A DNA stretch of 64,000 bases from Gammaproteobacteria bacterium. GTDB lineage: Bacteria; Pseudomonadota; Gammaproteobacteria; SG8-11. Positions within the stretch are counted from its first letter, which is position 1. Every line of letters begins with the position of its first letter. This document shows, piece after piece, positions 1 through 64,000 of the stretch. Location: the NCBI GenBank assembly GCA_024641505.1, contig JAHECY010000009.1, positions 20,091 through 84,090 of the forward strand, in the 5' to 3' direction. The notes below the pieces were generated by a model. That model saw only the letters and a program-made list of their open reading frames with translations, ran no database searches and was not told the origin of the DNA. A program made the position numbers and the translations under genes.

Positions 1-736
1 TCAGGTGCGGCAGCACCAACTTTCCACCAATCCTTGTTTTCTTTAAAAATGGTTCCCAAGCAGACACTACTTTCAGAAATGTTCAAGTCTTGCGAGGGAT
101 TTAGAACACCTATCAAGGTATTCTCACTATTTATGATCAATGGTTGTGACGACGTCAAGTTATCGGGACAAAGTAACTGGGATAGCCTAACGATAGAGCG
201 ACTATTGATGTTTGGAGGGCGATGTGCACGGTATGCAATATAGACAGCCTGAGACATGGAATTCTTACCCCTTGGAGTATTATAAGCACCCTGATCAAGG
301 AAACAAATTGACTAAAATATATCAACCTCGAAAATATCTGATTGGCGAATGAAAAGCCAGGTAGTTTATAGGAAAATTTCACTATGATGGTAAGCCAGTA
401 ATAAAAAAAGGAAGCTCAAGATTCCTAAGTGGTATCACAAGAAGCCACCGATATATTCGCATACTCAGTCCGGTGATTCGTCACTAGAGCATTGGGCATT
501 ATCAACTATCAACTGGCTTAAATGTTTTATCGTCTTGATGGGTCACATGGTACACCCAACGCGAGATTTATGCCGGGAGTAAATCAATAATAGCCAGCCA
601 CCACATGGACGTGCAACTATGCCGACGCATAGTGCTCACTGACCCCGACCGATATCGAAACGATGCGATGCCTTTGCGTCCTAGGGCGACTGACGTATGA
701 CCCAACAATTCTGAATTGGTTTTTTGCCGAAATATA
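1..736. other. Gene-poor AT-rich stretch at window edge
   Basis: I see no convincing gene here. The two ORFs in the track (69 and 75 aa, opposite strands and partly overlapping) have no recognisable motif and no good ribosome binding site. The stretch is visibly AT-rich, like the next 7 kb. Close to position 700-725 a weak CAAT/ATTG inverted repeat runs into a run of six T on the + strand, so it could terminate a transcript entering from the left, but the stem is short. It may be decayed coding DNA; I could not identify any parent. Confidence 0.5.
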
Positions 737-1873
737 CTAGTTTAACGACTGATAATAAGCTTTTGCTGCAGGCAGAAGGCCAAAGGTACTTAATAGTGGA
801 ACCACGCCATCAGAAAAATAAGGCTGACGTTTTTCCCAAAACATATAATAAGGATCCGTTTTCTGAATCGCGCCATTTAATATCTGCGGTACGGTCTGTC
901 CCCATCTTTCATAATTATCCCATTGCACGTCTATACCAGTCACCGCAACGTCATGATATTTCAAGTAGAGAGGGTAGACTACCGTGTTTAACGAAACCTT
1001 TACAGATTCATTTAAGTGAACATCAGGTCCGGCAAGACCGATGTTATTCTTGACACAATAAGCGGCAAATGTAACGAGGTCAAAGGGTGCGTAATTTATC
1101 ATTTGTAGAACAACCTTGTTGGGAAACGCTTGCTTTGTCCGAACAGCGGCAGTCTTAAAAAAATCCTCCAAAACGGCAACGCTATAGCCACAACCAGTGC
1201 AGGAGCCCGCAGAGGTTTCGCTTAGCGCTATACCTTCGAAATACGGTTCAGTATTAAACCGATTTCCTAAAGCAGTATACAGATCATAATAGGCATTTCT
1301 AACCTTGGCATTCCAGTAGCACGGAAACCATCCACCGGCATTTACAGTACGTTCATAAGTTCCATAGTAAGTTGTACCGCACCCATAAGATGTGTCTTTC
1401 CACATGTATTTGGGTACCCAAGGCGTCTCTGTGCTGACATTTACTGTCTCAATAATTTGAATCCATAAACGCTTGCCGCGTTGTTGTAGATAGCTTAGAT
1501 CATTTGCTATCGGAGAAAAATCATAAACGCCAGGTGATACTTCCAGATCTACCCATTTATAAAATTTTTTGACGCCTACAAAGTTTGGATTGTCGACTAT
1601 AAGGTCAAAAGCTGAGGTACCTTCACTTGAACCAACCAACATAAAATAGCCCGGATGAAAATTGCTGATGTCTACATTTATCGGAGCCGCTTCCTTGGTT
1701 AGTACCGCATTAATACAAGAGGGCGTACCGCCATTATCCGTACTGCAAATTGATGCTGCACCGGAAGGTTTCATGGGTTCCGCTGCCAGCGGACCTATGC
1801 CAGTAATTAGGATTACTAACACCCAAAGGGGAAATTGGGTTGTGTAACAAAGCTTCTTGACTAGACGTACCAT
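737..1873 (-). CDS. Secreted TIM-barrel glycoside-hydrolase-like protein
   Basis: A 378-aa protein with a Sec signal peptide (hydrophobic core WVLVILITGIG, likely cleavage after LAA). The mature part reads like a glycoside hydrolase TIM barrel of the GH5/GH42 type: KKFYKWVDLEVSPGVYDF resembles the early strand where a substrate-contact W/D precedes the P-G-x-Y/F-D-F motif, then RLWIQI, a possible acid/base Glu in EGIALSETS and a possible nucleophile Glu in MFWEKR. I chose the ATG at 1873 over 1891 because AGAGGA lies six bases upstream. It follows two lipoproteins on the same strand and lies near an exopolysaccharide locus, so a role in glycan trimming is plausible (inference). Family assignment is tentative and the substrate unknown. 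Confidence 0.6.
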   Translation of the reverse strand: MVRLVKKLCYTTQFPLWVLVILITGIGPLAAEPMKPSGAASICSTDNGGTPSCINAVLTKEAAPINVDISNFHPGYFMLVGSSEGTSAFDLIVDNPNFVGVKKFYKWVDLEVSPGVYDFSPIANDLSYLQQRGKRLWIQIIETVNVSTETPWVPKYMWKDTSYGCGTTYYGTYERTVNAGGWFPCYWNAKVRNAYYDLYTALGNRFNTEPYFEGIALSETSAGSCTGCGYSVAVLEDFFKTAAVRTKQAFPNKVVLQMINYAPFDLVTFAAYCVKNNIGLAGPDVHLNESVKVSLNTVVYPLYLKYHDVAVTGIDVQWDNYERWGQTVPQILNGAIQKTDPYYMFWEKRQPYFSDGVVPLLSTFGLLPAAKAYYQSLN

Positions 1874-1978
1874 GAAAAATCCTCTGCGCATTATTTTACC
1901 TATGGCTAGTGTTAAAGTACTATAAAAACAACAACTTAACTAAGCCTTAATTCGATATAAACTGAAGGTGCATAACCA

Positions 1979-4204
1979 TTAATATATCTTACAAATCGGA
2001 TCTGAGCGATATGAGTCCCCATCTGCATTGAAGGATTGTATTTTGAAGCATATTGTATCACCTCTATTTACATTCAGCTGCGAACCAACGTTTAAAGACA
2101 ATGTATTATTTGTGGTAGTGGCGATGAGGTCACTAATAACCTCTTTACTTGAACCAACATATATCTTGTATCCGTCAACTGGATCAGTATTTTTTTCCCA
2201 CGCTAATGTAACGGTATTCGGGTTGGAGCAGGATTTACACGTAACATTAATTGTCACATTGGCTGTAGTGGTGTCACCGTCAATGTCCTTTATTATATAT
2301 GTCAGATGTTCTGTGCCGGAAAAACCAGCGGGGGGGGTATAGACTAACGAATTGTCAGCGCCAATTGTGGCGGTTCCAAACTGTACACCACTGAAGATAG
2401 CTACCGATATGGGGCCATCCGTGAGATTTTGGTCATTGGCTAATACATCAAAGATAATGGGTGATGATGAGCCCGTGGTAAATATATCATCAATTCCTTT
2501 GGGTATTGCATTTTCTGGCTGTGGGTTACCGTTAGCCACCAGGATTCCCTCAAAGTTTAATTCCGCAATTGAAGTCCAAGCATTACCGTTAACTTCCTCC
2601 AGTGCAACGATTCGGATATAACGTGACGTGGTTGTTTTGAAGAATACCTTTTTCTCATTATTTCCGTCGACAAAAGATCCTTCAACCAAAGCTACGCCCC
2701 AGTCATTGCCAGTCGTGCTGGCGTATAGAGCAAACTTACGAATGCGGCCATTGCTCATTGCTTGCACCGGCAAGTAGATTAGGCTGGAAATATCATAAAC
2801 GTCACCAAAATCGATTTGAATTTCATGAGGTATGTTATCTGTTTGACCGGAATATTTTGTATGCCAGTATGTCGCAGGGTCGCCATCAAAAGCATTGGAA
2901 GCCGCTCCATTGGCACTCAATCGCTCCTCACTATCGACGTACAATAGATTAAAGTTTGATTGCGGGATGGTTTTAACTCGCGAAATGATGGTCTGGTTAC
3001 TGGGTGCTTGATAAGGTAATTGGGCGATACTGCTGGCTTGATCATTTTGCATCCCCAATACTGCAGGATTGAGTTGTGTGATTTCCGCTGCGGCATGCGT
3101 GCTACCCGCGAGAATGACCGTGTCGATCTGCGCACCCATATCAATTTTTTCGAGAAGGGCAAGGATGGTCAATAGCTCCGGGTTTTCGTTGATCTGGTAT
3201 GCGGTATGAACTGCAGCTTTTACCTGTGTCAAGAATTGGTTGGAAATAATAAATTCGTCAAACGCAACATCATTATCTGATTGTGTTTGCGCAATAGCTT
3301 CAGTTATTGCTTTCTTGGCGTTAACTGTCCCATTTATTGTGAAGGTGTCAGAAAGAAGTTCGAGCACCAAGCTTGCGGTATTCACGTGTACAAGGAGTGC
3401 TAATTTTGGATTTCCATCCGATATGCCTATTCCATCAAGTTTTCCATCCGCCAAATCCGATGACAATTTGTCAATAAAAGTATCAAAGCTGGTTTCAGGA
3501 TATATGGACTTATATTGAGAGTAAGAGCGGCGAACAGTTTCGTATAACAACTCGCTAGCAATTACCATATTCATGATATTATTTGAGTTGATTGGTGATG
3601 TAATCGGGTTCGGGATCATGTTTCTATCAATCCCAAAATTGAAGGTATCATAGACTATCTGTACTGCGCGATTCAGGTTGTTACGGCTAAGTCCACCGTC
3701 TAATTTTGTGGCGATCAAGTAGCTAATTGTCGTAAAAGCATTTATGTTGGCAGAATGCTCTGTTGCATCGATAGCAACAGATATCATCGTATACTCTGGA
3801 TTACCACCTGTCACCAAATCAATGCCCTTGGTAGATGTTATGACGAGTGGATGTGTTGATCCTGAGGGTATTGTGATTGTATAGGTCGCTGCTTCATTGC
3901 TTGTTGCAATGGTAATAATATTGTTTTGAAAATCCTTTACCGTAATCGTTGCGCCTGCTAAGGGGCCGTCGCCTGTTCTACCGCTTATTGACAGGCCATT
4001 TTCGATCGTGACATCGGCAGGTTGTTCAACTAGATCGCTGTTCCCGGTGCTCGTGTTTGCCGGCGATTCATTTTCGGCACTAGACGTTCCAACAATGTCA
4101 TTAGTACCAAAACAAGCGGTTAAAAGGCTAAACACCCACAGATAAATAATGAATCTAGTAGTAAGTAATAATTTTCTTTGGAAACCCATGCAAGCAACAC
4201 CCAT
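1979..4204 (-). CDS. Lipoprotein with F5/8C discoidin, cadherin-like and FN3-like domains (copy A)
   Basis: A 741-aa exported protein. The N terminus has a signal peptide with lipobox LTAC, so it is probably a lipoprotein. Order of regions: a Ser/Asn-rich linker; a carboxypeptidase-regulatory-like beta domain (about 70-150, SGRTGDGPLAGATI); an all-helical region (about 150-400); a discoidin/F5-8C sugar-binding-like domain (about 425-555, with NAFDGDPATYWHT and SRYIRIVALEEV); a cadherin-like/Big domain (about 565-655, DVLANDQNL, YTPPAGFSGTEHLTY); and a fibronectin-III-like end (DPVDGYKIYVGS). It is paralogous along its length to the next gene. A surface glycan or adhesin role is inferred from the domains only. 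A second ATG (codon 6) is possible. Confidence 0.75.
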   Translation of the reverse strand: MGVACMGFQRKLLLTTRFIIYLWVFSLLTACFGTNDIVGTSSAENESPANTSTGNSDLVEQPADVTIENGLSISGRTGDGPLAGATITVKDFQNNIITIATSNEAATYTITIPSGSTHPLVITSTKGIDLVTGGNPEYTMISVAIDATEHSANINAFTTISYLIATKLDGGLSRNNLNRAVQIVYDTFNFGIDRNMIPNPITSPINSNNIMNMVIASELLYETVRRSYSQYKSIYPETSFDTFIDKLSSDLADGKLDGIGISDGNPKLALLVHVNTASLVLELLSDTFTINGTVNAKKAITEAIAQTQSDNDVAFDEFIISNQFLTQVKAAVHTAYQINENPELLTILALLEKIDMGAQIDTVILAGSTHAAAEITQLNPAVLGMQNDQASSIAQLPYQAPSNQTIISRVKTIPQSNFNLLYVDSEERLSANGAASNAFDGDPATYWHTKYSGQTDNIPHEIQIDFGDVYDISSLIYLPVQAMSNGRIRKFALYASTTGNDWGVALVEGSFVDGNNEKKVFFKTTTSRYIRIVALEEVNGNAWTSIAELNFEGILVANGNPQPENAIPKGIDDIFTTGSSSPIIFDVLANDQNLTDGPISVAIFSGVQFGTATIGADNSLVYTPPAGFSGTEHLTYIIKDIDGDTTTANVTINVTCKSCSNPNTVTLAWEKNTDPVDGYKIYVGSSKEVISDLIATTTNNTLSLNVGSQLNVNRGDTICFKIQSFNADGDSYRSDPICKIY

Positions 4205-4706
4205 AGATAATTAACATTCTGTTAATCTTGATCTTTTGGGGTACTGTCTGCTGTGCTTGTTTTCTCTCTAGCACCGTGTACGCATCACAAAATTATATTT
4301 AAATGCTGCGTAATGTCACAGTTTTGCATTGATGCCGGATCGAGCAAGGCAAATAGTTTTGTGCGATTCAATTGCCGGACGCGAATGACTTAAAAAATTT
4401 GAGGCTGAAAAAATCAGTTGGAAGATGGTGGAATTGTGGGAATTTGTGTCGAAGATTTATTGTGGCTTGCGTCGGGAGACTTTGCGTTGCCACCGGGAAT
4501 CGAAGGCGGATGTGGAGCCAAAGTTATCATTGGGAAATTAATTCATGATACGGATGCATGGCGTAATATGGTGTGTCGCGGATTAACGAATGCAGGAGTC
4601 CAGTATCCCGGGTCGTGAAACAATATAATTTTCTGCGGTCGGGCTTAAGAATACACCGGGTTGGTTAGGCGTCGAGCCTGTTGCCGCGCATAGTCAGGCC
4701 CATTGT
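4205..4706. other. Intergenic gap between the two paralogous lipoproteins
   Basis: About 500 bases without a convincing gene. A 66-aa ORF on + (4418-4618) has no recognisable family and no clear Shine-Dalgarno. The promoter of copy A (- strand) should lie close to 4205-4330. I see no strong hairpin or repeat. Confidence 0.4.
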
Positions 4707-6884
4707 TTAAAGAGAGATACAAATCGCATCGGAGGATCTGGACTCTAACTGATTCTGATAGGCACGTAACCTGAAGCAAGCATTGTCGCCGGCATTCAAA
4801 CCCAAATCACGGGCTGCATCAAAGGAGACAGATGGTTGTTTAGGATTGAATCCGGCTTGGTTTACCGGGCGAATCGAAACTGGGATGACGGCAGACTCAG
4901 GTGTGGGACCGTAATAAACGACATAGCCATCAATCGTATCTGAATTCGCGCTCCATTTAAATGTAACGTTGATATTTACCAGAGTGCATGCCACGCATTG
5001 AATGCGGACAAAAACTTCAGCAAAGGACACTTCGCCATTATTGTCAATAATCAAATAAATAAAACTGTCCCACCCTACAAAATTGATGTTAGGGGTGTAG
5101 GTTACAGTATTGTCGGCATTTAACACTGCAGTGCCGTTGGATGGGCTTGAGTACATTTCCACTTGTATGGGTATATTAACCAAATTGATATCATTTGCGA
5201 GCACGTCTATGTCAACGAAACTGTTCTGCAACACGATCACAGAGTCATTCTTACCAATGGGCCCATTACCGTTGGAGTTGCCTGGATTGTTTGGAAGTTG
5301 CGGCGCGGGCCGGAGTGCAGGCTCTAAGACCTCAACTTCGAGTATTCCAACCCAGTTGGTGTTATTTTCACTGGTTATGGTTATCTTCACATAACGAGTC
5401 TCTACAGTGCTTAAAGGATTTTCCGTCCAGCGTTTAGGTTCGGATTGATAGTTGGATATAGCATCCGTCCAATTTACACTATCTGTCGACAGGCTGATGG
5501 AGTAGTTGTAAGTTCGGTCCTGGTCGTAATTCAGGAAGGAAATAAGTACATTTCCAATTTTTTTAACAGTACCCAAATCGAGCGTTATCGACTGCGGCAT
5601 TCCATAGGCAGCCCAATAGGACCAACCAATACCGTCAACAATATTATCCGGGCCGTGACTTGCGTCCAGTGACGCAGTCGCGCTTACGGCAGATACGGGG
5701 ACTCTATTGACATTGTTTCGGTTTGTTGTGCCTGTAAGAGAACCGTCACGAATCGATTGGTTAACAATTTCCCATTGCTCCATGGTTCCGACGCCCGCGA
5801 CAGAATATGCAGTAGTGTAAAATTGGGAAATACTTGCGCTTGTTATCGTAGGGATGCTGTTCGAAAGGCTGCCGGGCGACGTGTTCTTAAGAATACTCTC
5901 AACTTTCAGGACATCGACACTGTAAGATAACTCCAGTACTGCATTTACCGCGTTCCGTGCCTGTTCGAGCAATACGTTCGATATCGTGGCGTCTGACTCC
6001 ATGCTGGCGGATACTGGAAGCCCCGGCATGACTGTATGAAGGGCCTGCTCAATTGCGTCAAAGCCCAGTTGCCCGTCAACTGCTAGATTGTTGGATAATA
6101 CTTCAACTGCAATTTGGGCCGAAAAAATATTTGCAACTGCGGCATAAAGCGGGTCCGCGTTCTTCGCGCCAATGCCGTCCAAAACGCCATCGGTGAGGTC
6201 TCCTGCGATTGAATCGACAAGTTCGTCATAGGACAGATCAAAATCGTGCTTCGTCAATGAAAGAAGTGCATAGGTCCGCTTAATCATTTCAGCAAGCGCT
6301 TCACCAGCCTTAACGATAGTGGCAATGTTTGACTTATCGATCGGCGTATAAAGCGGGTTGGGAATTTTTGTCAGGTCAAGACCAAAATTCAATTGCTTGA
6401 TTACAATCGCCGTCATATGGTCGACATTTTGCCGAGTTAAGCCGCCAGGTAGAAATTTGGCGCCTTTGGCAATTAATGTCGAGAACGGGTTTAAGTTAAC
6501 AGTCTGCTGAGTTTTCGAAGGAGCGATAGAAAATAGCGTGAATGTCGGTGCTTTTTTGGTCACGGTATCAATTCCGCCAGCTGCGGAAATGAGTACTGGA
6601 TATGTCATATCAGGCGGAATTTGTACCGTGTATGAGGCGGAGCCATTGTCAGATATTGACGTAAATGCAACGCCATTGCTGCCTCTGAAAGTTATAGCTG
6701 CGCCAATTATGGGTCCATCACCTACGCTTCCATAATGCACGCTGGGTGTGGGTTCTTCTTTGGCGGGTGTCGACGACACGTCATCTGACTGCGGGCTTTG
6801 GCTGCAACTCCAGAGGAAAATTAATGCATATGCATAAACAATGCGATTTAAGAGAGTCGTCAACACCAATTCTTTCTTCCCCAC
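4707..6884 (-). CDS. Lipoprotein with F5/8C discoidin, cadherin-like and FN3-like domains (copy B)
   Basis: A 725-aa paralogue of the 741-aa protein with the same order: signal peptide with lipobox LWSC, carboxypeptidase-regulatory-like domain (GDGPIIGAAITFRG), helical region sharing NFGLDLTKIPNPLYTPI with NFGIDRNMIPNPITSPI of copy A, discoidin-like domain (SASLDASHGPDNIVDGIG), cadherin-like domain (DVLANDINL, YTPNINFVGWDSF) and a terminal FN3-like domain (DTIDGYVVYYG). The first codon is GTG, with TAGG five bases before it. The two copies are clearly diverged, so the duplication is not recent. Binding to an extracellular polysaccharide is a domain-based inference. The intact reading frame argues for function. 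Confidence 0.75.
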   Translation of the reverse strand: MGKKELVLTTLLNRIVYAYALIFLWSCSQSPQSDDVSSTPAKEEPTPSVHYGSVGDGPIIGAAITFRGSNGVAFTSISDNGSASYTVQIPPDMTYPVLISAAGGIDTVTKKAPTFTLFSIAPSKTQQTVNLNPFSTLIAKGAKFLPGGLTRQNVDHMTAIVIKQLNFGLDLTKIPNPLYTPIDKSNIATIVKAGEALAEMIKRTYALLSLTKHDFDLSYDELVDSIAGDLTDGVLDGIGAKNADPLYAAVANIFSAQIAVEVLSNNLAVDGQLGFDAIEQALHTVMPGLPVSASMESDATISNVLLEQARNAVNAVLELSYSVDVLKVESILKNTSPGSLSNSIPTITSASISQFYTTAYSVAGVGTMEQWEIVNQSIRDGSLTGTTNRNNVNRVPVSAVSATASLDASHGPDNIVDGIGWSYWAAYGMPQSITLDLGTVKKIGNVLISFLNYDQDRTYNYSISLSTDSVNWTDAISNYQSEPKRWTENPLSTVETRYVKITITSENNTNWVGILEVEVLEPALRPAPQLPNNPGNSNGNGPIGKNDSVIVLQNSFVDIDVLANDINLVNIPIQVEMYSSPSNGTAVLNADNTVTYTPNINFVGWDSFIYLIIDNNGEVSFAEVFVRIQCVACTLVNINVTFKWSANSDTIDGYVVYYGPTPESAVIPVSIRPVNQAGFNPKQPSVSFDAARDLGLNAGDNACFRLRAYQNQLESRSSDAICISL

Positions 6885-7717
6885 ATGGCCTAAAATACAT
6901 TCACTATAACACTTGAGTTTAGTAGGGCTAAATATTCCTACAACAACCCGAGTGTTATGTATCTAAAGTCGTGCAACGATACCTACCCGCCCTTAATAAG
7001 TACTTAACAACAATTTATGTGCCAACTTTTTATGGATGGGGGTAGATAGCGAAAGTACTAGTGTAATTATTGTTATATCACTAAATACGAGGGCATGAGT
7101 ATGTCTGTTTTAAGTGCTAGAAACAAGCCATAGATGCTGTCGACCGGCCAAGATGTGAACAAGTAATGCGCCTCTTATTCAACAGTTACTGGCGCTGTTT
7201 GGTGAGTTATGTAATATTCGTTCGCCGTTAAAGGGCTATGCGCTCTAAAACATAAAAAACGGGAAAAATCTGTGGCAATTGCTGTATGTCTGTTGTCCGC
7301 TAACGGAATCATTAAGTTAATGTTTGACTAGGTCTTGAAGGAAGTAGATCGACCTGCCCATATCGTCAATCGTTGCAATAGATAGTTTGTGGTATGGGAG
7401 ACGAAAATTGTATTATTCATGTCAATGATGAAATGGTGTACAGTGAGATGCACGGACGCCGTTGGCGTGAGTTGATGTTGTGATCTGTAGCCGATGAGGC
7501 AAAGCACCGTGTAGAATTTCGGCACCGTGAGTAATAGCGGAACTGACTCCGCATGACGTTTAAGCGGCAAATGGCTGATGTGGTTGAGGCGGAATTAAGG
7601 GCAAAACTGTAGATGTTTCCGGCTGATAAGTTAGCGGTCAACGAATGGCCATGATGGGAGCCGTATGACTCCCGTAGTCGAGACCTAACCCGCAGAATGC
7701 AGAACCCAGGTAATCAA
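6885..7717. other. Long intergenic region upstream of the exopolysaccharide locus
   Basis: Some 830 bases between the divergent copy B lipoprotein and the EPS export gene. The first 350 bases are AT-rich; from about 7320 onwards composition approaches that of the following genes. The 80- and 74-aa reverse ORFs overlap each other in different frames and look like noise. No tRNA or insertion sequence was recognised. The size suggests long 5' leaders, regulatory DNA or a decayed gene, but I cannot show which. Confidence 0.4.
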
Positions 7718-8413
7718 ATGAATTTTAGATGGAATTTCCTCGTTCAGATGTGGCCATTGGTGTTTCTGTTTGGCGCAGCCGACATCCAGGGCGCAAATTT
7801 GGATTTCATTCCAGTCACCAGTGGTGCGGTGGCGCCAAACTCCATGGAAACGGCCGATGATTACATTATCGGTCCCCAAGATCTGCTTGAAGTGCAGGTC
7901 TTCCAGGCGGAGGATTACAAGGTCAGCACGCGTGTCAGCGAACAAGGGTATGTTTCGCTGCCATTGATTGCTCGGGTGCATGTTTCGGGATTAACCGTCG
8001 ACCAGCTTGAAGACGTTCTTGAAGCACGCCTCGGGCAGGATTATTTCCAAGATCCGCAGGTAACGGTATTTGTCAAAGAGTTTACCAGTCAACGTGTGAC
8101 CGTGGAAGGCAGTGTTATCAAGCCAGGCGTGTATCCGCTCAAGGGCCGAACGACACTGCTGCAGGCTATTGCCATGGCGGAAGGGGTCAGCGATCTTGCC
8201 GATCACTCCAATGTGCAGATTTACCGTGTAGGTGACAAAGAGAAAGCTACTGAAGTTCATGATTTGGAAAAAATACGCGCGGGCGAGGCGGTCGATCCGG
8301 TGGTCAATGGTGAAGACGTCATTGTTATACACCGATCCGAAGCCAAGTCATTCGTGAAAAACATAACCGATACCCTCAGAGGATTTGTGTCATTTGGCAC
8401 GGTAAGGCCGTAA
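7718..8413 (+). CDS. Polysaccharide export protein (Wza/EpsA-type, SLBB domain)
   Basis: A 231-aa periplasmic/outer-membrane protein of the polysaccharide biosynthesis/export family. After a signal peptide (WPLVFLFGAADIQGA) comes the typical Poly_export domain starting DYIIGPQDLLEVQVFQAEDY, then an SLBB beta-grasp domain around VTVEGSVIKPGVYPLKGR. No lipobox Cys is visible, unlike E. coli Wza, and the protein is shorter than Wza (about 380 aa), as in many EPS-type export proteins. I prefer the ATG at 7718, preceded by CAGGT, over 7697, which has no ribosome binding site. It is 24 bases from the kinase gene, so they form an operon. It should form or gate the outer-membrane exit for the polymer. 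Confidence 0.9.
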   Translation: MNFRWNFLVQMWPLVFLFGAADIQGANLDFIPVTSGAVAPNSMETADDYIIGPQDLLEVQVFQAEDYKVSTRVSEQGYVSLPLIARVHVSGLTVDQLEDVLEARLGQDYFQDPQVTVFVKEFTSQRVTVEGSVIKPGVYPLKGRTTLLQAIAMAEGVSDLADHSNVQIYRVGDKEKATEVHDLEKIRAGEAVDPVVNGEDVIVIHRSEAKSFVKNITDTLRGFVSFGTVRP

Positions 8414-8437
8414 CCATTGGTGCTGACATAGGTTTAT

Positions 8438-10684
8438 ATGGAAAACCAGGACATGATGACAAGCCATCGGATCGGCAACCTGAGACCTGATCAGCGTCGC
8501 GATTCATCGCAAGGTTACATTGAAAGTGACGTCGTTTATGTCGAGGATGACGAAATTGACCTTCATGCCCTTTGGGATATTATTTTACGTCGGCGTTGGC
8601 TTATCCTGCTGGTGCTTTCCGCGTCATTGCTCGGCACTGCGTTGGCCACCTACCTGACCACACCAATCTACCGCGCCACCACAACCCTGCAGATCAATAA
8701 GGAAACCGCCAAGATATTTCAGTATCAGGATGTATCGCCGGTGGAAACCGATTTCTATGACCAGGATTTCCTGCAAACACAGTATGAATTGTTGCAAAGC
8801 CGCACCCTGACGAAACGTGTTATTGATCAGCTTTCTCTGTACAGCAACCCGGATTTTATTCCGGTTCAGCAGGATATAAGTATTCGTAAACTTCTGGGAC
8901 TCGTTGTTGACTCCAAAGCCGACATGAATGATCCGGAGCGTTTTGTCGATAAGTTTCTGAAAGATCTCGTGGTCGAACCGGTGAAACGTTCCCGTCTGGT
9001 ACGCATACATTATAACAGCGCGAATCCCCAGTTAGCAGCGACCATTTCCCGGACGGTCGCCGAAAGTTTTATTAATCTAAATCTTGAACGCCGCTTCGAT
9101 GCGTCTTCATACGCTAAAAATTTCATATCCGACCGCATACGCGAGGTTAAAAGCCGTTTGGAAGAATCGGAGCGGAAGCTGGTGGGATATGCGCGCAAAC
9201 TGGAAATTGTCAGTCTTGATGAGGAGCGACAACCGCTTATTTTGCAGCAATTGCAGGAGACAGGACTGAGTTTAGCCAAGGCGGAGCAGGAACGGATATC
9301 CGCGGAAGTGGCGTATCGGGAGATGACTCAGGGCGAGGGCCGGGTGTTCAGTAATGTATTGGCAAATCCCGTGGTGCAAGAATTAAAGCACGAGATCGCC
9401 AAACTTGAATCCGAATACCAGGAGAAGCTGCAGATCTATAAACCGGCTTATCCCTCCATGTCGCAGTTACGCAAGCGCATTGTCAGCCTGCAGGACAAGA
9501 TCGACGCGGAGGTCGTATTGTTGACCCGCGCCTATGAATCCGATTATCTTTCTGCATTCCATAAACAGGAGAGTTTGGCGGCCAGGCTGGAAGAGCTTAA
9601 GCAGGAAGCGCTGAATCTTCAGGATAACAGCATTAATTACAGTATCCTGAAACGCGAGGTGGATACTAATCGTCAACTGTACGAAGGTCTGTTACAACGC
9701 CTCAAGGAAGTGGGGGTGGCAGGTGGTGTGGGAGTCAATAACATCTCCGTAGTGGATTATCCCGAGGTGCCACGATTCAGTTTCAAGCCAAATTTGCAGT
9801 TGAATTTGTTGCTGGCATTTATTGTTAGCCTGTTCGCCGGTACGGGGCTGGCTTTTCTGGTCGAATATTTCGATGACAGTGTCAAGTCAGTGGATGATCT
9901 GGAAAACAAGAGTCAAATACCGGTTATTGGCGCCATACCAGACGTCTCCTACTTTCACTCTGAAATTCTTGGCGCCCAGCAAATTGGCCTGCTGTCCTTT
10001 ACGCAGCCCGACAGTATATTGGCCGAAGCTTTTCGTTCCACTAGAACATCTTTGATGTTTTCCGGTCCTAATGGCGCGCCGGCCGTAATGCAAGTCACCA
10101 GTCCCAGTCCGGGCGAGGGGAAGACCACCTCCGCGGTTAATATTGCCACGGCATTTGGTCAAATGGATGCCAAAGTATTGATTATTGATGCGGATTTAAG
10201 GAATCCATCGATTCACCATGTCTTGGGTTTGTCGAACCAGCGAGGGTTAACTAATTATCTGGTGGGAGAGGTATCCGCTGCGGAAGTTTCCTGTTACACG
10301 GGCATCGCTAAAATTTTTGCGATCCCCGCAGGGCCAATTCCCCCGAATCCGGCGGAACTGCTCTCCGGCGGACGATTGAAAGACCTTCTTATGTTGGCAG
10401 AGCAAAAATTTGACTATGTCGTTGTCGATGGTCCTCCGGTAATGGGTTTGGCAGATGCGTTGATTCTGGCAAATCAGGTTCACGGTACGCTTGTGGTGGC
10501 AGAGAGTGGAGGGACTCGGTATCGGGATATGGAGCACGCGTTGAAACGGTTGCGCAGTACCCACGCAAGACTGGTGGGCTGGGTATTATCAAAGCATCGC
10601 ATGGGGCGCGGCGGTTACGGTTACCACTCTTATTATTATGGAAGTGAAAAAAATCTACCAACAGCTTCCCCGGTTCAATTATAA
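8438..10684 (+). CDS. Polysaccharide co-polymerase / BY-type tyrosine kinase (Wzc-like)
   Basis: A 748-aa inner-membrane protein that combines a Wzz chain-length domain with a bacterial tyrosine kinase. TM1 is near residue 50 (WLILLVLSASLLGTALA) and TM2 near 450 (LLLAFIVSLFAGTGLAFLVEYF), with a large periplasmic coiled-coil part between them. The cytoplasmic kinase has Walker A (SPSPGEGKTTSAVN), Walker A' (VLIIDADLRNPS) and Walker B (YVVVDGPPVMGLADA). The C-terminal tail carries the Tyr cluster (YGYHSYYYG) that this family autophosphorylates. With the export protein upstream it should control polymer length and secretion. All catalytic motifs are intact. Confidence 0.93.
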   Translation: MENQDMMTSHRIGNLRPDQRRDSSQGYIESDVVYVEDDEIDLHALWDIILRRRWLILLVLSASLLGTALATYLTTPIYRATTTLQINKETAKIFQYQDVSPVETDFYDQDFLQTQYELLQSRTLTKRVIDQLSLYSNPDFIPVQQDISIRKLLGLVVDSKADMNDPERFVDKFLKDLVVEPVKRSRLVRIHYNSANPQLAATISRTVAESFINLNLERRFDASSYAKNFISDRIREVKSRLEESERKLVGYARKLEIVSLDEERQPLILQQLQETGLSLAKAEQERISAEVAYREMTQGEGRVFSNVLANPVVQELKHEIAKLESEYQEKLQIYKPAYPSMSQLRKRIVSLQDKIDAEVVLLTRAYESDYLSAFHKQESLAARLEELKQEALNLQDNSINYSILKREVDTNRQLYEGLLQRLKEVGVAGGVGVNNISVVDYPEVPRFSFKPNLQLNLLLAFIVSLFAGTGLAFLVEYFDDSVKSVDDLENKSQIPVIGAIPDVSYFHSEILGAQQIGLLSFTQPDSILAEAFRSTRTSLMFSGPNGAPAVMQVTSPSPGEGKTTSAVNIATAFGQMDAKVLIIDADLRNPSIHHVLGLSNQRGLTNYLVGEVSAAEVSCYTGIAKIFAIPAGPIPPNPAELLSGGRLKDLLMLAEQKFDYVVVDGPPVMGLADALILANQVHGTLVVAESGGTRYRDMEHALKRLRSTHARLVGWVLSKHRMGRGGYGYHSYYYGSEKNLPTASPVQL

Positions 10685-10993
10685 ATAGTGTGAGCCGCAG
10701 GCGTGTATATGTATGGATGAAAGGTGCCAATACCTGCAATGTAAGCTTTTTGTAAGTAGACCACTGTATTCTCCCTTATTTTGCCGTAGAACAGATTCGG
10801 TATAAGATTTTGGTATAAGAAATTTATCGTTAACGATAATGAAATTGACAGATTAATTATGGTAAAATGCAAATCCAATCGCGGATAGGGATACGTCTCT
10901 TGGTTGGTCTCAGTTATTGTCAGTAGTGAACTGGTTCTCCCGGCTAAAGGGGGAAGGGTTACTTTAAGTATCAGCCATGGTATTTAACATAAT
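10685..10993. other. Leader region before the DnaJ-like/receiver fusion gene
   Basis: A 309-base AT-rich gap that splits the EPS locus and probably holds a separate promoter. It contains a tandem GGTATAAGA repeat (10799-10807 and 10812-10820) and, just after it, a perfect 16-bp palindrome listed separately. A TTGACA at 10845 has no well-spaced -10 partner. No gene is visible. Confidence 0.45.
10824..10839. promoter_or_regulatory. Perfect 16-bp palindrome TTATCGTTAACGATAA
   Basis: The sequence TTATCGTTAACGATAA equals its own reverse complement. It lies 155 bases upstream of the DnaJ-like/receiver fusion gene, directly after two GGTATAAGA direct repeats. A dimeric repressor or activator site is a reasonable reading, but no regulator can be assigned. 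Confidence 0.4.
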
Positions 10994-13510
10994 ATGATAG
11001 GGTCAGGGTTACAGAAAAAAAATATGCCAAAGAACATTTTTCAATTGGCACTTGATTTTTACCGATCACCCACGGAATTTGGTGACTTGGTCGACGTTCA
11101 TAAATCCGTTCCACAAGGAATCGGTGATTTGTTAGCGTTTCTTGCCGGACCGGACCAGGAAAGAGTAAGGATTATTGGCAACAATGTCTCGTTACAGGGG
11201 GCTGGCGAGTTATTTGATGCCGCTTCCTACTTCGTGGAAGAAGTGTTGTTTGTCCCGGGAGCGGATTATTACCGGTTGCTGGGGGTTCGAACGGACGCCA
11301 GCGCAGATGTGGTACGTCAACATTACCAATATTTGATCGGCCTGTTCTACCAGGACGAGCGCAGCAGCATGGTTAATTGGAAAGAGTCCGATTCCATGCG
11401 GGTTAATCAGGCCTACAGTGTGCTGCGCGATCTCGAAAAACGTCGTAATTACAACGTCAAACTCGCCGCGACGGGGCGTCAGATCGAGCAATTTGATCCG
11501 ACAACCTATAAAAAACAGGAACGTACACGCCAAAAACCGCTAGAGACGCATAACGAAAATACCGTGATAGCTCGGTCTGCCGACACGGATGTGTTAGGCT
11601 CTGGGAAGGTCAAGCGCGAAGCCGAACAGGTGTTGGCCGATGCGGTCCGTCTGGCCAGCAACCATGTTTCCGCAAAATCTGATGTTATTCCTGCGGTGAA
11701 AACGGTAAGTGCGCACGCGCCCAGGACCGCTGCCAGTGCGGATGATCTTCCAAAAATTTTGATCTGCGATGACTCCGCAACAGTGCGTGCCAGTCTCGCC
11801 AAAGCTTTATCTAATGATTTTCGGTGTTTGCGCGCGCGCAATGGCGATGAAGGATGGCGCATCCTTCAGGACAACCCGGATGTGAAGTTGGTGCTGACCG
11901 ATCTGGAAATGCCGGAAATGGACGGCTATGCACTGATCACGAAAATTCGAGCCAGCGATCGACCGAACCTGGCAAATATCCCGATTATCATCGTAACCAG
12001 TGCCTCAGACACCAAAGCGAAACAACTGGCCCTGGGTAAGGGCGCCAGCGACTTTCTTGCCAAGGGAACGGACTATGTGGAAATTCTGGCCCGCGTGCGC
12101 GTGCACTACCGGCTGGCAAAGTCCACGGAATTGATACCAGAGTCCGTGCCGACCGTTCACACCCGGTCAAGTGTAGCTGCACCGGATGACGAAGAAAAAA
12201 CCGTGTTTCTGGACCTGTCGAAAACGCGCATGCCCATTGATGCACGGGATCGAGATCCATCTGCCCGGCGCGGTGGTGTCGAGAAATCCGCCTGGCTGCC
12301 AAAGCCGGTGCTTATCGGGGCGATGAGTCTGGTGGTCGTCGTTGTGTTGGCGCTGATGTTCAGCAGCGGCAATAAGGAGGCGCCGGAGACATCCGCGCAA
12401 GTAGCGGGTTCCCCAGCGAACGGTGCCCCGGGTGATGAAGTTGCACCGTCTGCTGCCACTGCTCCCGCGGAGGATACCAATCAGCTTACTGTACTCGACG
12501 TGGTAAAACCTGACACCGCGGCTGGTGCGCAGCCGGTAGAATCGGCACATAGCACGACCAAACCCTTGGTTTCCGTTGTCTCCAAGACTGCTTCGCGGGA
12601 AGTCAGCACCAATAAACCTTCCAAAGATAATGCAGCCCTCGTCGATCGCTCCGCGGAGCAACGTCGGAAGGAATCGAGTTTTCGCAAGAACAATTTGGCG
12701 GATGCGACGGAAATCATTCCGACGGTTGTCACGGATGTACCGGCAAATTCCGCACCCGGCACTGATGCCGCTGGTGAACCCCAGGATCCGGAAGAGACAC
12801 AAAAAATTAAACAACGCCTGGCGGAAATTGAGGCCGAGAGCATGGCGATGGCAGTTCGGAATGAACAGCCTGCCAACGATGAATTTGATGCGCTGGCGCC
12901 TTCGACGCAGGTTGCAGCCAAGGGAGACGCGCCTATCGGCAGCGGCGTTGGCAGTGGTGTGAATGCCATCTCGGCAATGGGCAGCGCTGTTACGCCATCG
13001 GTAGGCGCAGCGAACGCCGTTGCCTCAGTTGCACCAGAGGGCGTGGCGGATCCTTTTAATACGACGATACCTGCCGAAGACGACGGTGATGGAAAACAAG
13101 TCGCTATGGCCGAACCTGCTAAACCTGTGATGCGGGATCTGATCAGTTCCACGGAGTTATCGATACTGTTGTTCAAATTCGTACGCGCTTACGAAGAAGG
13201 CAATCTGTTTCAGTTCCTGGGCCTGTTCGATCCGGATGCCCGCACAGAAGATCGCGTTGGGATACGCGAAATTCGCAAGGACTATGAATTGTTGTTCAAG
13301 AAGTCCGATGTACGCCAGTTCATTATTCAGGACATGAATTGGACCAAAGAAGGTATTCGCGCCGTAGGCAAAGGGAAGTTTGAAGTCAAGATCAAGGCGC
13401 AGGGCAGCGATAAAATGAATGCTTACTCGGGGACAGTGACGTTCCATGTGGTAAAAAGAGCTGATGAGATCTTCGTCACCCAACTATTTCATTCCTACGC
13501 TCAACAATAA
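10994..13510 (+). CDS. DnaJ-like / receiver / TM / NTF2-like fusion protein
   Basis: An 838-aa protein with an architecture I do not recognise as a named family. Residues 91-155 form a J-like domain (ADYYRLLGVRTDASADV, then VNQAYSVLRDLEKRRNY), but the HPD motif needed to stimulate DnaK reads YQD. Residues about 253-375 are a receiver domain with the acidic pair (LICDDS), phospho-Asp (LTDLEMPEMDG), Thr/Ser (IVTSAS) and Lys (FLAKG). A TM helix is at 433-456 (VLIGAMSLVVVVVLALMF), then a long Ala/Pro/Ser-rich linker. Residues about 712-838 form an NTF2/SnoaL-like domain shared with the 172-aa gene nearby. The receiver would be cytoplasmic and the NTF2-like part periplasmic. ATG 10994 or 11024 are both possible starts. 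A role in EPS control is inferred from location. Confidence 0.8.
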   Translation: MIGSGLQKKNMPKNIFQLALDFYRSPTEFGDLVDVHKSVPQGIGDLLAFLAGPDQERVRIIGNNVSLQGAGELFDAASYFVEEVLFVPGADYYRLLGVRTDASADVVRQHYQYLIGLFYQDERSSMVNWKESDSMRVNQAYSVLRDLEKRRNYNVKLAATGRQIEQFDPTTYKKQERTRQKPLETHNENTVIARSADTDVLGSGKVKREAEQVLADAVRLASNHVSAKSDVIPAVKTVSAHAPRTAASADDLPKILICDDSATVRASLAKALSNDFRCLRARNGDEGWRILQDNPDVKLVLTDLEMPEMDGYALITKIRASDRPNLANIPIIIVTSASDTKAKQLALGKGASDFLAKGTDYVEILARVRVHYRLAKSTELIPESVPTVHTRSSVAAPDDEEKTVFLDLSKTRMPIDARDRDPSARRGGVEKSAWLPKPVLIGAMSLVVVVVLALMFSSGNKEAPETSAQVAGSPANGAPGDEVAPSAATAPAEDTNQLTVLDVVKPDTAAGAQPVESAHSTTKPLVSVVSKTASREVSTNKPSKDNAALVDRSAEQRRKESSFRKNNLADATEIIPTVVTDVPANSAPGTDAAGEPQDPEETQKIKQRLAEIEAESMAMAVRNEQPANDEFDALAPSTQVAAKGDAPIGSGVGSGVNAISAMGSAVTPSVGAANAVASVAPEGVADPFNTTIPAEDDGDGKQVAMAEPAKPVMRDLISSTELSILLFKFVRAYEEGNLFQFLGLFDPDARTEDRVGIREIRKDYELLFKKSDVRQFIIQDMNWTKEGIRAVGKGKFEVKIKAQGSDKMNAYSGTVTFHVVKRADEIFVTQLFHSYAQQ

Positions 13511-13639
13511 CCGTACCCTGCAAATCACAAATGGCGATGTACTGTTCCCTGGTGGATCAGTACGTTAGCCAATGTTATTGCATGTCGATAGCGTAGAACC
13601 TACACTGTCACCTCATGGTTCAATGGGTGGGAAGGGTAG

Positions 13640-14905
13640 GTGATTTCAAAGCAAATACGCCAAGTCAGCGTGCGGGTGGCTGCCGCCGGCGTCCTGTCAT
13701 TAACCATTCTGATAGTATGGCGAATTGCTTCGTACGGGATCAGTGAAACCTTGACGCAATACGCGTTATACGACCAATCCTCTCCTTCTGCCCTTAATAC
13801 CGCACTCGCCTGGTCGATGGATAACTCCAATACGTTGTATAGGGTCGCTTATTCGTTTGATGAACGACATCTTGAACAACGTATAGAGTACCTCTCAGAC
13901 GCGCTTAAATTGAATCCTGGCGATGGTCGTATTGCCATGAGTCTTGCTGCTTCCCTTAAACAATTCGGGGATAAGGAGCGCGCAGACGCATTTGCTGACC
14001 AAAGCGTAATACTGTTACCTGACGACGCCAATACCTTGCTTCAAGCGGGGGATTATTGGTGGCGCGGGGGAGAGTATTCCCGTGCGGTGGAGTCTTGGGG
14101 GAGGGCGTTGTCCCATGAACCGGCTGTGAATCAAAAATTATTCCCGGTGTTTCTGCGCATCATGGAACAGGCTGGTGGTATGGAAGTGATGCGTGACACC
14201 TTGATCGCTGTACCCGCCTGGTTTAACGATTTCTTCGAATATGTGATGACCAACGCCAGTAACGACCAACTGGTGAGGCGACTTTTTGCCTTGCGTAACG
14301 AGGCTGCGGTACCGGTGACATTGGCGGAACAAAAATCTTATTTGCGTTTTCTGGAAGCGGAACGGCGTTGGGACGAAGCTTTCGTGGTATGGGCCAATAG
14401 TCTGCGCCGGGAAAATCTGAGCGTAATGGGGCAGCCGGTCAATGGCGGTTTCGAAGTCGAGCCGACCGGAGTGGGATTCGATTGGCGCGTTCGGGAAGAT
14501 CCCGCAGTATTGATCAAGACGGATTACACTTACGGGATCAGCGGCCATAAAGCGCTTCATATCATATTTCGCGGGCAGCGCGTCAATTTTCGTCATATTG
14601 AACAGTTGATGATATTGCAGCCCCGTAAATACCGTTTTCGTGGTCAGGTTCGGCCCGACAGCTTGCAGGCGGCTGCAGGAGTGCAGTGGCAACTGACGTG
14701 CGTTGGCGGTAAGGAGCAGCCCTTTGCGCGCAGCAATCGATTTATCGGTGTCGATCAGTGGCGTACATTCTCCTTTGATTTCAAAGTTCCCCGACAGGAC
14801 TGTGATGGGCAGGTGCTGCGCCTGGTATCAGTGACGCAAGGCGTTGAAGACCCTGTCTACAAGGGGGAGATATGGTTTGATGACTTGAGTATCGAAGCGT
14901 TGTAG
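13640..14905 (+). CDS. Membrane-anchored TPR protein of the EPS locus
   Basis: A 421-aa protein with an N-terminal TM or uncleaved signal segment (AAGVLSLTILIVWRIA), TPR-like helical repeats at about 70-170 (LEQRIEYLSDALKLNPGDGR, AMSLAASLKQFGDKERADAF), and a C-terminal beta-rich part (about 260-421: NGGFEVEPTGVGFDWRV, WFDDLSIEAL) resembling the carbohydrate-binding-like domains found at the ends of such TPR proteins. It starts with GTG, with GGAAGGG just upstream. Proteins of this shape occur in exopolysaccharide operons, usually as assembly scaffolds; the exact function is unknown. It lies in line with the EPS genes on both sides. Confidence 0.7.
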   Translation: MISKQIRQVSVRVAAAGVLSLTILIVWRIASYGISETLTQYALYDQSSPSALNTALAWSMDNSNTLYRVAYSFDERHLEQRIEYLSDALKLNPGDGRIAMSLAASLKQFGDKERADAFADQSVILLPDDANTLLQAGDYWWRGGEYSRAVESWGRALSHEPAVNQKLFPVFLRIMEQAGGMEVMRDTLIAVPAWFNDFFEYVMTNASNDQLVRRLFALRNEAAVPVTLAEQKSYLRFLEAERRWDEAFVVWANSLRRENLSVMGQPVNGGFEVEPTGVGFDWRVREDPAVLIKTDYTYGISGHKALHIIFRGQRVNFRHIEQLMILQPRKYRFRGQVRPDSLQAAAGVQWQLTCVGGKEQPFARSNRFIGVDQWRTFSFDFKVPRQDCDGQVLRLVSVTQGVEDPVYKGEIWFDDLSIEAL

Positions 14906-15018
14906 CCCAGAATACGTTAAAGAAATATCGGATGATAAATGCTTAGATGTATGAGCGTGCTATGTACTAAGCACCGATTAAGCAAAATAACGTAAGAATA
15001 GTAGTTTTGGAGGTGGTT

Positions 15019-15537
15019 ATGAAAACCTGGGTGGGGTCTATTCTAACAGTCTATATCTTCGTTCTGGGTGCTCTCGTGCCGTTTCCAATGGCGTTGGCGC
15101 AGGGTGGTAATGAGGTATCGGTGTATTCTTTGGGTACGGAATCGGACCTGGGCTTCGAAAAGGCCCGAGGCGCTTTGGTAGAAGCATTTATTGATGCTTA
15201 TTCAAAGGGAGAAACCGATATATTCCTGAGATTATTCAGCGATAATGCCCGTGCCGATGATAAGATAGGCAAGTCCGGCATTCGGTCGGATTATGAAATG
15301 CTGTTTACCGGCAGCAGGAGTCGGATTATTCGACTCCAAAACATAAAGTGGCACAACAAGAAAGGCGACGACAGTTACGCGATCGCCGATTTTGAGGCAC
15401 GAGTCATCCCCAATGACAAGGATCAGGAAAAAATCTACCGCGGTGCCATTGAATTGCATGTGAAAAAAGAAAATAATAACATTGTAATCAGTGAGCTGTA
15501 TCATGCCTATGATAATGCTTCCGTGGCCACACAATAA
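15019..15537 (+). CDS. Exported NTF2/SnoaL-like domain protein
   Basis: A 172-aa protein with a signal peptide (ending PMALAQG) and one NTF2-like domain at about 45-165. That domain matches the C-terminal domain of the 838-aa fusion: FIDAYSKGETDIFLRLFSDN against FVRAYEEGNLFQFLGLFDPD, and IRSDYEMLF against IRKDYELLF. Start ATG 15019 has a strong GGAGGTGG four bases upstream; the longer track ORF begins at TTG 15007 with no site of its own. The cone-shaped fold binds small ligands or proteins in other families; I cannot assign a ligand. It sits between the TPR and FecR-domain genes. Confidence 0.75.
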   Translation: MKTWVGSILTVYIFVLGALVPFPMALAQGGNEVSVYSLGTESDLGFEKARGALVEAFIDAYSKGETDIFLRLFSDNARADDKIGKSGIRSDYEMLFTGSRSRIIRLQNIKWHNKKGDDSYAIADFEARVIPNDKDQEKIYRGAIELHVKKENNNIVISELYHAYDNASVATQ

Positions 15538-15554
15538 TTTGGTGTTAGGAAATT

Positions 15555-16136
15555 ATGAAGATTCACAAATTTGTCACCTGTGCATTCACTTGCATGGTTT
15601 GTCTCAGCAGTTCTTTGGTTTTGGCGAATTCAGAGAATACAGTTCAGCTAAAACGACTGGAAGGGACGGTATTAGTGAATCAAGGCAAGGGGTTTTCGTT
15701 AGCGGCGCCGGGTATGCAATTGCAGCCTGGAAGTCGTGTGCTGGTCATGTCGGACGGTGGTGTAAGCGTAGTTTTCTCCGATACCTGCACCATAGATATT
15801 GCTGCTAACAGCATATTTAGCTTGGGGAATACCCGGAGCTGCGAGCAGTTACGCAAACAAATCCAGACCGTGGGACCCTATTATGCTGCCGCCATAGGTG
15901 TCGAAGCCGTTGGTGATGCTAAGTCACCAGGTAAAACACGCACTGATGCCGGTGACGCAGGCACTGGCGGTGACGCAGGGGCTGCTGCTGCGGGTGGGGA
16001 GCCGGAAGTGGTATTCGCAGGCATGTCGATGAATGAAATTATCGTCGTGGGTGTTGGTGTCGGTGCTGGGTTGGCCGTGGTAGTGGCAAGTGGTGGCGGT
16101 GGTAACAAGAGCAACGGTGCCATCAGTCCGGAATAA
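15555..16136 (+). CDS. Exported FecR-domain protein
   Basis: A 193-aa protein with a signal peptide (VCLSSSLVLA), then a FecR-like beta domain (about 30-95: LEGTVLVNQGKGFSLAAPGM, GSRVLVMSDGGVSVVF), a Gly/Ala/Asp-rich linker, and a C-terminal hydrophobic Gly-rich segment (IIVVGVGVGAGLAVVVASGG) that may be a membrane anchor. No sigma-factor gene or TonB receptor is near, so this is not a classical iron-dicitrate FecR. AGGA lies four bases before the ATG. It is 17 bases after the NTF2-like gene and 8 bases before the ligase gene, so it is part of one operon. Confidence 0.75.
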   Translation: MKIHKFVTCAFTCMVCLSSSLVLANSENTVQLKRLEGTVLVNQGKGFSLAAPGMQLQPGSRVLVMSDGGVSVVFSDTCTIDIAANSIFSLGNTRSCEQLRKQIQTVGPYYAAAIGVEAVGDAKSPGKTRTDAGDAGTGGDAGAAAAGGEPEVVFAGMSMNEIIVVGVGVGAGLAVVVASGGGGNKSNGAISPE

Positions 16137-16144
16137 TTGCTGGC

Positions 16145-17644
16145 ATGCAATTCTACAATTTTTTCTCATGGGATAAACCGTCCTATAATCAGCGATTGTT
16201 GTTTATCGCCCTGTTGTTGATTTTCTTTTTTGCACCGTTATTTCGTGCGGCGAATCGGCCCTTTCCTCTGATGATCACCGAGTTGGCAGCGCTCTGGCTG
16301 CTGTTCTATTGTGTGATCCAACGGCCGGGGTTCAGGTCGTTGAGAATGGATCTGCGGATCTTGCTGGGCGCGGTGCTGGGTTTTCCGTTGCTCTATCTTA
16401 TGCCTCTGCCTTTCGATTGGTGGGCCGCATTGCCGGGACGGGACATATATGGCACGACATTGAAGTTAATTGATTCACAGTCCTATATGTCGGTGTCCGT
16501 AATGTCGGTAAAAACCGAACAGGCGTGGTTGGCTTTGTTACCCCCGGTTGCCATCTTTACTGTCGTTTCCCTGTTGGAGGTAGGCCGGGTAAAAGCACTG
16601 GTAGCAGCATTTCTCGTCATTGCCTTTGGTGAAGCATGCCTTGGGCTCATTCAATACGGAGATGGTCCGCTTAGTATCTTGCGCCTGGGTAATCCGTATA
16701 ACGATAGCAGCGCAGTGGGTACCTATATTAATCGGAATCACCTCGCTGGACTGTTGGAAATGGCGCTGCCTGTTGCCTTGGGCATGCTGGCAGCAACCAT
16801 CGGCCGCAGTCGTTCCCAGCTAAGTTACGCGCGTAATTTTAAGGAAAAAGCCCTTGGGTTTATTGACAACTTCTCGCAAAACGCAGTGGTGCATGCGTTT
16901 ACATGCGTGGTGATATTGCTGGGATTGGTGTTTACCCAGTCCCGTAGCGGTGTGGGGTTGGCGATGATAACGATATTGCTGGCGATGATTGCCTATGCGC
17001 GCAGGTTGGGCGGTACCAACGTCTTTGGATTGTTTGGAACCTTGTTCGCCGTGGTGCTGGGGGCGGGAGTGTTAACCGGCTTGGCCCCGGTGCTCAGCCG
17101 ATTTACGGTAGACCCTCTGGCCGACAATCGGTGGGAAATTTTCAGTTTTAGCCTGCGGGGTATTGGCGAGTTTTTTCCGGTGGGCAGCGGCCCAGGGACA
17201 TTTCCTTATGTGTTTCCACGCTTTCAAATGAATATTGATGGTTTTGTCAACCATGCGCATAACGATTATCTCGAATGGTTATTCGAGGGTGGATTACTTG
17301 CCGCCCTGCTAATGTTCGCTATTATCGTGGTGTTTCTGCGGCAGTGGCCGCGTCTCTGGATAACTGAGCGTTGGAGTGAGTTTCGATTCATGAAAATTGG
17401 CGCCGGGATCGGCGTGTTTGCCATGATGCTCCATGGGATGACGGATTTTAACTTGCATATTCCCGCCAATGCGCTATTTTTTGCGTTTCTTATGGCGGTG
17501 TTTTTTCATTCCGGCGATGAAGCAAGCAACGTTGATCGTGCTACGCGTAACCATCGGGATGCAGGAATGTCCCGGATTCCCGTGCCGATTCTTCCCAAGC
17601 CAGATGCGGCCACCGCCCCCAAGAATCCATTTCTGGAAGAGTGA
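16145..17644 (+). CDS. O-antigen ligase / polymerase family membrane protein (Wzy_C)
   Basis: A 499-aa polytopic membrane protein with about ten to twelve hydrophobic segments. The family's periplasmic signature is visible: NRNHLAGLLEMALPVALGML in the middle, and GSGPGTFPYVFPRF followed by NHAHNDYLEWLFEGG, the H-x-H-N-x-Y/F motif shared by WaaL/Wzy-type transferases. It would polymerise or ligate lipid-linked sugar repeats made by glycosyltransferases, none of which are encoded in this window. It is the last + strand gene of the EPS block and converges on mobB. Whether it is a polymerase or a ligase cannot be decided from sequence. Confidence 0.88.
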   Translation: MQFYNFFSWDKPSYNQRLLFIALLLIFFFAPLFRAANRPFPLMITELAALWLLFYCVIQRPGFRSLRMDLRILLGAVLGFPLLYLMPLPFDWWAALPGRDIYGTTLKLIDSQSYMSVSVMSVKTEQAWLALLPPVAIFTVVSLLEVGRVKALVAAFLVIAFGEACLGLIQYGDGPLSILRLGNPYNDSSAVGTYINRNHLAGLLEMALPVALGMLAATIGRSRSQLSYARNFKEKALGFIDNFSQNAVVHAFTCVVILLGLVFTQSRSGVGLAMITILLAMIAYARRLGGTNVFGLFGTLFAVVLGAGVLTGLAPVLSRFTVDPLADNRWEIFSFSLRGIGEFFPVGSGPGTFPYVFPRFQMNIDGFVNHAHNDYLEWLFEGGLLAALLMFAIIVVFLRQWPRLWITERWSEFRFMKIGAGIGVFAMMLHGMTDFNLHIPANALFFAFLMAVFFHSGDEASNVDRATRNHRDAGMSRIPVPILPKPDAATAPKNPFLEE

Positions 17645-17688
17645 CAGCCCATCGTCCAATAACTGCTATTAGTCGCCTAAAAAATATT

Positions 17689-18252
17689 TCACGGGTTGTG
17701 TTTGAGATGTTCCATAATAAAATTCGCAATCGAAGCCATGTCGTGCAATCCCAGGATGGTGGGATGGGGCAATGCCGGCGGTTGAGAATCACAGGCCAAG
17801 GCAATGACATCGTTGATCTCCGGATATAACCAGGTACTGGAAAGTCCATTGCGATGGACTTCAATCTTTGGTATTGCCGCGTGTTTCATGCCCTCTATCA
17901 ACACCAGATCCAGCGAAGTGGTGTCGAGTCTTGACAATAAGTATTGCAGATCCGGCTCGGCCGCAGCGGGTGATTGTTCAGCGATCAATGCCATACGGTG
18001 GCGCGATGCCAAGAGCACTTGTGTCGCGCCTGCTTTGCGAAGTTCGTAGCTGTCTTTGCCTGGGATGTCGATCTCGAAATCGTGATGCGTCGTCTTGATC
18101 AAACCGATGGCGAGACCTTGGGCGCGCAATAAGGGAATCAATTGCCTAAGCAGCGTGGTTTTACCACTGCCGCTGGTGCCAATGAAGGCCAATATTGGCG
18201 TTCCGTCTGCAGGCGTTGTAAATACCCTATGGTTGTGGTGTGAGGAAATCAT
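17689..18252 (-). CDS. mobB: Molybdopterin-guanine dinucleotide biosynthesis protein B
   Basis: A 187-aa P-loop protein. Walker A is GTSGSGKTTLLRQL near residue 30, followed by the family motif LIKTTHHDFEIDIPGKDSY and later LVLIEGMKHAAIPKIEVHR. MobB binds GTP and assists MobA in making bis-MGD cofactor for molybdoenzymes. Start ATG 18252 overlaps the end of mobA by 26 bases, so translation is probably coupled. No molybdoenzyme structural gene lies in the window. Confidence 0.92.
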   Translation of the reverse strand: MISSHHNHRVFTTPADGTPILAFIGTSGSGKTTLLRQLIPLLRAQGLAIGLIKTTHHDFEIDIPGKDSYELRKAGATQVLLASRHRMALIAEQSPAAAEPDLQYLLSRLDTTSLDLVLIEGMKHAAIPKIEVHRNGLSSTWLYPEINDVIALACDSQPPALPHPTILGLHDMASIANFIMEHLKHNP

Positions 18253-18826
18253 CAATATCTTTGAGAGTATTGAGATTAATAAAAGCTTGAGCTTCGTCCG
18301 AAAAATCCACTACCACGTGGGGTTGTTCCATAATCCAGTGACCAACTTGTCGCTTGCCTGCTGCCAAATAGGATGTTAAGGAATTGCTCAGTGATGTCGA
18401 CATTAAACAACAAAGTGGTTGTAACCTCTCCCCGTCATGGGCAACGGCTATTTGGACGTGACACTCCTTCAGGCGCTGTAGCAGGCGTCGACCGAGTTCC
18501 AGCGGGAAGTGGGGCATATCACATGGTATAACCAATAGATAGGGCGTGGTGACCTGTTGCAGCGCAGTGTTGATGCCGGTGAGCGGTCCTGGATATCCCG
18601 GCACGTTGTCAACTAGCACCGGAACCTCAAATTGCTGGTAGCTGTCCAAATTGCGGTTTGCGCTGATGATGATACGGGGATAGAGGGGTTTAAGTTTCCC
18701 TAAAATGAATGCGATCAGAGGTTGTCCAGTAATCGACAATAAACCCTTATCGATACCTCCCAGACGCTTACCCTGACCGCCAGCAAGAATCAAAACCGTG
18801 ATCAGTGTATCAATATCGTTTGGCAT
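18227..18826 (-). CDS. mobA: Molybdenum cofactor guanylyltransferase
   Basis: A 199-aa nucleotidyltransferase that joins GMP from GTP to Mo-molybdopterin. The N-terminal LILAGGQGKRLGGIDKGLL is the diagnostic GGxGxRxGxxK motif; LVDNVPGYPGPLTGI and LVIPCDMPHFP give the metal-binding Asp. Length is normal for MobA. It is transcribed with mobB and divergently from the ankyrin-repeat gene, with only 51 bases between the two starts. Confidence 0.93.
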   Translation of the reverse strand: MPNDIDTLITVLILAGGQGKRLGGIDKGLLSITGQPLIAFILGKLKPLYPRIIISANRNLDSYQQFEVPVLVDNVPGYPGPLTGINTALQQVTTPYLLVIPCDMPHFPLELGRRLLQRLKECHVQIAVAHDGERLQPLCCLMSTSLSNSLTSYLAAGKRQVGHWIMEQPHVVVDFSDEAQAFINLNTLKDIDDFLTPQP

Positions 18827-18877
18827 GTATCAGTATAAAGAGATCAATAACGATTAATCAGAGAATGAATTCAAGCC

Positions 18878-21697
18878 ATGGAATTGTACAGAAATATTTC
18901 TCAAACAGTCACCAGGATAATTGACGTGATCGGCATTGCCAAGGTCCGGATTGGATTATGTCTGATATTGATGATGTTGACGCAGTCCGTGTTCGCCAGT
19001 GTCGAAACGGGCGACCAAGCCTTGGAAAAAGGGGATTACGTGGCCGCCTTGCAGATCTGGAAACCACTTGCCGAACAAGGTAATGCGCAAGCGCAGATAC
19101 GTATTGGTGATTTGTACCGCAAGGGGTGGGGTGTGCGCCGGGACTTCAAAGCGGCATTTTCCTGGTATGAGAAAGCCGCGAGCCAGGGCGATCCCGAGGG
19201 GCAATACCAGTTGGGTAGTCTGTATCGGAACGGGATGGGCACCAGGAAAAATCTGGATGAAGCCGTTAGATGGTTTGAGGAAGCGGCCAAAAAGGGCTAC
19301 GACAAAGCTGAATTCAGTTTTGCGGTGATGTTGGAGAATGGTTGGGGTGTCGAAGAAAATGCCAAGCGTGCGCTGATCTGGTACGGTCGGGCCGCCAAGA
19401 AACAATATGCGCCGGCATTGAAGCGTCTTATGGAGTTGGAGAAGGAAGGTATCAAACCCGTAGTGGAAATAAAATCCGACGAAGATATTCCTCAGATTTT
19501 TTCCAGCGCCTTGCGTGACGGTAACGTCGACCAGGTCAATGCGATACTCCAGAAAGTAAAGAATGTAGATTATAAACTGGACAAATATCAAAATACTCCG
19601 CTGTTGCTCGCGGCTCAATATGGGCACGATGGTCTTGTGCAGTTGTTGCTTGAGAAAGGGGCTGCCGTTGATCACGCCAATCAACAGGGAGTAACCGCCT
19701 TGATGCGTGCCGCCAAGGCAGGCAGCGTGCGGGCAGTACGCGCGCTATTGAAGTACAACGGGTCTATGAATCATCAGGACGAGTTAGGTCGCACCGCGCT
19801 GATCGAGGCTATCAGTGATAACAAGAGCCAGGTGGTATCGCTGCTGTTGGGCAGCGGCGTGGATGTAAATCTCGCCGACAAAAAGGGGTGGTCACCGTTG
19901 TATCATGCGTTAAGAATCGATGAAACCCAGATTCTTGATATGCTGCTGCACTCGCCCGCCAAGGTGAATTACAAGGACAGCAGCGGTATTCCTATACTTC
20001 ATTATGTAATACAGCAGAAAAAACAGAATGTGCTGAATAAGCTGCTGGCGGCGGGAGCGGATGTCAACATTACCGATGCCATCGGTCAGAATGCCATGAT
20101 GGTCGCCGCTGACCTCGGCTATGCGCCCGCAGTCACCGCGTTGTTGGCCAAAGGCGCTGATTCACGTGTCAAGAATAACGAGGGCTGGACGCCGCTGATG
20201 CTAGCCGCGAAATCTGGCAGCAGTGCCTCGGTGGAAGCGCTGCTCAAGGCTGGAAATTCGGCGGATTTGCAGAACGAATATGGTGACACCGCGCTTATGC
20301 TGGCGGCCGGTAAAGGATTCGATGCGATTGTATCCTCCTTGATCAGCCACCGCGCGAACATCGATATGAAAAACAAGCAGGGATGGACCGCCTTGATGTT
20401 TGCCTCCCAAGCGGGATCGGCTGCCACCGTTAACACACTATTGCAGGCCGGTTCCGGTATCAATATAGTGAACAACCTGCAGGAATCTCCTCTGATGCTT
20501 GCCGCGGAAAGAGGGCACTTGGAAGTAGTGCGTGTGTTGGTAGCCAAGCGGGCGGATATTAACAGTAAGAATCGTGCCGGGCACAGCGCCGTGACACTTG
20601 CCGAAGCCAAGAACCAGAATTTGATTTTGAAATTCCTGCGCAGCAAAGGCGGTATCCTGTACAAGGTGGTGGAGACTCCTGAGTTAGAGCTAAAACGTCA
20701 GGATCAACGCCGGCAACAAGATCTGTTCAAGGGTTGGACCGAGCTGATGATCGCCGCCTGGAACGGTAAAATACTGGATGTTAACAACCTTCTGCGATCG
20801 GGTCAGCAGAAAGACGCCCAGAATCCCGATGGCATGACGGCGCTGATGCTGGCTACGGGCAAAGGAAATGCCGATGTCGTGCAATCCTTGCTTACCAACC
20901 AGGTGGACATCAATAAACAGGCGCGTAACGGCCGTACCGCGCTGATGATTGCTTTGGACGAAGGGCAATTCGATATCGCACGCCTGCTGCTGCCGTATAA
21001 ACCCCGACAGGACCTTGCGGACAAGCAGGGGCAAACCGCACTATTCTACGCCGTCGACAAACGCCAGCTGGCTTTGGTGCGCGATCTTCTGAAAGCGGGT
21101 GCCGATATCAGCAAGCGTACGGAGAATGGCGATACACCGCTGACGGACGCTTTGAAAAACAGCGCGGACGATATCGCCGTGTTCCTGGTAAATGCCGGTG
21201 CCGGAATCCACTGGATGGATAACGACGGCAGAAATATGTTGTGGCTGGCCGCGCGTTACAAAAATGACAATGCGGTTCGTTTGTTGATAAAGAAAGGATT
21301 GGATATCAATCACCGCAAGCATAACGGCGAATCCATTGCTATGGCTGCGGTGCGTAGTGGTGACGCCAAACTGGTTGATTTCCTGTTTTCCATTGGCGCG
21401 GACCTGCGTTCCACGGATCAGCAGGGTAATACCGCTTTGCATATTGCCAGCGATACCGGCAATCTTGAGATCGTTAAACTGTTGATCAAGTCAGGCGTCG
21501 GCGTCAACACTGAAAATGAAGTGTGGTCGACACCCATCATATTCGCCGCGTCCAAGGGGCATCTGGCGATTGTTACCTACCTCGTGGAGCATGGGGCGGA
21601 ACTGGATATCAAGAACAAAACCGGTGACACACCCTTCAGCATCGCCACTAGCCACGGCTACAAGGACGTGGCCAGTTATATCCGGCAGAAGTTATAG
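18878..21697 (+). CDS. Exported Sel1-repeat plus ankyrin-repeat protein
   Basis: A 939-aa protein with a long N-region and a hydrophobic signal (IGLCLILMMLTQSVFASVE), so it is probably periplasmic or outer-membrane facing. About four Sel1-like repeats span about 45-190 (QAQIRIGDLYRKGWGVRRDF, EGQYQLGSLYRNGMGTRKNL). I count about 22 ankyrin repeats from about 205 to the end, many with the canonical TALMxAAxxG turn (WTALMFASQAGSAATV). A break around 600-620 (TPELELKRQDQRRQQDLF) separates two ankyrin blocks. Such proteins are binding scaffolds; the partner is unknown. A bacterial repeat protein of this size need not be an effector, since no secretion signal other than Sec is visible. Confidence 0.88.
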   Translation: MELYRNISQTVTRIIDVIGIAKVRIGLCLILMMLTQSVFASVETGDQALEKGDYVAALQIWKPLAEQGNAQAQIRIGDLYRKGWGVRRDFKAAFSWYEKAASQGDPEGQYQLGSLYRNGMGTRKNLDEAVRWFEEAAKKGYDKAEFSFAVMLENGWGVEENAKRALIWYGRAAKKQYAPALKRLMELEKEGIKPVVEIKSDEDIPQIFSSALRDGNVDQVNAILQKVKNVDYKLDKYQNTPLLLAAQYGHDGLVQLLLEKGAAVDHANQQGVTALMRAAKAGSVRAVRALLKYNGSMNHQDELGRTALIEAISDNKSQVVSLLLGSGVDVNLADKKGWSPLYHALRIDETQILDMLLHSPAKVNYKDSSGIPILHYVIQQKKQNVLNKLLAAGADVNITDAIGQNAMMVAADLGYAPAVTALLAKGADSRVKNNEGWTPLMLAAKSGSSASVEALLKAGNSADLQNEYGDTALMLAAGKGFDAIVSSLISHRANIDMKNKQGWTALMFASQAGSAATVNTLLQAGSGINIVNNLQESPLMLAAERGHLEVVRVLVAKRADINSKNRAGHSAVTLAEAKNQNLILKFLRSKGGILYKVVETPELELKRQDQRRQQDLFKGWTELMIAAWNGKILDVNNLLRSGQQKDAQNPDGMTALMLATGKGNADVVQSLLTNQVDINKQARNGRTALMIALDEGQFDIARLLLPYKPRQDLADKQGQTALFYAVDKRQLALVRDLLKAGADISKRTENGDTPLTDALKNSADDIAVFLVNAGAGIHWMDNDGRNMLWLAARYKNDNAVRLLIKKGLDINHRKHNGESIAMAAVRSGDAKLVDFLFSIGADLRSTDQQGNTALHIASDTGNLEIVKLLIKSGVGVNTENEVWSTPIIFAASKGHLAIVTYLVEHGAELDIKNKTGDTPFSIATSHGYKDVASYIRQKL

Positions 21698-21728
21698 AGC
21701 CACTGGGAAGTCCGGGGTATCGGCGGGG

Positions 21729-23048
21729 TTACGCGGTGCCGTGCTTGGTTTCAACTTTGATGCCCATGGCTTTGAGCATGGGCATCGGTATCACCCCGCC
21801 GGCACTGACAATCACGATGTGATTGGGAATTTCCAGAATGTTGCCTTCCTGTTCCACCATGACGCTCTTGCTTTTGACTTCCTTGATATTGGATTTATAG
21901 AGGACGTTTATTTTCCCCGCTTTTTGCGCAGCATCGATTTTTTCGCGGTTCTTGGGTTTGGCACGGTTAAAGGACGCGCTTCGATACGATAATGTTACCG
22001 TGGTTTTCGGTTCATCCGCGATGCTAAGTGCTGCTTCCAGGGCACTGTCACCGCCACCGACCACCAGCACATGCTGGCCGCGGTATTGTTCCGGATCAAT
22101 CAGGCGGTATACCACTTTGGGCAAGTCTTCACCGGGTACCTCCAGTTTGCGGGGTGAGCCGCGGCGACCGATGGTCAACAATACGGTTTTGGTATGGTAT
22201 TGTTTTTTCGACGTGGTGACTACGTATCCGCCCTCGATGGGTTCCACAGCGGTCATGGTTTCATGGGTGTTGATTTTAATATCGGTTTGCTGCCGCGTTT
22301 TTTCCCAGAATTCCATTAAGGCTTCTTTAGTGGTCTCTCGGAAATTGACTTTGCCGACAATGGGCAGCATCGCGGGTTGGGTCATGACGATTTTGCCGCG
22401 CGGGTAATGTGACACAGTGCCACCGAAGGATTCTTGCTCAATAGTGACATATTTCAGCCCCAACTGATGGGCGCCGAGCGTGGCCGAAAATCCTGCTGGA
22501 CCGGCGCCTACGATGACCACATCCAATAATTTTCCACCTTTGCCAACGCCGGGTTTTTTGGTGATACTGTCGATGGCCTGCTTGCCTTGGGTGACTGCAT
22601 TACGTATGAGGCCCATGCCGCCAAGTTCACCCGCGATAAAAATTCCTGGAACATTCGTTTCAAAACTGGGATCCAGGGTCGGGATATCCACTCCCCGTTT
22701 TTCTGTGCCAAAAACAAGCGTTATAGCGCCAACCGGACAGGCGATTGCACAGGCGCCATGGCCAATACAATGGGTCGGATTAATCAGTTCAACGCGAGAT
22801 CCAATGATACCCAGGACATTCCCCTCCGGGCAGGCGGGCGCGCAGGTGTTACATCCGATGCACAGAATTTGATCAATCTTGGGGTGTAAGCTGGCCGGTT
22901 CCATCAAGCCAGCTTTTTGATTTTCTTCCAGTTCCCGGATATGGGCCGCTTCCCGCCGCTGGTGTACGCGGGCGCGCCAGGAAATAAAAGCAAAAACGGG
23001 TATAAGATAGAGAATTATCACCAGATAATTTAGAATTTCTCCAGACAT
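21729..23048 (-). CDS. Membrane-anchored ferredoxin / FAD-NAD(P) oxidoreductase
   Basis: A 439-aa protein. An N-terminal TM helix (YLVIILYLIPVFAFISW) is followed by a short coil and a ferredoxin region at about 60-115: CIGCNTCAPACPE is a full Cys4 cluster motif, while CIGHGACAIACPVG has His where the second Cys is expected. Then comes a thioredoxin-reductase-like flavoprotein fold with an FAD motif (VVIVGAGPAGFSATLGA), an NAD(P) motif (VLVVGGGDSALEAAL) and no redox CxxC pair. It probably moves electrons between NAD(P)H, FAD and Fe-S at the cytoplasmic face. GAGG lies five bases before the ATG. It diverges from the cytochrome cluster across a 288-base shared promoter region, which suggests a functional link. 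Confidence 0.8.
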   Translation of the reverse strand: MSGEILNYLVIILYLIPVFAFISWRARVHQRREAAHIRELEENQKAGLMEPASLHPKIDQILCIGCNTCAPACPEGNVLGIIGSRVELINPTHCIGHGACAIACPVGAITLVFGTEKRGVDIPTLDPSFETNVPGIFIAGELGGMGLIRNAVTQGKQAIDSITKKPGVGKGGKLLDVVIVGAGPAGFSATLGAHQLGLKYVTIEQESFGGTVSHYPRGKIVMTQPAMLPIVGKVNFRETTKEALMEFWEKTRQQTDIKINTHETMTAVEPIEGGYVVTTSKKQYHTKTVLLTIGRRGSPRKLEVPGEDLPKVVYRLIDPEQYRGQHVLVVGGGDSALEAALSIADEPKTTVTLSYRSASFNRAKPKNREKIDAAQKAGKINVLYKSNIKEVKSKSVMVEQEGNILEIPNHIVIVSAGGVIPMPMLKAMGIKVETKHGTA

Positions 23049-23080
23049 CCTGACCTCACATCAAAACATTATAATTTAAG

Positions 23081-23097
23081 ATGTATAGTGTATACAT
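23081..23097. promoter_or_regulatory. Inverted repeat ATGTATA-N3-TATACAT
   Basis: Two perfect 7-base half sites separated by GTG, 33 bases upstream of the flavoprotein start. Placement and symmetry fit an operator. A variant core (GTATAC) recurs about 120 bases away in front of the cytochrome operon. Confidence 0.45.
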
Positions 23098-23181
23098 GAA
23101 TAATTAAGTCATTGTTAATGAAGGCCGGTTATAAAAAGGCCGTGTTCACAATATAACGGATGCACCGGCAATGTAATTAGG

Positions 23182-23201
23182 TTTTGCATAATTTTGCATA
23201 A
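23182..23201. repeat. Tandem direct repeat TTTTGCATAA x2
   Basis: Two identical adjacent 10-base units. One helical turn of spacing would place two bound proteins on the same DNA face, and CATAAT within the repeat also resembles a -10 element. Function is not established. Confidence 0.45.
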
Positions 23202-23336
23202 TGTAGGTAAATGTATACTTTGATTTTGTGACAGTGAGCGCATTATATTAATGGGATTATCCATAATATTGCAGGCTTGTGAGATTAAAGTATCTTACCT
23301 CGGTTACTTCATGTTGGTTGAGTAGGGAAGTCAGGA

Positions 23337-24332
23337 ATGGGATATAACAATACTGCGGCCGATTTGGTCAGTTTTGAAAAATCAGGTACCGCGCGTGATT
23401 CTGCGGTAACTGCCACGGCCAGTGCCGAGCATCAGCGGCAAGACGAACCTAACGACAAGACATCGGCGGTTAATGCGCGCATCCAGGTGGCACGTGCCAA
23501 GGTAACTAGATTGGCGCAGGATCGCCAGGTGACCTTCGCTTTGGGTATCATGGTGTTGTTTGTCGTTATCTACGCGTTGGGCAGGATTTACTGGAGAGAG
23601 CGTTACTATACGCCGGAAGATGGTTTGGGTTATTACCTGGGCCTGGTCGGCGGCGTGGTGATGCTGTTTGCTATTGCTTATTCCGCGATGAAGCGCGTAC
23701 GGTGGTTGCGCGCCACCAAATTCATGCGGCATTGGCTGCAATTGCACATTGTTTTGGGGATCGTCGGGCCCTATATGGTGCTGTTCCATTCGACGTTTCA
23801 TATCGGTTCGCTCAATGGCGGTATTGCTTTGGTGTCCATGACCATGGTATTCATCAGTGGCGTTGTCGGCAGATACCTGTACTCGAAGATTTATCTGGGT
23901 CTGGATGGCACCCGCATGCAAGCGCAGGAAGTCCGTGACCTCATGCAGTTTTTCGGGCGGCGCATTCACTCCAGTCGCATCGAACGTTTTCAGGAATCGG
24001 TGCTTGATGAACCCAAGGATTTATTGCACGCGTTCTATAAGTTAGTGATGTTCAAGATTCGCAGTTGGATCGTCTGGTATGGCGTACTGCGGGACGCGAA
24101 GAAGTATGTTTATGCCATCGGTCAGCGTAAGGGCTTGAGCAAGAAAGAAGCCAGAAATAAATACCTGCATTTCAAGAGAGATTTTCGCGAATACATGAAT
24201 ACGCTGCGTAAAGCGGCTCTGATGGGTGTTTATGAAAAAATATTCTCCTTCTGGCGCCATGCACACGTGCCACTTCTCTATCTGTTGGTCATCAGCGGTG
24301 TAGTGCACGTCATTGCCGTTCATATGTACTAG
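23337..24332 (+). CDS. Diheme cytochrome b-like inner-membrane protein
   Basis: A 331-aa membrane protein with about five TM helices. Two helices each carry a His pair spaced H-x13-H: LHIVLGIVGPYMVLFH and HVPLLYLLVISGVVH. Four His at this spacing is the classical arrangement for two b hemes stacked across the membrane. A charged cytoplasmic loop of about 100 residues separates the two helix groups, and a hydrophilic N-terminal 60 residues precede TM1. AGGGAAG sits eight bases before the ATG. It is the first gene of a four-gene run with two giant cytochromes c and an outer-membrane barrel, so it probably exchanges electrons between the quinone pool and the periplasmic cytochrome. I do not recognise a gene name. 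Confidence 0.75.
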   Translation: MGYNNTAADLVSFEKSGTARDSAVTATASAEHQRQDEPNDKTSAVNARIQVARAKVTRLAQDRQVTFALGIMVLFVVIYALGRIYWRERYYTPEDGLGYYLGLVGGVVMLFAIAYSAMKRVRWLRATKFMRHWLQLHIVLGIVGPYMVLFHSTFHIGSLNGGIALVSMTMVFISGVVGRYLYSKIYLGLDGTRMQAQEVRDLMQFFGRRIHSSRIERFQESVLDEPKDLLHAFYKLVMFKIRSWIVWYGVLRDAKKYVYAIGQRKGLSKKEARNKYLHFKRDFREYMNTLRKAALMGVYEKIFSFWRHAHVPLLYLLVISGVVHVIAVHMY

Positions 24333-24354
24333 ACAATAATAAAGATGTTTACGG

Positions 24355-25929
24355 ATGTTGGGAAAAAGATTGCTTCTGGCGGCAATAGTCGTCTTGTGTG
24401 GAATACCACCTGCGGGTGCGGCTACCGATGTGATCAATTCGGTGGAGCGGGCCTTAATGCCCGGCGAACTTTCCAAGCCGCACGCGAAATACGAGGCGGA
24501 TTGTAACCAATGCCATGAATTCTTCCGCAAAACCAAGCAGAATGATCTATGCCTTAAGTGTCATGATCATAAGAATATTCGCAAGGATATAGAGAATAAA
24601 CACGGCTTACACGGCCGTACGCCGGAAATCCGCAACAAAGATTGTAACGCCTGCCATTCCGAACACAAGGGTCGGGAAAACAACATCATTATTCTTGATA
24701 ACCAGACCTTTAATCACAATTTTACCGATTTCTTTCTTCAGGAAAGCCACGCCACGGTACCGTGTACCAAGTGCCATGAGAAGGACAAGAAGTATTACGA
24801 AGCGAAATCGGAATGCGTTGACTGCCACAAAAAAGTCGAGCCGCATCAGGGAAAGCTGGGCAAACAATGTAACAGCTGTCACCGGGCCAGCACCTGGGGT
24901 GATTTCGTCTACGATCATGGTAAAACGAAATTTCCGTTGAAAGGTAAGCACAAAGGTGTGCGCTGCAGCGATTGCCATCCTAATGAGCAATATATCAATA
25001 TTCCCAAGGAGTGCATTGGTTGTCATAAGGGTGATGACAAACACAAGGGCAAGAACGGCAAGGAATGCAAGAATTGCCATTCCGAGCAGGGTTGGGCGTC
25101 CTATAAATTTGATCATGACAAGGACACTAAATTTCCACTCGATGGCAAGCATAAAAATGTTATCTGCGACCAATGTCACAAGCAGACGGACGAAAAACGG
25201 AAATTAAAACGGGATTGCTATTTCTGTCACCAGTTCGTCGATGCGCATAAAGGGCTGTACGGCAAGAAATGCCAGGATTGCCATAAGACGGAGAATTGGT
25301 CCAAGCAAAAATTTGACCACGATAAAACGGATTTCAAGCTGGAGGGCAAGCATGAAAAAGTCCGTTGTCAGAGTTGTCATCCGGGTGATTTATATAAGGA
25401 CAAGGCAAAGAGCGAATGCTATGCCTGTCACAAGCAGGATGATCCGCATGCCGGCAAACAGGGCAAGCGGTGTAATGACTGTCATAATGAACAGGGTTGG
25501 CAGAAACAAATTGCGTTCGATCACAATTTGACAAAATTTCCTCTGTTAGGAGCCCATGCCGGGCTGACGTGTGAAGAGTGTCACAGTTCTGGCACTTTCA
25601 GTGAGGTAAAAATAAACTGTTACTCATGTCATAAGCAGCATGACAAACATAAGCTGCGCATGGGTGAGAAATGTCAGCGTTGTCATTTTTCCACCGACTG
25701 GAAGGTATGGGAATTCGATCATGACAAACAAACCAAGTATCCACTTAAGGAAGCCCATAAAGGCATCGCATGCGAGCGTTGCCACAAGGAAGTTGTCAAA
25801 GAGGATCTGAAAATTTCCAGTGTTTGTTATCGATGTCATGCCCACAATGATATTCATGAAGGGCAGTTCGGACGCAACTGCGGTCGTTGTCATGACACCA
25901 AGGCCTTTGAGAATGTAAATATGCGTTAG
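24355..25929 (+). CDS. 21-haem multiheme cytochrome c
   Basis: A 524-aa protein with a signal peptide (LLLAAIVVLCGIPPAGAA) and 21 CXXCH haem-binding motifs by my count, about one per 25 residues. It is built from repeats of roughly 70-75 residues with the pattern FDHDKTxFPLxGKHxxVxCxxCH, where the extra His can be distal ligands. It is Lys-rich and very polar. There is no lipobox, so a soluble periplasmic carrier is the simplest view. It would take electrons from or give them to the membrane cytochrome b upstream and pass them along to the 22-haem protein and barrel. The start is 22 bases after the preceding stop. Confidence 0.93.
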   Translation: MLGKRLLLAAIVVLCGIPPAGAATDVINSVERALMPGELSKPHAKYEADCNQCHEFFRKTKQNDLCLKCHDHKNIRKDIENKHGLHGRTPEIRNKDCNACHSEHKGRENNIIILDNQTFNHNFTDFFLQESHATVPCTKCHEKDKKYYEAKSECVDCHKKVEPHQGKLGKQCNSCHRASTWGDFVYDHGKTKFPLKGKHKGVRCSDCHPNEQYINIPKECIGCHKGDDKHKGKNGKECKNCHSEQGWASYKFDHDKDTKFPLDGKHKNVICDQCHKQTDEKRKLKRDCYFCHQFVDAHKGLYGKKCQDCHKTENWSKQKFDHDKTDFKLEGKHEKVRCQSCHPGDLYKDKAKSECYACHKQDDPHAGKQGKRCNDCHNEQGWQKQIAFDHNLTKFPLLGAHAGLTCEECHSSGTFSEVKINCYSCHKQHDKHKLRMGEKCQRCHFSTDWKVWEFDHDKQTKYPLKEAHKGIACERCHKEVVKEDLKISSVCYRCHAHNDIHEGQFGRNCGRCHDTKAFENVNMR

Positions 25930-25982
25930 CTTAACGCGCATGAATAGCGGCAATTAACTTGCGTACAATTGGCAGTTCGGGT

Positions 25983-27734
25983 ATGAAAAATAAACAACTA
26001 CTAAATCCCATCAATATCGCGGGCAAGATTGGCGTGTCCTGGTCGCTCTTGTTGCTGCTGGCCGTACTGTTCGTCGTGCCGAATGCTTGGGCAAAGGCCA
26101 AGGATTTTGATCATTTCGCCACCGGATTCGTGCTTAGTGGAAAACATGAAAACCTGGGTTGCGCGACTTGCCATCTCAAAGGTGTATTCAAAGGGACGCC
26201 CACCAACTGTACAGGTTGCCACAACGGCAGTATCGCGATGGGTAAAAATGAAAAACATATTCTCGTGACCAATACCTGCGATGATTGCCATACCACCGTC
26301 GCTTGGATGCCTGCCAATATGGACCATTCCGCGGTGATGGGGTCGTGCAAAGTGTGCCATAACGGCTCCACGGCACCGGGTAAACCCGCAAATCATGTCA
26401 ATACCAATGGACAATGCGACGATTGTCATGGGACTTTGGCCTGGTCACCGGCTCGTTTTGATCATAGCAATATCACTGGTACCTGCGCGTCTTGTCACAA
26501 TGGCGTGAACGCACAGGGCAAATCCGCATCGCACATTGCAGTGACGGCGGATTGCGTCGAGTGCCACGACACCGTGGGATGGCGGCCCGCGCATATGAAT
26601 CACGATGTTGTGACCGCGCCTTGTGGCAGTTGTCATAATGGCAATACCGCCACGGGGAAACCCGGAGGCCATATCAAAACCAATAGTGAATGTGACAGTT
26701 GTCACGGTACCCGTGCCTGGACCCCGGCCAATTTTAATCATGAAAATGCCAGCGGTCCCTGCAGTGGTTGCCACAATGGTACTACTGCCACCGGCAAACC
26801 AGGTAACCATGTGCAGACCAGTGCTGAATGCAGCACCTGTCATTCCACGAATGCCTGGCTTCCCGTCAATTTCGATCATGGCACGGTGACCGGTAATTGC
26901 AGAAGCTGCCATGACAAGGACAAACCCGTGGGTTTTCATGCGGTGGTCACCGCGGATTGCGGCGAATGCCATCGGCCCGGCGGCTGGTTGCCAGCGAACA
27001 TGAACCATGACGTGGTAACGCCGAATTGCGTGCAATGCCATGATAATGTCAAACAGCCCGGCAAGCCCGGGAAGCACAAACCGACAAGCAATGCCTGTGG
27101 CGCGTGCCATAACACAATTGCGTGGGTGCCGGTCACGCGCATGGATCACAATGAAGTAACTGGTTTGTGCGCTAACTGCCATGACGGGATTTTTGCCACC
27201 GGCAAACCGGTGAACCATCTGGTGACTTCCAGCGATTGTGGCGCTTGCCACAGTACCAACGCCTGGGTACCCGCCACCGGTTTTGATCACAGTGGTGTCA
27301 CGGGAAATTGCAGCATTAATTGTCATAATGGCAGTGGTGTCGGTACTCCCAAGCCCAATAATCATTTTCTAACCACGCGTGAATGTGATACTTGCCATCG
27401 CACCACCGGCTGGTTGCCCGTGCGGTTTACTCACAGCAGCAGCGGTTATCCGAAGAACCACAACAACGCGGGCAATTGTACAATGTGTCACAGTACCAAT
27501 GCGGACACGATTCCCTGGCGCAGTGTCAGCTACAAGCCCTATTGCGCCGGTTGTCACCAGAGTAAGTGGCGCGCCGATCCTCATTTGAAGACCGAGAATC
27601 CGCAGGTCGTGCTCTATACGCTGACGGAGTTGCAGGATTGCACGACGTCCTGTCATATCTATACGGATGCTACCTTCACAACCATCCTGAAGACGAGAAG
27701 CGGGCACCACAACGCCAGTGACGGTGGTTGGTAG
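25983..27734 (+). CDS. 22-haem multiheme cytochrome c with two CX3CH sites
   Basis: A 583-aa exported protein (signal LLLLAVLFVVPNAWA). I count 20 canonical CXXCH motifs plus two CX3CH motifs (CSINCH and, near the C terminus, CTTSCH). Repeats of about 38 residues follow the pattern NHxxTxxxCxxCHxTxAWxPAxFDHxxVTGxCxxCHNG, more Gly/Asn/Thr-rich and less basic than the 21-haem protein. That difference suits an extracellular or outer-membrane position (inference). The start is ATG 25983; the track ORF begins at an unlikely TTG eight codons earlier. It lies 53 bases after the 21-haem gene. Confidence 0.93.
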   Translation: MKNKQLLNPINIAGKIGVSWSLLLLLAVLFVVPNAWAKAKDFDHFATGFVLSGKHENLGCATCHLKGVFKGTPTNCTGCHNGSIAMGKNEKHILVTNTCDDCHTTVAWMPANMDHSAVMGSCKVCHNGSTAPGKPANHVNTNGQCDDCHGTLAWSPARFDHSNITGTCASCHNGVNAQGKSASHIAVTADCVECHDTVGWRPAHMNHDVVTAPCGSCHNGNTATGKPGGHIKTNSECDSCHGTRAWTPANFNHENASGPCSGCHNGTTATGKPGNHVQTSAECSTCHSTNAWLPVNFDHGTVTGNCRSCHDKDKPVGFHAVVTADCGECHRPGGWLPANMNHDVVTPNCVQCHDNVKQPGKPGKHKPTSNACGACHNTIAWVPVTRMDHNEVTGLCANCHDGIFATGKPVNHLVTSSDCGACHSTNAWVPATGFDHSGVTGNCSINCHNGSGVGTPKPNNHFLTTRECDTCHRTTGWLPVRFTHSSSGYPKNHNNAGNCTMCHSTNADTIPWRSVSYKPYCAGCHQSKWRADPHLKTENPQVVLYTLTELQDCTTSCHIYTDATFTTILKTRSGHHNASDGGW

Positions 27735-27770
27735 AGAAAAGAATAAATTTGTTTGGGGAAGTAATATTTA

Positions 27771-30077
27771 ATGCACCAAGTGTTTAGGTTTTTATTGTTG
27801 CTGTGCGCGGCAGGAGCGGCTGTTTCTGTGGCGGTCGCCGATCACCGGCCACCGGGAGAGCCTATTCTCCAGGGCGTCGAATACGCGGATCATAAGGATA
27901 CCGCGGCTATTCAAATCATGTTCACTGACGAGGTGGAATATGTCTCCGTCGCGCCACGTCGGATCGCGTCCATCTATACCATTCGATTCAAGTTTCGGCA
28001 GTCATCGGCCGGTAAACCTGACGCGAAGAGCTCGAGCAATAAGCCCCCGAAAGGTGAGTCGGCATTTCATCCCAAGGAAGTTCTGAAACCGCCGGTATCA
28101 CCCGCGATCCCTTTGGGCAATGTGGTATTCACCGAGGACAGCTTGGGTCCGAAGTTGTTGCTGAGTTTCAGCAAATATGTACGCATCGAAGTGCTGCCAG
28201 GTCCCGGTGCCAATGCCTTGACCATCAAACTGCCGGAGATCGCCGCCGGGGTAGAGCGCTCTCTTCCCAAGTCGAAACGCAAGCGTGAGGCACCATTACC
28301 ACTGGTGGCACCGGCAGTTGCACCGATAGTTGCGCCGCCAGTTGCACCAAAGGATGCACCGACAGTCGAGCCGGCGGTTGTGCCGAAATCAGATTTGCCG
28401 ACGAAACAAGTGACGGAATCAGAAGCCGATAAGCTGATGCGTTTGGGTAAGGACGCATTGACGCGAGGCGAAAATGACAAAGCCATCCAGATTTTCACGA
28501 AATTAATGGGCTTCGAGGGGAGCGAGCAGCAACGCGATGCATTGGAGTTCTTGGGCGTGGCTCGTGAGCGCAATGACCAGGTTGCACATGCCAAATCCAT
28601 TTATAGTCAATATATAAAACAGTATCCCAAGGGCGAGAGCACGGACCGGGTGCGTCAGCGTCTTGCCGATCTCATTAGTCACCAGATGAAACCAAAGAAA
28701 AAGCTTAAGCAGGCAGACGAAAGTACGCTGGTCAAGAGTTATACTTCGCAAACTTTCGGCTCGCTTTCGCAATACTATTACTATGGTTCGAACGATATCA
28801 AGGGCACCAATAAGCACCTGGACCAGTCTTTGCTGATATCGCAACTTTCCACCAGTTGGCGCGTGCGTACCACGAACTATGATATTCGCAATTTCCTCTA
28901 CGGCAATCACGACTATGATTTTCTGGATGATGAAAATGGCGATTTCATCCTCAGCCAGTTCTATTCAGACATCAAGAATTCAAAAGCCGGGTTTTATGCC
29001 AAGCTTGGACGCCAGTCGGGATCTTCCGGTGGAGTTTTGGGCAGATTCGACGGCGTATTGCTCGGTTACGATTTGTTGCGACAGATGCGGGTCAATGTGG
29101 TGTGGGGATATCCTGTCGAGTTTCAGAATAAATCGTCGATTTCCACCGATAAACCGTTCTGGGGCCTGAATTTCGAGTTCAGCGATGTCATCACCAATCT
29201 CGATTTGGCTCCGTACTACATTCATCAGGATGTGAACGGTATCACTGATCGTGAGGCCGCGGGTTATGAGTTACGTTACTTCCATGCCTCCAAGGGTAAT
29301 TTCTTTAACCTTGTGGACTATGACATTTACTTCAAGGCACTCAATATCTTGTTGTTGCGGGGGCAGTATAATATTACTGACCGGAGCAACGTAAATTTCA
29401 ATTTTGATTATCGACGGACTCCCTTGCTGCAAAGCAGTACCGCGACGCAAAGTGGTGCCGCAAACGGTGCCACCGTGGAAGACCTGTTGCAAACACTCAA
29501 TGCGGAGGAAATACGCGATCTGGCCCTGAAGTGGACCGGCGAGTCCACAGCGACGACGCTTGGAGTTTCCCATCAAGCCAGTGAGCGCGTGCAGTTCAAT
29601 GCGGATTTGACGCAATCGGAACAAACCAGCAAAACGCTTAACGTCGATCAGATAACCGTGGACGATAGCAAAGACAAGCAGCACTATGTTTCCACGCAGA
29701 TGATTTTCAATCGGTTGCTAAATGACCGGGATACTTATGTATTCGGATTGCGTTGGTCTGATACCGCAAACTATGACAACTATCTATTGTCGGTGGCGGT
29801 GCGATTACCCGTTCAAGCCTGGCGTTGGGATTTAACTTATCGTATTGATACCCGCGAAGAGAAGGATGGACCGACCTTGACGCGTAACCGGCCTACTGTC
29901 AAGCTGGACTACAAAGTGGGCAAGGATATGGAATTACAGTTCCAGGTCGGCATGGAAATGTGGCGCTACGCCAAGGGCAACACGAAATCCGATCCAACGG
30001 CTACCAGTCCACCGGACGTTTCTGACGAGAATCATAACCGCTACAACGCAAATGTCGGATATCACTGGAACTTCTGA
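27771..30077 (+). CDS. TPR-containing outer-membrane beta-barrel (porin-cytochrome partner)
   Basis: A 768-aa exported protein. After the signal peptide (LLLCAAGAAVSVAVA) come two beta segments resembling AMIN-type domains (about 30-160), a Pro/Val/Ala linker (VAPAVAPIVAPPVAP), a TPR segment (about 210-310: LMRLGKDALTRGENDKAIQI), and a long region of alternating strands (about 330-768) ending in YHWNF, the aromatic C terminus typical of BAM-inserted barrels. The barrel is large enough (about 430 residues) to hold a cytochrome, as MtrB/PioB-type porins do, though no sequence similarity to those is evident by eye. Following two giant cytochromes, it probably completes an outer-membrane electron conduit. 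Confidence 0.82.
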   Translation: MHQVFRFLLLLCAAGAAVSVAVADHRPPGEPILQGVEYADHKDTAAIQIMFTDEVEYVSVAPRRIASIYTIRFKFRQSSAGKPDAKSSSNKPPKGESAFHPKEVLKPPVSPAIPLGNVVFTEDSLGPKLLLSFSKYVRIEVLPGPGANALTIKLPEIAAGVERSLPKSKRKREAPLPLVAPAVAPIVAPPVAPKDAPTVEPAVVPKSDLPTKQVTESEADKLMRLGKDALTRGENDKAIQIFTKLMGFEGSEQQRDALEFLGVARERNDQVAHAKSIYSQYIKQYPKGESTDRVRQRLADLISHQMKPKKKLKQADESTLVKSYTSQTFGSLSQYYYYGSNDIKGTNKHLDQSLLISQLSTSWRVRTTNYDIRNFLYGNHDYDFLDDENGDFILSQFYSDIKNSKAGFYAKLGRQSGSSGGVLGRFDGVLLGYDLLRQMRVNVVWGYPVEFQNKSSISTDKPFWGLNFEFSDVITNLDLAPYYIHQDVNGITDREAAGYELRYFHASKGNFFNLVDYDIYFKALNILLLRGQYNITDRSNVNFNFDYRRTPLLQSSTATQSGAANGATVEDLLQTLNAEEIRDLALKWTGESTATTLGVSHQASERVQFNADLTQSEQTSKTLNVDQITVDDSKDKQHYVSTQMIFNRLLNDRDTYVFGLRWSDTANYDNYLLSVAVRLPVQAWRWDLTYRIDTREEKDGPTLTRNRPTVKLDYKVGKDMELQFQVGMEMWRYAKGNTKSDPTATSPPDVSDENHNRYNANVGYHWNF

Positions 30078-30097
30078 GGTGCTGGATTCCGCAAGCA

Positions 30098-30123
30098 AAC
30101 GGGAGCATGTCAGTTCTCCCGTT
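30098..30123 (+). terminator. Hairpin after the barrel gene
   Basis: AACGGGAG and CTCCCGTT form a perfect 8-bp stem around a 10-base loop, 21 bases after the stop codon of the barrel gene. No T-run follows, so it may be an attenuating or RNA-stabilising hairpin rather than a complete intrinsic terminator. Confidence 0.45.
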
Positions 30124-30174
30124 AAAGTACTGGAGAAGTTAAGTGGTTAGCGCGGGGCAGTCGTGAACCCAGCG

Positions 30175-30441
30175 TTACGCAGCGTTATACAGATCTTCGA
30201 GGGCCCTGCTGTGGGTCTCAAAACAGCGTCTGCAGGTACGTTCATCCACTTCCCACTTGGGTTCGTCGAACGTGTTCAGTTTTTCTTGAACTCTGCATAC
30301 CACGGGTGCCATTTGGCATTCGGCTTCAGGTGCATGGCAGATATATCGGAAATATTGCCGCTCCTGGGAACTCTCCAGTCTGCCCGCCAGGTTAAATGAT
30401 TTGACGTGTTCCGCCTTGATAAAAATCAGTTTCTTTTCCAT
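30175..30441 (-). CDS. Small Cys-rich hypothetical protein
   Basis: An 88-aa cytoplasmic protein of unknown family. Five Cys occur in ICHAPEAECQMAPVVC and RTCRRCFETH, which could bind a metal. GGGAG lies seven bases before the ATG, which together with the non-random composition makes this a probable gene. It is downstream of the FGGY kinase on the same strand with a 310-base gap, and converges on the barrel gene. Confidence 0.6.
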   Translation of the reverse strand: MEKKLIFIKAEHVKSFNLAGRLESSQERQYFRYICHAPEAECQMAPVVCRVQEKLNTFDEPKWEVDERTCRRCFETHSRALEDLYNAA

Positions 30442-30751
30442 CGTTCAACTCCCGATAGATGCCGCCGAAGATGCGGTGTCACAGCCCTTGCGTGGGCTGG
30501 ATTACCTAGCGAAACACTAAATAATTAACCGCATTGCCTATCAGTGATATCGGCGGGCCGATATTTTTTTACAGTAATATTTGTCCATAACGATGTGCAC
30601 AGAGGCCGATGGTAGCGGAAAATAGCAGTAACCTACGTGGTTGCTGTGAGAAAAATCCTACTGTTATGCTGCGTCATGGGCGCGCCAGGGAGCGGGGTAG
30701 ACTCGCAATGTGCGATCGGATGGCCGTGATTTATGCGCCGTCGGCTGTCGG
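30442..30751. other. Gap between the FGGY kinase and the small Cys-rich gene
   Basis: About 310 bases with no gene. It contains a + strand terminator-like hairpin (listed separately) and probably the promoter of the small Cys-rich gene on the - strand. Confidence 0.45.
30547..30570 (+). terminator. Intrinsic terminator (stem ATATCGG, T-run)
   Basis: ATATCGG-CGGG-CCGATAT followed by TTTTTT on the + strand has the form of a Rho-independent terminator. It is 470 bases after the barrel gene, beyond the oppositely oriented small gene, and may stop read-through from the cytochrome operon before it reaches the kinase gene. Confidence 0.6.
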
Positions 30752-32074
30752 TTAGTCGTCAGTGCCACGCGCCAGCCAACCATCGCGTGCCAACAGCGCC
30801 ACGCCATAGGCTGCTTGCCGATGCAACGGCGTCAGCATGTTAACTCCCAAGGTGCGGGCGCGGATGCATTCCCAAACTTTATTCCCGGCGCCGCCACCCA
30901 CAGTATAAACCCCACGCAGTGATGGTCCGCCCAAGGCATGCAGTTTCTGGTATCCAAGGTGCTCAATCTCCGCCATCCCTTCCAACAAGCCCTGAAGGAA
31001 TAGAGCGCGATCTTGCGGAACCGGCTTCATGCGCCCGGGCAGATCCGGGTCATTGACGGGGAACCGCTCGCCGGGGGTCAGCAGCGGATAGTAGTGGAGT
31101 CCAGCATCCCGCTGCGGGTTCACGCGTTGGCTCAGCACCACGAGGTCCTGATCGGAAAAAAAGTGCCGTAACACGGCTCCCCCACTATTCGAACCGCCCC
31201 CCACCAGCCACTGATTACCAAAGGGCTGGCTGTACACACCATCAGCAGGTGCGAAGATAGGTGTTGTCGCCAGCAGTTTAACCACCAACGTGGAACCCAG
31301 GGAGGTGATACCAGTACCCGGCTCACTGGCGCCTGTCGCCATGACGGCCGCGGTGCTGTCGGTGGTCCCCGCGACCAGCAACATGTCGTCTGGCAGTCCC
31401 CAGCGCGCGCAGAGCGCGGGTTCGACTTTACCTGCGATTGCACCGGGTTGGAGGACCCTGGGCAATATATCCATATTATTAAGGAGGCCATAAACCCAGT
31501 CAGGCCAATGGCCGTGGATGGCATCAAAGCCGGTTTTCAGGCAGCTATTGGCATCACTGATGCCAGGGTTAGCACCTAAATGGATCAGGGCCCAGTCAGC
31601 TTGATGGCAGACCCACGCGGCTTTCTCACCATAACCCTGATCAAGCAGCCATAGCACTTTTGCCAATCCCGATGCCGTGCCATGGGCCGCACTGGTGCTT
31701 GGCGCACAATCCCGGATGCGTTCTGCCTGGGCACGCGCACGGCTGTCGTTGTACAACAAGGCGGGGCTGACCGGGATGCCCTCATCGTCCAGTAGAAGCA
31801 CTGATCCGGAGGTGCCATCGACCGCCACGGCGCGCAATTCATGGGTGTCCCAGACCGAACTTTTCCGGATATTATCAGTGGCAATACGGATGGCATCTTC
31901 CAGGGCAGCGCTCCAGTCCGCCGGGGCCTGTTCCACCCGAGCACCATTACCTCTTATAGAGTGAGGATAATTTACCTGGACTTCCGTAATGGCCTTGCCT
32001 TGGCGGTCGATCACCACCGCACGACACCCGGAAGTGCCCAGGTCGATGCCCAGAAAGAGTTGATCCGCCGCCAT
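30752..32074 (-). CDS. FGGY-family carbohydrate kinase
   Basis: A 440-aa sugar kinase. The N-terminal phosphate loop is FLGIDLGTSGCRAVVID, followed by VDGTSGSVLLLDDEG and YNDSRA in the first actin-like half, then AGTTDSTAAVMATGA and VGGGSNSGGAVL in the second. It phosphorylates a pentulose-type sugar or polyol with ATP; by overall resemblance D-ribulose/xylulose-type kinases are closest, but the substrate cannot be read from sequence. It is slightly shorter than typical xylulokinase (about 490 aa). AGGGG precedes the ATG by four bases. It follows queF by 21 bases, so the two are probably co-transcribed. Confidence 0.85.
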   Translation of the reverse strand: MAADQLFLGIDLGTSGCRAVVIDRQGKAITEVQVNYPHSIRGNGARVEQAPADWSAALEDAIRIATDNIRKSSVWDTHELRAVAVDGTSGSVLLLDDEGIPVSPALLYNDSRARAQAERIRDCAPSTSAAHGTASGLAKVLWLLDQGYGEKAAWVCHQADWALIHLGANPGISDANSCLKTGFDAIHGHWPDWVYGLLNNMDILPRVLQPGAIAGKVEPALCARWGLPDDMLLVAGTTDSTAAVMATGASEPGTGITSLGSTLVVKLLATTPIFAPADGVYSQPFGNQWLVGGGSNSGGAVLRHFFSDQDLVVLSQRVNPQRDAGLHYYPLLTPGERFPVNDPDLPGRMKPVPQDRALFLQGLLEGMAEIEHLGYQKLHALGGPSLRGVYTVGGGAGNKVWECIRARTLGVNMLTPLHRQAAYGVALLARDGWLARGTDD

Positions 32075-32095
32075 GGCGCCCCTGGTATGCGCGCG

Positions 32096-32485
32096 TCAGG
32101 GCAAAGTGACGGGGGCAGGGGGTTGCCAGCCGTTTTGTCGATGATCCACCACCACCGAGGTGTAAATGCCCCCCCGAACGTTGAAATCCGCGGTGATTCT
32201 CATAAAACGGGGCGCGCAGGCGCTTACCAGGTCGCTCAAGATCCGGTTAGTGACGGCTTCATGAAACGCGCCTTCCTCCCGAAATGACCACATATACTGT
32301 TTCAGGGACTTCAGTTCGACGCATTTCTGATCAGCAATATAGTCGATATTGATGACCGCGAAATCCGGCTGCCCGGTTTTTGGACACAGGCACGTGAATT
32401 CAGGAATCCGGATATGGATGGCATAATCCCGTTCCGCATGGGGATTAGGAAAGGTTTCCAATACTTTACTGGGCTGGGTAGGCAT
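32096..32485 (-). CDS. queF: NADPH-dependent 7-cyano-7-deazaguanine reductase
   Basis: A 129-aa type I (single-domain) QueF, which reduces the nitrile preQ0 to preQ1 for queuosine tRNA modification. [14 protein letters not shown] holds the Cys that forms the thioimide with substrate; [21 protein letters not shown] is the QueF signature for NADPH and substrate binding. Length is normal for the short type. It diverges from smc over 81 bases. Confidence 0.95.
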
Positions 32486-32566
32486 AGGGTATTCTCTGTG
32501 GTAGTTTTGTCGCGGTGCATTGTAGCCTTTTTGCGGTTTTTTTAGCCATTATTTCCTGGGAATTGC

Positions 32567-35500
32567 ATGCGACTCACAAAAATTAAATTGGCAGGCTTTA
32601 AGTCCTTCGTCGATCCCACCCAAATCAGTTTGCACAGTAACCTGGTGGGCGTGGTGGGTCCCAACGGTTGCGGCAAATCCAATGTCATTGATGCGGTGCG
32701 CTGGGTGATGGGTGAAACCTCCGCCAAACATCTGCGCGGCGACTCCATGGCCGATGTCATCTTCAACGGTTCCACCCAACGCAAACCCGTGGGGCAAGCG
32801 TCGGTGGAATTGCTGTTCGACAACAGCGATAAAAAACTGGGTGGTCAATATGCCCAGTATAATGAAATTTCGGTGAAACGTATCGTTTCCCGTGACGGCA
32901 GTTCCAACTATTACCTCAACAGCAGTCGCTGCCGGCGCAAGGACATCACCGATATCTTTCTGGGCACCGGCCTGGGACCGCGCAGTTACGCCATTATCGA
33001 ACAAGGCATGATATCCCGGTTGATCGAGGCCCGCCCCGAGGAACTGCGTAATTTCATCGAGGAAGCCGCCGGCATTTCCAAGTATAAAGAGCGGCGCCGC
33101 GAAACCGGCAACCGCATCAGCCACACCCGGGAAAATCTCGAACGCTTGCTGGATCTGCGCGATGAGGTGGAGAAACAGCTGGAAAAACTCAAACGCCAGG
33201 CGCGCGCCGCGGAGCGTTTCAAGGTGCTCAAGGAAGAAGAGCGTTTGCTGAGGGCGCAACTGCTGGTGCTGAAGCTGACCCGCATGCAGCAGGAATTGCA
33301 GGAGATCGACAGGCGCATCAGCGAGCAGGAAATCGCCTACGAAAAAGAAGTCGCGGAATTGCGGCGCATCGAGGCGGACCTGGAGAAGGGGCGGGAACAA
33401 CAAATCGAGGCCACCGATGCTTTCAATGAGGTACAGGGTGAGTACTACCGGGTCGGTTCGGACATTGCCCGCATTGAGCAGAATATTCAACATGCCAAGG
33501 AACGACGTCAACAATTACGCCTGGATCTGCAACAGGTGGAAAAAGGCATCGCCGAGTCGGAATCCCATCTCGATATGGACCAGCGGCAAATCGCCGACCT
33601 GAGTTCACAACTGGAGGATCTGGAGCCGCGGGTCGCCGGTGCTCAGGAAATGTCGGAGGAGTCTTCCGCCCAATTGGAGGCGGCGGAGCAGGCGATGCAG
33701 GAATGGCAACAGGCGTGGGAGACTTTTAACCACGACAATGCGCTAAAATCCCGGGAAATGGAAGTGCAACGCACCACCATCACCCATCGTGAAGAACATG
33801 CCTTTAAAGCCCAGCAACGTTTGCTGCGACTCCAGGAAGAACTGGGCGGCCTGACGCTGGATACGCTGGCGGAGGAAATTTCCGTCGCGGAATCCAGCCA
33901 GCAGGAGAGTGGCGCACAGCAGCAGGAATTACAGGAGAAACTGCAGGATCTGTTGCGTGAGATCGGCGACCAGCGGCATCTGATTCAAGATGTCTCCCGG
34001 GAGCTTGACGGCGCGCGCAGTCGCGTGCAGCAGCAACGGGGCCGCTATGCATCGCTTGAGGCGCTGCAGCAGGCGGCGCTGGGCAAGAACGACAGCGGCG
34101 TTACCCGCTGGCTTGAGCACCACGGACTGGGAGGCGCCAAGCGCCTGGCCGAAGGCCTTGAGGTAGCGCCCGGTTGGGAGCGAGCCGTGGAAACCGTGCT
34201 CGGATTCAATCTGGAGGCTGTGTGCACCTCCGGCCTGGATCCCGTCGCCAGCGTGTTACACACGCTGGATGCCGGATCGCTGGCGGTGTTTGACACCGAC
34301 AATCAGGTGGCTGTTTCGCCGGAATCAGACGCCACGTTATTGAGCGCCAAAATCCGTTCCCCCTGGGCCGTGCATTCCCTGTTGGGCAACGTCTATGCCG
34401 CGGCGGATCTGGCGACGGCGCTGCATATGCGTCAGTCATTGCATGCCAATGCCTCGGTGATAACGCCCGAAGGTGTGTGGATTGGTCCCAACTGGTTAAA
34501 AGTTGCCCGGGACGCCGACGCCCGTGCCGGCGTCATCGAACGCGAACAGGAATTGAAACATCTGCACCAGGAAATTGCCGAACTGGTAGCGCACGAAGCC
34601 GAATTGGTGGCTGCCCTTGAACACAACCGGGATGCGCTGCAGAGCAAGGAAGATGAGCGGGAGGAATTGCAGGAGGCGATTAATCAAGTCAACCGGCAGT
34701 TGGCGGAGATCAAGTCCCTGATCAGCGGCAAGCGTGCCCATTACGAACAGACCCATCAACGTGACGCCCGGGTGCGCGCCGAGGCGACGGAGTTGGAACA
34801 ACAGATCGCCGCGGATGAGGCGCAGATGTCCGGCGCCCGCTTGAGTCTGGAAGGGTTGATCAACGAACTGGAAATATTGAGCCAGCAACGCGAACAGCTG
34901 GTTCAGGAGCGCGACAGCCGCAGCAGCTATTTGCAGGAAGCCCGAGACCAGGCGCGCCGGTACCAGGATACCGCCCACGAACTTGCCGTGAAAATTCAAT
35001 CGGCGCGTACCGCGCTGGAAACCAGCCGACAGAGCCTGGAGCGGGTGCAATCTCAAATCGAACAACTTTATACGCGCCGCGACAGTCTGCAGGACGATAT
35101 GCGTAATTGCGAAACGCCGGTGGCGGGCCTGGAAGAAATTCTGGAAGGCCTGCTGTCGCAGCGTTTGGAAGTGGAAGCCAAGCTCAATCAGGCGCGCCAG
35201 CATATGGAAGAAATCGAGCACACCATGCGCAACCAGGCAACCCAGCGCAACCTGACGGAACAACAAAGCCGGAAAATGAAGGACGCCATGGATGAATCCC
35301 GGTTCGCGGTCCAGGAATTGCGGATTCGCAGCCAAACCATGCAGGAACAACTGCTGGAAACCGGTCATGAGCTGGCAGGCTTACAGGATACCATGCCGGA
35401 AGAAGCCGCCGTGGAGCCCTGGCAGGAGCGTATCACCGAGATTGAAAGCAAGATTCAAAAACTTGGTCCGATTAATCTGGCCGCGATCGATGAATTTCAG

Positions 35501-36076
35501 GAACAATTGCAGCGCAAGGAATATCTGGATTCCCAGCATGCGGATCTCACCGAAGCGCTGGACACGCTGGAAAACGCCATTAGCAAGATCGACAAGGAAA
35601 CCAAGAGCAAATTCGAGGAGACCTACGAGCGGGTTAATACCGGTCTGAAAGAAAAGTTTCCCCGGGTATTCGGTGGTGGCAGCGCCTATCTGGAACTGAC
35701 GGAAGATGATTTACTGACGGCCGGGGTAACGGTAATGGCGCGTCCGCCAGGCAAGCGCAACAGTACCATCCATCTGTTGTCGGGCGGTGAAAAGGCGTTG
35801 ACCGCGATCGCGCTGGTATTTTCCATATTTGATCTCAATCCCGCGCCGTTTTGCCTGCTCGATGAGGTGGATGCGCCGCTGGATGACGCGAATGTGAACC
35901 GGTATTGTAATCTGATCCGGGAAATGGCCGATCGCACCCAGTTTATCTTCATCACCCACAACAAGATCACCATGGAAATGGCGGATCAGCTGAATGGCGT
36001 GACCATGCAGGAACCCGGCGTTTCACGCCTGGTGGCTGTGGATGTCGATGAAGCGGTGGAACTGGCCGCCGTGTAA
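32567..36076 (+). CDS. smc: Chromosome segregation protein SMC
   Basis: A 1169-aa SMC ATPase. The N-terminal head has Walker A GPNGCGKSNVIDAV, two long coiled coils flank a hinge at about 515-640 (HGLGGAKRLAEGLEV), and the C-terminal head has the ABC signature LSGGEKALTAIALVF and Walker B FCLLDEVDAPLDD. It organises chromosome arms with ScpA/ScpB, which are not in this window. It is the first gene of smc-zipA-ligA, an order typical of Gammaproteobacteria outside the MukBEF lineages. Confidence 0.97.
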   Translation: MRLTKIKLAGFKSFVDPTQISLHSNLVGVVGPNGCGKSNVIDAVRWVMGETSAKHLRGDSMADVIFNGSTQRKPVGQASVELLFDNSDKKLGGQYAQYNEISVKRIVSRDGSSNYYLNSSRCRRKDITDIFLGTGLGPRSYAIIEQGMISRLIEARPEELRNFIEEAAGISKYKERRRETGNRISHTRENLERLLDLRDEVEKQLEKLKRQARAAERFKVLKEEERLLRAQLLVLKLTRMQQELQEIDRRISEQEIAYEKEVAELRRIEADLEKGREQQIEATDAFNEVQGEYYRVGSDIARIEQNIQHAKERRQQLRLDLQQVEKGIAESESHLDMDQRQIADLSSQLEDLEPRVAGAQEMSEESSAQLEAAEQAMQEWQQAWETFNHDNALKSREMEVQRTTITHREEHAFKAQQRLLRLQEELGGLTLDTLAEEISVAESSQQESGAQQQELQEKLQDLLREIGDQRHLIQDVSRELDGARSRVQQQRGRYASLEALQQAALGKNDSGVTRWLEHHGLGGAKRLAEGLEVAPGWERAVETVLGFNLEAVCTSGLDPVASVLHTLDAGSLAVFDTDNQVAVSPESDATLLSAKIRSPWAVHSLLGNVYAAADLATALHMRQSLHANASVITPEGVWIGPNWLKVARDADARAGVIEREQELKHLHQEIAELVAHEAELVAALEHNRDALQSKEDEREELQEAINQVNRQLAEIKSLISGKRAHYEQTHQRDARVRAEATELEQQIAADEAQMSGARLSLEGLINELEILSQQREQLVQERDSRSSYLQEARDQARRYQDTAHELAVKIQSARTALETSRQSLERVQSQIEQLYTRRDSLQDDMRNCETPVAGLEEILEGLLSQRLEVEAKLNQARQHMEEIEHTMRNQATQRNLTEQQSRKMKDAMDESRFAVQELRIRSQTMQEQLLETGHELAGLQDTMPEEAAVEPWQERITEIESKIQKLGPINLAAIDEFQEQLQRKEYLDSQHADLTEALDTLENAISKIDKETKSKFEETYERVNTGLKEKFPRVFGGGSAYLELTEDDLLTAGVTVMARPPGKRNSTIHLLSGGEKALTAIALVFSIFDLNPAPFCLLDEVDAPLDDANVNRYCNLIREMADRTQFIFITHNKITMEMADQLNGVTMQEPGVSRLVAVDVDEAVELAAV

Positions 36077-36260
36077 CAATTTTCGGGAAGCTCTGACTGT
36101 AATGGGAGTCGGGCAGGGTGCCGAAGCGTAGATGCTGTATTTAGTTTCTGGTAATGGGTCGGTGTCGTGTTCGGCTCCCGGTTTCGCTTGGTTCAGGAAT
36201 GACTCATACTGAGCGTGTGTTATACGGCCAAATCCTTACCTGCGTGGGTTCACTAAGAGT

Positions 36261-39279
<3,019 letters not shown>

Positions 39280-39430
39280 GTTGTAAAACCATCATCGGTT
39301 GCGTGACGCCCTTTACCAGGGTTGCCGCGAACCTGCAACGACTCGGTCTACTACTGACCTGAAATGCCGGCTTACGGGCCACCAGCGGCTCCCTTTCCGG
39401 ATTGCCACCTGACGTCGGTTCCGCACCGGT

Positions 39431-40810
39431 TCAACATTCGGTAATGCTGACCGCCAGACCTCCCAGAGAAGTTTCCTTGAACTTCACTGACATCTCCTGA
39501 CCGGTTTGTTTCATGGCGGCAATGCAGTTATCCAAGGGCATGAAATGCCTGCCATCGCCGCGAATGGCCAGTGACGCCGCGGCATAGGCCTTGACCGCGC
39601 CAAAACCATTGCGCTCGATGCACGGTACCTGCACCAGTCCGTTGACCGGATCGCAGGTCATGCCCAGGTGATGTTCCAGGGCGATTTCTGCGGCATTTTC
39701 CACTTGCGCGGCATCACCGCCCCACACGGCGCACAAGCCCGCCGCCGCCATCGCCGCCGCCGAACCCACTTCACCCTGACAGCCCACTTCCGCACCGGAA
39801 ATGGAACTGCGGTGCTTGATGATACCGCCCACCGCGGCGGCGGTGAGCAGAAAGTCCCGCACTTGCGTGGGCGTGGCATGCAGGTGGTGGTATTGGTAGT
39901 AGAGCACTGCGGGGATCACTCCGGCCGCGCCGTTGGTGGGCGCCGTCACCACCATGTGGCCGGCGGCATTTTCTTCGTTGACCGCCATGGCATAGGCGCA
40001 AAGCCATTCGGTGACATTGGCCCGATCCGGATCAGCTTGTAACTGCTGATAGAGGTGTCGTGCGCGCCGCGCCAGATTCAAGCCGCCGGGCAACACTCCA
40101 GAGGTCGCCAGTCCCGTTTCCAAACACTGTTGCATGGCCTGCCAGATGGCGTCCAGACCCGTGTCCAAAGTGTGTTCATCAAGGCGTTGCAGTTCGTTTT
40201 GCTGTTTCATGGCGGCGATCGACAAACCGCTGCGCGCCGCCATGTCGAGCATGGCGGCGGCCGAGTCGAAACCGTAAGGGCAATCATCCAGTTTGTGCAT
40301 GCGCAACGGAGCCGCCAGATTCTGGATTTCGTCGAGGGTGTTGATAAAACCGCCGCCGATCGAAAAGTAGGTTTGCGAAAGCGCGACATTGCCTTCGGCA
40401 TCGAGCAGTTGGAAAATCATGCCGTTGGGATGTTGCGTGAGAATCCGATTGCGGTCAAAGACGATATCGGAATCCGGATCAAAGCGGAGAGTCGCGGCAT
40501 TCTCCAACGTCAGTTCGTGCAGCGGCGCAAGTTTTTGTACCAGTGTCGCAATATCAAGGTGTACCAGCGCGGCCGGTTGGTAACCGTGCAAGCCCAGGAG
40601 CAGCGCCTGGTCGCTGGCGTGACCCTTGCCGGTGCAAGCCAGAGAACCCGTGAGCGTGCAATGTACCCGTAAACCAGCGCGCTTCCGATCATCGCTTGTG
40701 TATTGAAGGCAGCGCTGCCGAAAATCTCCGGCGGCGACCATCGGCCCCATCGTGTGGGAACTGGAGGGACCAATACCTATTTTAAACAGGTCGAGCACGC
40801 TGATGAACAT
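39431..40810 (-). CDS. sdaA: L-serine ammonia-lyase (Fe-S type)
   Basis: A 459-aa single-chain L-serine dehydratase that turns serine into pyruvate and ammonia with a labile [4Fe-4S] cluster. The beta domain starts [20 protein letters not shown], and the alpha domain has cluster Cys in [17 protein letters not shown] and [19 protein letters not shown]. The track ORF runs 17 codons further upstream; ATG 40810 matches the family start and has AAGGAG upstream. It converges on ligA. A 13-bp inverted repeat is 66 bases upstream. Confidence 0.95.
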
Positions 40811-40875
40811 GGCTGTGGATTCACTCCTTTGGTGATCCTGATCTGGTAAATCATACACCATGCTTTGATTGCATG

Positions 40876-40888
40876 ATGTGAATCACAT
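40876..40888. promoter_or_regulatory. Inverted repeat ATGTGA-A-TCACAT upstream of sdaA
   Basis: Two perfect 6-base half sites around a single A. The half sites look like those of CRP (TGTGA/TCACA), but CRP needs six bases between its half sites, so this would be a different regulator. It sits between regA and sdaA in the probable sdaA promoter. Confidence 0.35.
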
Positions 40889-40923
40889 ACCATCCTTTGT
40901 GAGATCGTAAGGTACGCAAAGCC

Positions 40924-40948
40924 GGCGGGAAATCAATAACGAAGCTGC
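40924..40948 (+). repeat. Dispersed 25-bp repeat, copy 1
   Basis: GGCGGGAAATCAATAACGAAGCTGC occurs here, downstream of regA, and again with one mismatch at 44306-44330. Both copies are intergenic and are followed some way on by GATTGATA. It may be part of a repeat family spread over the genome. Confidence 0.5.
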
Positions 40949-40977
40949 TGACTGCGGTCTTCGATTGATAAGGTATC

Positions 40978-41532
40978 CTACACGCGTACCGGGTGTTTCT
41001 TGAGTTTACGCTGCAAGGTGCGCCGATGCATATTGAGTCGCCGTGCAGCCTCGGAAATATTGCCGTCACATTCCGCAAGAATTTTCTGGATGTGTTCCCA
41101 CTCCAGCCGGTTTACCGACATCGGTTGGGCATTCACGGCGATACTGCTGTCGCCGTCCGTGCGATGAAAAGCGGCTACGATCTCGTCCGCATCCGCGGGT
41201 TTCGCCAGGTAGTGTATCGCCCCAAGCTTGATCGCTTCCACCGCCGTCGCGATACTGGCATAGCCGGTGAGCACCACAATGCGGGTATTTTCATCCAGTT
41301 CCTTGAGATAGGCGATCAATGTCAAGCCGGAAGCACCGGGCATATTGAGATCGACAATGGCGTATTCCGGAGGATTGCACTGTGCCAGTTGCTGGGCCTG
41401 CGCGACATCGTGGGCGATTTGCACATGAAATCCCCGGCGCTGCAACGCCAGCGACAGGACCTCACAGAAAACTTCATCATCATCGACCAGCAGCAAACTG
41501 AGTTCATCTTCGGTGACGGTTTTTGTGTTCAC
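40978..41532 (-). CDS. regA: Redox response regulator RegA/PrrA/ActR type
   Basis: A 184-aa response regulator. The receiver has LLLVDDDEVF, phospho-Asp in AIVDLNMPGASG, T in VLTGYASI and K in LAKPADADE. After a short Pro-containing linker comes a Fis-type helix-turn-helix (DGNISEAARRLNMHRRTLQRKL), nearly the standard sequence of RegA/PrrA/RoxR. It starts with GTG and shares four bases with the regB stop codon. In other proteobacteria the pair controls respiratory, CO2- and N2-fixation genes. Confidence 0.92.
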   Translation of the reverse strand: MNTKTVTEDELSLLLVDDDEVFCEVLSLALQRRGFHVQIAHDVAQAQQLAQCNPPEYAIVDLNMPGASGLTLIAYLKELDENTRIVVLTGYASIATAVEAIKLGAIHYLAKPADADEIVAAFHRTDGDSSIAVNAQPMSVNRLEWEHIQKILAECDGNISEAARRLNMHRRTLQRKLKKHPVRV

Positions 41533-42815
41533 GATGGGTTACCGCCATGAGTTAATATTAGTCCCAGGGGCAGTTCGATGCGCGCGCAGGCGCCGCCGCT
41601 GGTGCGGTTCTGCAATGTCAGTTTGCCGCCAATGCGGTCCATTACCGCGCGCGCCAGAAACAGGCCCAGTCCCCGGCCTTCTTCCTTGGTGGTAAAAAAG
41701 GCCTGGCCAAAGCCGGTGTTGGGCTGTGGTAAACCGGGACCTTGATCACAAACTTCCAGGGTCAGATGTCTGGCATCCCAGCTGCCCGCGATTTCTACCT
41801 CTCGGTCATCGGCGGCATCCGCGGCGTTGTTCAGGAGATTGATGATAGCCTGCATGAATGTGGTATCGGCGACAATCACGGGAGCTGGATGGCTGCCGGA
41901 GAAATGTTGCCGTACCTGGACTTTGGGACGCATGTTTTGCCATTGCATCACGGTTTGGGCAAGGAAATCATCCAGCGCCTGGCCGCTGCCGCCTTCGGCC
42001 CGGTGTTGCCCGGCTTGCGCGGTCATGCGTGACAATGTCACTTTGCAGCGATCCACTTGCTGGCGCAGGATGCGAGCCTGAGCCGCAATTTCCGGCATCT
42101 GCTCCGCAGAATGCTCCAGTTCCCGGGTAACGACGGCCATCGTTGCCAGTGGCGTGCCCATTTCGTGGGCGGCGCCGGCGGCCAGCGTGCCCAGCGCCAC
42201 CAGATGTTCATCCTGCAACAGGCGTTCCCTGGCTTCAGCCAGTTTGCGATCACGTTGTCGCAGATTTTCCGCCATTCTTACCACGAAAGCGACAATCAAA
42301 CCCGCGCCAACCAGAAAGCTTACCCACATGCCCAATACATGCAGATCGAAATCCGTACCCTGTCCATGGTGCGCATGTTGCAGCGGCGTATGGAAAAACA
42401 TCAATGTGGAATACGCTACCATGGTGAGCACCGCCATGCCCCAGGTGAAACGTCGGGTCATGGTGGTGGCAATGATGACCAGGGGCAGCAGCAACAGGGA
42501 AACAAACGGATTGGTGGCGCCACCGGTAAGATAGAGAAACGCAGACAAAGCAGCAACATCCAATACCACGTGCAAGAAAAATACCGGGGCGGCGATATCG
42601 CGTCGCCGGCCCAGATCCCAGTAGGTGTAGCCGTTGGCCAGCGCGTAACAACTTAATACCAGTAGCAGTTTGGCCACCGGCAGGTCCATTTTCAGTATTT
42701 CAATGGCCAGAATAATCACCAGCCCCTGGGCCATTAACACAATATTGCGCAGCACTACCAGGCGGCGCAAGTTGGTGACCGTTACGGTTTCGTTAATGTG
42801 AGTACGCTCAAACAT
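41529..42815 (-). CDS. regB: Redox sensor histidine kinase RegB/PrrB/RoxS type
   Basis: A 428-aa membrane kinase with about six TM helices in the first 170 residues. The quinone-site motif GGATNPF is in the sensor part. The H-box reads AAGAAHEMGTPLATM, and the redox-active Cys of the family is present in QQVDRCKVTLSRM, followed by N, G1 and G2 boxes (NLLNNAADAADD, VCDQGPGLPQP, GRGLGLFLARAV). It senses the redox state of the quinone pool, and possibly aeration through the Cys, and phosphorylates RegA. The pair is better known from Alphaproteobacteria. Confidence 0.92.
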   Translation of the reverse strand: MFERTHINETVTVTNLRRLVVLRNIVLMAQGLVIILAIEILKMDLPVAKLLLVLSCYALANGYTYWDLGRRRDIAAPVFFLHVVLDVAALSAFLYLTGGATNPFVSLLLLPLVIIATTMTRRFTWGMAVLTMVAYSTLMFFHTPLQHAHHGQGTDFDLHVLGMWVSFLVGAGLIVAFVVRMAENLRQRDRKLAEARERLLQDEHLVALGTLAAGAAHEMGTPLATMAVVTRELEHSAEQMPEIAAQARILRQQVDRCKVTLSRMTAQAGQHRAEGGSGQALDDFLAQTVMQWQNMRPKVQVRQHFSGSHPAPVIVADTTFMQAIINLLNNAADAADDREVEIAGSWDARHLTLEVCDQGPGLPQPNTGFGQAFFTTKEEGRGLGLFLARAVMDRIGGKLTLQNRTSGGACARIELPLGLILTHGGNPS

Positions 42816-42865
42816 GGCTTAATGCCCAAGTGACTGCATAGTGCGCCGTACCCGTACGGTTGTGT

Positions 42866-43384
42866 TTAATGATGATGCTCATGTTGAAGTTCAGCGCTAC
42901 CGGATTCTGCACGCAAATCACGCACGGTAGCCATGGTATCCACGGTCTCACCGGAAGCCAGTTCCAAGGTGATCGTCAGGTTATCGCCCGGAGTCAGTGC
43001 CTGCTTTAGGTCGATCAACATGATGTGGATGCCACCGGGTTGCAGTACGGTAGTGTCTCCGGCAGTGATGGTAAGGGACGGGACCGGCCGCATTTTCATC
43101 ACACCCAGTTCCAATTTCGATTCATGCAGTTCCGCTTTGTGGGCCGCGTCGCAGCGTACACCGGTAATGGTGACGGACTGTTTCCCGGTATTATGAACCG
43201 TTAAATAGGCCGCGGTGTTGTTAAGAGTCGGAGGTACGGATCTCACGTAGGCATAGGTAACCGATAAATCCTCGTTTTGGGCCATCAGCACTCCCGGAAA
43301 CCAGCCGGCAGCGGTAATCAAGATCAATACGAAATGGCTGGCGCGCAGTCCACCGACAAGCTGGATTTGGTTCTCAAGATTCAA
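42866..43384 (-). CDS. PCu(A)C periplasmic copper chaperone
   Basis: A 172-aa exported protein. The signal segment (FVLILITAAGWFPGVLMA) precedes a PCu(A)C/DUF461 domain with copper ligands in HESKLELGVMKM and GGIHIMLID, matching H-x(n)-M ... H-x-M. A His tail (LQHEHHH) could add Cu binding. I place the start at TTG 43384 because AGGAG lies seven bases upstream; the track's TTG 43477 and an ATG at 43429 lack one. It delivers copper to the CuA site of cytochrome oxidase, often with SCO1; a broken SCO1 gene lies just next to it on the other strand. Confidence 0.85.
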   Translation of the reverse strand: MNLENQIQLVGGLRASHFVLILITAAGWFPGVLMAQNEDLSVTYAYVRSVPPTLNNTAAYLTVHNTGKQSVTITGVRCDAAHKAELHESKLELGVMKMRPVPSLTITAGDTTVLQPGGIHIMLIDLKQALTPGDNLTITLELASGETVDTMATVRDLRAESGSAELQHEHHH

Positions 43385-43798
43385 GAGGTTGCTCCTGTTA
43401 GTAGTGATCTGGGCTGGAACGAATACCATACGACAATATCCTGGGTGATGGCTGCTGATAACTGCAACCGGACGCAAGACTCGCGATTAACCAACCCTTA
43501 GTACTGTTTTTGGTTACAGACCCGATTTGAACGGGCCCGCAGGTATGTAGCGTATCATATTGAATTTCATATAGTTGACGATCTCATACGGGTTGCCACA
43601 AGGTGAGGCCCTATTATAGTCCGGTTAGTCAATAATACATTGCGGCAGGTTGCCGCGTGGCATTATGCCGCATTACCGCACTAAAATAATGATATTAAGC
43701 TCGGGGCGGTAAAGGTGCGATGGTTTCAGGATGAATCTCGATAACAGTGTGAATAAGGGGAGTCGGGATCAGCCACGAGAGTGTTTTGGAGAAAGACT
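43385..43798. other. Divergent gap between the copper chaperone and the SCO1 remnant
   Basis: About 410 bases without a gene. On the + strand TTGCCA (43593) and TATAGT (43615), 16 bases apart, make a possible sigma-70 promoter for the SCO1 remnant. A GCGGCA-GGT-TGCCGC inverted repeat (43642-43656) lies just downstream of it and could be an operator. Confidence 0.4.
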
Positions 43799-44189
43799 AT
43801 GTTGTTTTTAGATTGTCTGAGTCGCCGATGGTCCGATTGGCTGACCGTTATAGCCACAATGATTTTGCTGACACCGTCGGTATTAAATGCCGAAGACCGT
43901 CCCCATGCGCATGATTTCCATTTCCATCGATCCGGAAGTGGATCGTCCGGATAAACTGGCGGCCTACGCTCAAAAATTCTCCGCCGGTAACGACTGGCAA
44001 TTTCTGACCGGCGCATTAACGGATGTCATCAGTGTGCTTAAATCCTTTGATTCCTACCGCGGCGACAAGATGAACCATGAACCAATTACACTGCTGCGTA
44101 ATGCCGGCGCCCGAGAATGGGTGCGTCTGGATGGTCTTACTTCCGCCGCTGATTTGTTGCGGGAATACCGGACCCTGGTGCGTAACTGA
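43799..44189 (+). pseudogene. SCO1/SenC copper chaperone remnant with internal deletion
   Basis: An ATG at 43799 with GGAG seven bases upstream opens a good signal peptide (VIATMILLTPSVLNAED), but this frame stops soon after. The C-terminal half of a SCO1/SenC thioredoxin-fold protein follows in another frame (track ORF 43887-44189: MISISIDPEVDRPDKLAAYA, GALTDVISVLKSF). The part between, which should hold the CxxxC copper motif and roughly 60-70 residues, is missing. The simplest reading is a deletion plus frameshift that destroyed the gene. Sequencing or assembly error could cause a frameshift but not easily the loss of the whole segment. Confidence 0.75.
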
Positions 44190-44305
44190 GGTGTTGCAAG
44201 GGTGCACAATGCGCGCCCTACGCACTGCTTGCTGTTTGGTTGTGATACAGATAAACGTGATGCTCTATATTTCTCGTCTGCGGTACTCCCGCCGATACGA
44301 TGGCG

Positions 44306-44330
44306 GGCGGGAAATCAACAACGAAGCTGC
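44306..44330 (+). repeat. Dispersed 25-bp repeat, copy 2
   Basis: GGCGGGAAATCAACAACGAAGCTGC, 24 of 25 bases identical to 40924-40948. It is in the intergenic space between the SCO1 remnant and the CBS gene, 3.4 kb from copy 1. Confidence 0.5.
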
Positions 44331-44395
44331 CTTGGGTATGCGCTCGATGTCAGCCCATCGTACGTGTCATTCTTGATTGATATGTAAGATGGGAT

Positions 44396-44995
44396 CTACA
44401 TACTTCTGTTGATCATCGTTTCCAATTCCGCGAAATTGCTGGCGCGCAGCGCCGGTTCCAGTTCCATGCCCAGTTGCATGGCGATCTGGGTTGCGGAAAA
44501 CATGCCACGTATGGAATCGGTCCATTGCGCGGTAATGCCTTCCACCACCAGCAAATGCTGCCGTCCCGCCAGCTTCAGGGTTTCGACGATATTGCCGACC
44601 CGTGCGCGCTGAATGTCATCGAAGTGCAGCGCTTCCAGCAGCGTGATTGGTGTCATGATATCCTGCACCAGAATCTCGGCGCGGTTGCCGCCGTGTTCCT
44701 GAAGATAGCGATAAGGTTTTTCCCCCAGAATATCCGACGCCGTGACCAATCCCGCAATCGCGCCGTCCTGGGAGTTCACGAATAGCAGGCGTACGCCACA
44801 ATGGATCATCTTGTCGTTCGCGGCATCGATGCCTACGGTCGGCGCAATAGTCAATGGGCGTATTGCCAGGAAATCTGTCATGACCTCCAGGGCAGGGCGG
44901 TCCAGGGTGGTGGCTCCGGCCCGGGTATGTGCCGGTTGCAGCAACTGGGTACCGGATTTTAAGATGGCGTGGGACAGTGATGGATACCTGTTCAT
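44396..44995 (-). CDS. CBS-domain pair protein
   Basis: A 199-aa cytoplasmic protein of two CBS motifs: about 40-105 (DFLAIRPLTIAPTVGID, GAIAGLVTASDIL) and about 115-185 (VQDIMTPITLLEALHFDDI, HLLVVEGITAQ). Such Bateman modules bind adenine nucleotides. No catalytic domain is attached, so it is a stand-alone regulatory module with unknown target. Start ATG 44995 has GAGGAG five bases upstream; the track ORF begins 29 codons too early. Confidence 0.8.
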   Translation of the reverse strand: MNRYPSLSHAILKSGTQLLQPAHTRAGATTLDRPALEVMTDFLAIRPLTIAPTVGIDAANDKMIHCGVRLLFVNSQDGAIAGLVTASDILGEKPYRYLQEHGGNRAEILVQDIMTPITLLEALHFDDIQRARVGNIVETLKLAGRQHLLVVEGITAQWTDSIRGMFSATQIAMQLGMELEPALRASNFAELETMINRSM

Positions 44996-45197
44996 GGTTA
45001 CTCCTCTCTGGTTTAAACTGAATACGGCGACAGTTGTTTGGATAGGATTATTGTGGGATAGTAAGAGGAATCCCGAGTCCATTGATCGAGTATAAGAAAA
45101 TTGAGAGGGAAGTCCAGTCCCGGATGCTAACGCCCGGTATGCTGCCGATACTGTACGTTGCTATTTCACTAGTTTTTTCACCGTTAGGAATGCATTC

Positions 45198-47849
45198 ATG
45201 TCTGACGCGACCCAAGGCGCTCAACCAAGATTGATTCGGTTGCAGGATTACCAGGCACCGGCCTATTTTGTCGACCAGGTGGATCTGAGTTTCATGCTGG
45301 ATGAAGACCAGAGTCAAGTGCGTGCGTGCTTGCAGGTACGTCGCAATCCGGATTACCCGGAGGCGGAGCCACTGCAACTCGACGGACATGATCTGAAGTT
45401 GTTGTCGGTGCATGTTGATGGCATGGCATTGACGCCACTGGCCTATGATCTCACTCCGGACATGTTGCGTATTCCTTCGCTCCCGGCGCAATTTCAGCTG
45501 GACATCGTCACTGAAATCATGCCACAGAAAAATACCAGTCTCGAAGGATTGTACAAATCCAGCGGTAACTTTTGCACCCAGTGCGAGGCCGAGGGTTTTC
45601 GCCGTATCACCTATTACCCGGATCGCCCGGATGTGATGGCGGTGTTCACGGTGCGCATCGAGGCCAGTGCCGCCGACTATCCGGTATTGCTTTCCAACGG
45701 CAACAAGATTGCCAGCGGCGCGTTGCCCGATGGCAGGCATTGGGTACAATGGCACGATCCGTATCCCAAACCCAGCTATCTGTTTGCATTAGTGGCCGGC
45801 AAACTGTCTTGTGTCAGCGATAATTTTACCACCCAGTCGGGCCGGCGAGTCGATCTGGAATTGTATGTGCAGGCTCATAATGTAGATAAATGCGCGCATG
45901 CTCTGCAATCGCTGAAGAAGTCCATGCGCTGGGATGAGGAGATTTATGGTCGTGAGTACGATCTCGATCTTTTCATGATCGTCGCGGTCGACGATTTTAA
46001 TATGGGCGCCATGGAAAATAAGGGTCTCAATATCTTTAATTCCAGTTGCGTGCTGGCCAAACCGGCGACTGCCACCGATGCTGACTACCAGAATATCGAG
46101 CGTATCGTCGCCCACGAATATTTTCATAACTGGTCGGGCAATCGGGTAACGTGCCGTGATTGGTTTCAATTGAGTTTGAAAGAAGGCTTTACCGTGTTTC
46201 GAGATCAGGAATTCAGCGCGGACGTCACCTCCCGCGCAGTAAAGCGCATTCATGATGTCAATGTGTTGCGCACTCACCAGTTCCGGGAAGATGCCGGCCC
46301 GATGGCGCATCCGGTACGGCCCGACAGTTACGTGGAAATCAATAATTTCTACACTGTGACCGTTTACAACAAAGGCGCGGAAGTCGTGCGCATGTTGCAT
46401 ACTCTGCTGGGGCCGGCGGGTTTTCGGCGGGGCACTGATCTCTACTTCAGCCGGCATGATGGTCAGGCGGTTACCACCGATGACTTTGTGCGCGCCATGG
46501 AAGATGCTAATCACCGGGAATTCAGTCAGTTTCGTCGCTGGTACAGCCAGGCCGGCACGCCGGAACTGAAAGTGTCCATGGACTATGACGCCGCAGCGCA
46601 CTCCTGCACATTGAAAGTTACCCAGCATTGTGGTGCCAGCCCCGGTCAGGCAATAAAGCAGGATTTTCACATTCCACTGGCCTTGGCCTTGTTGGACCGT
46701 TCCGGCAAGGAACTGCCGTTACGATTCGCCGGAGAAAGCGCGGCCGTGACCGGTACACGGGTACTGGAAATTTCCCGCGAGGTGCAGGAGTTTGTCTTTG
46801 TCGATATTCCCGAGCGGCCGGTGCCGTCCCTGTTGCGGGATTTTTCGGCGCCGGTGAAGATGACGACGCAGATTTCGCAGGTTGATGCGATTTTTCTCAT
46901 GGGACACGATACCAATGCGTTTAACCGCTGGGACGTTACTCAGCAGTTGTTGATCGCGACATTGTTACGCATGTGCGCACTGGAACCCGATGCCCAAGGT
47001 GCCGCCATCAATGCGGATATCATTGATGCGCTTCGTCACACATTGATATCTGAAACCCTGGACGAGGCGTTGATTGCCCAAGCGGTTTCCTTGCCAGCTG
47101 AGGCCTATATCGCAGAATTCATGCCGGTTATCGATCCCGAGGCCATCCACTATGCCTGCCGGGCACTGCGGCTGCGCTTATGTCATACACTGCATGACGA
47201 ATTGCTCCGTATTTATGATCGGTGCGCCGATGCCGGCCCGTACCGCACCGACGCTGCCGCCGTAGGCCGTCGCAGCCTGAAAAATGTCTGTCTTGGATAT
47301 CTCATGGAAGGCGAGCAGCCGGCGATCATCGATTTATGCCGACGGCAGTATGAACAGGCGAACAATATGACCGATCGTATGGCGGCGCTGGTCTGCCTGG
47401 TGAATGCCGCGGCGGTGGATACTTCGGCGATGTTGCATGATTTCTATGAAGCCTGGCAGCAAGATAACCAAATGATGGAAAAGTGGCTGGCGGTGCAGGC
47501 GTCTTGCCGATTACCGGATACTCTGGATTGTACCCGAGCGTTGTTGTCGCATCCGGCATTCTCATTCAAGAATCCCAACAAGGTGCGCGCCTTGATCGGC
47601 GGATTCGCCGGCAACAGTGTAAATTTTCATCGGCGCGACGGTGCAGGCTACGCGTTTGTCGCCGCGGAAGTATTGCGGCTCAACGATTTCAATCCCATTA
47701 TTGCGGCGCGTTTGGTCAGCGTCTTTACCCAATGGCGGCGCTATGACCGTGCTCGGCAGGAGTTGATGCAGGCGCAGTTACAGCGTCTGGCAGATCATGA
47801 GCAGCTGTCAAAAGATGTCTACGAGATTGTTTCCAGGAGTCTGCAGTGA
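45198..47849 (+). CDS. pepN: Aminopeptidase N
   Basis: An 883-aa M1-family zinc metallopeptidase. The exopeptidase motif GAMENKGL and zinc motif HEYFHNW with the distal Glu in LKEGFTVFRDQEF are present, and the overall length and C-terminal helical domain match E. coli PepN. It removes N-terminal residues from peptides in the cytoplasm. AGGA lies eight bases before the ATG. It stands alone on + between - strand genes. Confidence 0.96.
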   Translation: MSDATQGAQPRLIRLQDYQAPAYFVDQVDLSFMLDEDQSQVRACLQVRRNPDYPEAEPLQLDGHDLKLLSVHVDGMALTPLAYDLTPDMLRIPSLPAQFQLDIVTEIMPQKNTSLEGLYKSSGNFCTQCEAEGFRRITYYPDRPDVMAVFTVRIEASAADYPVLLSNGNKIASGALPDGRHWVQWHDPYPKPSYLFALVAGKLSCVSDNFTTQSGRRVDLELYVQAHNVDKCAHALQSLKKSMRWDEEIYGREYDLDLFMIVAVDDFNMGAMENKGLNIFNSSCVLAKPATATDADYQNIERIVAHEYFHNWSGNRVTCRDWFQLSLKEGFTVFRDQEFSADVTSRAVKRIHDVNVLRTHQFREDAGPMAHPVRPDSYVEINNFYTVTVYNKGAEVVRMLHTLLGPAGFRRGTDLYFSRHDGQAVTTDDFVRAMEDANHREFSQFRRWYSQAGTPELKVSMDYDAAAHSCTLKVTQHCGASPGQAIKQDFHIPLALALLDRSGKELPLRFAGESAAVTGTRVLEISREVQEFVFVDIPERPVPSLLRDFSAPVKMTTQISQVDAIFLMGHDTNAFNRWDVTQQLLIATLLRMCALEPDAQGAAINADIIDALRHTLISETLDEALIAQAVSLPAEAYIAEFMPVIDPEAIHYACRALRLRLCHTLHDELLRIYDRCADAGPYRTDAAAVGRRSLKNVCLGYLMEGEQPAIIDLCRRQYEQANNMTDRMAALVCLVNAAAVDTSAMLHDFYEAWQQDNQMMEKWLAVQASCRLPDTLDCTRALLSHPAFSFKNPNKVRALIGGFAGNSVNFHRRDGAGYAFVAAEVLRLNDFNPIIAARLVSVFTQWRRYDRARQELMQAQLQRLADHEQLSKDVYEIVSRSLQ

Positions 47850-47897
47850 GGTCGCTGTTTGCTGGTGCAGCGGCGATCAACGGTATCAGCCCATCAA

Positions 47898-48206
47898 TTA
47901 TTCCACGACGATGTTGGTCGTTGGTGGCACCAGCAGGTTGGTAACGCCCTCCATGCTGTAGCCATAACAGTTCTTCATATATCCATATAAATGTTGTCTT
48001 TTATACGACAGGCTATCTTCCAGGGCGCTGATGGTGTCACGTGCCAAGGCAATTGCCGCCTGTTCATCCAGGGGAATCGAGAATGTTCGGCCGTCACAAT
48101 GGAAACCGGCGTTCAACAAGGCGTTTTGAATGTGTCCCCAGACATCATGACATGTTTTATCGGTGTGACTGTCGTAGTCGAGATTGATAACGATGGCATA
48201 GGTCAT
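47898..48206 (-). CDS. Small hypothetical protein, possibly VapD/Cas2-fold like
   Basis: About 102 aa from ATG 48206 (track start 48251 is also possible; neither has a good ribosome binding site). It opens MTYAIVINLDYD and continues with DVWGHIQNALLNAGFHCDGR, the beta-alpha-beta opening and Asp placement seen in VapD-type and Cas2-fold small nucleases. The similarity is faint and I do not claim nuclease activity. It is convergent with pepN. No antitoxin-like partner is adjacent. Confidence 0.5.
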   Translation of the reverse strand: MTYAIVINLDYDSHTDKTCHDVWGHIQNALLNAGFHCDGRTFSIPLDEQAAIALARDTISALEDSLSYKRQHLYGYMKNCYGYSMEGVTNLLVPPTTNIVVE

Positions 48207-48325
48207 TGTTCTACCAGAAGTACTTGTTACTGACACTATGTCGGCTGGCATTGGGGGTTACTTTAGGCTCAGGGTGACCACAGGCTTAAAACGGGAATTA
48301 CAGATCCCTGGCCGGTGGAGTATGA

Positions 48326-50170
48326 TTGAGTGCAATTGCAGATACTCACTCTACACCGGTAGACGGACCGATCATGTTGCCTATCTCTGAATACATCTGG
48401 GACGCGAAATACCGGTGGCGCGACGCCGGTATTCCCCGTGAACAAACCATTGAGGAGACCTGGCGCCGGGTTGCCCAGGCGCTGGCGCGACCGGAATCCG
48501 ATGCCTCTCTTTGGGAGCAGCGATTTTATGAATTGTTGGATGAGTTCAAGTTTCTCCCGGGCGGGCGCATACTCGCCGGTGCCGGTACCGGCCATAAAGT
48601 AACCCTGTTTAATTGTTTCGTTATGGGTAACATCCAGGATTCAATGGATGGTATCTTCGACGCACTGAAAGAAGGTGCTCTGACTATGCAGCAGGGAGGC
48701 GGCGTAGGTTACGATTTTTCCACACTGCGACCACGCGGCAGTATAGCGCGCGCCACCGGCACTGTGGCGTCCGGACCCGTTTCGTTCATGAATATCTGGA
48801 ATGCCATGGGCGGCACGCTGCTGTCCACCGGTGCGCGGCGCGGCGCCATGATGGCTACCCTGCGCTGTGATCACCCGGATATTCTGGAGTTCATCGGCGC
48901 CAAGAGCACTCAGGACAGCCTCCGGCATTTCAATCTATCGGTGTTGGTCAGTGACGATTTCATGCATGCGGTGCAGCAAGACACTCTCTGGCATTTGGTT
49001 TTTCCATTGGCGCCCGGCGAGACCTGGGAGCGCGCAACCGTCGTTCGGCAATGGAGCGGTCAGCGGGCGCCAGTGACCTGTGGCATTGTTGATACCCTGC
49101 CTGCGCGTTCGGTGTGGCAGGCATTGCTGAGTGCGGCGTATGAAGGTGCGGAGCCCGGTGTATTGTTTATCGATCGTATCAATCAGTTCAACAATTTGCA
49201 TTACGCTGAACAAATCAGCGCGACCAATCCTTGTGGCGAAATCCCGCTGCCTGCTTACGGCGTATGTGATCTGGGTTCCATTAATTTATGCGCATTCGTA
49301 CGCCAGCCGTTTGCCGGGAATGCGGATTTTGATCTGCCTGGACTCGCGCAAGCGGTGCATGTAGCGGTGCGTTTGATGGATAATGTGATTGATGTTTCCG
49401 GTTATCCCTTGCCGCAGCAACAGGCAGCGCAGCAGGAGCGCCGGCGTGTTGGTATCGGTATTACCGGTTTGGCGGATGCTTTGATCATGCTGGGCCGTCG
49501 TTATGATTCGGAATCCGGGCGGCAGGCGGCCGTGGCGGTGATGCGTACCTTGTGCCACGAAGCTTATCGCGCTTCCGTGAATTTGGCGAAAGAGAAAGGA
49601 AGTTTTCCCTTGTTCGATCGGGATCGCTATCTCGCGGGAACATTCATCAGGAATTTACCCGACGATATCTTGCGTGGCATCCATGATCATGGCATACGCA
49701 ACAGCCATCTGGTCGCGATTGCGCCCACCGGCACCGTCAGTTTGCTGGCAAACAATGTGTCCAGTGGTCTGGAACCGGTGTTTGCCCGATCCTATGAACG
49801 CTACATTAAGCGTGTTGATGGTGGTTCGGAGAGCTATCAGATCGAGTCCCGCGCCGCGCACCTGTGGGCAAAAAAATATCCTGGTCGGGAGCTGACAGAG
49901 CAATTCGTCTTTGCGCATGATATCTCACCACATGATCACCTGGCCATGCAGGCGGTATTACAACCGTTCGTGGATAATGCCATTTCCAAAACCATTAATC
50001 TCCCGGAGGACTTTCCATTCGAGGATTTTTGCGCCATTTTCACCGAGGCCTATGCCAACGGTCTCAAAGGCTGCACGGTTTACCGGCCAAATTCCCTGCG
50101 GGGGGCGGTACTGGAAACAACCGTCGATTCCCCGGGCCCTTGCTGTACCATTGACAGGGAAACGGACTAA
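48326..50170 (+). CDS. nrdJ: Adenosylcobalamin-dependent (class II) ribonucleotide reductase
   Basis: A 614-aa class II RNR, which makes deoxynucleotides with coenzyme B12 and without oxygen. Motifs: LFNCFVMGNIQDS with a redox Cys; the radical Cys in TNPCGEIPLPAYGVCDLGS; and substrate-site segments MQQGGGVGYDFSTLRP and APTGTVSLLANN. There is no N-terminal ATP cone. The C-terminal PCC may be the reductant-shuttling pair. The start is a TTG with GGTGGAG five bases upstream; an ATG at 48374 is the alternative. B12-dependence allows dNTP synthesis at low oxygen. Confidence 0.93.
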   Translation: MSAIADTHSTPVDGPIMLPISEYIWDAKYRWRDAGIPREQTIEETWRRVAQALARPESDASLWEQRFYELLDEFKFLPGGRILAGAGTGHKVTLFNCFVMGNIQDSMDGIFDALKEGALTMQQGGGVGYDFSTLRPRGSIARATGTVASGPVSFMNIWNAMGGTLLSTGARRGAMMATLRCDHPDILEFIGAKSTQDSLRHFNLSVLVSDDFMHAVQQDTLWHLVFPLAPGETWERATVVRQWSGQRAPVTCGIVDTLPARSVWQALLSAAYEGAEPGVLFIDRINQFNNLHYAEQISATNPCGEIPLPAYGVCDLGSINLCAFVRQPFAGNADFDLPGLAQAVHVAVRLMDNVIDVSGYPLPQQQAAQQERRRVGIGITGLADALIMLGRRYDSESGRQAAVAVMRTLCHEAYRASVNLAKEKGSFPLFDRDRYLAGTFIRNLPDDILRGIHDHGIRNSHLVAIAPTGTVSLLANNVSSGLEPVFARSYERYIKRVDGGSESYQIESRAAHLWAKKYPGRELTEQFVFAHDISPHDHLAMQAVLQPFVDNAISKTINLPEDFPFEDFCAIFTEAYANGLKGCTVYRPNSLRGAVLETTVDSPGPCCTIDRETD

Positions 50171-50203
50171 GACATGTAATATGGATTCATCTGAGGAAGT
50201 TTC

Positions 50204-50503
50204 ATGCAAACACCAGTGTCGGCTCATGTCGCCCTGATGATCATCGATTTTCACGTGCCACATGCCGGTTCCCTGAAAGACAAGCGCAGGGTGGTGAAGA
50301 GCATCAAGGATCGGCTGGCGCACCGCTATAATGTCTCGATCGCGGAGATCGCCTGTCTCGAGGAATGGCAACATGCGGTACTCGGCGTCACCATGATCGG
50401 CAACGAACGCCGTCATGTGGAGCAGAACCTGGCGGGATTGAGCGGTTGGGTGCAAGAGATGCGTGATATTCAATTGATCGCCATAAATCTGGAGTGGCTC
50501 TGA
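50204..50503 (+). CDS. DUF503 family protein
   Basis: A 99-aa protein of the DUF503/YlxP family: AHVALMIIDFHVPHAGSLKD and KRRVVKSIKDRL near the start and EMRDIQLIAINLEWL at the end are typical. It has a ferredoxin-like fold of unknown function, often near ribosome or RNA genes. GAGGAAG precedes the ATG by four bases. It ends two bases before pcm, so translation is probably coupled. Confidence 0.85.
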   Translation: MQTPVSAHVALMIIDFHVPHAGSLKDKRRVVKSIKDRLAHRYNVSIAEIACLEEWQHAVLGVTMIGNERRHVEQNLAGLSGWVQEMRDIQLIAINLEWL

Positions 50504-50505
50504 TC

Positions 50506-51186
50506 ATGCAAACGGATGTCGACCGTATGTTGCGTGATATCGAAATGGAAACTCGATTGACCGCGCCGTTGACGGGGCTGAAGATTCTGGATCCGTTAAC
50601 CTTGCACGCCATGCGCCGCGTACCACGTCATGAATTCGTGCCGCGGGAATTGCAACGTTATGCGTATGACAATAGTCCCGCTACCATCGGCCATGGCCAG
50701 ACTATTTCACAACCCTATATTGTAGCGCTGATGACGACGCTGTTGCGTCCGCAACCGGATCACGTGGTGCTGGAAGTGGGCACCGGTTCCGGGTATCAAA
50801 GCGCAATTCTCGCGCAACTCGTGTCTCGGGTATATACGATGGAAATCATTGATAAGCTGCATGCCACGGCAACCGACCGCTTGCACCGATTGGGTTATGA
50901 CAATATCACCACTCGCCACGGTGATGGCTACCAGGGCTGGCCGGAACACGCCCCCTATGATGGCATAATCGTCACGGCGGCGGCGGCCCATATTCCGCAA
51001 CCTCTGGTGGAACAATTAACGCCGGGAGGCTGTCTGGTGATTCCAGTCGGCGGTTCTCGTTCGGGGCAAGAATTGCTACGGTTGCAAAAAGATGCGCAGG
51101 GAAATGTTGAGATTCAGAATATACTTGCCGTCGCCTTTGTACCCTTGACCGGCGACGGACATGTTGCGCCTTACAACATCGTTTAG
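50506..51186 (+). CDS. pcm: Protein-L-isoaspartate O-methyltransferase
   Basis: A 226-aa SAM-dependent enzyme that methylates isoaspartyl residues in ageing proteins to begin their repair. SAM motif I is VLEVGTGSGYQSAILAQL; the upstream GHGQTISQPYIVALM and the later YDGIIVTAAAAHIPQPL are characteristic of PCMT. ATG 50506, with GGAG upstream, is preferred over GTG 50494 inside the DUF503 gene. Length is normal. Confidence 0.94.
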   Translation: MQTDVDRMLRDIEMETRLTAPLTGLKILDPLTLHAMRRVPRHEFVPRELQRYAYDNSPATIGHGQTISQPYIVALMTTLLRPQPDHVVLEVGTGSGYQSAILAQLVSRVYTMEIIDKLHATATDRLHRLGYDNITTRHGDGYQGWPEHAPYDGIIVTAAAAHIPQPLVEQLTPGGCLVIPVGGSRSGQELLRLQKDAQGNVEIQNILAVAFVPLTGDGHVAPYNIV

Positions 51187-51210
51187 AGCGCAGAGTTGCC
51201 GGATACCGAG

Positions 51211-51233
51211 GTGCTGGAACTGAATTCCAGCGC
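51211..51233. terminator. Hairpin between convergent pcm and the GGDEF gene
   Basis: GTGCTGGAA and TTCCAGCGC pair over nine positions (one wobble) around a 5-base loop. Its position between two convergent stop codons suggests a bidirectional terminator, although neither strand shows a T-run. Confidence 0.4.
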
Positions 51234-51277
51234 TATGAACATTCGGACCTTCCCGCCTTTTGATGCGGTTACCGCGG

Positions 51278-52483
51278 TCAATCCTTGATCGTGGATTTGA
51301 TGTTTTCGATCAGTTTCGCCAACGCATTCAGGTCGACTTCGTCGCCACCATAGTCATTTGCCAGTTCCAGAAGGGGGATGGCTTTTTCCAGCAAGTAGGG
51401 TAAATGCACCAGCAAAGATTCGATGTTTCCATGTTCAATCATTTGCAGCGCACCTTCAAGTTTCGGACGTGTGGGATTGTTTTCCGCCAGTTCACCCAAT
51501 TTCTCGTTGGTGTCGGAAGCACATACCCGGTTGCGTCCCCGCGCTTTTGCGGTATAAAGCCGGCCATCCGCTTCGGTAATCAAGGCTTCCAGATTGACCT
51601 CGGTGTTAGGGTCGGAGGCGGCCAAGCCGAGGCTCAGGGTCACCTGCAGGCGGTTATCGTTGTAAATGAATTCGTGTTCTTCGATGTTTTTGCGCAGGCG
51701 CTCGGCCAATACCAGACCGGCCATCAAATTGGTATAAGGGGCAATGATAATAAATTCCTCACCACCGATACGCGCCAGCACATCGCTTTCCCGTACTACG
51801 CTTTCGAACACCCGGGCGGTGGTTTTTAATACATAATCACCGGCTTGGTGGCCGTAGGTATCGTTGATGGCCTTGAAGTGATCAAGGTCCATCATGATAA
51901 TGCTGAAATGTTCGGATTGCCGCTGCATCAACGCCATCATATTCTCGGTTTTTGAGAAGAAACACCGGCGATTGATCAATCCGGTAAGCGCATCGGTATC
52001 CGCCTGGGACTTCAGGATGCGGCGGCTTTCTTCCAACTGGCGAATGGTCTGTGCCAGTTTCTGGTGCACCCGAACGCGGGCAAGCAATTCAACCTTATCG
52101 AATTTTTTTGGTACGAAATCATTGGCTCCGGCGATAAATGCGTCGGATTTTATTTTGATGTCTTCTGATCCGGCCAGCACGATTACCGGCATATTCATTA
52201 AATGACGCTTGCCGGAACTACGCATCTTGCGCAACAACTCCAGGCCATTCATCACCGGCATGTCGAGATCGGAGATGACCAGGTCGATGTTATTATCTGC
52301 GTCGAGAATATTCCAGGCTTGGCTGCCGTCACCGGCTTCCTTGATGGTGATGTCCGAAGGCATAGTCCGAGCCAAGCTGGCCCGAATGGTGGTGGAATCA
52401 TCCACGACCAGGATGGTGCAACTTCCTGTTTCAGCATCAATCAGGGGATCGACCACTAATTGTGGTTGGACTTCACGGGTCAT
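51278..52483 (-). CDS. Response regulator diguanylate cyclase (REC-GGDEF)
   Basis: A 401-aa protein. The receiver (about 20-140) has ILVVDDSTTI, phospho-Asp in VISDLDMPVMNG and K in VPKKFDKVE. The GGDEF domain (about 165-330) has the active loop GGEEF and an inhibitory RxxD exactly five residues before it (RESDVLARIGGEEF), so both synthesis of c-di-GMP and product inhibition are expected. A helical tail of about 60 residues follows. Its receiver closely resembles that in the EPS-locus fusion protein. c-di-GMP generally favours biofilm and EPS production, so a link to that locus is plausible but not shown. Confidence 0.92.
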   Translation of the reverse strand: MTREVQPQLVVDPLIDAETGSCTILVVDDSTTIRASLARTMPSDITIKEAGDGSQAWNILDADNNIDLVISDLDMPVMNGLELLRKMRSSGKRHLMNMPVIVLAGSEDIKIKSDAFIAGANDFVPKKFDKVELLARVRVHQKLAQTIRQLEESRRILKSQADTDALTGLINRRCFFSKTENMMALMQRQSEHFSIIMMDLDHFKAINDTYGHQAGDYVLKTTARVFESVVRESDVLARIGGEEFIIIAPYTNLMAGLVLAERLRKNIEEHEFIYNDNRLQVTLSLGLAASDPNTEVNLEALITEADGRLYTAKARGRNRVCASDTNEKLGELAENNPTRPKLEGALQMIEHGNIESLLVHLPYLLEKAIPLLELANDYGGDEVDLNALAKLIENIKSTIKD

Positions 52484-53053
52484 ATTGGTTTAGCAATTGA
52501 GTTTTGCCGGGTACATTCAGACATCCAGAGTGCGCAATACATGGTATATCGAGCTTTTACCGAGAATACTTAACAGCAATTATTCCTTTAGATATATCAT
52601 GTAATTTCTCGAGTTTTGAATTATCAGATAAAGCCACAACGGGTGCTGTGGCAACTAAACCGCTTCATTGCAAGGGAAACAATATAATAACGAATGATAT
52701 ATTTAGAAATTAAAACGGTATTGGAACCCTGGTGGCCTACGCGCAGTGAAAAGCTTGCGCGACTACTCTGGAATGTTGGCCCGCTTCTGGTGTGTATAGG
52801 ATGTCATCGGAGGGTCGATAATACAACGGAACTCCGACGGGAGGTTCTTGCCTGGCGCAAACTCAGGAACACTTCGCTCGACCCGTGACAATATGTAACA
52901 ATTTACGAATGGCGTCTTCTCCAGAGCAACGTGCAGAGTCCTGGCGTTTCTTATAGGGGTTCACAATGGTATAGTTGCAGAGTAATTGTAAAAAATTCGA
53001 TCTAACGAAGTTATATCCGCACCCATAGGCCTATTATGACTCCGGGGTACACC
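52484..53053. other. Long gap upstream of the solute-binding protein gene
   Basis: About 570 bases, divergent between the GGDEF gene and the binding protein gene. Two ORFs in the track (69 and 64 aa) show no family signal or ribosome binding site. The left part is AT-rich and probably holds promoters for both directions. Nothing else was recognised. Confidence 0.4.
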
Positions 53054-54241
53054 ATGAAAAATTCGGACGTTGCAGCGCTGATATTCTTGCTCCTCATCCA
53101 AATAATCCCTGCAATGGCTGCGGCAAGCGCTGACCCCGTCTATATTGCCATAGATGCGGAATTCGGGTTGCCCAACAGCAGCTCCGCACAATCCATCGAG
53201 AAAGGTGTGCGTGTCGCCATCGCTGAAATCAATCAACACGGCGGTGTGCTCAACGGGAGACCGTTGGCGCTGATAACCACGGACAATCGTTCCATGCCGG
53301 CGCGCGGTATCCATAACATCAGTGAACTCAGTAAACAGAAAGATCTGGTAGCGGTGGTCAGTGGCCGTTTCAGTCCGGTGGTGCTGGAGACCATGCCCGT
53401 GCTGCAGGAATACGGCATCATCAATCTCGTTCCCTGGTCGTCCGCCGACGGCATAACGGAAAACAACTTTGAGCCTAAATGGGTATTTCGCTTGTCCCTG
53501 AAGGACCGATATGCCATGCCTACTATGTTGAACCATGCGCGACACATTGGTGCCACAAAAGTCGGTTTCTTGCTCACCAACACTTCCTGGGGGCGCAGTA
53601 ATGAGAATGCGGCCAAACGTTATTTGGATTCCATAGAGGATATCGTTTCAGTTGGCACCGCATGGTACAACTGGCGTGATAAATCCTTGATCGACAAGTA
53701 TAAGGTTTTGCAGCAGGCGGGAGCTCAGGCCATCGTGCTGGTTGCCAATGACGATGAGGGTGCGATTCTGGTCTCGGAGATTGCCGCATTACCGAAGCAT
53801 GAGCGCTTGCCCCTAATCAGCCATTGGGGAGTGACTGGCGGCAATTTCATCGGCCAAATGAAACAACCGGGAGACCTGGCGAGTCTGCAATTTGTGGTGG
53901 TGCAATCCTTCAGTTTATTCAAGGCCAAGCCCGCCAAAGTGGCCGCGGTCATGAAAATTGCCGGTGAATTGTTTGGCACCAAAGGTCCGGAAGACGTCGA
54001 ATCTCCCGTTGGTTTTGGTCAAGCCTATGACTTGGTTCATATTCTGGCGCGTGCCATTGATCTGGCCGGTTCCACTGAACGCGCAAAGGTACGTGACAAG
54101 ATGGAACAGGTGAAAAATTACGATGGTCTGGTCAAGCATTTCGCTCAACCCTTTTCCAAGGATAATCACGATGCCCTGCAATTGTCGGATATTTTTATGG
54201 CGCGCTATGACACCAACGGTGTCATTCGACCGCTGCCTTGA
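53054..54241 (+). CDS. Orphan periplasmic solute-binding protein (Leu/Ile/Val-BP type)
   Basis: A 395-aa exported protein of the type I periplasmic-binding fold (Peripla_BP_6): signal (LIFLLLIQIIPAMAAAS), then SIEKGVRVAIAEINQHGGVLNGRPLAL, which is the branched-chain amino acid/amide receptor signature. No ABC permease or ATPase gene is near. Its stop codon overlaps the possible TTG start of a sensor kinase, which suggests it is a sensory subunit that presents a ligand to the kinase. ATG 53054 with GGGGT upstream is preferred to 53036. Confidence 0.85.
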   Translation: MKNSDVAALIFLLLIQIIPAMAAASADPVYIAIDAEFGLPNSSSAQSIEKGVRVAIAEINQHGGVLNGRPLALITTDNRSMPARGIHNISELSKQKDLVAVVSGRFSPVVLETMPVLQEYGIINLVPWSSADGITENNFEPKWVFRLSLKDRYAMPTMLNHARHIGATKVGFLLTNTSWGRSNENAAKRYLDSIEDIVSVGTAWYNWRDKSLIDKYKVLQQAGAQAIVLVANDDEGAILVSEIAALPKHERLPLISHWGVTGGNFIGQMKQPGDLASLQFVVVQSFSLFKAKPAKVAAVMKIAGELFGTKGPEDVESPVGFGQAYDLVHILARAIDLAGSTERAKVRDKMEQVKNYDGLVKHFAQPFSKDNHDALQLSDIFMARYDTNGVIRPLP

Positions 54242-56532
54242 ATTTCCGGTATCCAAGTAATGCTAAAACAACGCTTACCTTCATGATTCGGCATAGCCTT
54301 CAAGAGTTGACTGTAAGATTTGTTCAGCCGTTGCAGTCACGGCTCGCCTACAGAGTGACCACGGCGGTGGCGCTGCCGGTGGTGCTGTTCATTGTGCTGG
54401 GAGTCATTGCGGCCTCCCTGGTCATTTCACGGCAAATATCCTCGGGCGCCATGTTAAATTATCGGCACGACCTGGTGCTGCGCGCTGAACGCATCGGTGC
54501 GTTACTCGGCAATATTCTGGAACCCATGACTACACTGGCGCGCAATACCACGATCTCCAACGGGTTGATCGACAGTGCCGGACGCGAAACCTACCTGGTA
54601 CCGTTGTTGACGGGATTCAACAACGTTGCCGGGGTTCATGTCACGATAAAATTGCTGGATTTTCTCGGCATTGACATCGCCAGTAATGGTGATGTGCCAG
54701 AACTCGAAATGTACAGGGGGTGGATCAGGAAGGCCATTGACGTCGGCAAATCGGCCGCAAAGGTAATCAAGGTTTCTGGTGCTGATTACATCCTGGTTGT
54801 GAATGTTATTGTATATTCACGCACCCATTCGGGCGAAGGCGCCCTGGTATTTCTTTTTCCATTGACGGGCACCGACGATCTGGATACCGGTAGCGGTCAT
54901 ACTTACCATATCACTTATCAAGGCAGCTTCAATCCGTTTCCGGCGATGGGCGATGTTCCTGGCGAACAACCGGACGGTTTCATTTCCACGCCGATTCCGG
55001 TGCCGCCCCTGTTATCATCACTCAAGTTGGCGATTGGCACTGTGCCTGACATGTCGGCAGTCAATCGCAATCGCAATGATGCCATTGCGTTGCTGTTGTT
55101 GATCGGAGCTGGTGCCTTGTTCTTTGTGGTGATACTGGCGTTTTGGATCGGTCAACGCTTGGTGAAACCGTTGCAGGAATTGGCTCAGACGGCGAGCACT
55201 ATCGCCGATAATCTGTGGGTCGATCTACCGCCGGCGATACTTCGGAATGATGAGGTGGGAGCTCTTGACAAAGCATTGCGTGACATGCTCGGCAAGTTAC
55301 GCGATGTCTATCGCACTCTTGAGCAACGGGTGAACGAGCGCACCCGGGAACTTCAGGAGGCGATGCAGGATGCGGAACATGCGAGCCGCGCAAAATCGGA
55401 TTTTCTGTCGTCGATGAGCCATGAACTACGCACGCCCTTGAACGCAATCTTGGGTTTTGGACAATTGCTGGAATTGGATAACACACTTAATCCTGATCAG
55501 CAGTCCTCGGTGCAGCAAATACTGGCAAGTGGCAGGCATCTTCTCAATCTGGTGACACAGCTGCTGGACTTGACGCGCATCGAGAGTGGCGCCATGGAAA
55601 TCACCTTGGAAAAGGTTTGTGTGCGCGATCTGCTGGAAGAGTGCGTAATCATGATGACGCCGGTCGCGCAACACTATAAAGTCGCTCTGGTCAACGAAAG
55701 CAAACTTCATGACAATCTGTATGTCACCGGCGATGTGACCCGCTTGCGGCAATGTGTGCTGAATTTGGTTAGTAATGCTATCAAGTATAATGTCGAAAGG
55801 GGTGTGGTAATTGTCAAACATGATCAAGGTCACGACGACACCGTGGTTATCTCCGTACAGGACACTGGAATTGGGATACCGGCGGATCGGCATGATAATA
55901 TATTTCAGTCTTTTTCGCGCCTGGGACAGGAAAAGTCGGCCATAGAGGGTACCGGCATCGGTCTGGTGCTTACTCAGCGGATTTTACACCTGATGGACGG
56001 TAGCGTCACATTTATCAGTGACAGTGGCAAAGGCAGCACGTTTAGCATTAGTCTACCGATGGCCGAACCGGCGGAGACGGTGTCCGGAGAGAGAGTCCCG
56101 GGATTGGTGCGTGGGGCGCGAGGCGCGCGCACTTCCGAGCGTAAAACGGTGCTTTATGTGGAAGATAATCCGGCCAATTTACTGCTGGTGCAGAAAATTC
56201 TCGAAACGCGACCCGATATTGATTTGATTTCGGCCCACAATGCAGATCTCGGAATCGATATTGCGTTGTCGCATCAGCCTGATTTGATTCTCATGGATAT
56301 ACACTTGCCGGGGAAAAATGGCTTTGCCGCTCTCGCCGAATTGCGGAATCAGCAAGAAACATCCGCCATTCCGGTGATCGCGGTAAGTGCCGCGGCAATG
56401 CCAAGAGATGTGAAACGGGCACTCGATGCGGGCTTCAATGATTACCTGACCAAGCCGCTGGAGATAGACAAGTTTCTCGGAATCCTGGATCGGGTGTTCA
56501 ATAGCCAGAATGAAAATTTGCGCGCTGGATGA
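54238..56532 (+). CDS. Hybrid sensor histidine kinase (HAMP-HisKA-HATPase-REC)
   Basis: About 764 aa. TM1 (VVLFIVLGVIAASLVI) and TM2 at about 280-300 (ALLLLIGAGALFFVVILAFWI) frame a periplasmic sensor domain, followed by HAMP, HisKA with H-box SSMSHELRTPLNA, HATPase with LVSNAIKYN and DTGIGIPAD, and a C-terminal receiver (LYVEDNPANL, LILMDIHLPGKNG, LTKPLEID). The start is either TTG 54238 overlapping the upstream stop or ATG 54283; neither has a clear ribosome binding site, which fits translational coupling. The periplasmic domain may read the binding protein encoded just upstream. Confidence 0.9.
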   Translation: MNFRYPSNAKTTLTFMIRHSLQELTVRFVQPLQSRLAYRVTTAVALPVVLFIVLGVIAASLVISRQISSGAMLNYRHDLVLRAERIGALLGNILEPMTTLARNTTISNGLIDSAGRETYLVPLLTGFNNVAGVHVTIKLLDFLGIDIASNGDVPELEMYRGWIRKAIDVGKSAAKVIKVSGADYILVVNVIVYSRTHSGEGALVFLFPLTGTDDLDTGSGHTYHITYQGSFNPFPAMGDVPGEQPDGFISTPIPVPPLLSSLKLAIGTVPDMSAVNRNRNDAIALLLLIGAGALFFVVILAFWIGQRLVKPLQELAQTASTIADNLWVDLPPAILRNDEVGALDKALRDMLGKLRDVYRTLEQRVNERTRELQEAMQDAEHASRAKSDFLSSMSHELRTPLNAILGFGQLLELDNTLNPDQQSSVQQILASGRHLLNLVTQLLDLTRIESGAMEITLEKVCVRDLLEECVIMMTPVAQHYKVALVNESKLHDNLYVTGDVTRLRQCVLNLVSNAIKYNVERGVVIVKHDQGHDDTVVISVQDTGIGIPADRHDNIFQSFSRLGQEKSAIEGTGIGLVLTQRILHLMDGSVTFISDSGKGSTFSISLPMAEPAETVSGERVPGLVRGARGARTSERKTVLYVEDNPANLLLVQKILETRPDIDLISAHNADLGIDIALSHQPDLILMDIHLPGKNGFAALAELRNQQETSAIPVIAVSAAAMPRDVKRALDAGFNDYLTKPLEIDKFLGILDRVFNSQNENLRAG

Positions 56533-56662
56533 GATTATTATCTTTCAGATCAAGTAAGAATGGACTTGCGACAGAAATAAGAAAATCCTGGTTTGACGCC
56601 TTTGTCTGGCATGTTGTTGAGGAAGTATAGGGTTTAATTGAAATACAAGAGTCTGCATATCC

Positions 56663-57319
56663 ATGCCTGGAGCCAAATTACTTTATATTGCAGATCCAAT
56701 GTGTTCCTGGTGCTGGGGATTTTCTCCGGTGATCAAGCGTGTGTTCGAAACCTACGGGCGATCGTTGAGTCTTGATCTGGTCATGGGCGGCTTGCGACCC
56801 GGAACCACCGAAATCATGAATGCCGAGACGGGCGCGCTGGTGCGTGATCACTGGCGCCACGTAACGCAACTCTCCGGCCAGACCTTTAACTATGAATTTT
56901 TTGATCGTACGACCTTCATTTACGATACGGAACCCCCCAGCCGCGCACTGGTGACGGTGCGTCTGATGCATCCCGGCTTAACCTTCAATTATCTTGATAG
57001 TCTGCATCGCGCGTTCTATCAACAGAATCTCGATATCACCGACAGCCAAAACCTGACAGATCTTGCCGCCGCTTTGGGTATTGAACCGCAGCTATTCGCC
57101 AAACGTTTTGTCAGTCAAGAGACGCGTACGGAAACGTTTCGGGACTTTTATCGGGCCCGGCAGTTGGGTGTAACCGGTTTTCCCACGTTGATTGGAATCG
57201 GAAATCGGGAGCCGCGAGTGATTACGGCAGGCTACCGGTCGTTTGATATGTTATCGGTGGAACTTGAAAGATTTCTGGTGGTTTGTGCCGCCAACTTGGC
57301 ACAGGATGATCAGGATTGA
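56663..57319 (+). CDS. DsbA-family thioredoxin-fold protein (CSWC)
   Basis: A 218-aa cytoplasmic DsbA/FrnE-like protein without signal peptide. The active site is PMCSWCWGFSP (CxxC), the insertion domain is helical, and the cis-Pro loop is VTGFPTLIGI. Related proteins act as disulfide or dithiol oxidoreductases in the cytoplasm. Its substrate is unknown, and no functional link to its neighbours is evident. Confidence 0.82.
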   Translation: MPGAKLLYIADPMCSWCWGFSPVIKRVFETYGRSLSLDLVMGGLRPGTTEIMNAETGALVRDHWRHVTQLSGQTFNYEFFDRTTFIYDTEPPSRALVTVRLMHPGLTFNYLDSLHRAFYQQNLDITDSQNLTDLAAALGIEPQLFAKRFVSQETRTETFRDFYRARQLGVTGFPTLIGIGNREPRVITAGYRSFDMLSVELERFLVVCAANLAQDDQD

Positions 57320-57351
57320 TGATTTTTGTGGATTGGTGCAAACGAATCCGG

Positions 57352-57432
57352 TCAGAGCAATAGTAGTATTGTTCCCAATACCATGATCAGCAGAACGATT
57401 TCCAGAAGAACAGCTTGTTCAGTGTCGTGCAT
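57352..57432 (-). CDS. 26-aa single-span membrane peptide
   Basis: Not in the ORF track. An ATG at 57432 with AAGGA eight bases upstream opens a 26-codon frame that encodes a polar seven-residue N terminus (MHDTEQA) and one hydrophobic helix (VLLEIVLLIMVLGTILLLL), then TGA. The signal is good for such a short frame, but the family is unknown. It converges on the DsbA-family gene. Confidence 0.5.
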   Translation of the reverse strand: MHDTEQAVLLEIVLLIMVLGTILLLL

Positions 57433-57797
57433 GGGGAGGATCCTTCTTTGATGTAATAAGTGGCTGCCCAAATAATAATCAACCGAAAGGTGCGCAGCAG
57501 CGGCATTTTTAGCTCGCAAAGTGTGAATTATTTACGTTTTTCTCTGATCTCCGTTGTCTTTCTTAATGCTGTCGAAAAATTGCTCATATGGAAGTTTTGC
57601 CCATTGTCTCGCCAACTTCGCCTGAATAGGTGGCTGGCACGACAATTTTTGCTTTACATCACCTGATGTTTCACCTAAATTATGCGGCACATAAAACTAA
57701 TTGATTCGTGGATTTATGAAGTTGATAGGGACGGAAACATTATAATAATTAGTGAGTTACAAGGAACGCTCGCAACCAATATAGAAAAATCATTGTT
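57433..57797. other. Gap upstream of the CRP/FNR-type gene
   Basis: A 365-base region with the divergent promoters of the small membrane peptide and the regulator. A clear TATAAT (57741-57746) sits in an AT-rich stretch 50-60 bases before the regulator, but no well-spaced -35 is evident. A 68-aa + strand ORF here looks like noise. Confidence 0.4.
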
Positions 57798-58577
57798 ATG
57801 TTAAAAACGCTAGATAATGCCGGGGGGAATCACCAAATGGTTATGGAAAACGTCGCACATTTGAATAACGCAAGCTTTTTACTTCGTCTCAATGAACATG
57901 AGCGCGCGGAATTATTAAAATTGGGGAAAAAGCAGACCTTTCGCCGCAATGAAATACTCTTCCATGCGGGTGACGCCAGTGATTACGCGTACATACTCCT
58001 GGATGGCAGAGTAAAAATTTATCAAATCGCCAGCTATGGCAAGGAAGTAATTTTGTGGTTTTGCTTTCCGGGAGAATTGTTCGGCTTATCGGAAATTTTC
58101 AACGGAGAATTGCGGGAAGCGCATGCCGAGGCATGCCGAGATCTTACGGTGCTCGCCATTGCCTACAGTGATTTACGGGGTTATGTCGCGCAATATCCTA
58201 ATGCCGCAATGCACATCATCGACATGCTTGCCGGCAGGGTACGCATTCTGAGCAATTCCATGTTGAATCTGGTTGCGGACGATGTGAACTCACGAGTAAT
58301 GAAATTATTGTATCGATTGGCAAAATGTTACGGACAGCAGCAGGGTGAAGCCATACGTTTGCCTATGCACCTGACGCATCAGGAATTGGCGGACATGATC
58401 GGCACCAGCCGGCAAACAGTTACCGTGGTTCTGGGGGATTTGCGGCGTCAGGGAACTATTGAAATTAGAAATCATATGATTTCAATATTGCAGCCCGAAC
58501 GCATGAAACCTTCGGATGGCGCCGCTAATCACACGCATTTTGAACAATCCGCTTCCATGACCGGTATTGCCATTTGA
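57798..58577 (+). CDS. CRP/FNR-family transcriptional regulator
   Basis: A 259-aa regulator. The cyclic-nucleotide-binding fold spans about 30-150 (FRRNEILFHAGDASDYAYIL, FPGELFGLSEIF), then a long dimer helix and a winged helix (LTHQELADMIGTSRQTVTVVLGDL). It lacks the N-terminal Cys set of FNR, so it should not carry that Fe-S cluster. CRP's key cAMP-binding Arg-Ser pair is not obvious either, which leaves the effector open. ATG 57837, after GGGGGG, is an alternative start to 57798. A hairpin lies 28 bases after its stop. Confidence 0.88.
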   Translation: MLKTLDNAGGNHQMVMENVAHLNNASFLLRLNEHERAELLKLGKKQTFRRNEILFHAGDASDYAYILLDGRVKIYQIASYGKEVILWFCFPGELFGLSEIFNGELREAHAEACRDLTVLAIAYSDLRGYVAQYPNAAMHIIDMLAGRVRILSNSMLNLVADDVNSRVMKLLYRLAKCYGQQQGEAIRLPMHLTHQELADMIGTSRQTVTVVLGDLRRQGTIEIRNHMISILQPERMKPSDGAANHTHFEQSASMTGIAI

Positions 58578-58604
58578 CGCCGGAATTCATCAATATCTAA
58601 GAAT

Positions 58605-58639
58605 GCCTGAGTCTGAAATTGCACGTTTCAGGCTCAGGC
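58605..58639 (+). terminator. Strong hairpin after the CRP/FNR-type gene
   Basis: GCCTGAGTCTGAAA and TTTCAGGCTCAGGC form a 14-bp stem with one G-T wobble and a 7-base loop. No T-run follows, but the length and position make a terminator or 3' stabilising role likely. Confidence 0.6.
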
Positions 58640-58890
58640 CCAATTCATAGTAACCACAAGGTATTTCGGTGTAAGAGCCGTCAGTGACTCGTGTATTCAG
58701 CAGTGATGCCAGCCTCGACGATCTGACCACCGCGTAAATTTCCGTGTCGCTTCCTCGGTCAGCGCTATAACTGACATCAATGTTTTCTGTAAGGCACCTG
58801 TAAGAACCGATAGCGTAGATTTTTCGAGGTTGGTGAGGTCGATGTCTGACGAAATAGGGATGCACGTGTACATATTCAGGGAGCAAGACA
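58640..58890. other. Gap before the small lipoprotein gene
   Basis: About 250 bases after the hairpin. Reverse ORFs here (102 and 64 aa) show no family. The lipoprotein promoter should be near the right end; no convincing -35/-10 pair stands out. Confidence 0.35.
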
Positions 58891-59739
58891 ATGATCAACA
58901 GATTTTACTATGCGGTGATGACGTTAGGCATCACCAGTTCGGTGCTCTTTGCCTGTTCCGGCGGGGATGACGATGGTGCGAAGCGCGATCGTGAGGACAA
59001 CGGCTCAGTTCAGTACCGTGGGAACAGCAGTGAAGCAACGGTAAATGGCGCCAATTCCAAGGAGTTGGGACAAAACGCGCTTGATGCCATGGCGTATTCC
59101 AAAGACGCGGACAATGCCCAAGGCATGGTTCCGGTGAGCCAGACTGGCACTGCACGCATCAATCTCGCCTTACATGCCGAGAGCAGCAACGGGGAGTGCG
59201 GCGGCAGTGTCGAGGTTGCGCATGTCGGCACGGATTATAGCGAAAAGTTCCATAATTATTGTATCAAGAATGATGATGGCGAAGTACGTATTAATGGCAT
59301 TCTCCGCACCACTATCGATATCACAGCAAAACTCAGCACTGTTTCCTTTGTAGCGTTAACCGTTACCACGGGAGGCAAGGAAATTGTCCTGAATGGCTCG
59401 CAGGAAACAGATTTGAATTCCGGTCGGGTAACGATACGTTGGGATGTTACCCATGAGGGCAAAAGTTATCGCATCGTAGATTATGCAGTGATGGGCGATG
59501 ATTTCTCCGGATATACGGTGACTGACGGCCGGCTTTTCCACGAAATATACGGTAGCGTCACGGTGAGTGCGCAAAGTCCGGTAACGTATTTCGATTGCGC
59601 CAACGGCAAGCCCATGCATGGAAAACTGATTTATTCAGGTGCTGCCGGCAGTACGGGTTCCGTGGAGTTTTTGAATTGTCAGCAGTATCAGGTGTGCGTG
59701 GGGAATTCTACAATGTGTGACGAGTATACCTGGCAGTAG
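58891..59739 (+). CDS. Hypothetical lipoprotein
   Basis: A 282-aa lipoprotein with lipobox LFAC and an acidic, low-complexity linker (SGGDDDGAKRDREDNG). The rest is beta-rich, with several Cys near the C terminus (FDCANGKPMHG, FLNCQQYQVCVGNSTMCD) that may form disulfides. The residue after the lipid Cys is Ser, not Asp, so outer-membrane sorting is expected. GGAG lies seven bases before the ATG. I do not recognise the family. Confidence 0.75.
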   Translation: MINRFYYAVMTLGITSSVLFACSGGDDDGAKRDREDNGSVQYRGNSSEATVNGANSKELGQNALDAMAYSKDADNAQGMVPVSQTGTARINLALHAESSNGECGGSVEVAHVGTDYSEKFHNYCIKNDDGEVRINGILRTTIDITAKLSTVSFVALTVTTGGKEIVLNGSQETDLNSGRVTIRWDVTHEGKSYRIVDYAVMGDDFSGYTVTDGRLFHEIYGSVTVSAQSPVTYFDCANGKPMHGKLIYSGAAGSTGSVEFLNCQQYQVCVGNSTMCDEYTWQ

Positions 59740-59803
59740 TTGCTGCAAAGCGTCGTCGGTGGGCTGCGCCTGTTGATGGCCACGGATTTATGCATGCGCA
59801 AAA

Positions 59804-62422
59804 TCAATTGGCGGATAAGGTTGTGCCATTGACGCCGGGGTCAGGTATGGCCAGTGCGTCCCGGAATTTTTCCGCTTCAACTTTACGTTTCGCGTAGCTA
59901 TCGTCGTTATTGAGCTTGCTGGGGAAGAAATCAAAATATTCCTGCCATGCCACTTGGGCTTTTTCCCGGGAGGTGGAGGACGGACGCAATTTTTGAATTT
60001 GGTGATAGGCAAGAGCCAGATAATAATACGCGTCATGAGTCATGCCCATGCGTTTCAGTTCATCAATGAATCTGGCATGGTCGCGCGCCCAGAGCAGCGC
60101 ATCGGTTGCTTTCATATAGGATAGCGCGGCGGCAGCGGGATTTTCAGCGACCAATGTTTCCGCCTGACTGTTGTAGGCGCGACCCAGTAACACATAGATA
60201 TCGTTGTGTTGCCGATTTAGCGTTTGATCGATACGTTTTACACTGAGTGTGCGCTCGATTTCCTTAATGGCGGCAGTAGGGTCTTTTTTGTCGACGAGAA
60301 ATAACTCGGCAAGCAAGTATCGGAGCGCAATATAATCCGGATGGTCAGGAGTCGACGCTTGCAATGTGATAATCGCGTCATCAATCTTTTTGGCTTGCTG
60401 CTGTTTACGGGCAATACCCAGAATGTCTGATGGCAACAAAATTTTTGCATTGCCCGTAAGATCAATGTTGGGCTTGCCGGCAGTAACAATTTGACGCCAG
60501 GCTACATACCCCTCGGGTGCCTGCAACTCCAGGGAATGGAATCCAGATGCCAAGGCGATGGGATTGGTCAAGGGGGTTGTGCCCACCTTGGCGCCATCAA
60601 CGAGGATGGTTGCACCTGCGGGTTCCGAATCAATAACAAAATTCGATTTGGCAGGCGTCATCTCCAGCGTGATTTTTTCCCCTGGAATCTTGGGCATTAC
60701 TCGTGCGCTGAGCGGCAGGTAACCGGGACGTTGTAATACCAGCCAAGCGTCCGCGCCTCGCTGCGCGGGCACATTCAGGGTACCATCACGTTTGGTTTGG
60801 CCGGTCCAGATACCATCCACGAATACGTTAACATTTTCCAGAGGGCTCATTCTGCCCCCCTCGCTGCTGTTGACATTAAGCGCCAAATAACTCCGGTAGG
60901 TCTGCATGCTGGTATCAATGCGGGTGATTTTGTCGCCGATTTTTATTTTGTCACCAGGTTTGACATTATTTTCAACAAGCACAGGTTGATTGTTGTTGGT
61001 GTAACGCAGGGCTAATGCGCCCACGGTTCTGGAACCGGTAACTTCGCCATGGGCATCTTTGATGATCGAGTGCACGGTAAACATGTCGTTTTCCGCAAGC
61101 GGGAATGCGTTGCCCATTAAATTGACCTTGATGCCGCTCACATCCATGCTGACTACCGCGCCTTCAAACGGAAAACGTTTGCGGACATTTCCAATGATTT
61201 CGACCACGGCTTTGGTGATGTCGCGACTGGTGCCACCGTCCATGCGTGCCAAGTGACCAAACAACAACTTGCCGTCAAAGCGGTAAAATCTCACGTCGAG
61301 CAATTTACCGGAAACGTCGTTTGCGACATTGCCGACGATCAATAAATCAAGATCGTCGCGCAATCCGGAGTTTTCCCAGCCGTCGGTGAGTAGTTTGTCA
61401 ATATCCATGCCGGAAGCGTTAATGATATGAGTCAGTACGTCTTGAGGTATTTCCTGAAATGCCTGGCTTGCCCGGAAAAAATTCGATGCGAACTGTTGGC
61501 GTGCGTCTACGGCGAGGGAGGCACTGCCTCCAGACTCAGAGGTGTCTGAAAAAGTAAAGACCCCGGTTCGCAACGGCGGTGCGTTCGCGGGAAGATATTG
61601 CAGTTCAAACGATAACGGACCTTTCAGCGTGACGTTTTCTTCACGTTTTTCCGGTATCTGATTGCCGGCAATGAAGTTCAGGACCGCACTGCCGCCATGA
61701 ATGCCGGTATGTAAATAGGTGAAGATGCCACGATTGTCGGTTTTGCCGAGCAAGGTTTCATTCAAGTATACATCGATATTCTTCAACGGCGTTACCAGCT
61801 CATTTGTTTCGGTGACCGCAGTAATACGCAGCACCGCCTGCTCTATTAAATTGGCGCTGAAGGTGCTGCCCGATTTATTTATTACCGCCAGGGTTGTGGG
61901 CATATAGCCGGATCTGGAAATAGAGACCTCGGTCATATTTTCAGGCCATTCCTTGAAAGCGAACTCGAACAAGCCTTTGCTGTTGGTTTTACCCAATTCC
62001 TGTTTGCCTTGGCTGATCACGGCATGCTCCAACAGTTTGTCACCGCATTTTGCCTCAAAGATGATAAAAGGCTGCAATACGGCATTTACTTCATAAATGC
62101 CGCCCGATCGTTTTTCGGTACCCGCAATATAGATCTCGCCCGACCATGATTTTGCCTGCATGTCGGCGGTTTTGTAACTAACAGTGATCGGTGTTGTCGT
62201 GTTGCGCATTTTCTGCAACGGCGTGGTTAGCATGCCGTCTGCATTGGTGACACCCACCGGTGCATCATCGATAACCACCTGCGCTTGCGCCAGAGCTTGT
62301 CCAGACAGGGTAGCGCTGACCTTGACGGTCAAGGACACGGGCTGCTCCGTGCACGCTGCCAGGAAGATCAAGATGAAGCCGCAGCAGGACAGTGTTCTCG
62401 GTAAGCGGGAAACGAATAACAT
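59804..62422 (-). CDS. Multidomain lipoprotein: CNA_B-like repeats, FlgT/CsgG-like region, PEGA, TPR
   Basis: An 872-aa lipoprotein (lipobox LAAC; start ATG 62422, the track begins 19 codons earlier). Order: three carboxypeptidase-regulatory/CNA_B-type beta repeats (about 25-265: ATLSGQALAQAQVVIDDAPV, NIDVYLNETLLGKTDNRG); a region at about 290-500 resembling FlgT/CsgG-type domains (LLIVGNVANDVSGKLLDVRF, GNAFPLAENDMFTVHSI, VKPGDKIKIGDKI); PEGA-type repeats (FVIDSEPAGATILVDGAKVG); and a C-terminal TPR-like part. The FlgT/CsgG resemblance is by eye. It is probably an outer-membrane scaffold facing the periplasm; no partner gene is adjacent. Confidence 0.75.
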   Translation of the reverse strand: MLFVSRLPRTLSCCGFILIFLAACTEQPVSLTVKVSATLSGQALAQAQVVIDDAPVGVTNADGMLTTPLQKMRNTTTPITVSYKTADMQAKSWSGEIYIAGTEKRSGGIYEVNAVLQPFIIFEAKCGDKLLEHAVISQGKQELGKTNSKGLFEFAFKEWPENMTEVSISRSGYMPTTLAVINKSGSTFSANLIEQAVLRITAVTETNELVTPLKNIDVYLNETLLGKTDNRGIFTYLHTGIHGGSAVLNFIAGNQIPEKREENVTLKGPLSFELQYLPANAPPLRTGVFTFSDTSESGGSASLAVDARQQFASNFFRASQAFQEIPQDVLTHIINASGMDIDKLLTDGWENSGLRDDLDLLIVGNVANDVSGKLLDVRFYRFDGKLLFGHLARMDGGTSRDITKAVVEIIGNVRKRFPFEGAVVSMDVSGIKVNLMGNAFPLAENDMFTVHSIIKDAHGEVTGSRTVGALALRYTNNNQPVLVENNVKPGDKIKIGDKITRIDTSMQTYRSYLALNVNSSEGGRMSPLENVNVFVDGIWTGQTKRDGTLNVPAQRGADAWLVLQRPGYLPLSARVMPKIPGEKITLEMTPAKSNFVIDSEPAGATILVDGAKVGTTPLTNPIALASGFHSLELQAPEGYVAWRQIVTAGKPNIDLTGNAKILLPSDILGIARKQQQAKKIDDAIITLQASTPDHPDYIALRYLLAELFLVDKKDPTAAIKEIERTLSVKRIDQTLNRQHNDIYVLLGRAYNSQAETLVAENPAAAALSYMKATDALLWARDHARFIDELKRMGMTHDAYYYLALAYHQIQKLRPSSTSREKAQVAWQEYFDFFPSKLNNDDSYAKRKVEAEKFRDALAIPDPGVNGTTLSAN

Positions 62423-62812
62423 GGTATAAACCTTCAGACTAGGGTCAGAGTGAGATACTTGCAAACTGGCGGACAACATTGCGCATTAACTGATGTTATC
62501 GGATACCTTTGGGGCGACTTTAAAATGTTAGTAATTATGCGGCTATTATTTGTCCTGCTGACTAGCCTTGCCACAGGGCTACGGGTGGCCGCCGCTACTG
62601 AAATATTGCCAGTCCAGGCGTAACCACGGGTTGGCAAGACCACCGAAATAGCCATAAATATTAAATTGAATTATGCGAATGTGATTGGATTCAAGGAAGT
62701 AGTGTGATAACCGATGTATTTTCAGGATATGCAAGATGAGAGAATGTGTATTAATGCATTATTGCAGGTGGTCAATGGTCGGTTTCGCTGACGGACAACA
62801 AGGAAACACACT
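62423..62812. other. Divergent gap between the multidomain lipoprotein and the receiver
   Basis: About 390 bases holding promoters for both directions. ORFs in the track (73 aa reverse, among others) are not convincing. AAGGAAA lies six bases before the receiver ATG. No repeat was noticed. Confidence 0.4.
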
Positions 62813-63226
62813 ATGAATCCGAAAGTACTGGTAATCGAGAGTAATATTGTCAGCCGCTTTGAAATTCGAAAGCTGCTCAACCAGTTGTGCTGCGAGATGG
62901 TCACCGTGGTCAATGGCGCGTTGGCAGTGGAGGCAGTGGAGCGTGAAGATTTCGATATCATCATCATGAATCCCAATATTGCGCTGTTGAGTGGCGTGGC
63001 GACGACGAAAAAATTGCGGGCACTGAGATCGAAATCTGAGTTACCGATCCTGGCCATGGTAAACGGTTACGATATTCGCCTGGGCTATGACTATGCCTTG
63101 GCGGGTGTCAACGATCTGGTCTACATGCCGGCCAGCCGGGAGAGTCTGGGTGCCGCGCTTTGTAAATGGCTGCCGGTGTATCGTTCCAGCATGACCGAGG
63201 CGTATTACAAAACCGGTACGCACTAA
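62813..63226 (+). CDS. Degenerate stand-alone receiver-domain protein
   Basis: A 137-aa CheY-like protein. The fold is complete, but the phosphorylation residues are not. The acidic pair is VIESN, the expected phospho-Asp is Asn in IIIMNPNIALLSG, and the conserved Lys is replaced in LVYMPASRES. It probably works as a phosphorylation-independent protein-binding domain. No kinase or output domain is adjacent, so the partner is unknown. Confidence 0.8.
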   Translation: MNPKVLVIESNIVSRFEIRKLLNQLCCEMVTVVNGALAVEAVEREDFDIIIMNPNIALLSGVATTKKLRALRSKSELPILAMVNGYDIRLGYDYALAGVNDLVYMPASRESLGAALCKWLPVYRSSMTEAYYKTGTH

Positions 63227-63447
63227 TCTGGCAGGTACGGCGCCAACCCGCGCATCAGCCGGCGCGCGAGCAGCGCGCCGAGCGCCATGCCGGCGTTGGT
63301 CATGTTACGTTTTCCACAGCATGGCGTGACTCTCCGTAGATGTGTTACCGCTACCCATTCTTCGTTACAATACTCCGGATATTCGATAATCAATAGGCGG
63401 CGCTGCATCGCTGGTCTAAGAAATGTCTTGCCCACGGATTACTAAAG

Positions 63448-63861
63448 ATGATTGCCATTTCCAGCAGATGCCACCTCAAGGACGAGGAGATCAAAATAAA
63501 GTTTATTCACGCCTCCGGTCCCGGGGGGCAGAATGTGAATAAGGTTGCCACTGCGGCACAATTACGTTTTTCCATTGCACGTTGCGAAGCGCTGTCACCG
63601 GAAGAAAAGCAACGGCTCACCCTGTTGGCGGGTAGTAAAGCCACGGTCGGGGGTGACTTGGTGATTACCGCCCGGCGCTACCGCACTCAGGAAGGAAACC
63701 GTCAGGACGCTGTCGAGCGCTTGGTGCAGTTGATCCGCAAGGCTCTGGAGAAGCCCAAACCCCGGATCAAGCGTAAGCCGTCGTTAACCGCAAAACGAAG
63801 GCGCGTGGACGATAAGCGAGTACAAGGTGAACGCAAACGGCTGCGCAAACCGGTGCTGTGA
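63448..63861 (+). CDS. arfB: Alternative ribosome-rescue factor (peptidyl-tRNA hydrolase)
   Basis: A 137-aa protein that frees ribosomes stalled at mRNA ends by hydrolysing peptidyl-tRNA. The catalytic GGQ is in ASGPGGQNVNKV, and the basic tail that enters the empty mRNA channel is present (KRKPSLTAKRRRVDDKRV). Length and order match E. coli ArfB/YaeJ. Confidence 0.94.
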   Translation: MIAISSRCHLKDEEIKIKFIHASGPGGQNVNKVATAAQLRFSIARCEALSPEEKQRLTLLAGSKATVGGDLVITARRYRTQEGNRQDAVERLVQLIRKALEKPKPRIKRKPSLTAKRRRVDDKRVQGERKRLRKPVL

Positions 63862-63913
63862 TCTTGTTTGATCTTCACCGGTTGTGCACCACATCAATAG
63901 CCAGCTTGCAGGG

Positions 63914-64000
63914 TCAGGCGTTTGCCGGATCTCGTTCCGGCTGACGTCGCAGGCGCTGGTAACCGAACCATAGGCCGGCCAGGCCAATGAGCCCCAGTTG
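63914..64000 (-). CDS. 3' end of a gene running off the right edge
   Basis: The last 28 codons of a reverse-strand gene: a hydrophobic stretch (QLGLIGLAGLWFGY) then a basic and polar end (QRLRRQPERDPANA). It looks like the terminal TM helix and cytoplasmic tail of a membrane protein. The other 67-aa ORF in the track here is an out-of-frame shadow. Too little remains to name it. Confidence 0.5.
   Translation of the reverse strand, partial: QLGLIGLAGLWFGYQRLRRQPERDPANA

Follow-up and report, generated by a model that had tools for sequence, protein, structure and literature searches.

The locus and its surroundings

The window, i.e. the whole stretch of 64,000 nucleotides that was analysed, carries on its forward strand an EPS operon with the gene order Wza, Wzc, the gene under study, a TPR/CBM protein, a secreted NTF2 protein, a FecR-like protein and Wzy. 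The first gene (7697–8413) encodes a Wza/EpsE-type polysaccharide export protein (Poly_export, E 2.4e-23; SLBB) and the second (8438–10684) a Wzc-type co-polymerase/tyrosine autokinase with Wzz, GNVR and AAA_31 matches and a score above the cut-off of TIGR01007. The gene under study (10994–13510) is a full gene for a protein of 838 residues with the order [N+J-like]-REC-TM-linker-NTF2, as delineated from the open reading frame, Pfam and an orthologue (L108:7145–9673). The next gene (13640–14905) encodes a TPR and carbohydrate-binding-module-like protein, which has weak matches to TPR and CBM_4_9 and a conserved position. It is followed by a companion, a secreted stand-alone NTF2 protein of the same family (15019–15537), which is 34% identical to the C-terminus of the 838-residue protein and is kept in the genus-mate G003; the open reading frame is listed from a TTG at 15007, and the signal peptide starts at the ATG at 15019. 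The last two genes encode a small periplasmic FecR-like/LapA-retention-like protein (15555–16136; NF033682 match below threshold, and synteny) and a member of the Wzy-type polymerase/O-antigen ligase family (16145–17644; Wzy_C, E 2.3e-15).

Pairwise DNA alignment with the second species revealed a conserved block of about 27 bases upstream of the gene (10846–10873, forward strand) with an extended −10-like sequence, TGG-TAAAAT. The block suggests that the gene may have its own promoter; the −10-like element did not score above shuffled sequences in a motif scan. The 310 bases 5′ of the gene were considered as the site of a known riboswitch; this was dropped, as Rfam gave no match to an RNA element in the operon.

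Just upstream of the operon lie two large paralogues with F5/8 type C and Ig/cadherin-like domains (1979–4204 and 4707–6884, reverse strand). A Sel1 and ankyrin-repeat protein of 939 residues (18878–21697, forward strand) takes the same place after the EPS operon in the genus-mate. Further downstream (24355–30077, forward strand), two multihaem cytochrome c7/MtrC-like proteins and a protein of 768 residues without a Pfam match form a cluster that resembles a porin-cytochrome (extracellular electron transfer) cluster.

Domain structure of the protein

The protein starts with a module of about 150 residues, of which the J domain is the second half and an unnamed conserved N-domain the first. The N-domain (residues 11–89; 11024–11260) has no Pfam family, is 85% identical in the genus-mate and can be aligned across 10 families. 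An internal ATG at 11024 is an alternative start, which agrees with the start positions in the family. The J-like domain (residues 91–154; 11264–11455) matched Pfam DnaJ with an E-value of 3.1e-8, above the curated cut-off, and the family J-module profile matched DnaJ structures in the PDB (E 8e-15), so that by sequence it is a J domain. The HPD motif for stimulation of Hsp70 is replaced by YQD at residues 119–121 (11348–11356) and by YQE in G003. An AlphaFold2 model of the N+J module, calculated from a single sequence, had a pLDDT of 42 and was set aside.

The receiver (residues 255–369; 11756–12100) was found with Pfam Response_reg (E 1.6e-20) and has the full residue set of a response regulator: the acidic pair (D259/D260), the phospho-acceptor Asp (D303), Thr/Ser (T335/S336) and Lys (K357). 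D303, encoded at 11900–11902, is the predicted phospho-acceptor from inspection of the conserved residues. The NCBIfam matches listed for the protein were all to receiver models, far below their cut-offs.

The single hydrophobic segment of the protein is a transmembrane helix at residues 439–457 (12308–12364), with a mean Kyte-Doolittle value of 2.79 and the same position in relatives. Basic residues on its N-terminal side indicate an N-in/C-out orientation. We infer from this a bitopic topology with a periplasmic NTF2 domain, for which the signal peptide on the homologous companion provides independent support. The helix is followed by an Ala/Pro/Ser/Val-rich low-complexity linker (12365–13126), predicted to be periplasmic from its composition, with 33% identity in the genus-mate comparison versus 80% for the NTF2 domain.

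The C-terminal domain (residues 712–838; 13127–13507; predicted periplasmic) was delineated with AlphaFold2, Foldseek and the family alignment A4. Pfam gave a match to SnoaL_2 of the NTF2 superfamily over residues 728–819 that stayed below the cut-off (E 0.0066). An AlphaFold2 model, with two window sequences as the only input, had a pLDDT of 86 and a pTM of 0.78 and showed the NTF2 order of helices and strands. Its Foldseek matches in the PDB were NTF2-like, ketosteroid-isomerase and CaMKII-hub folds (E 1e-8 to 1e-6), the top ones being NTF2-fold proteins (E 1.6e-8, TM up to 0.80), and the family profile matched ketosteroid isomerase (E 1.7e-5). By predicted structure the C-terminus is firmly an NTF2 fold, a cone of alpha and beta elements.

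Pfam, hydropathy and AlphaFold2/Foldseek thus bear out what the earlier note had read at 10994–13510: a J-like domain with YQD for HPD, a receiver with its phosphorylation residues, a central hydrophobic segment that spans the membrane, and an NTF2-like domain. The note had missed the conserved N-terminal half (residues 11–89), the family and the companion NTF2 protein.

Conservation in a second species

Both the protein (842 residues) and the complete operon recur in the genus-mate G003. An artefact or a frameshift as the origin of the fusion was ruled out, as the same fusion is kept in this second species. The identities between the two proteins are 85% for the N-domain, 75% for J, 80% for the receiver and 80% for NTF2, as opposed to 28–49% for the linkers. 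Where synonymous change is unsaturated, dN/dS was 0.06 for the receiver, 0.09 for NTF2 and 0.14 for J. The conservation of the modules and the low dN/dS values indicate that all four domains, the receiver included, are under purifying selection.

Extent and architectures of the family

The window's own order is small (family and order together give five genomes), and samples of the class and the phylum were used instead. A whole-protein scan of genome contigs was dominated by ordinary receivers, at loci without an NTF2-family protein or a full N+J member. A profile of the N+J module (alignment A2, the first ~150 residues) was searched in 369 gammaproteobacterial genomes, and the best 20 matches that extend beyond the J domain were taken with their surroundings. 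At 18 of these 20 loci, found class-wide by the J module alone, a transmembrane helix and an NTF2 domain of the same family were present in the same open reading frame; an independent NTF2 profile (A3) matched the 18 with E-values of 3e-39 to 6e-23. The two exceptions are L156, which is cut off by the end of its contig, and L162, which has another periplasmic domain. A single helix lies between J module and NTF2 domain in nearly all relatives. The window protein has all the defining parts, namely the N+J module, one transmembrane helix and a C-terminal NTF2 domain of the A4 type. Including it and its genus-mate, the members found among the best 20 matches in the 369 genomes represent 14 genera and 10 families.

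Of the 369 genomes, 26 contained matches to the expanded NTF2 profile A4, the top E-value in every one of them being lower than 1e-25. Among 399 genomes sampled across the phylum, none outside Gammaproteobacteria was matched; the A4 NTF2 family is sharply bounded. Its domains occur in the architectures J-TM-NTF2, J-TM-TPR-NTF2, AAA-TM-NTF2, AAA-J-TM-NTF2, tandem NTF2 and stand-alone secreted NTF2. The order J-REC-TM-NTF2 was seen only in the window's genus, in two proteins (window and genus-mate) out of 34 with a J module. A REC-TM-NTF2 protein (L194) has a receiver that lacks the phospho-Asp (LTGTG). In the source genome (G000), an N+J module without HPD is fused to two FHA domains and has no NTF2 domain (L112:7072–8850 of contig C4, reverse strand); an ExeA/GspA-type ATPase and a GspB-like gene are nearby.

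In two relatives (L110 and L157) the AAA part scored higher than the TIGR03015 threshold, i.e. that of the XrtA/PEP-CTERM system-associated ATPase. The first lies in an XrtA-type locus with PrsK/PrsR-like genes (L110:888–9404, genome G004), in which the XrtA-associated ATPase ends in a transmembrane helix and an NTF2 domain. TIGR03015-type ATPases share with the window protein both the C-terminal TM-linker-NTF2 part and the link to EPS loci, and in several genera they also carry the N+J module. The window protein has no AAA+ ATPase in Pfam or NCBIfam and, unlike L110 and L157, falls outside TIGR03015; the model itself spans the ATPase only (269 residues) and leaves out J and NTF2. The region at the C-terminus of TIGR03015 proteins seems to be undescribed. 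An ATPase-NTF2 paralogue in the source genome (L107) is surrounded by housekeeping genes, and on the same contig (L107:1–2656 of C222, reverse strand) the open reading frame of a DnaB helicase is interrupted by an apparent intein. Ten NTF2-family domain matches were found in genome G304 (L157 and L201–L206), where several of the proteins have short unrelated cytoplasmic parts and one transmembrane helix, a lineage-specific expansion.

No model in Pfam or NCBIfam covers the [N+J]-TM-linker-NTF2 architecture, and no description of it was found in a search of the open-access literature, a scope outside which preprints and most subscription journals fall. This agrees with the earlier statement that no named family has the domain order of the window protein. 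The order with the receiver was seen in one genus only, and the broader [N+J]-TM-NTF2 family is associated with EPS. Apparently, [N+J]-TM-NTF2 proteins are an undescribed EPS-linked family of which the window gene is a receiver-bearing variant.

Operon context of the family

The EPS context proposed in the earlier note was confirmed, and it recurs in distant relatives. The order Wza-Wzc-[J protein]-TPR/CBM-(FecR)-Wzy is shared by seven loci from five families, including the window and G003, and the window gene takes the family position between Wzc and the TPR-CBM and Wzy genes. The other five (L149, L151, L159, L160 and L161) have the same order without the solo NTF2 gene and sometimes without FecR; L151 ends at a contig edge after the TPR gene. 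Ten further genomes, from the taxonomic order of G072, share the operon order, some of them cut by contig ends. Most J-type loci without this operon still adjoin EPS genes: CpsB/CapC (L148), WecG (L152), Bac_transf or glycosyltransferases (L145 and L158), or SLBB/Wza-like proteins with FecR nearby (L144 and L146). No EPS gene was recognisable in the stretch examined at L153, L150 and L163.

The source genome has six Poly_export genes in 4.78 Mb, from which a Wza gene would be expected by chance within 5 kb at about 1% of loci. The operon link of the family to EPS genes is strong. Most Wza loci lack a J-TM-NTF2 protein (in the source genome it is present at one of the six), which indicates that such systems do not universally need it.

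Loss of the HPD motif and exchange of domains

Among 35 J modules, HPD is present in 12, QPD or QPE in three and neither in 20. The 12 HPD modules (10 in one taxonomic order, plus L149 and L160) are all in the same operon type. Since HPD was kept in 12 and lost in 20 of the 35, the J fold has outlived the DnaK motif, and the loss seen in the window protein is common among its relatives. In a J tree from which the motif columns were left out, HPD versus non-HPD modules can be explained by two changes, but the deep branches are weak. From the motif counts and the tree, the J domain appears as an inherited part whose DnaK-activating motif has largely been lost; its ancestor, to judge from the HPD-positive relatives with this operon, may have recruited DnaK.

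In the NTF2 tree the window domain groups (SH-aLRT 94) with the NTF2 domain of an ATPase from the same taxonomic family and not with the NTF2 domains of other J-type proteins. This suggests that cytoplasmic input modules have been swapped on a common TM-NTF2 output.

Possible functions

The interpretation that we favour, with about even confidence, is that the protein is bitopic in the inner membrane and serves a Wzy-dependent machine for EPS assembly/export as an adaptor. This is suggested by what is constant, i.e. the N+J module, the transmembrane helix, the NTF2 domain and the position in the operon; the varying parts (AAA+, receiver, TPR) look like added inputs. A family gene that lies between export and polymerase genes probably helps to build or control the export machine. 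We infer this role, as well as the partners and the direction of phospho-control given below. The N+J-like module would bind a client in the cytoplasm, for which the Wzc encoded next to it or another subunit of the machine is most likely, and the relatives that keep HPD may also bring DnaK. The long flexible linker would let the NTF2 domain reach a periplasmic partner or glycan, for which peptidoglycan, the nascent polymer and the Wza, Wzy or TPR-CBM proteins are candidates. The NTF2 domains probably form oligomers; the secreted companion may join these or compete for their sites. The receiver of the window's genus, placed between J module and transmembrane helix, appears to be an insertion, and its phosphorylation at D303 would adjust directly, and not via transcription, how the complex assembles or how active it is.

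There is precedent for a scaffold of this shape: in the VirB8 family a single transmembrane helix and one or two NTF2 domains make up oligomeric scaffolds in envelope-spanning machines (PMC11753425). VirB8, TcpC and OrfG resemble the family in having a single helix and, after it, an extracytoplasmic part of one or two NTF2-like domains; VirB8 has no J or receiver domain, unlike the window protein. The VirB8 models of Pfam and NCBIfam did not match the window protein, whose context is EPS and not type IV secretion, and a tandem relative gave only a sub-threshold match to the TcpC model. Several points count against an adaptor: the loci without a recognisable EPS gene, the ATPase-NTF2 paralogue among housekeeping genes, the many Wza loci that lack the protein, and the fact that most of the structures nearest to the NTF2 domain in fold belong to small-molecule enzymes and not to scaffolds.

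Rather doubtful is a true signalling regulator, in which a histidine kinase would phosphorylate the receiver and the signal would pass across the membrane to the periplasmic NTF2 domain and switch EPS production. The intact receiver residues, the strong purifying selection (the dN/dS given above) and the place of the gene in an EPS operon argue for it; the operon, however, contains no kinase for the receiver, and a conformational relay through a disordered linker of about 250 residues is hard to picture. Moreover, all sampled J-type relatives outside the genus lack a receiver, and that of the REC-TM-NTF2 protein L194 lacks its phospho-Asp. With receivers in so few of the J-module proteins, a general phospho-relay cannot be the core function of the family. 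The interpretation in the earlier note is supported in part: its EPS context holds, and the role of the receiver has to be revised. Response regulators with unusual outputs share the complete receiver; the window protein is set apart from others by an output that consists of a transmembrane helix and a periplasmic domain, with no DNA-binding or enzymatic part. The nearest receiver in the source genome (41%) is that of a REC-GGDEF diguanylate cyclase (51278–52483, reverse strand).

ExeA/GspA ATPases carry peptidoglycan-binding domains that fix the complex to the cell wall, and the same NTF2 module is found at the C-terminal periplasmic place of ExeA-like/XrtA ATPases. An NTF2 domain that anchors the EPS complex to peptidoglycan is conceivable in this light, if unlikely. 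Pgp2, Csd6 and Bd1075 have periplasmic NTF2 domains, those of Pgp2 and Bd1075 binding, or being proposed to recognise, peptidoglycan (PMC8938487), and Bd1075 was a Foldseek match of the window model (TMq 0.74). These proteins share the fold with the window protein; their NTF2 domains are fused to an LD-carboxypeptidase, and no sequence similarity was found between the peptidoglycan-binding domains and the window family. Such an anchor overlaps with an adaptor and differs from it in the ligand.

A membrane-tethered DnaK co-chaperone that remodels the EPS machine or signalling complexes, in the manner of DjlA, is quite improbable for the window protein. In both, a J domain is anchored at the inner membrane and has a link to the making of polysaccharide: overproduction of DjlA raises capsule via Rcs, for which the J domain is required (PMC11709261). 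The HPD-bearing modules, all in the same operon type, are in keeping with such an activity. DjlA, however, has an N-terminal transmembrane helix, a TerB-like domain, a C-terminal J domain with HPD and no NTF2 domain, an order and a motif that differ from those of the window protein. Its H233Q mutant is inactive as a co-chaperone (PMC11709261), and with YQD in the window, YQE in the genus-mate and HPD lost in most of the family, the explanation is tenable for the HPD-bearing relatives only.

That the NTF2 domain is an isomerase-, cyclase- or lyase-like enzyme modifying a polymer or lipid intermediate in the periplasm is very improbable: the top structural matches are ketosteroid-isomerase/SnoaL-type folds, and a Tyr, an Arg and a Trp that are invariant or nearly so over 64 NTF2 domains could line a pocket, but the catalytic positions vary (at that of Tyr14 of ketosteroid isomerase, Phe in 42 of the 64, including the window protein, and Leu in 11; at that of Asp38, Asp in 25; Asp99 could not be aligned), and the domain, occurring in tandem, alone and in fusions, has the look of a module for binding. 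The ketosteroid isomerase reference is a sequence that we take to be correct, its first 59 residues agreeing with a PDB fragment.

Implications

The favoured adaptor role can be carried, tentatively and with low confidence, to the family as a whole: its members could be accessory subunits of widespread Wzy-dependent EPS machines, connecting a chaperone-derived cytoplasmic module through the membrane with an NTF2 scaffold; in the one lineage that has gained a receiver, phosphorylation would gate the assembly of polysaccharide post-translationally across the inner membrane. Descriptions of Wzy-type EPS machines comprise Wza, Wzc, Wzx and Wzy. That several families keep one more gene between Wzc and Wzy means that a component of the machine, or of its control, may have escaped notice. 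The family is also a natural experiment, in which a J domain has been losing its Hsp70 motif while still under selection, and it shows the exchange of cytoplasmic inputs (J, AAA+ and receiver) on one periplasmic NTF2 module. As HPD and the receiver are each present in some members and absent from others, swaps can be used to test what the individual parts do.
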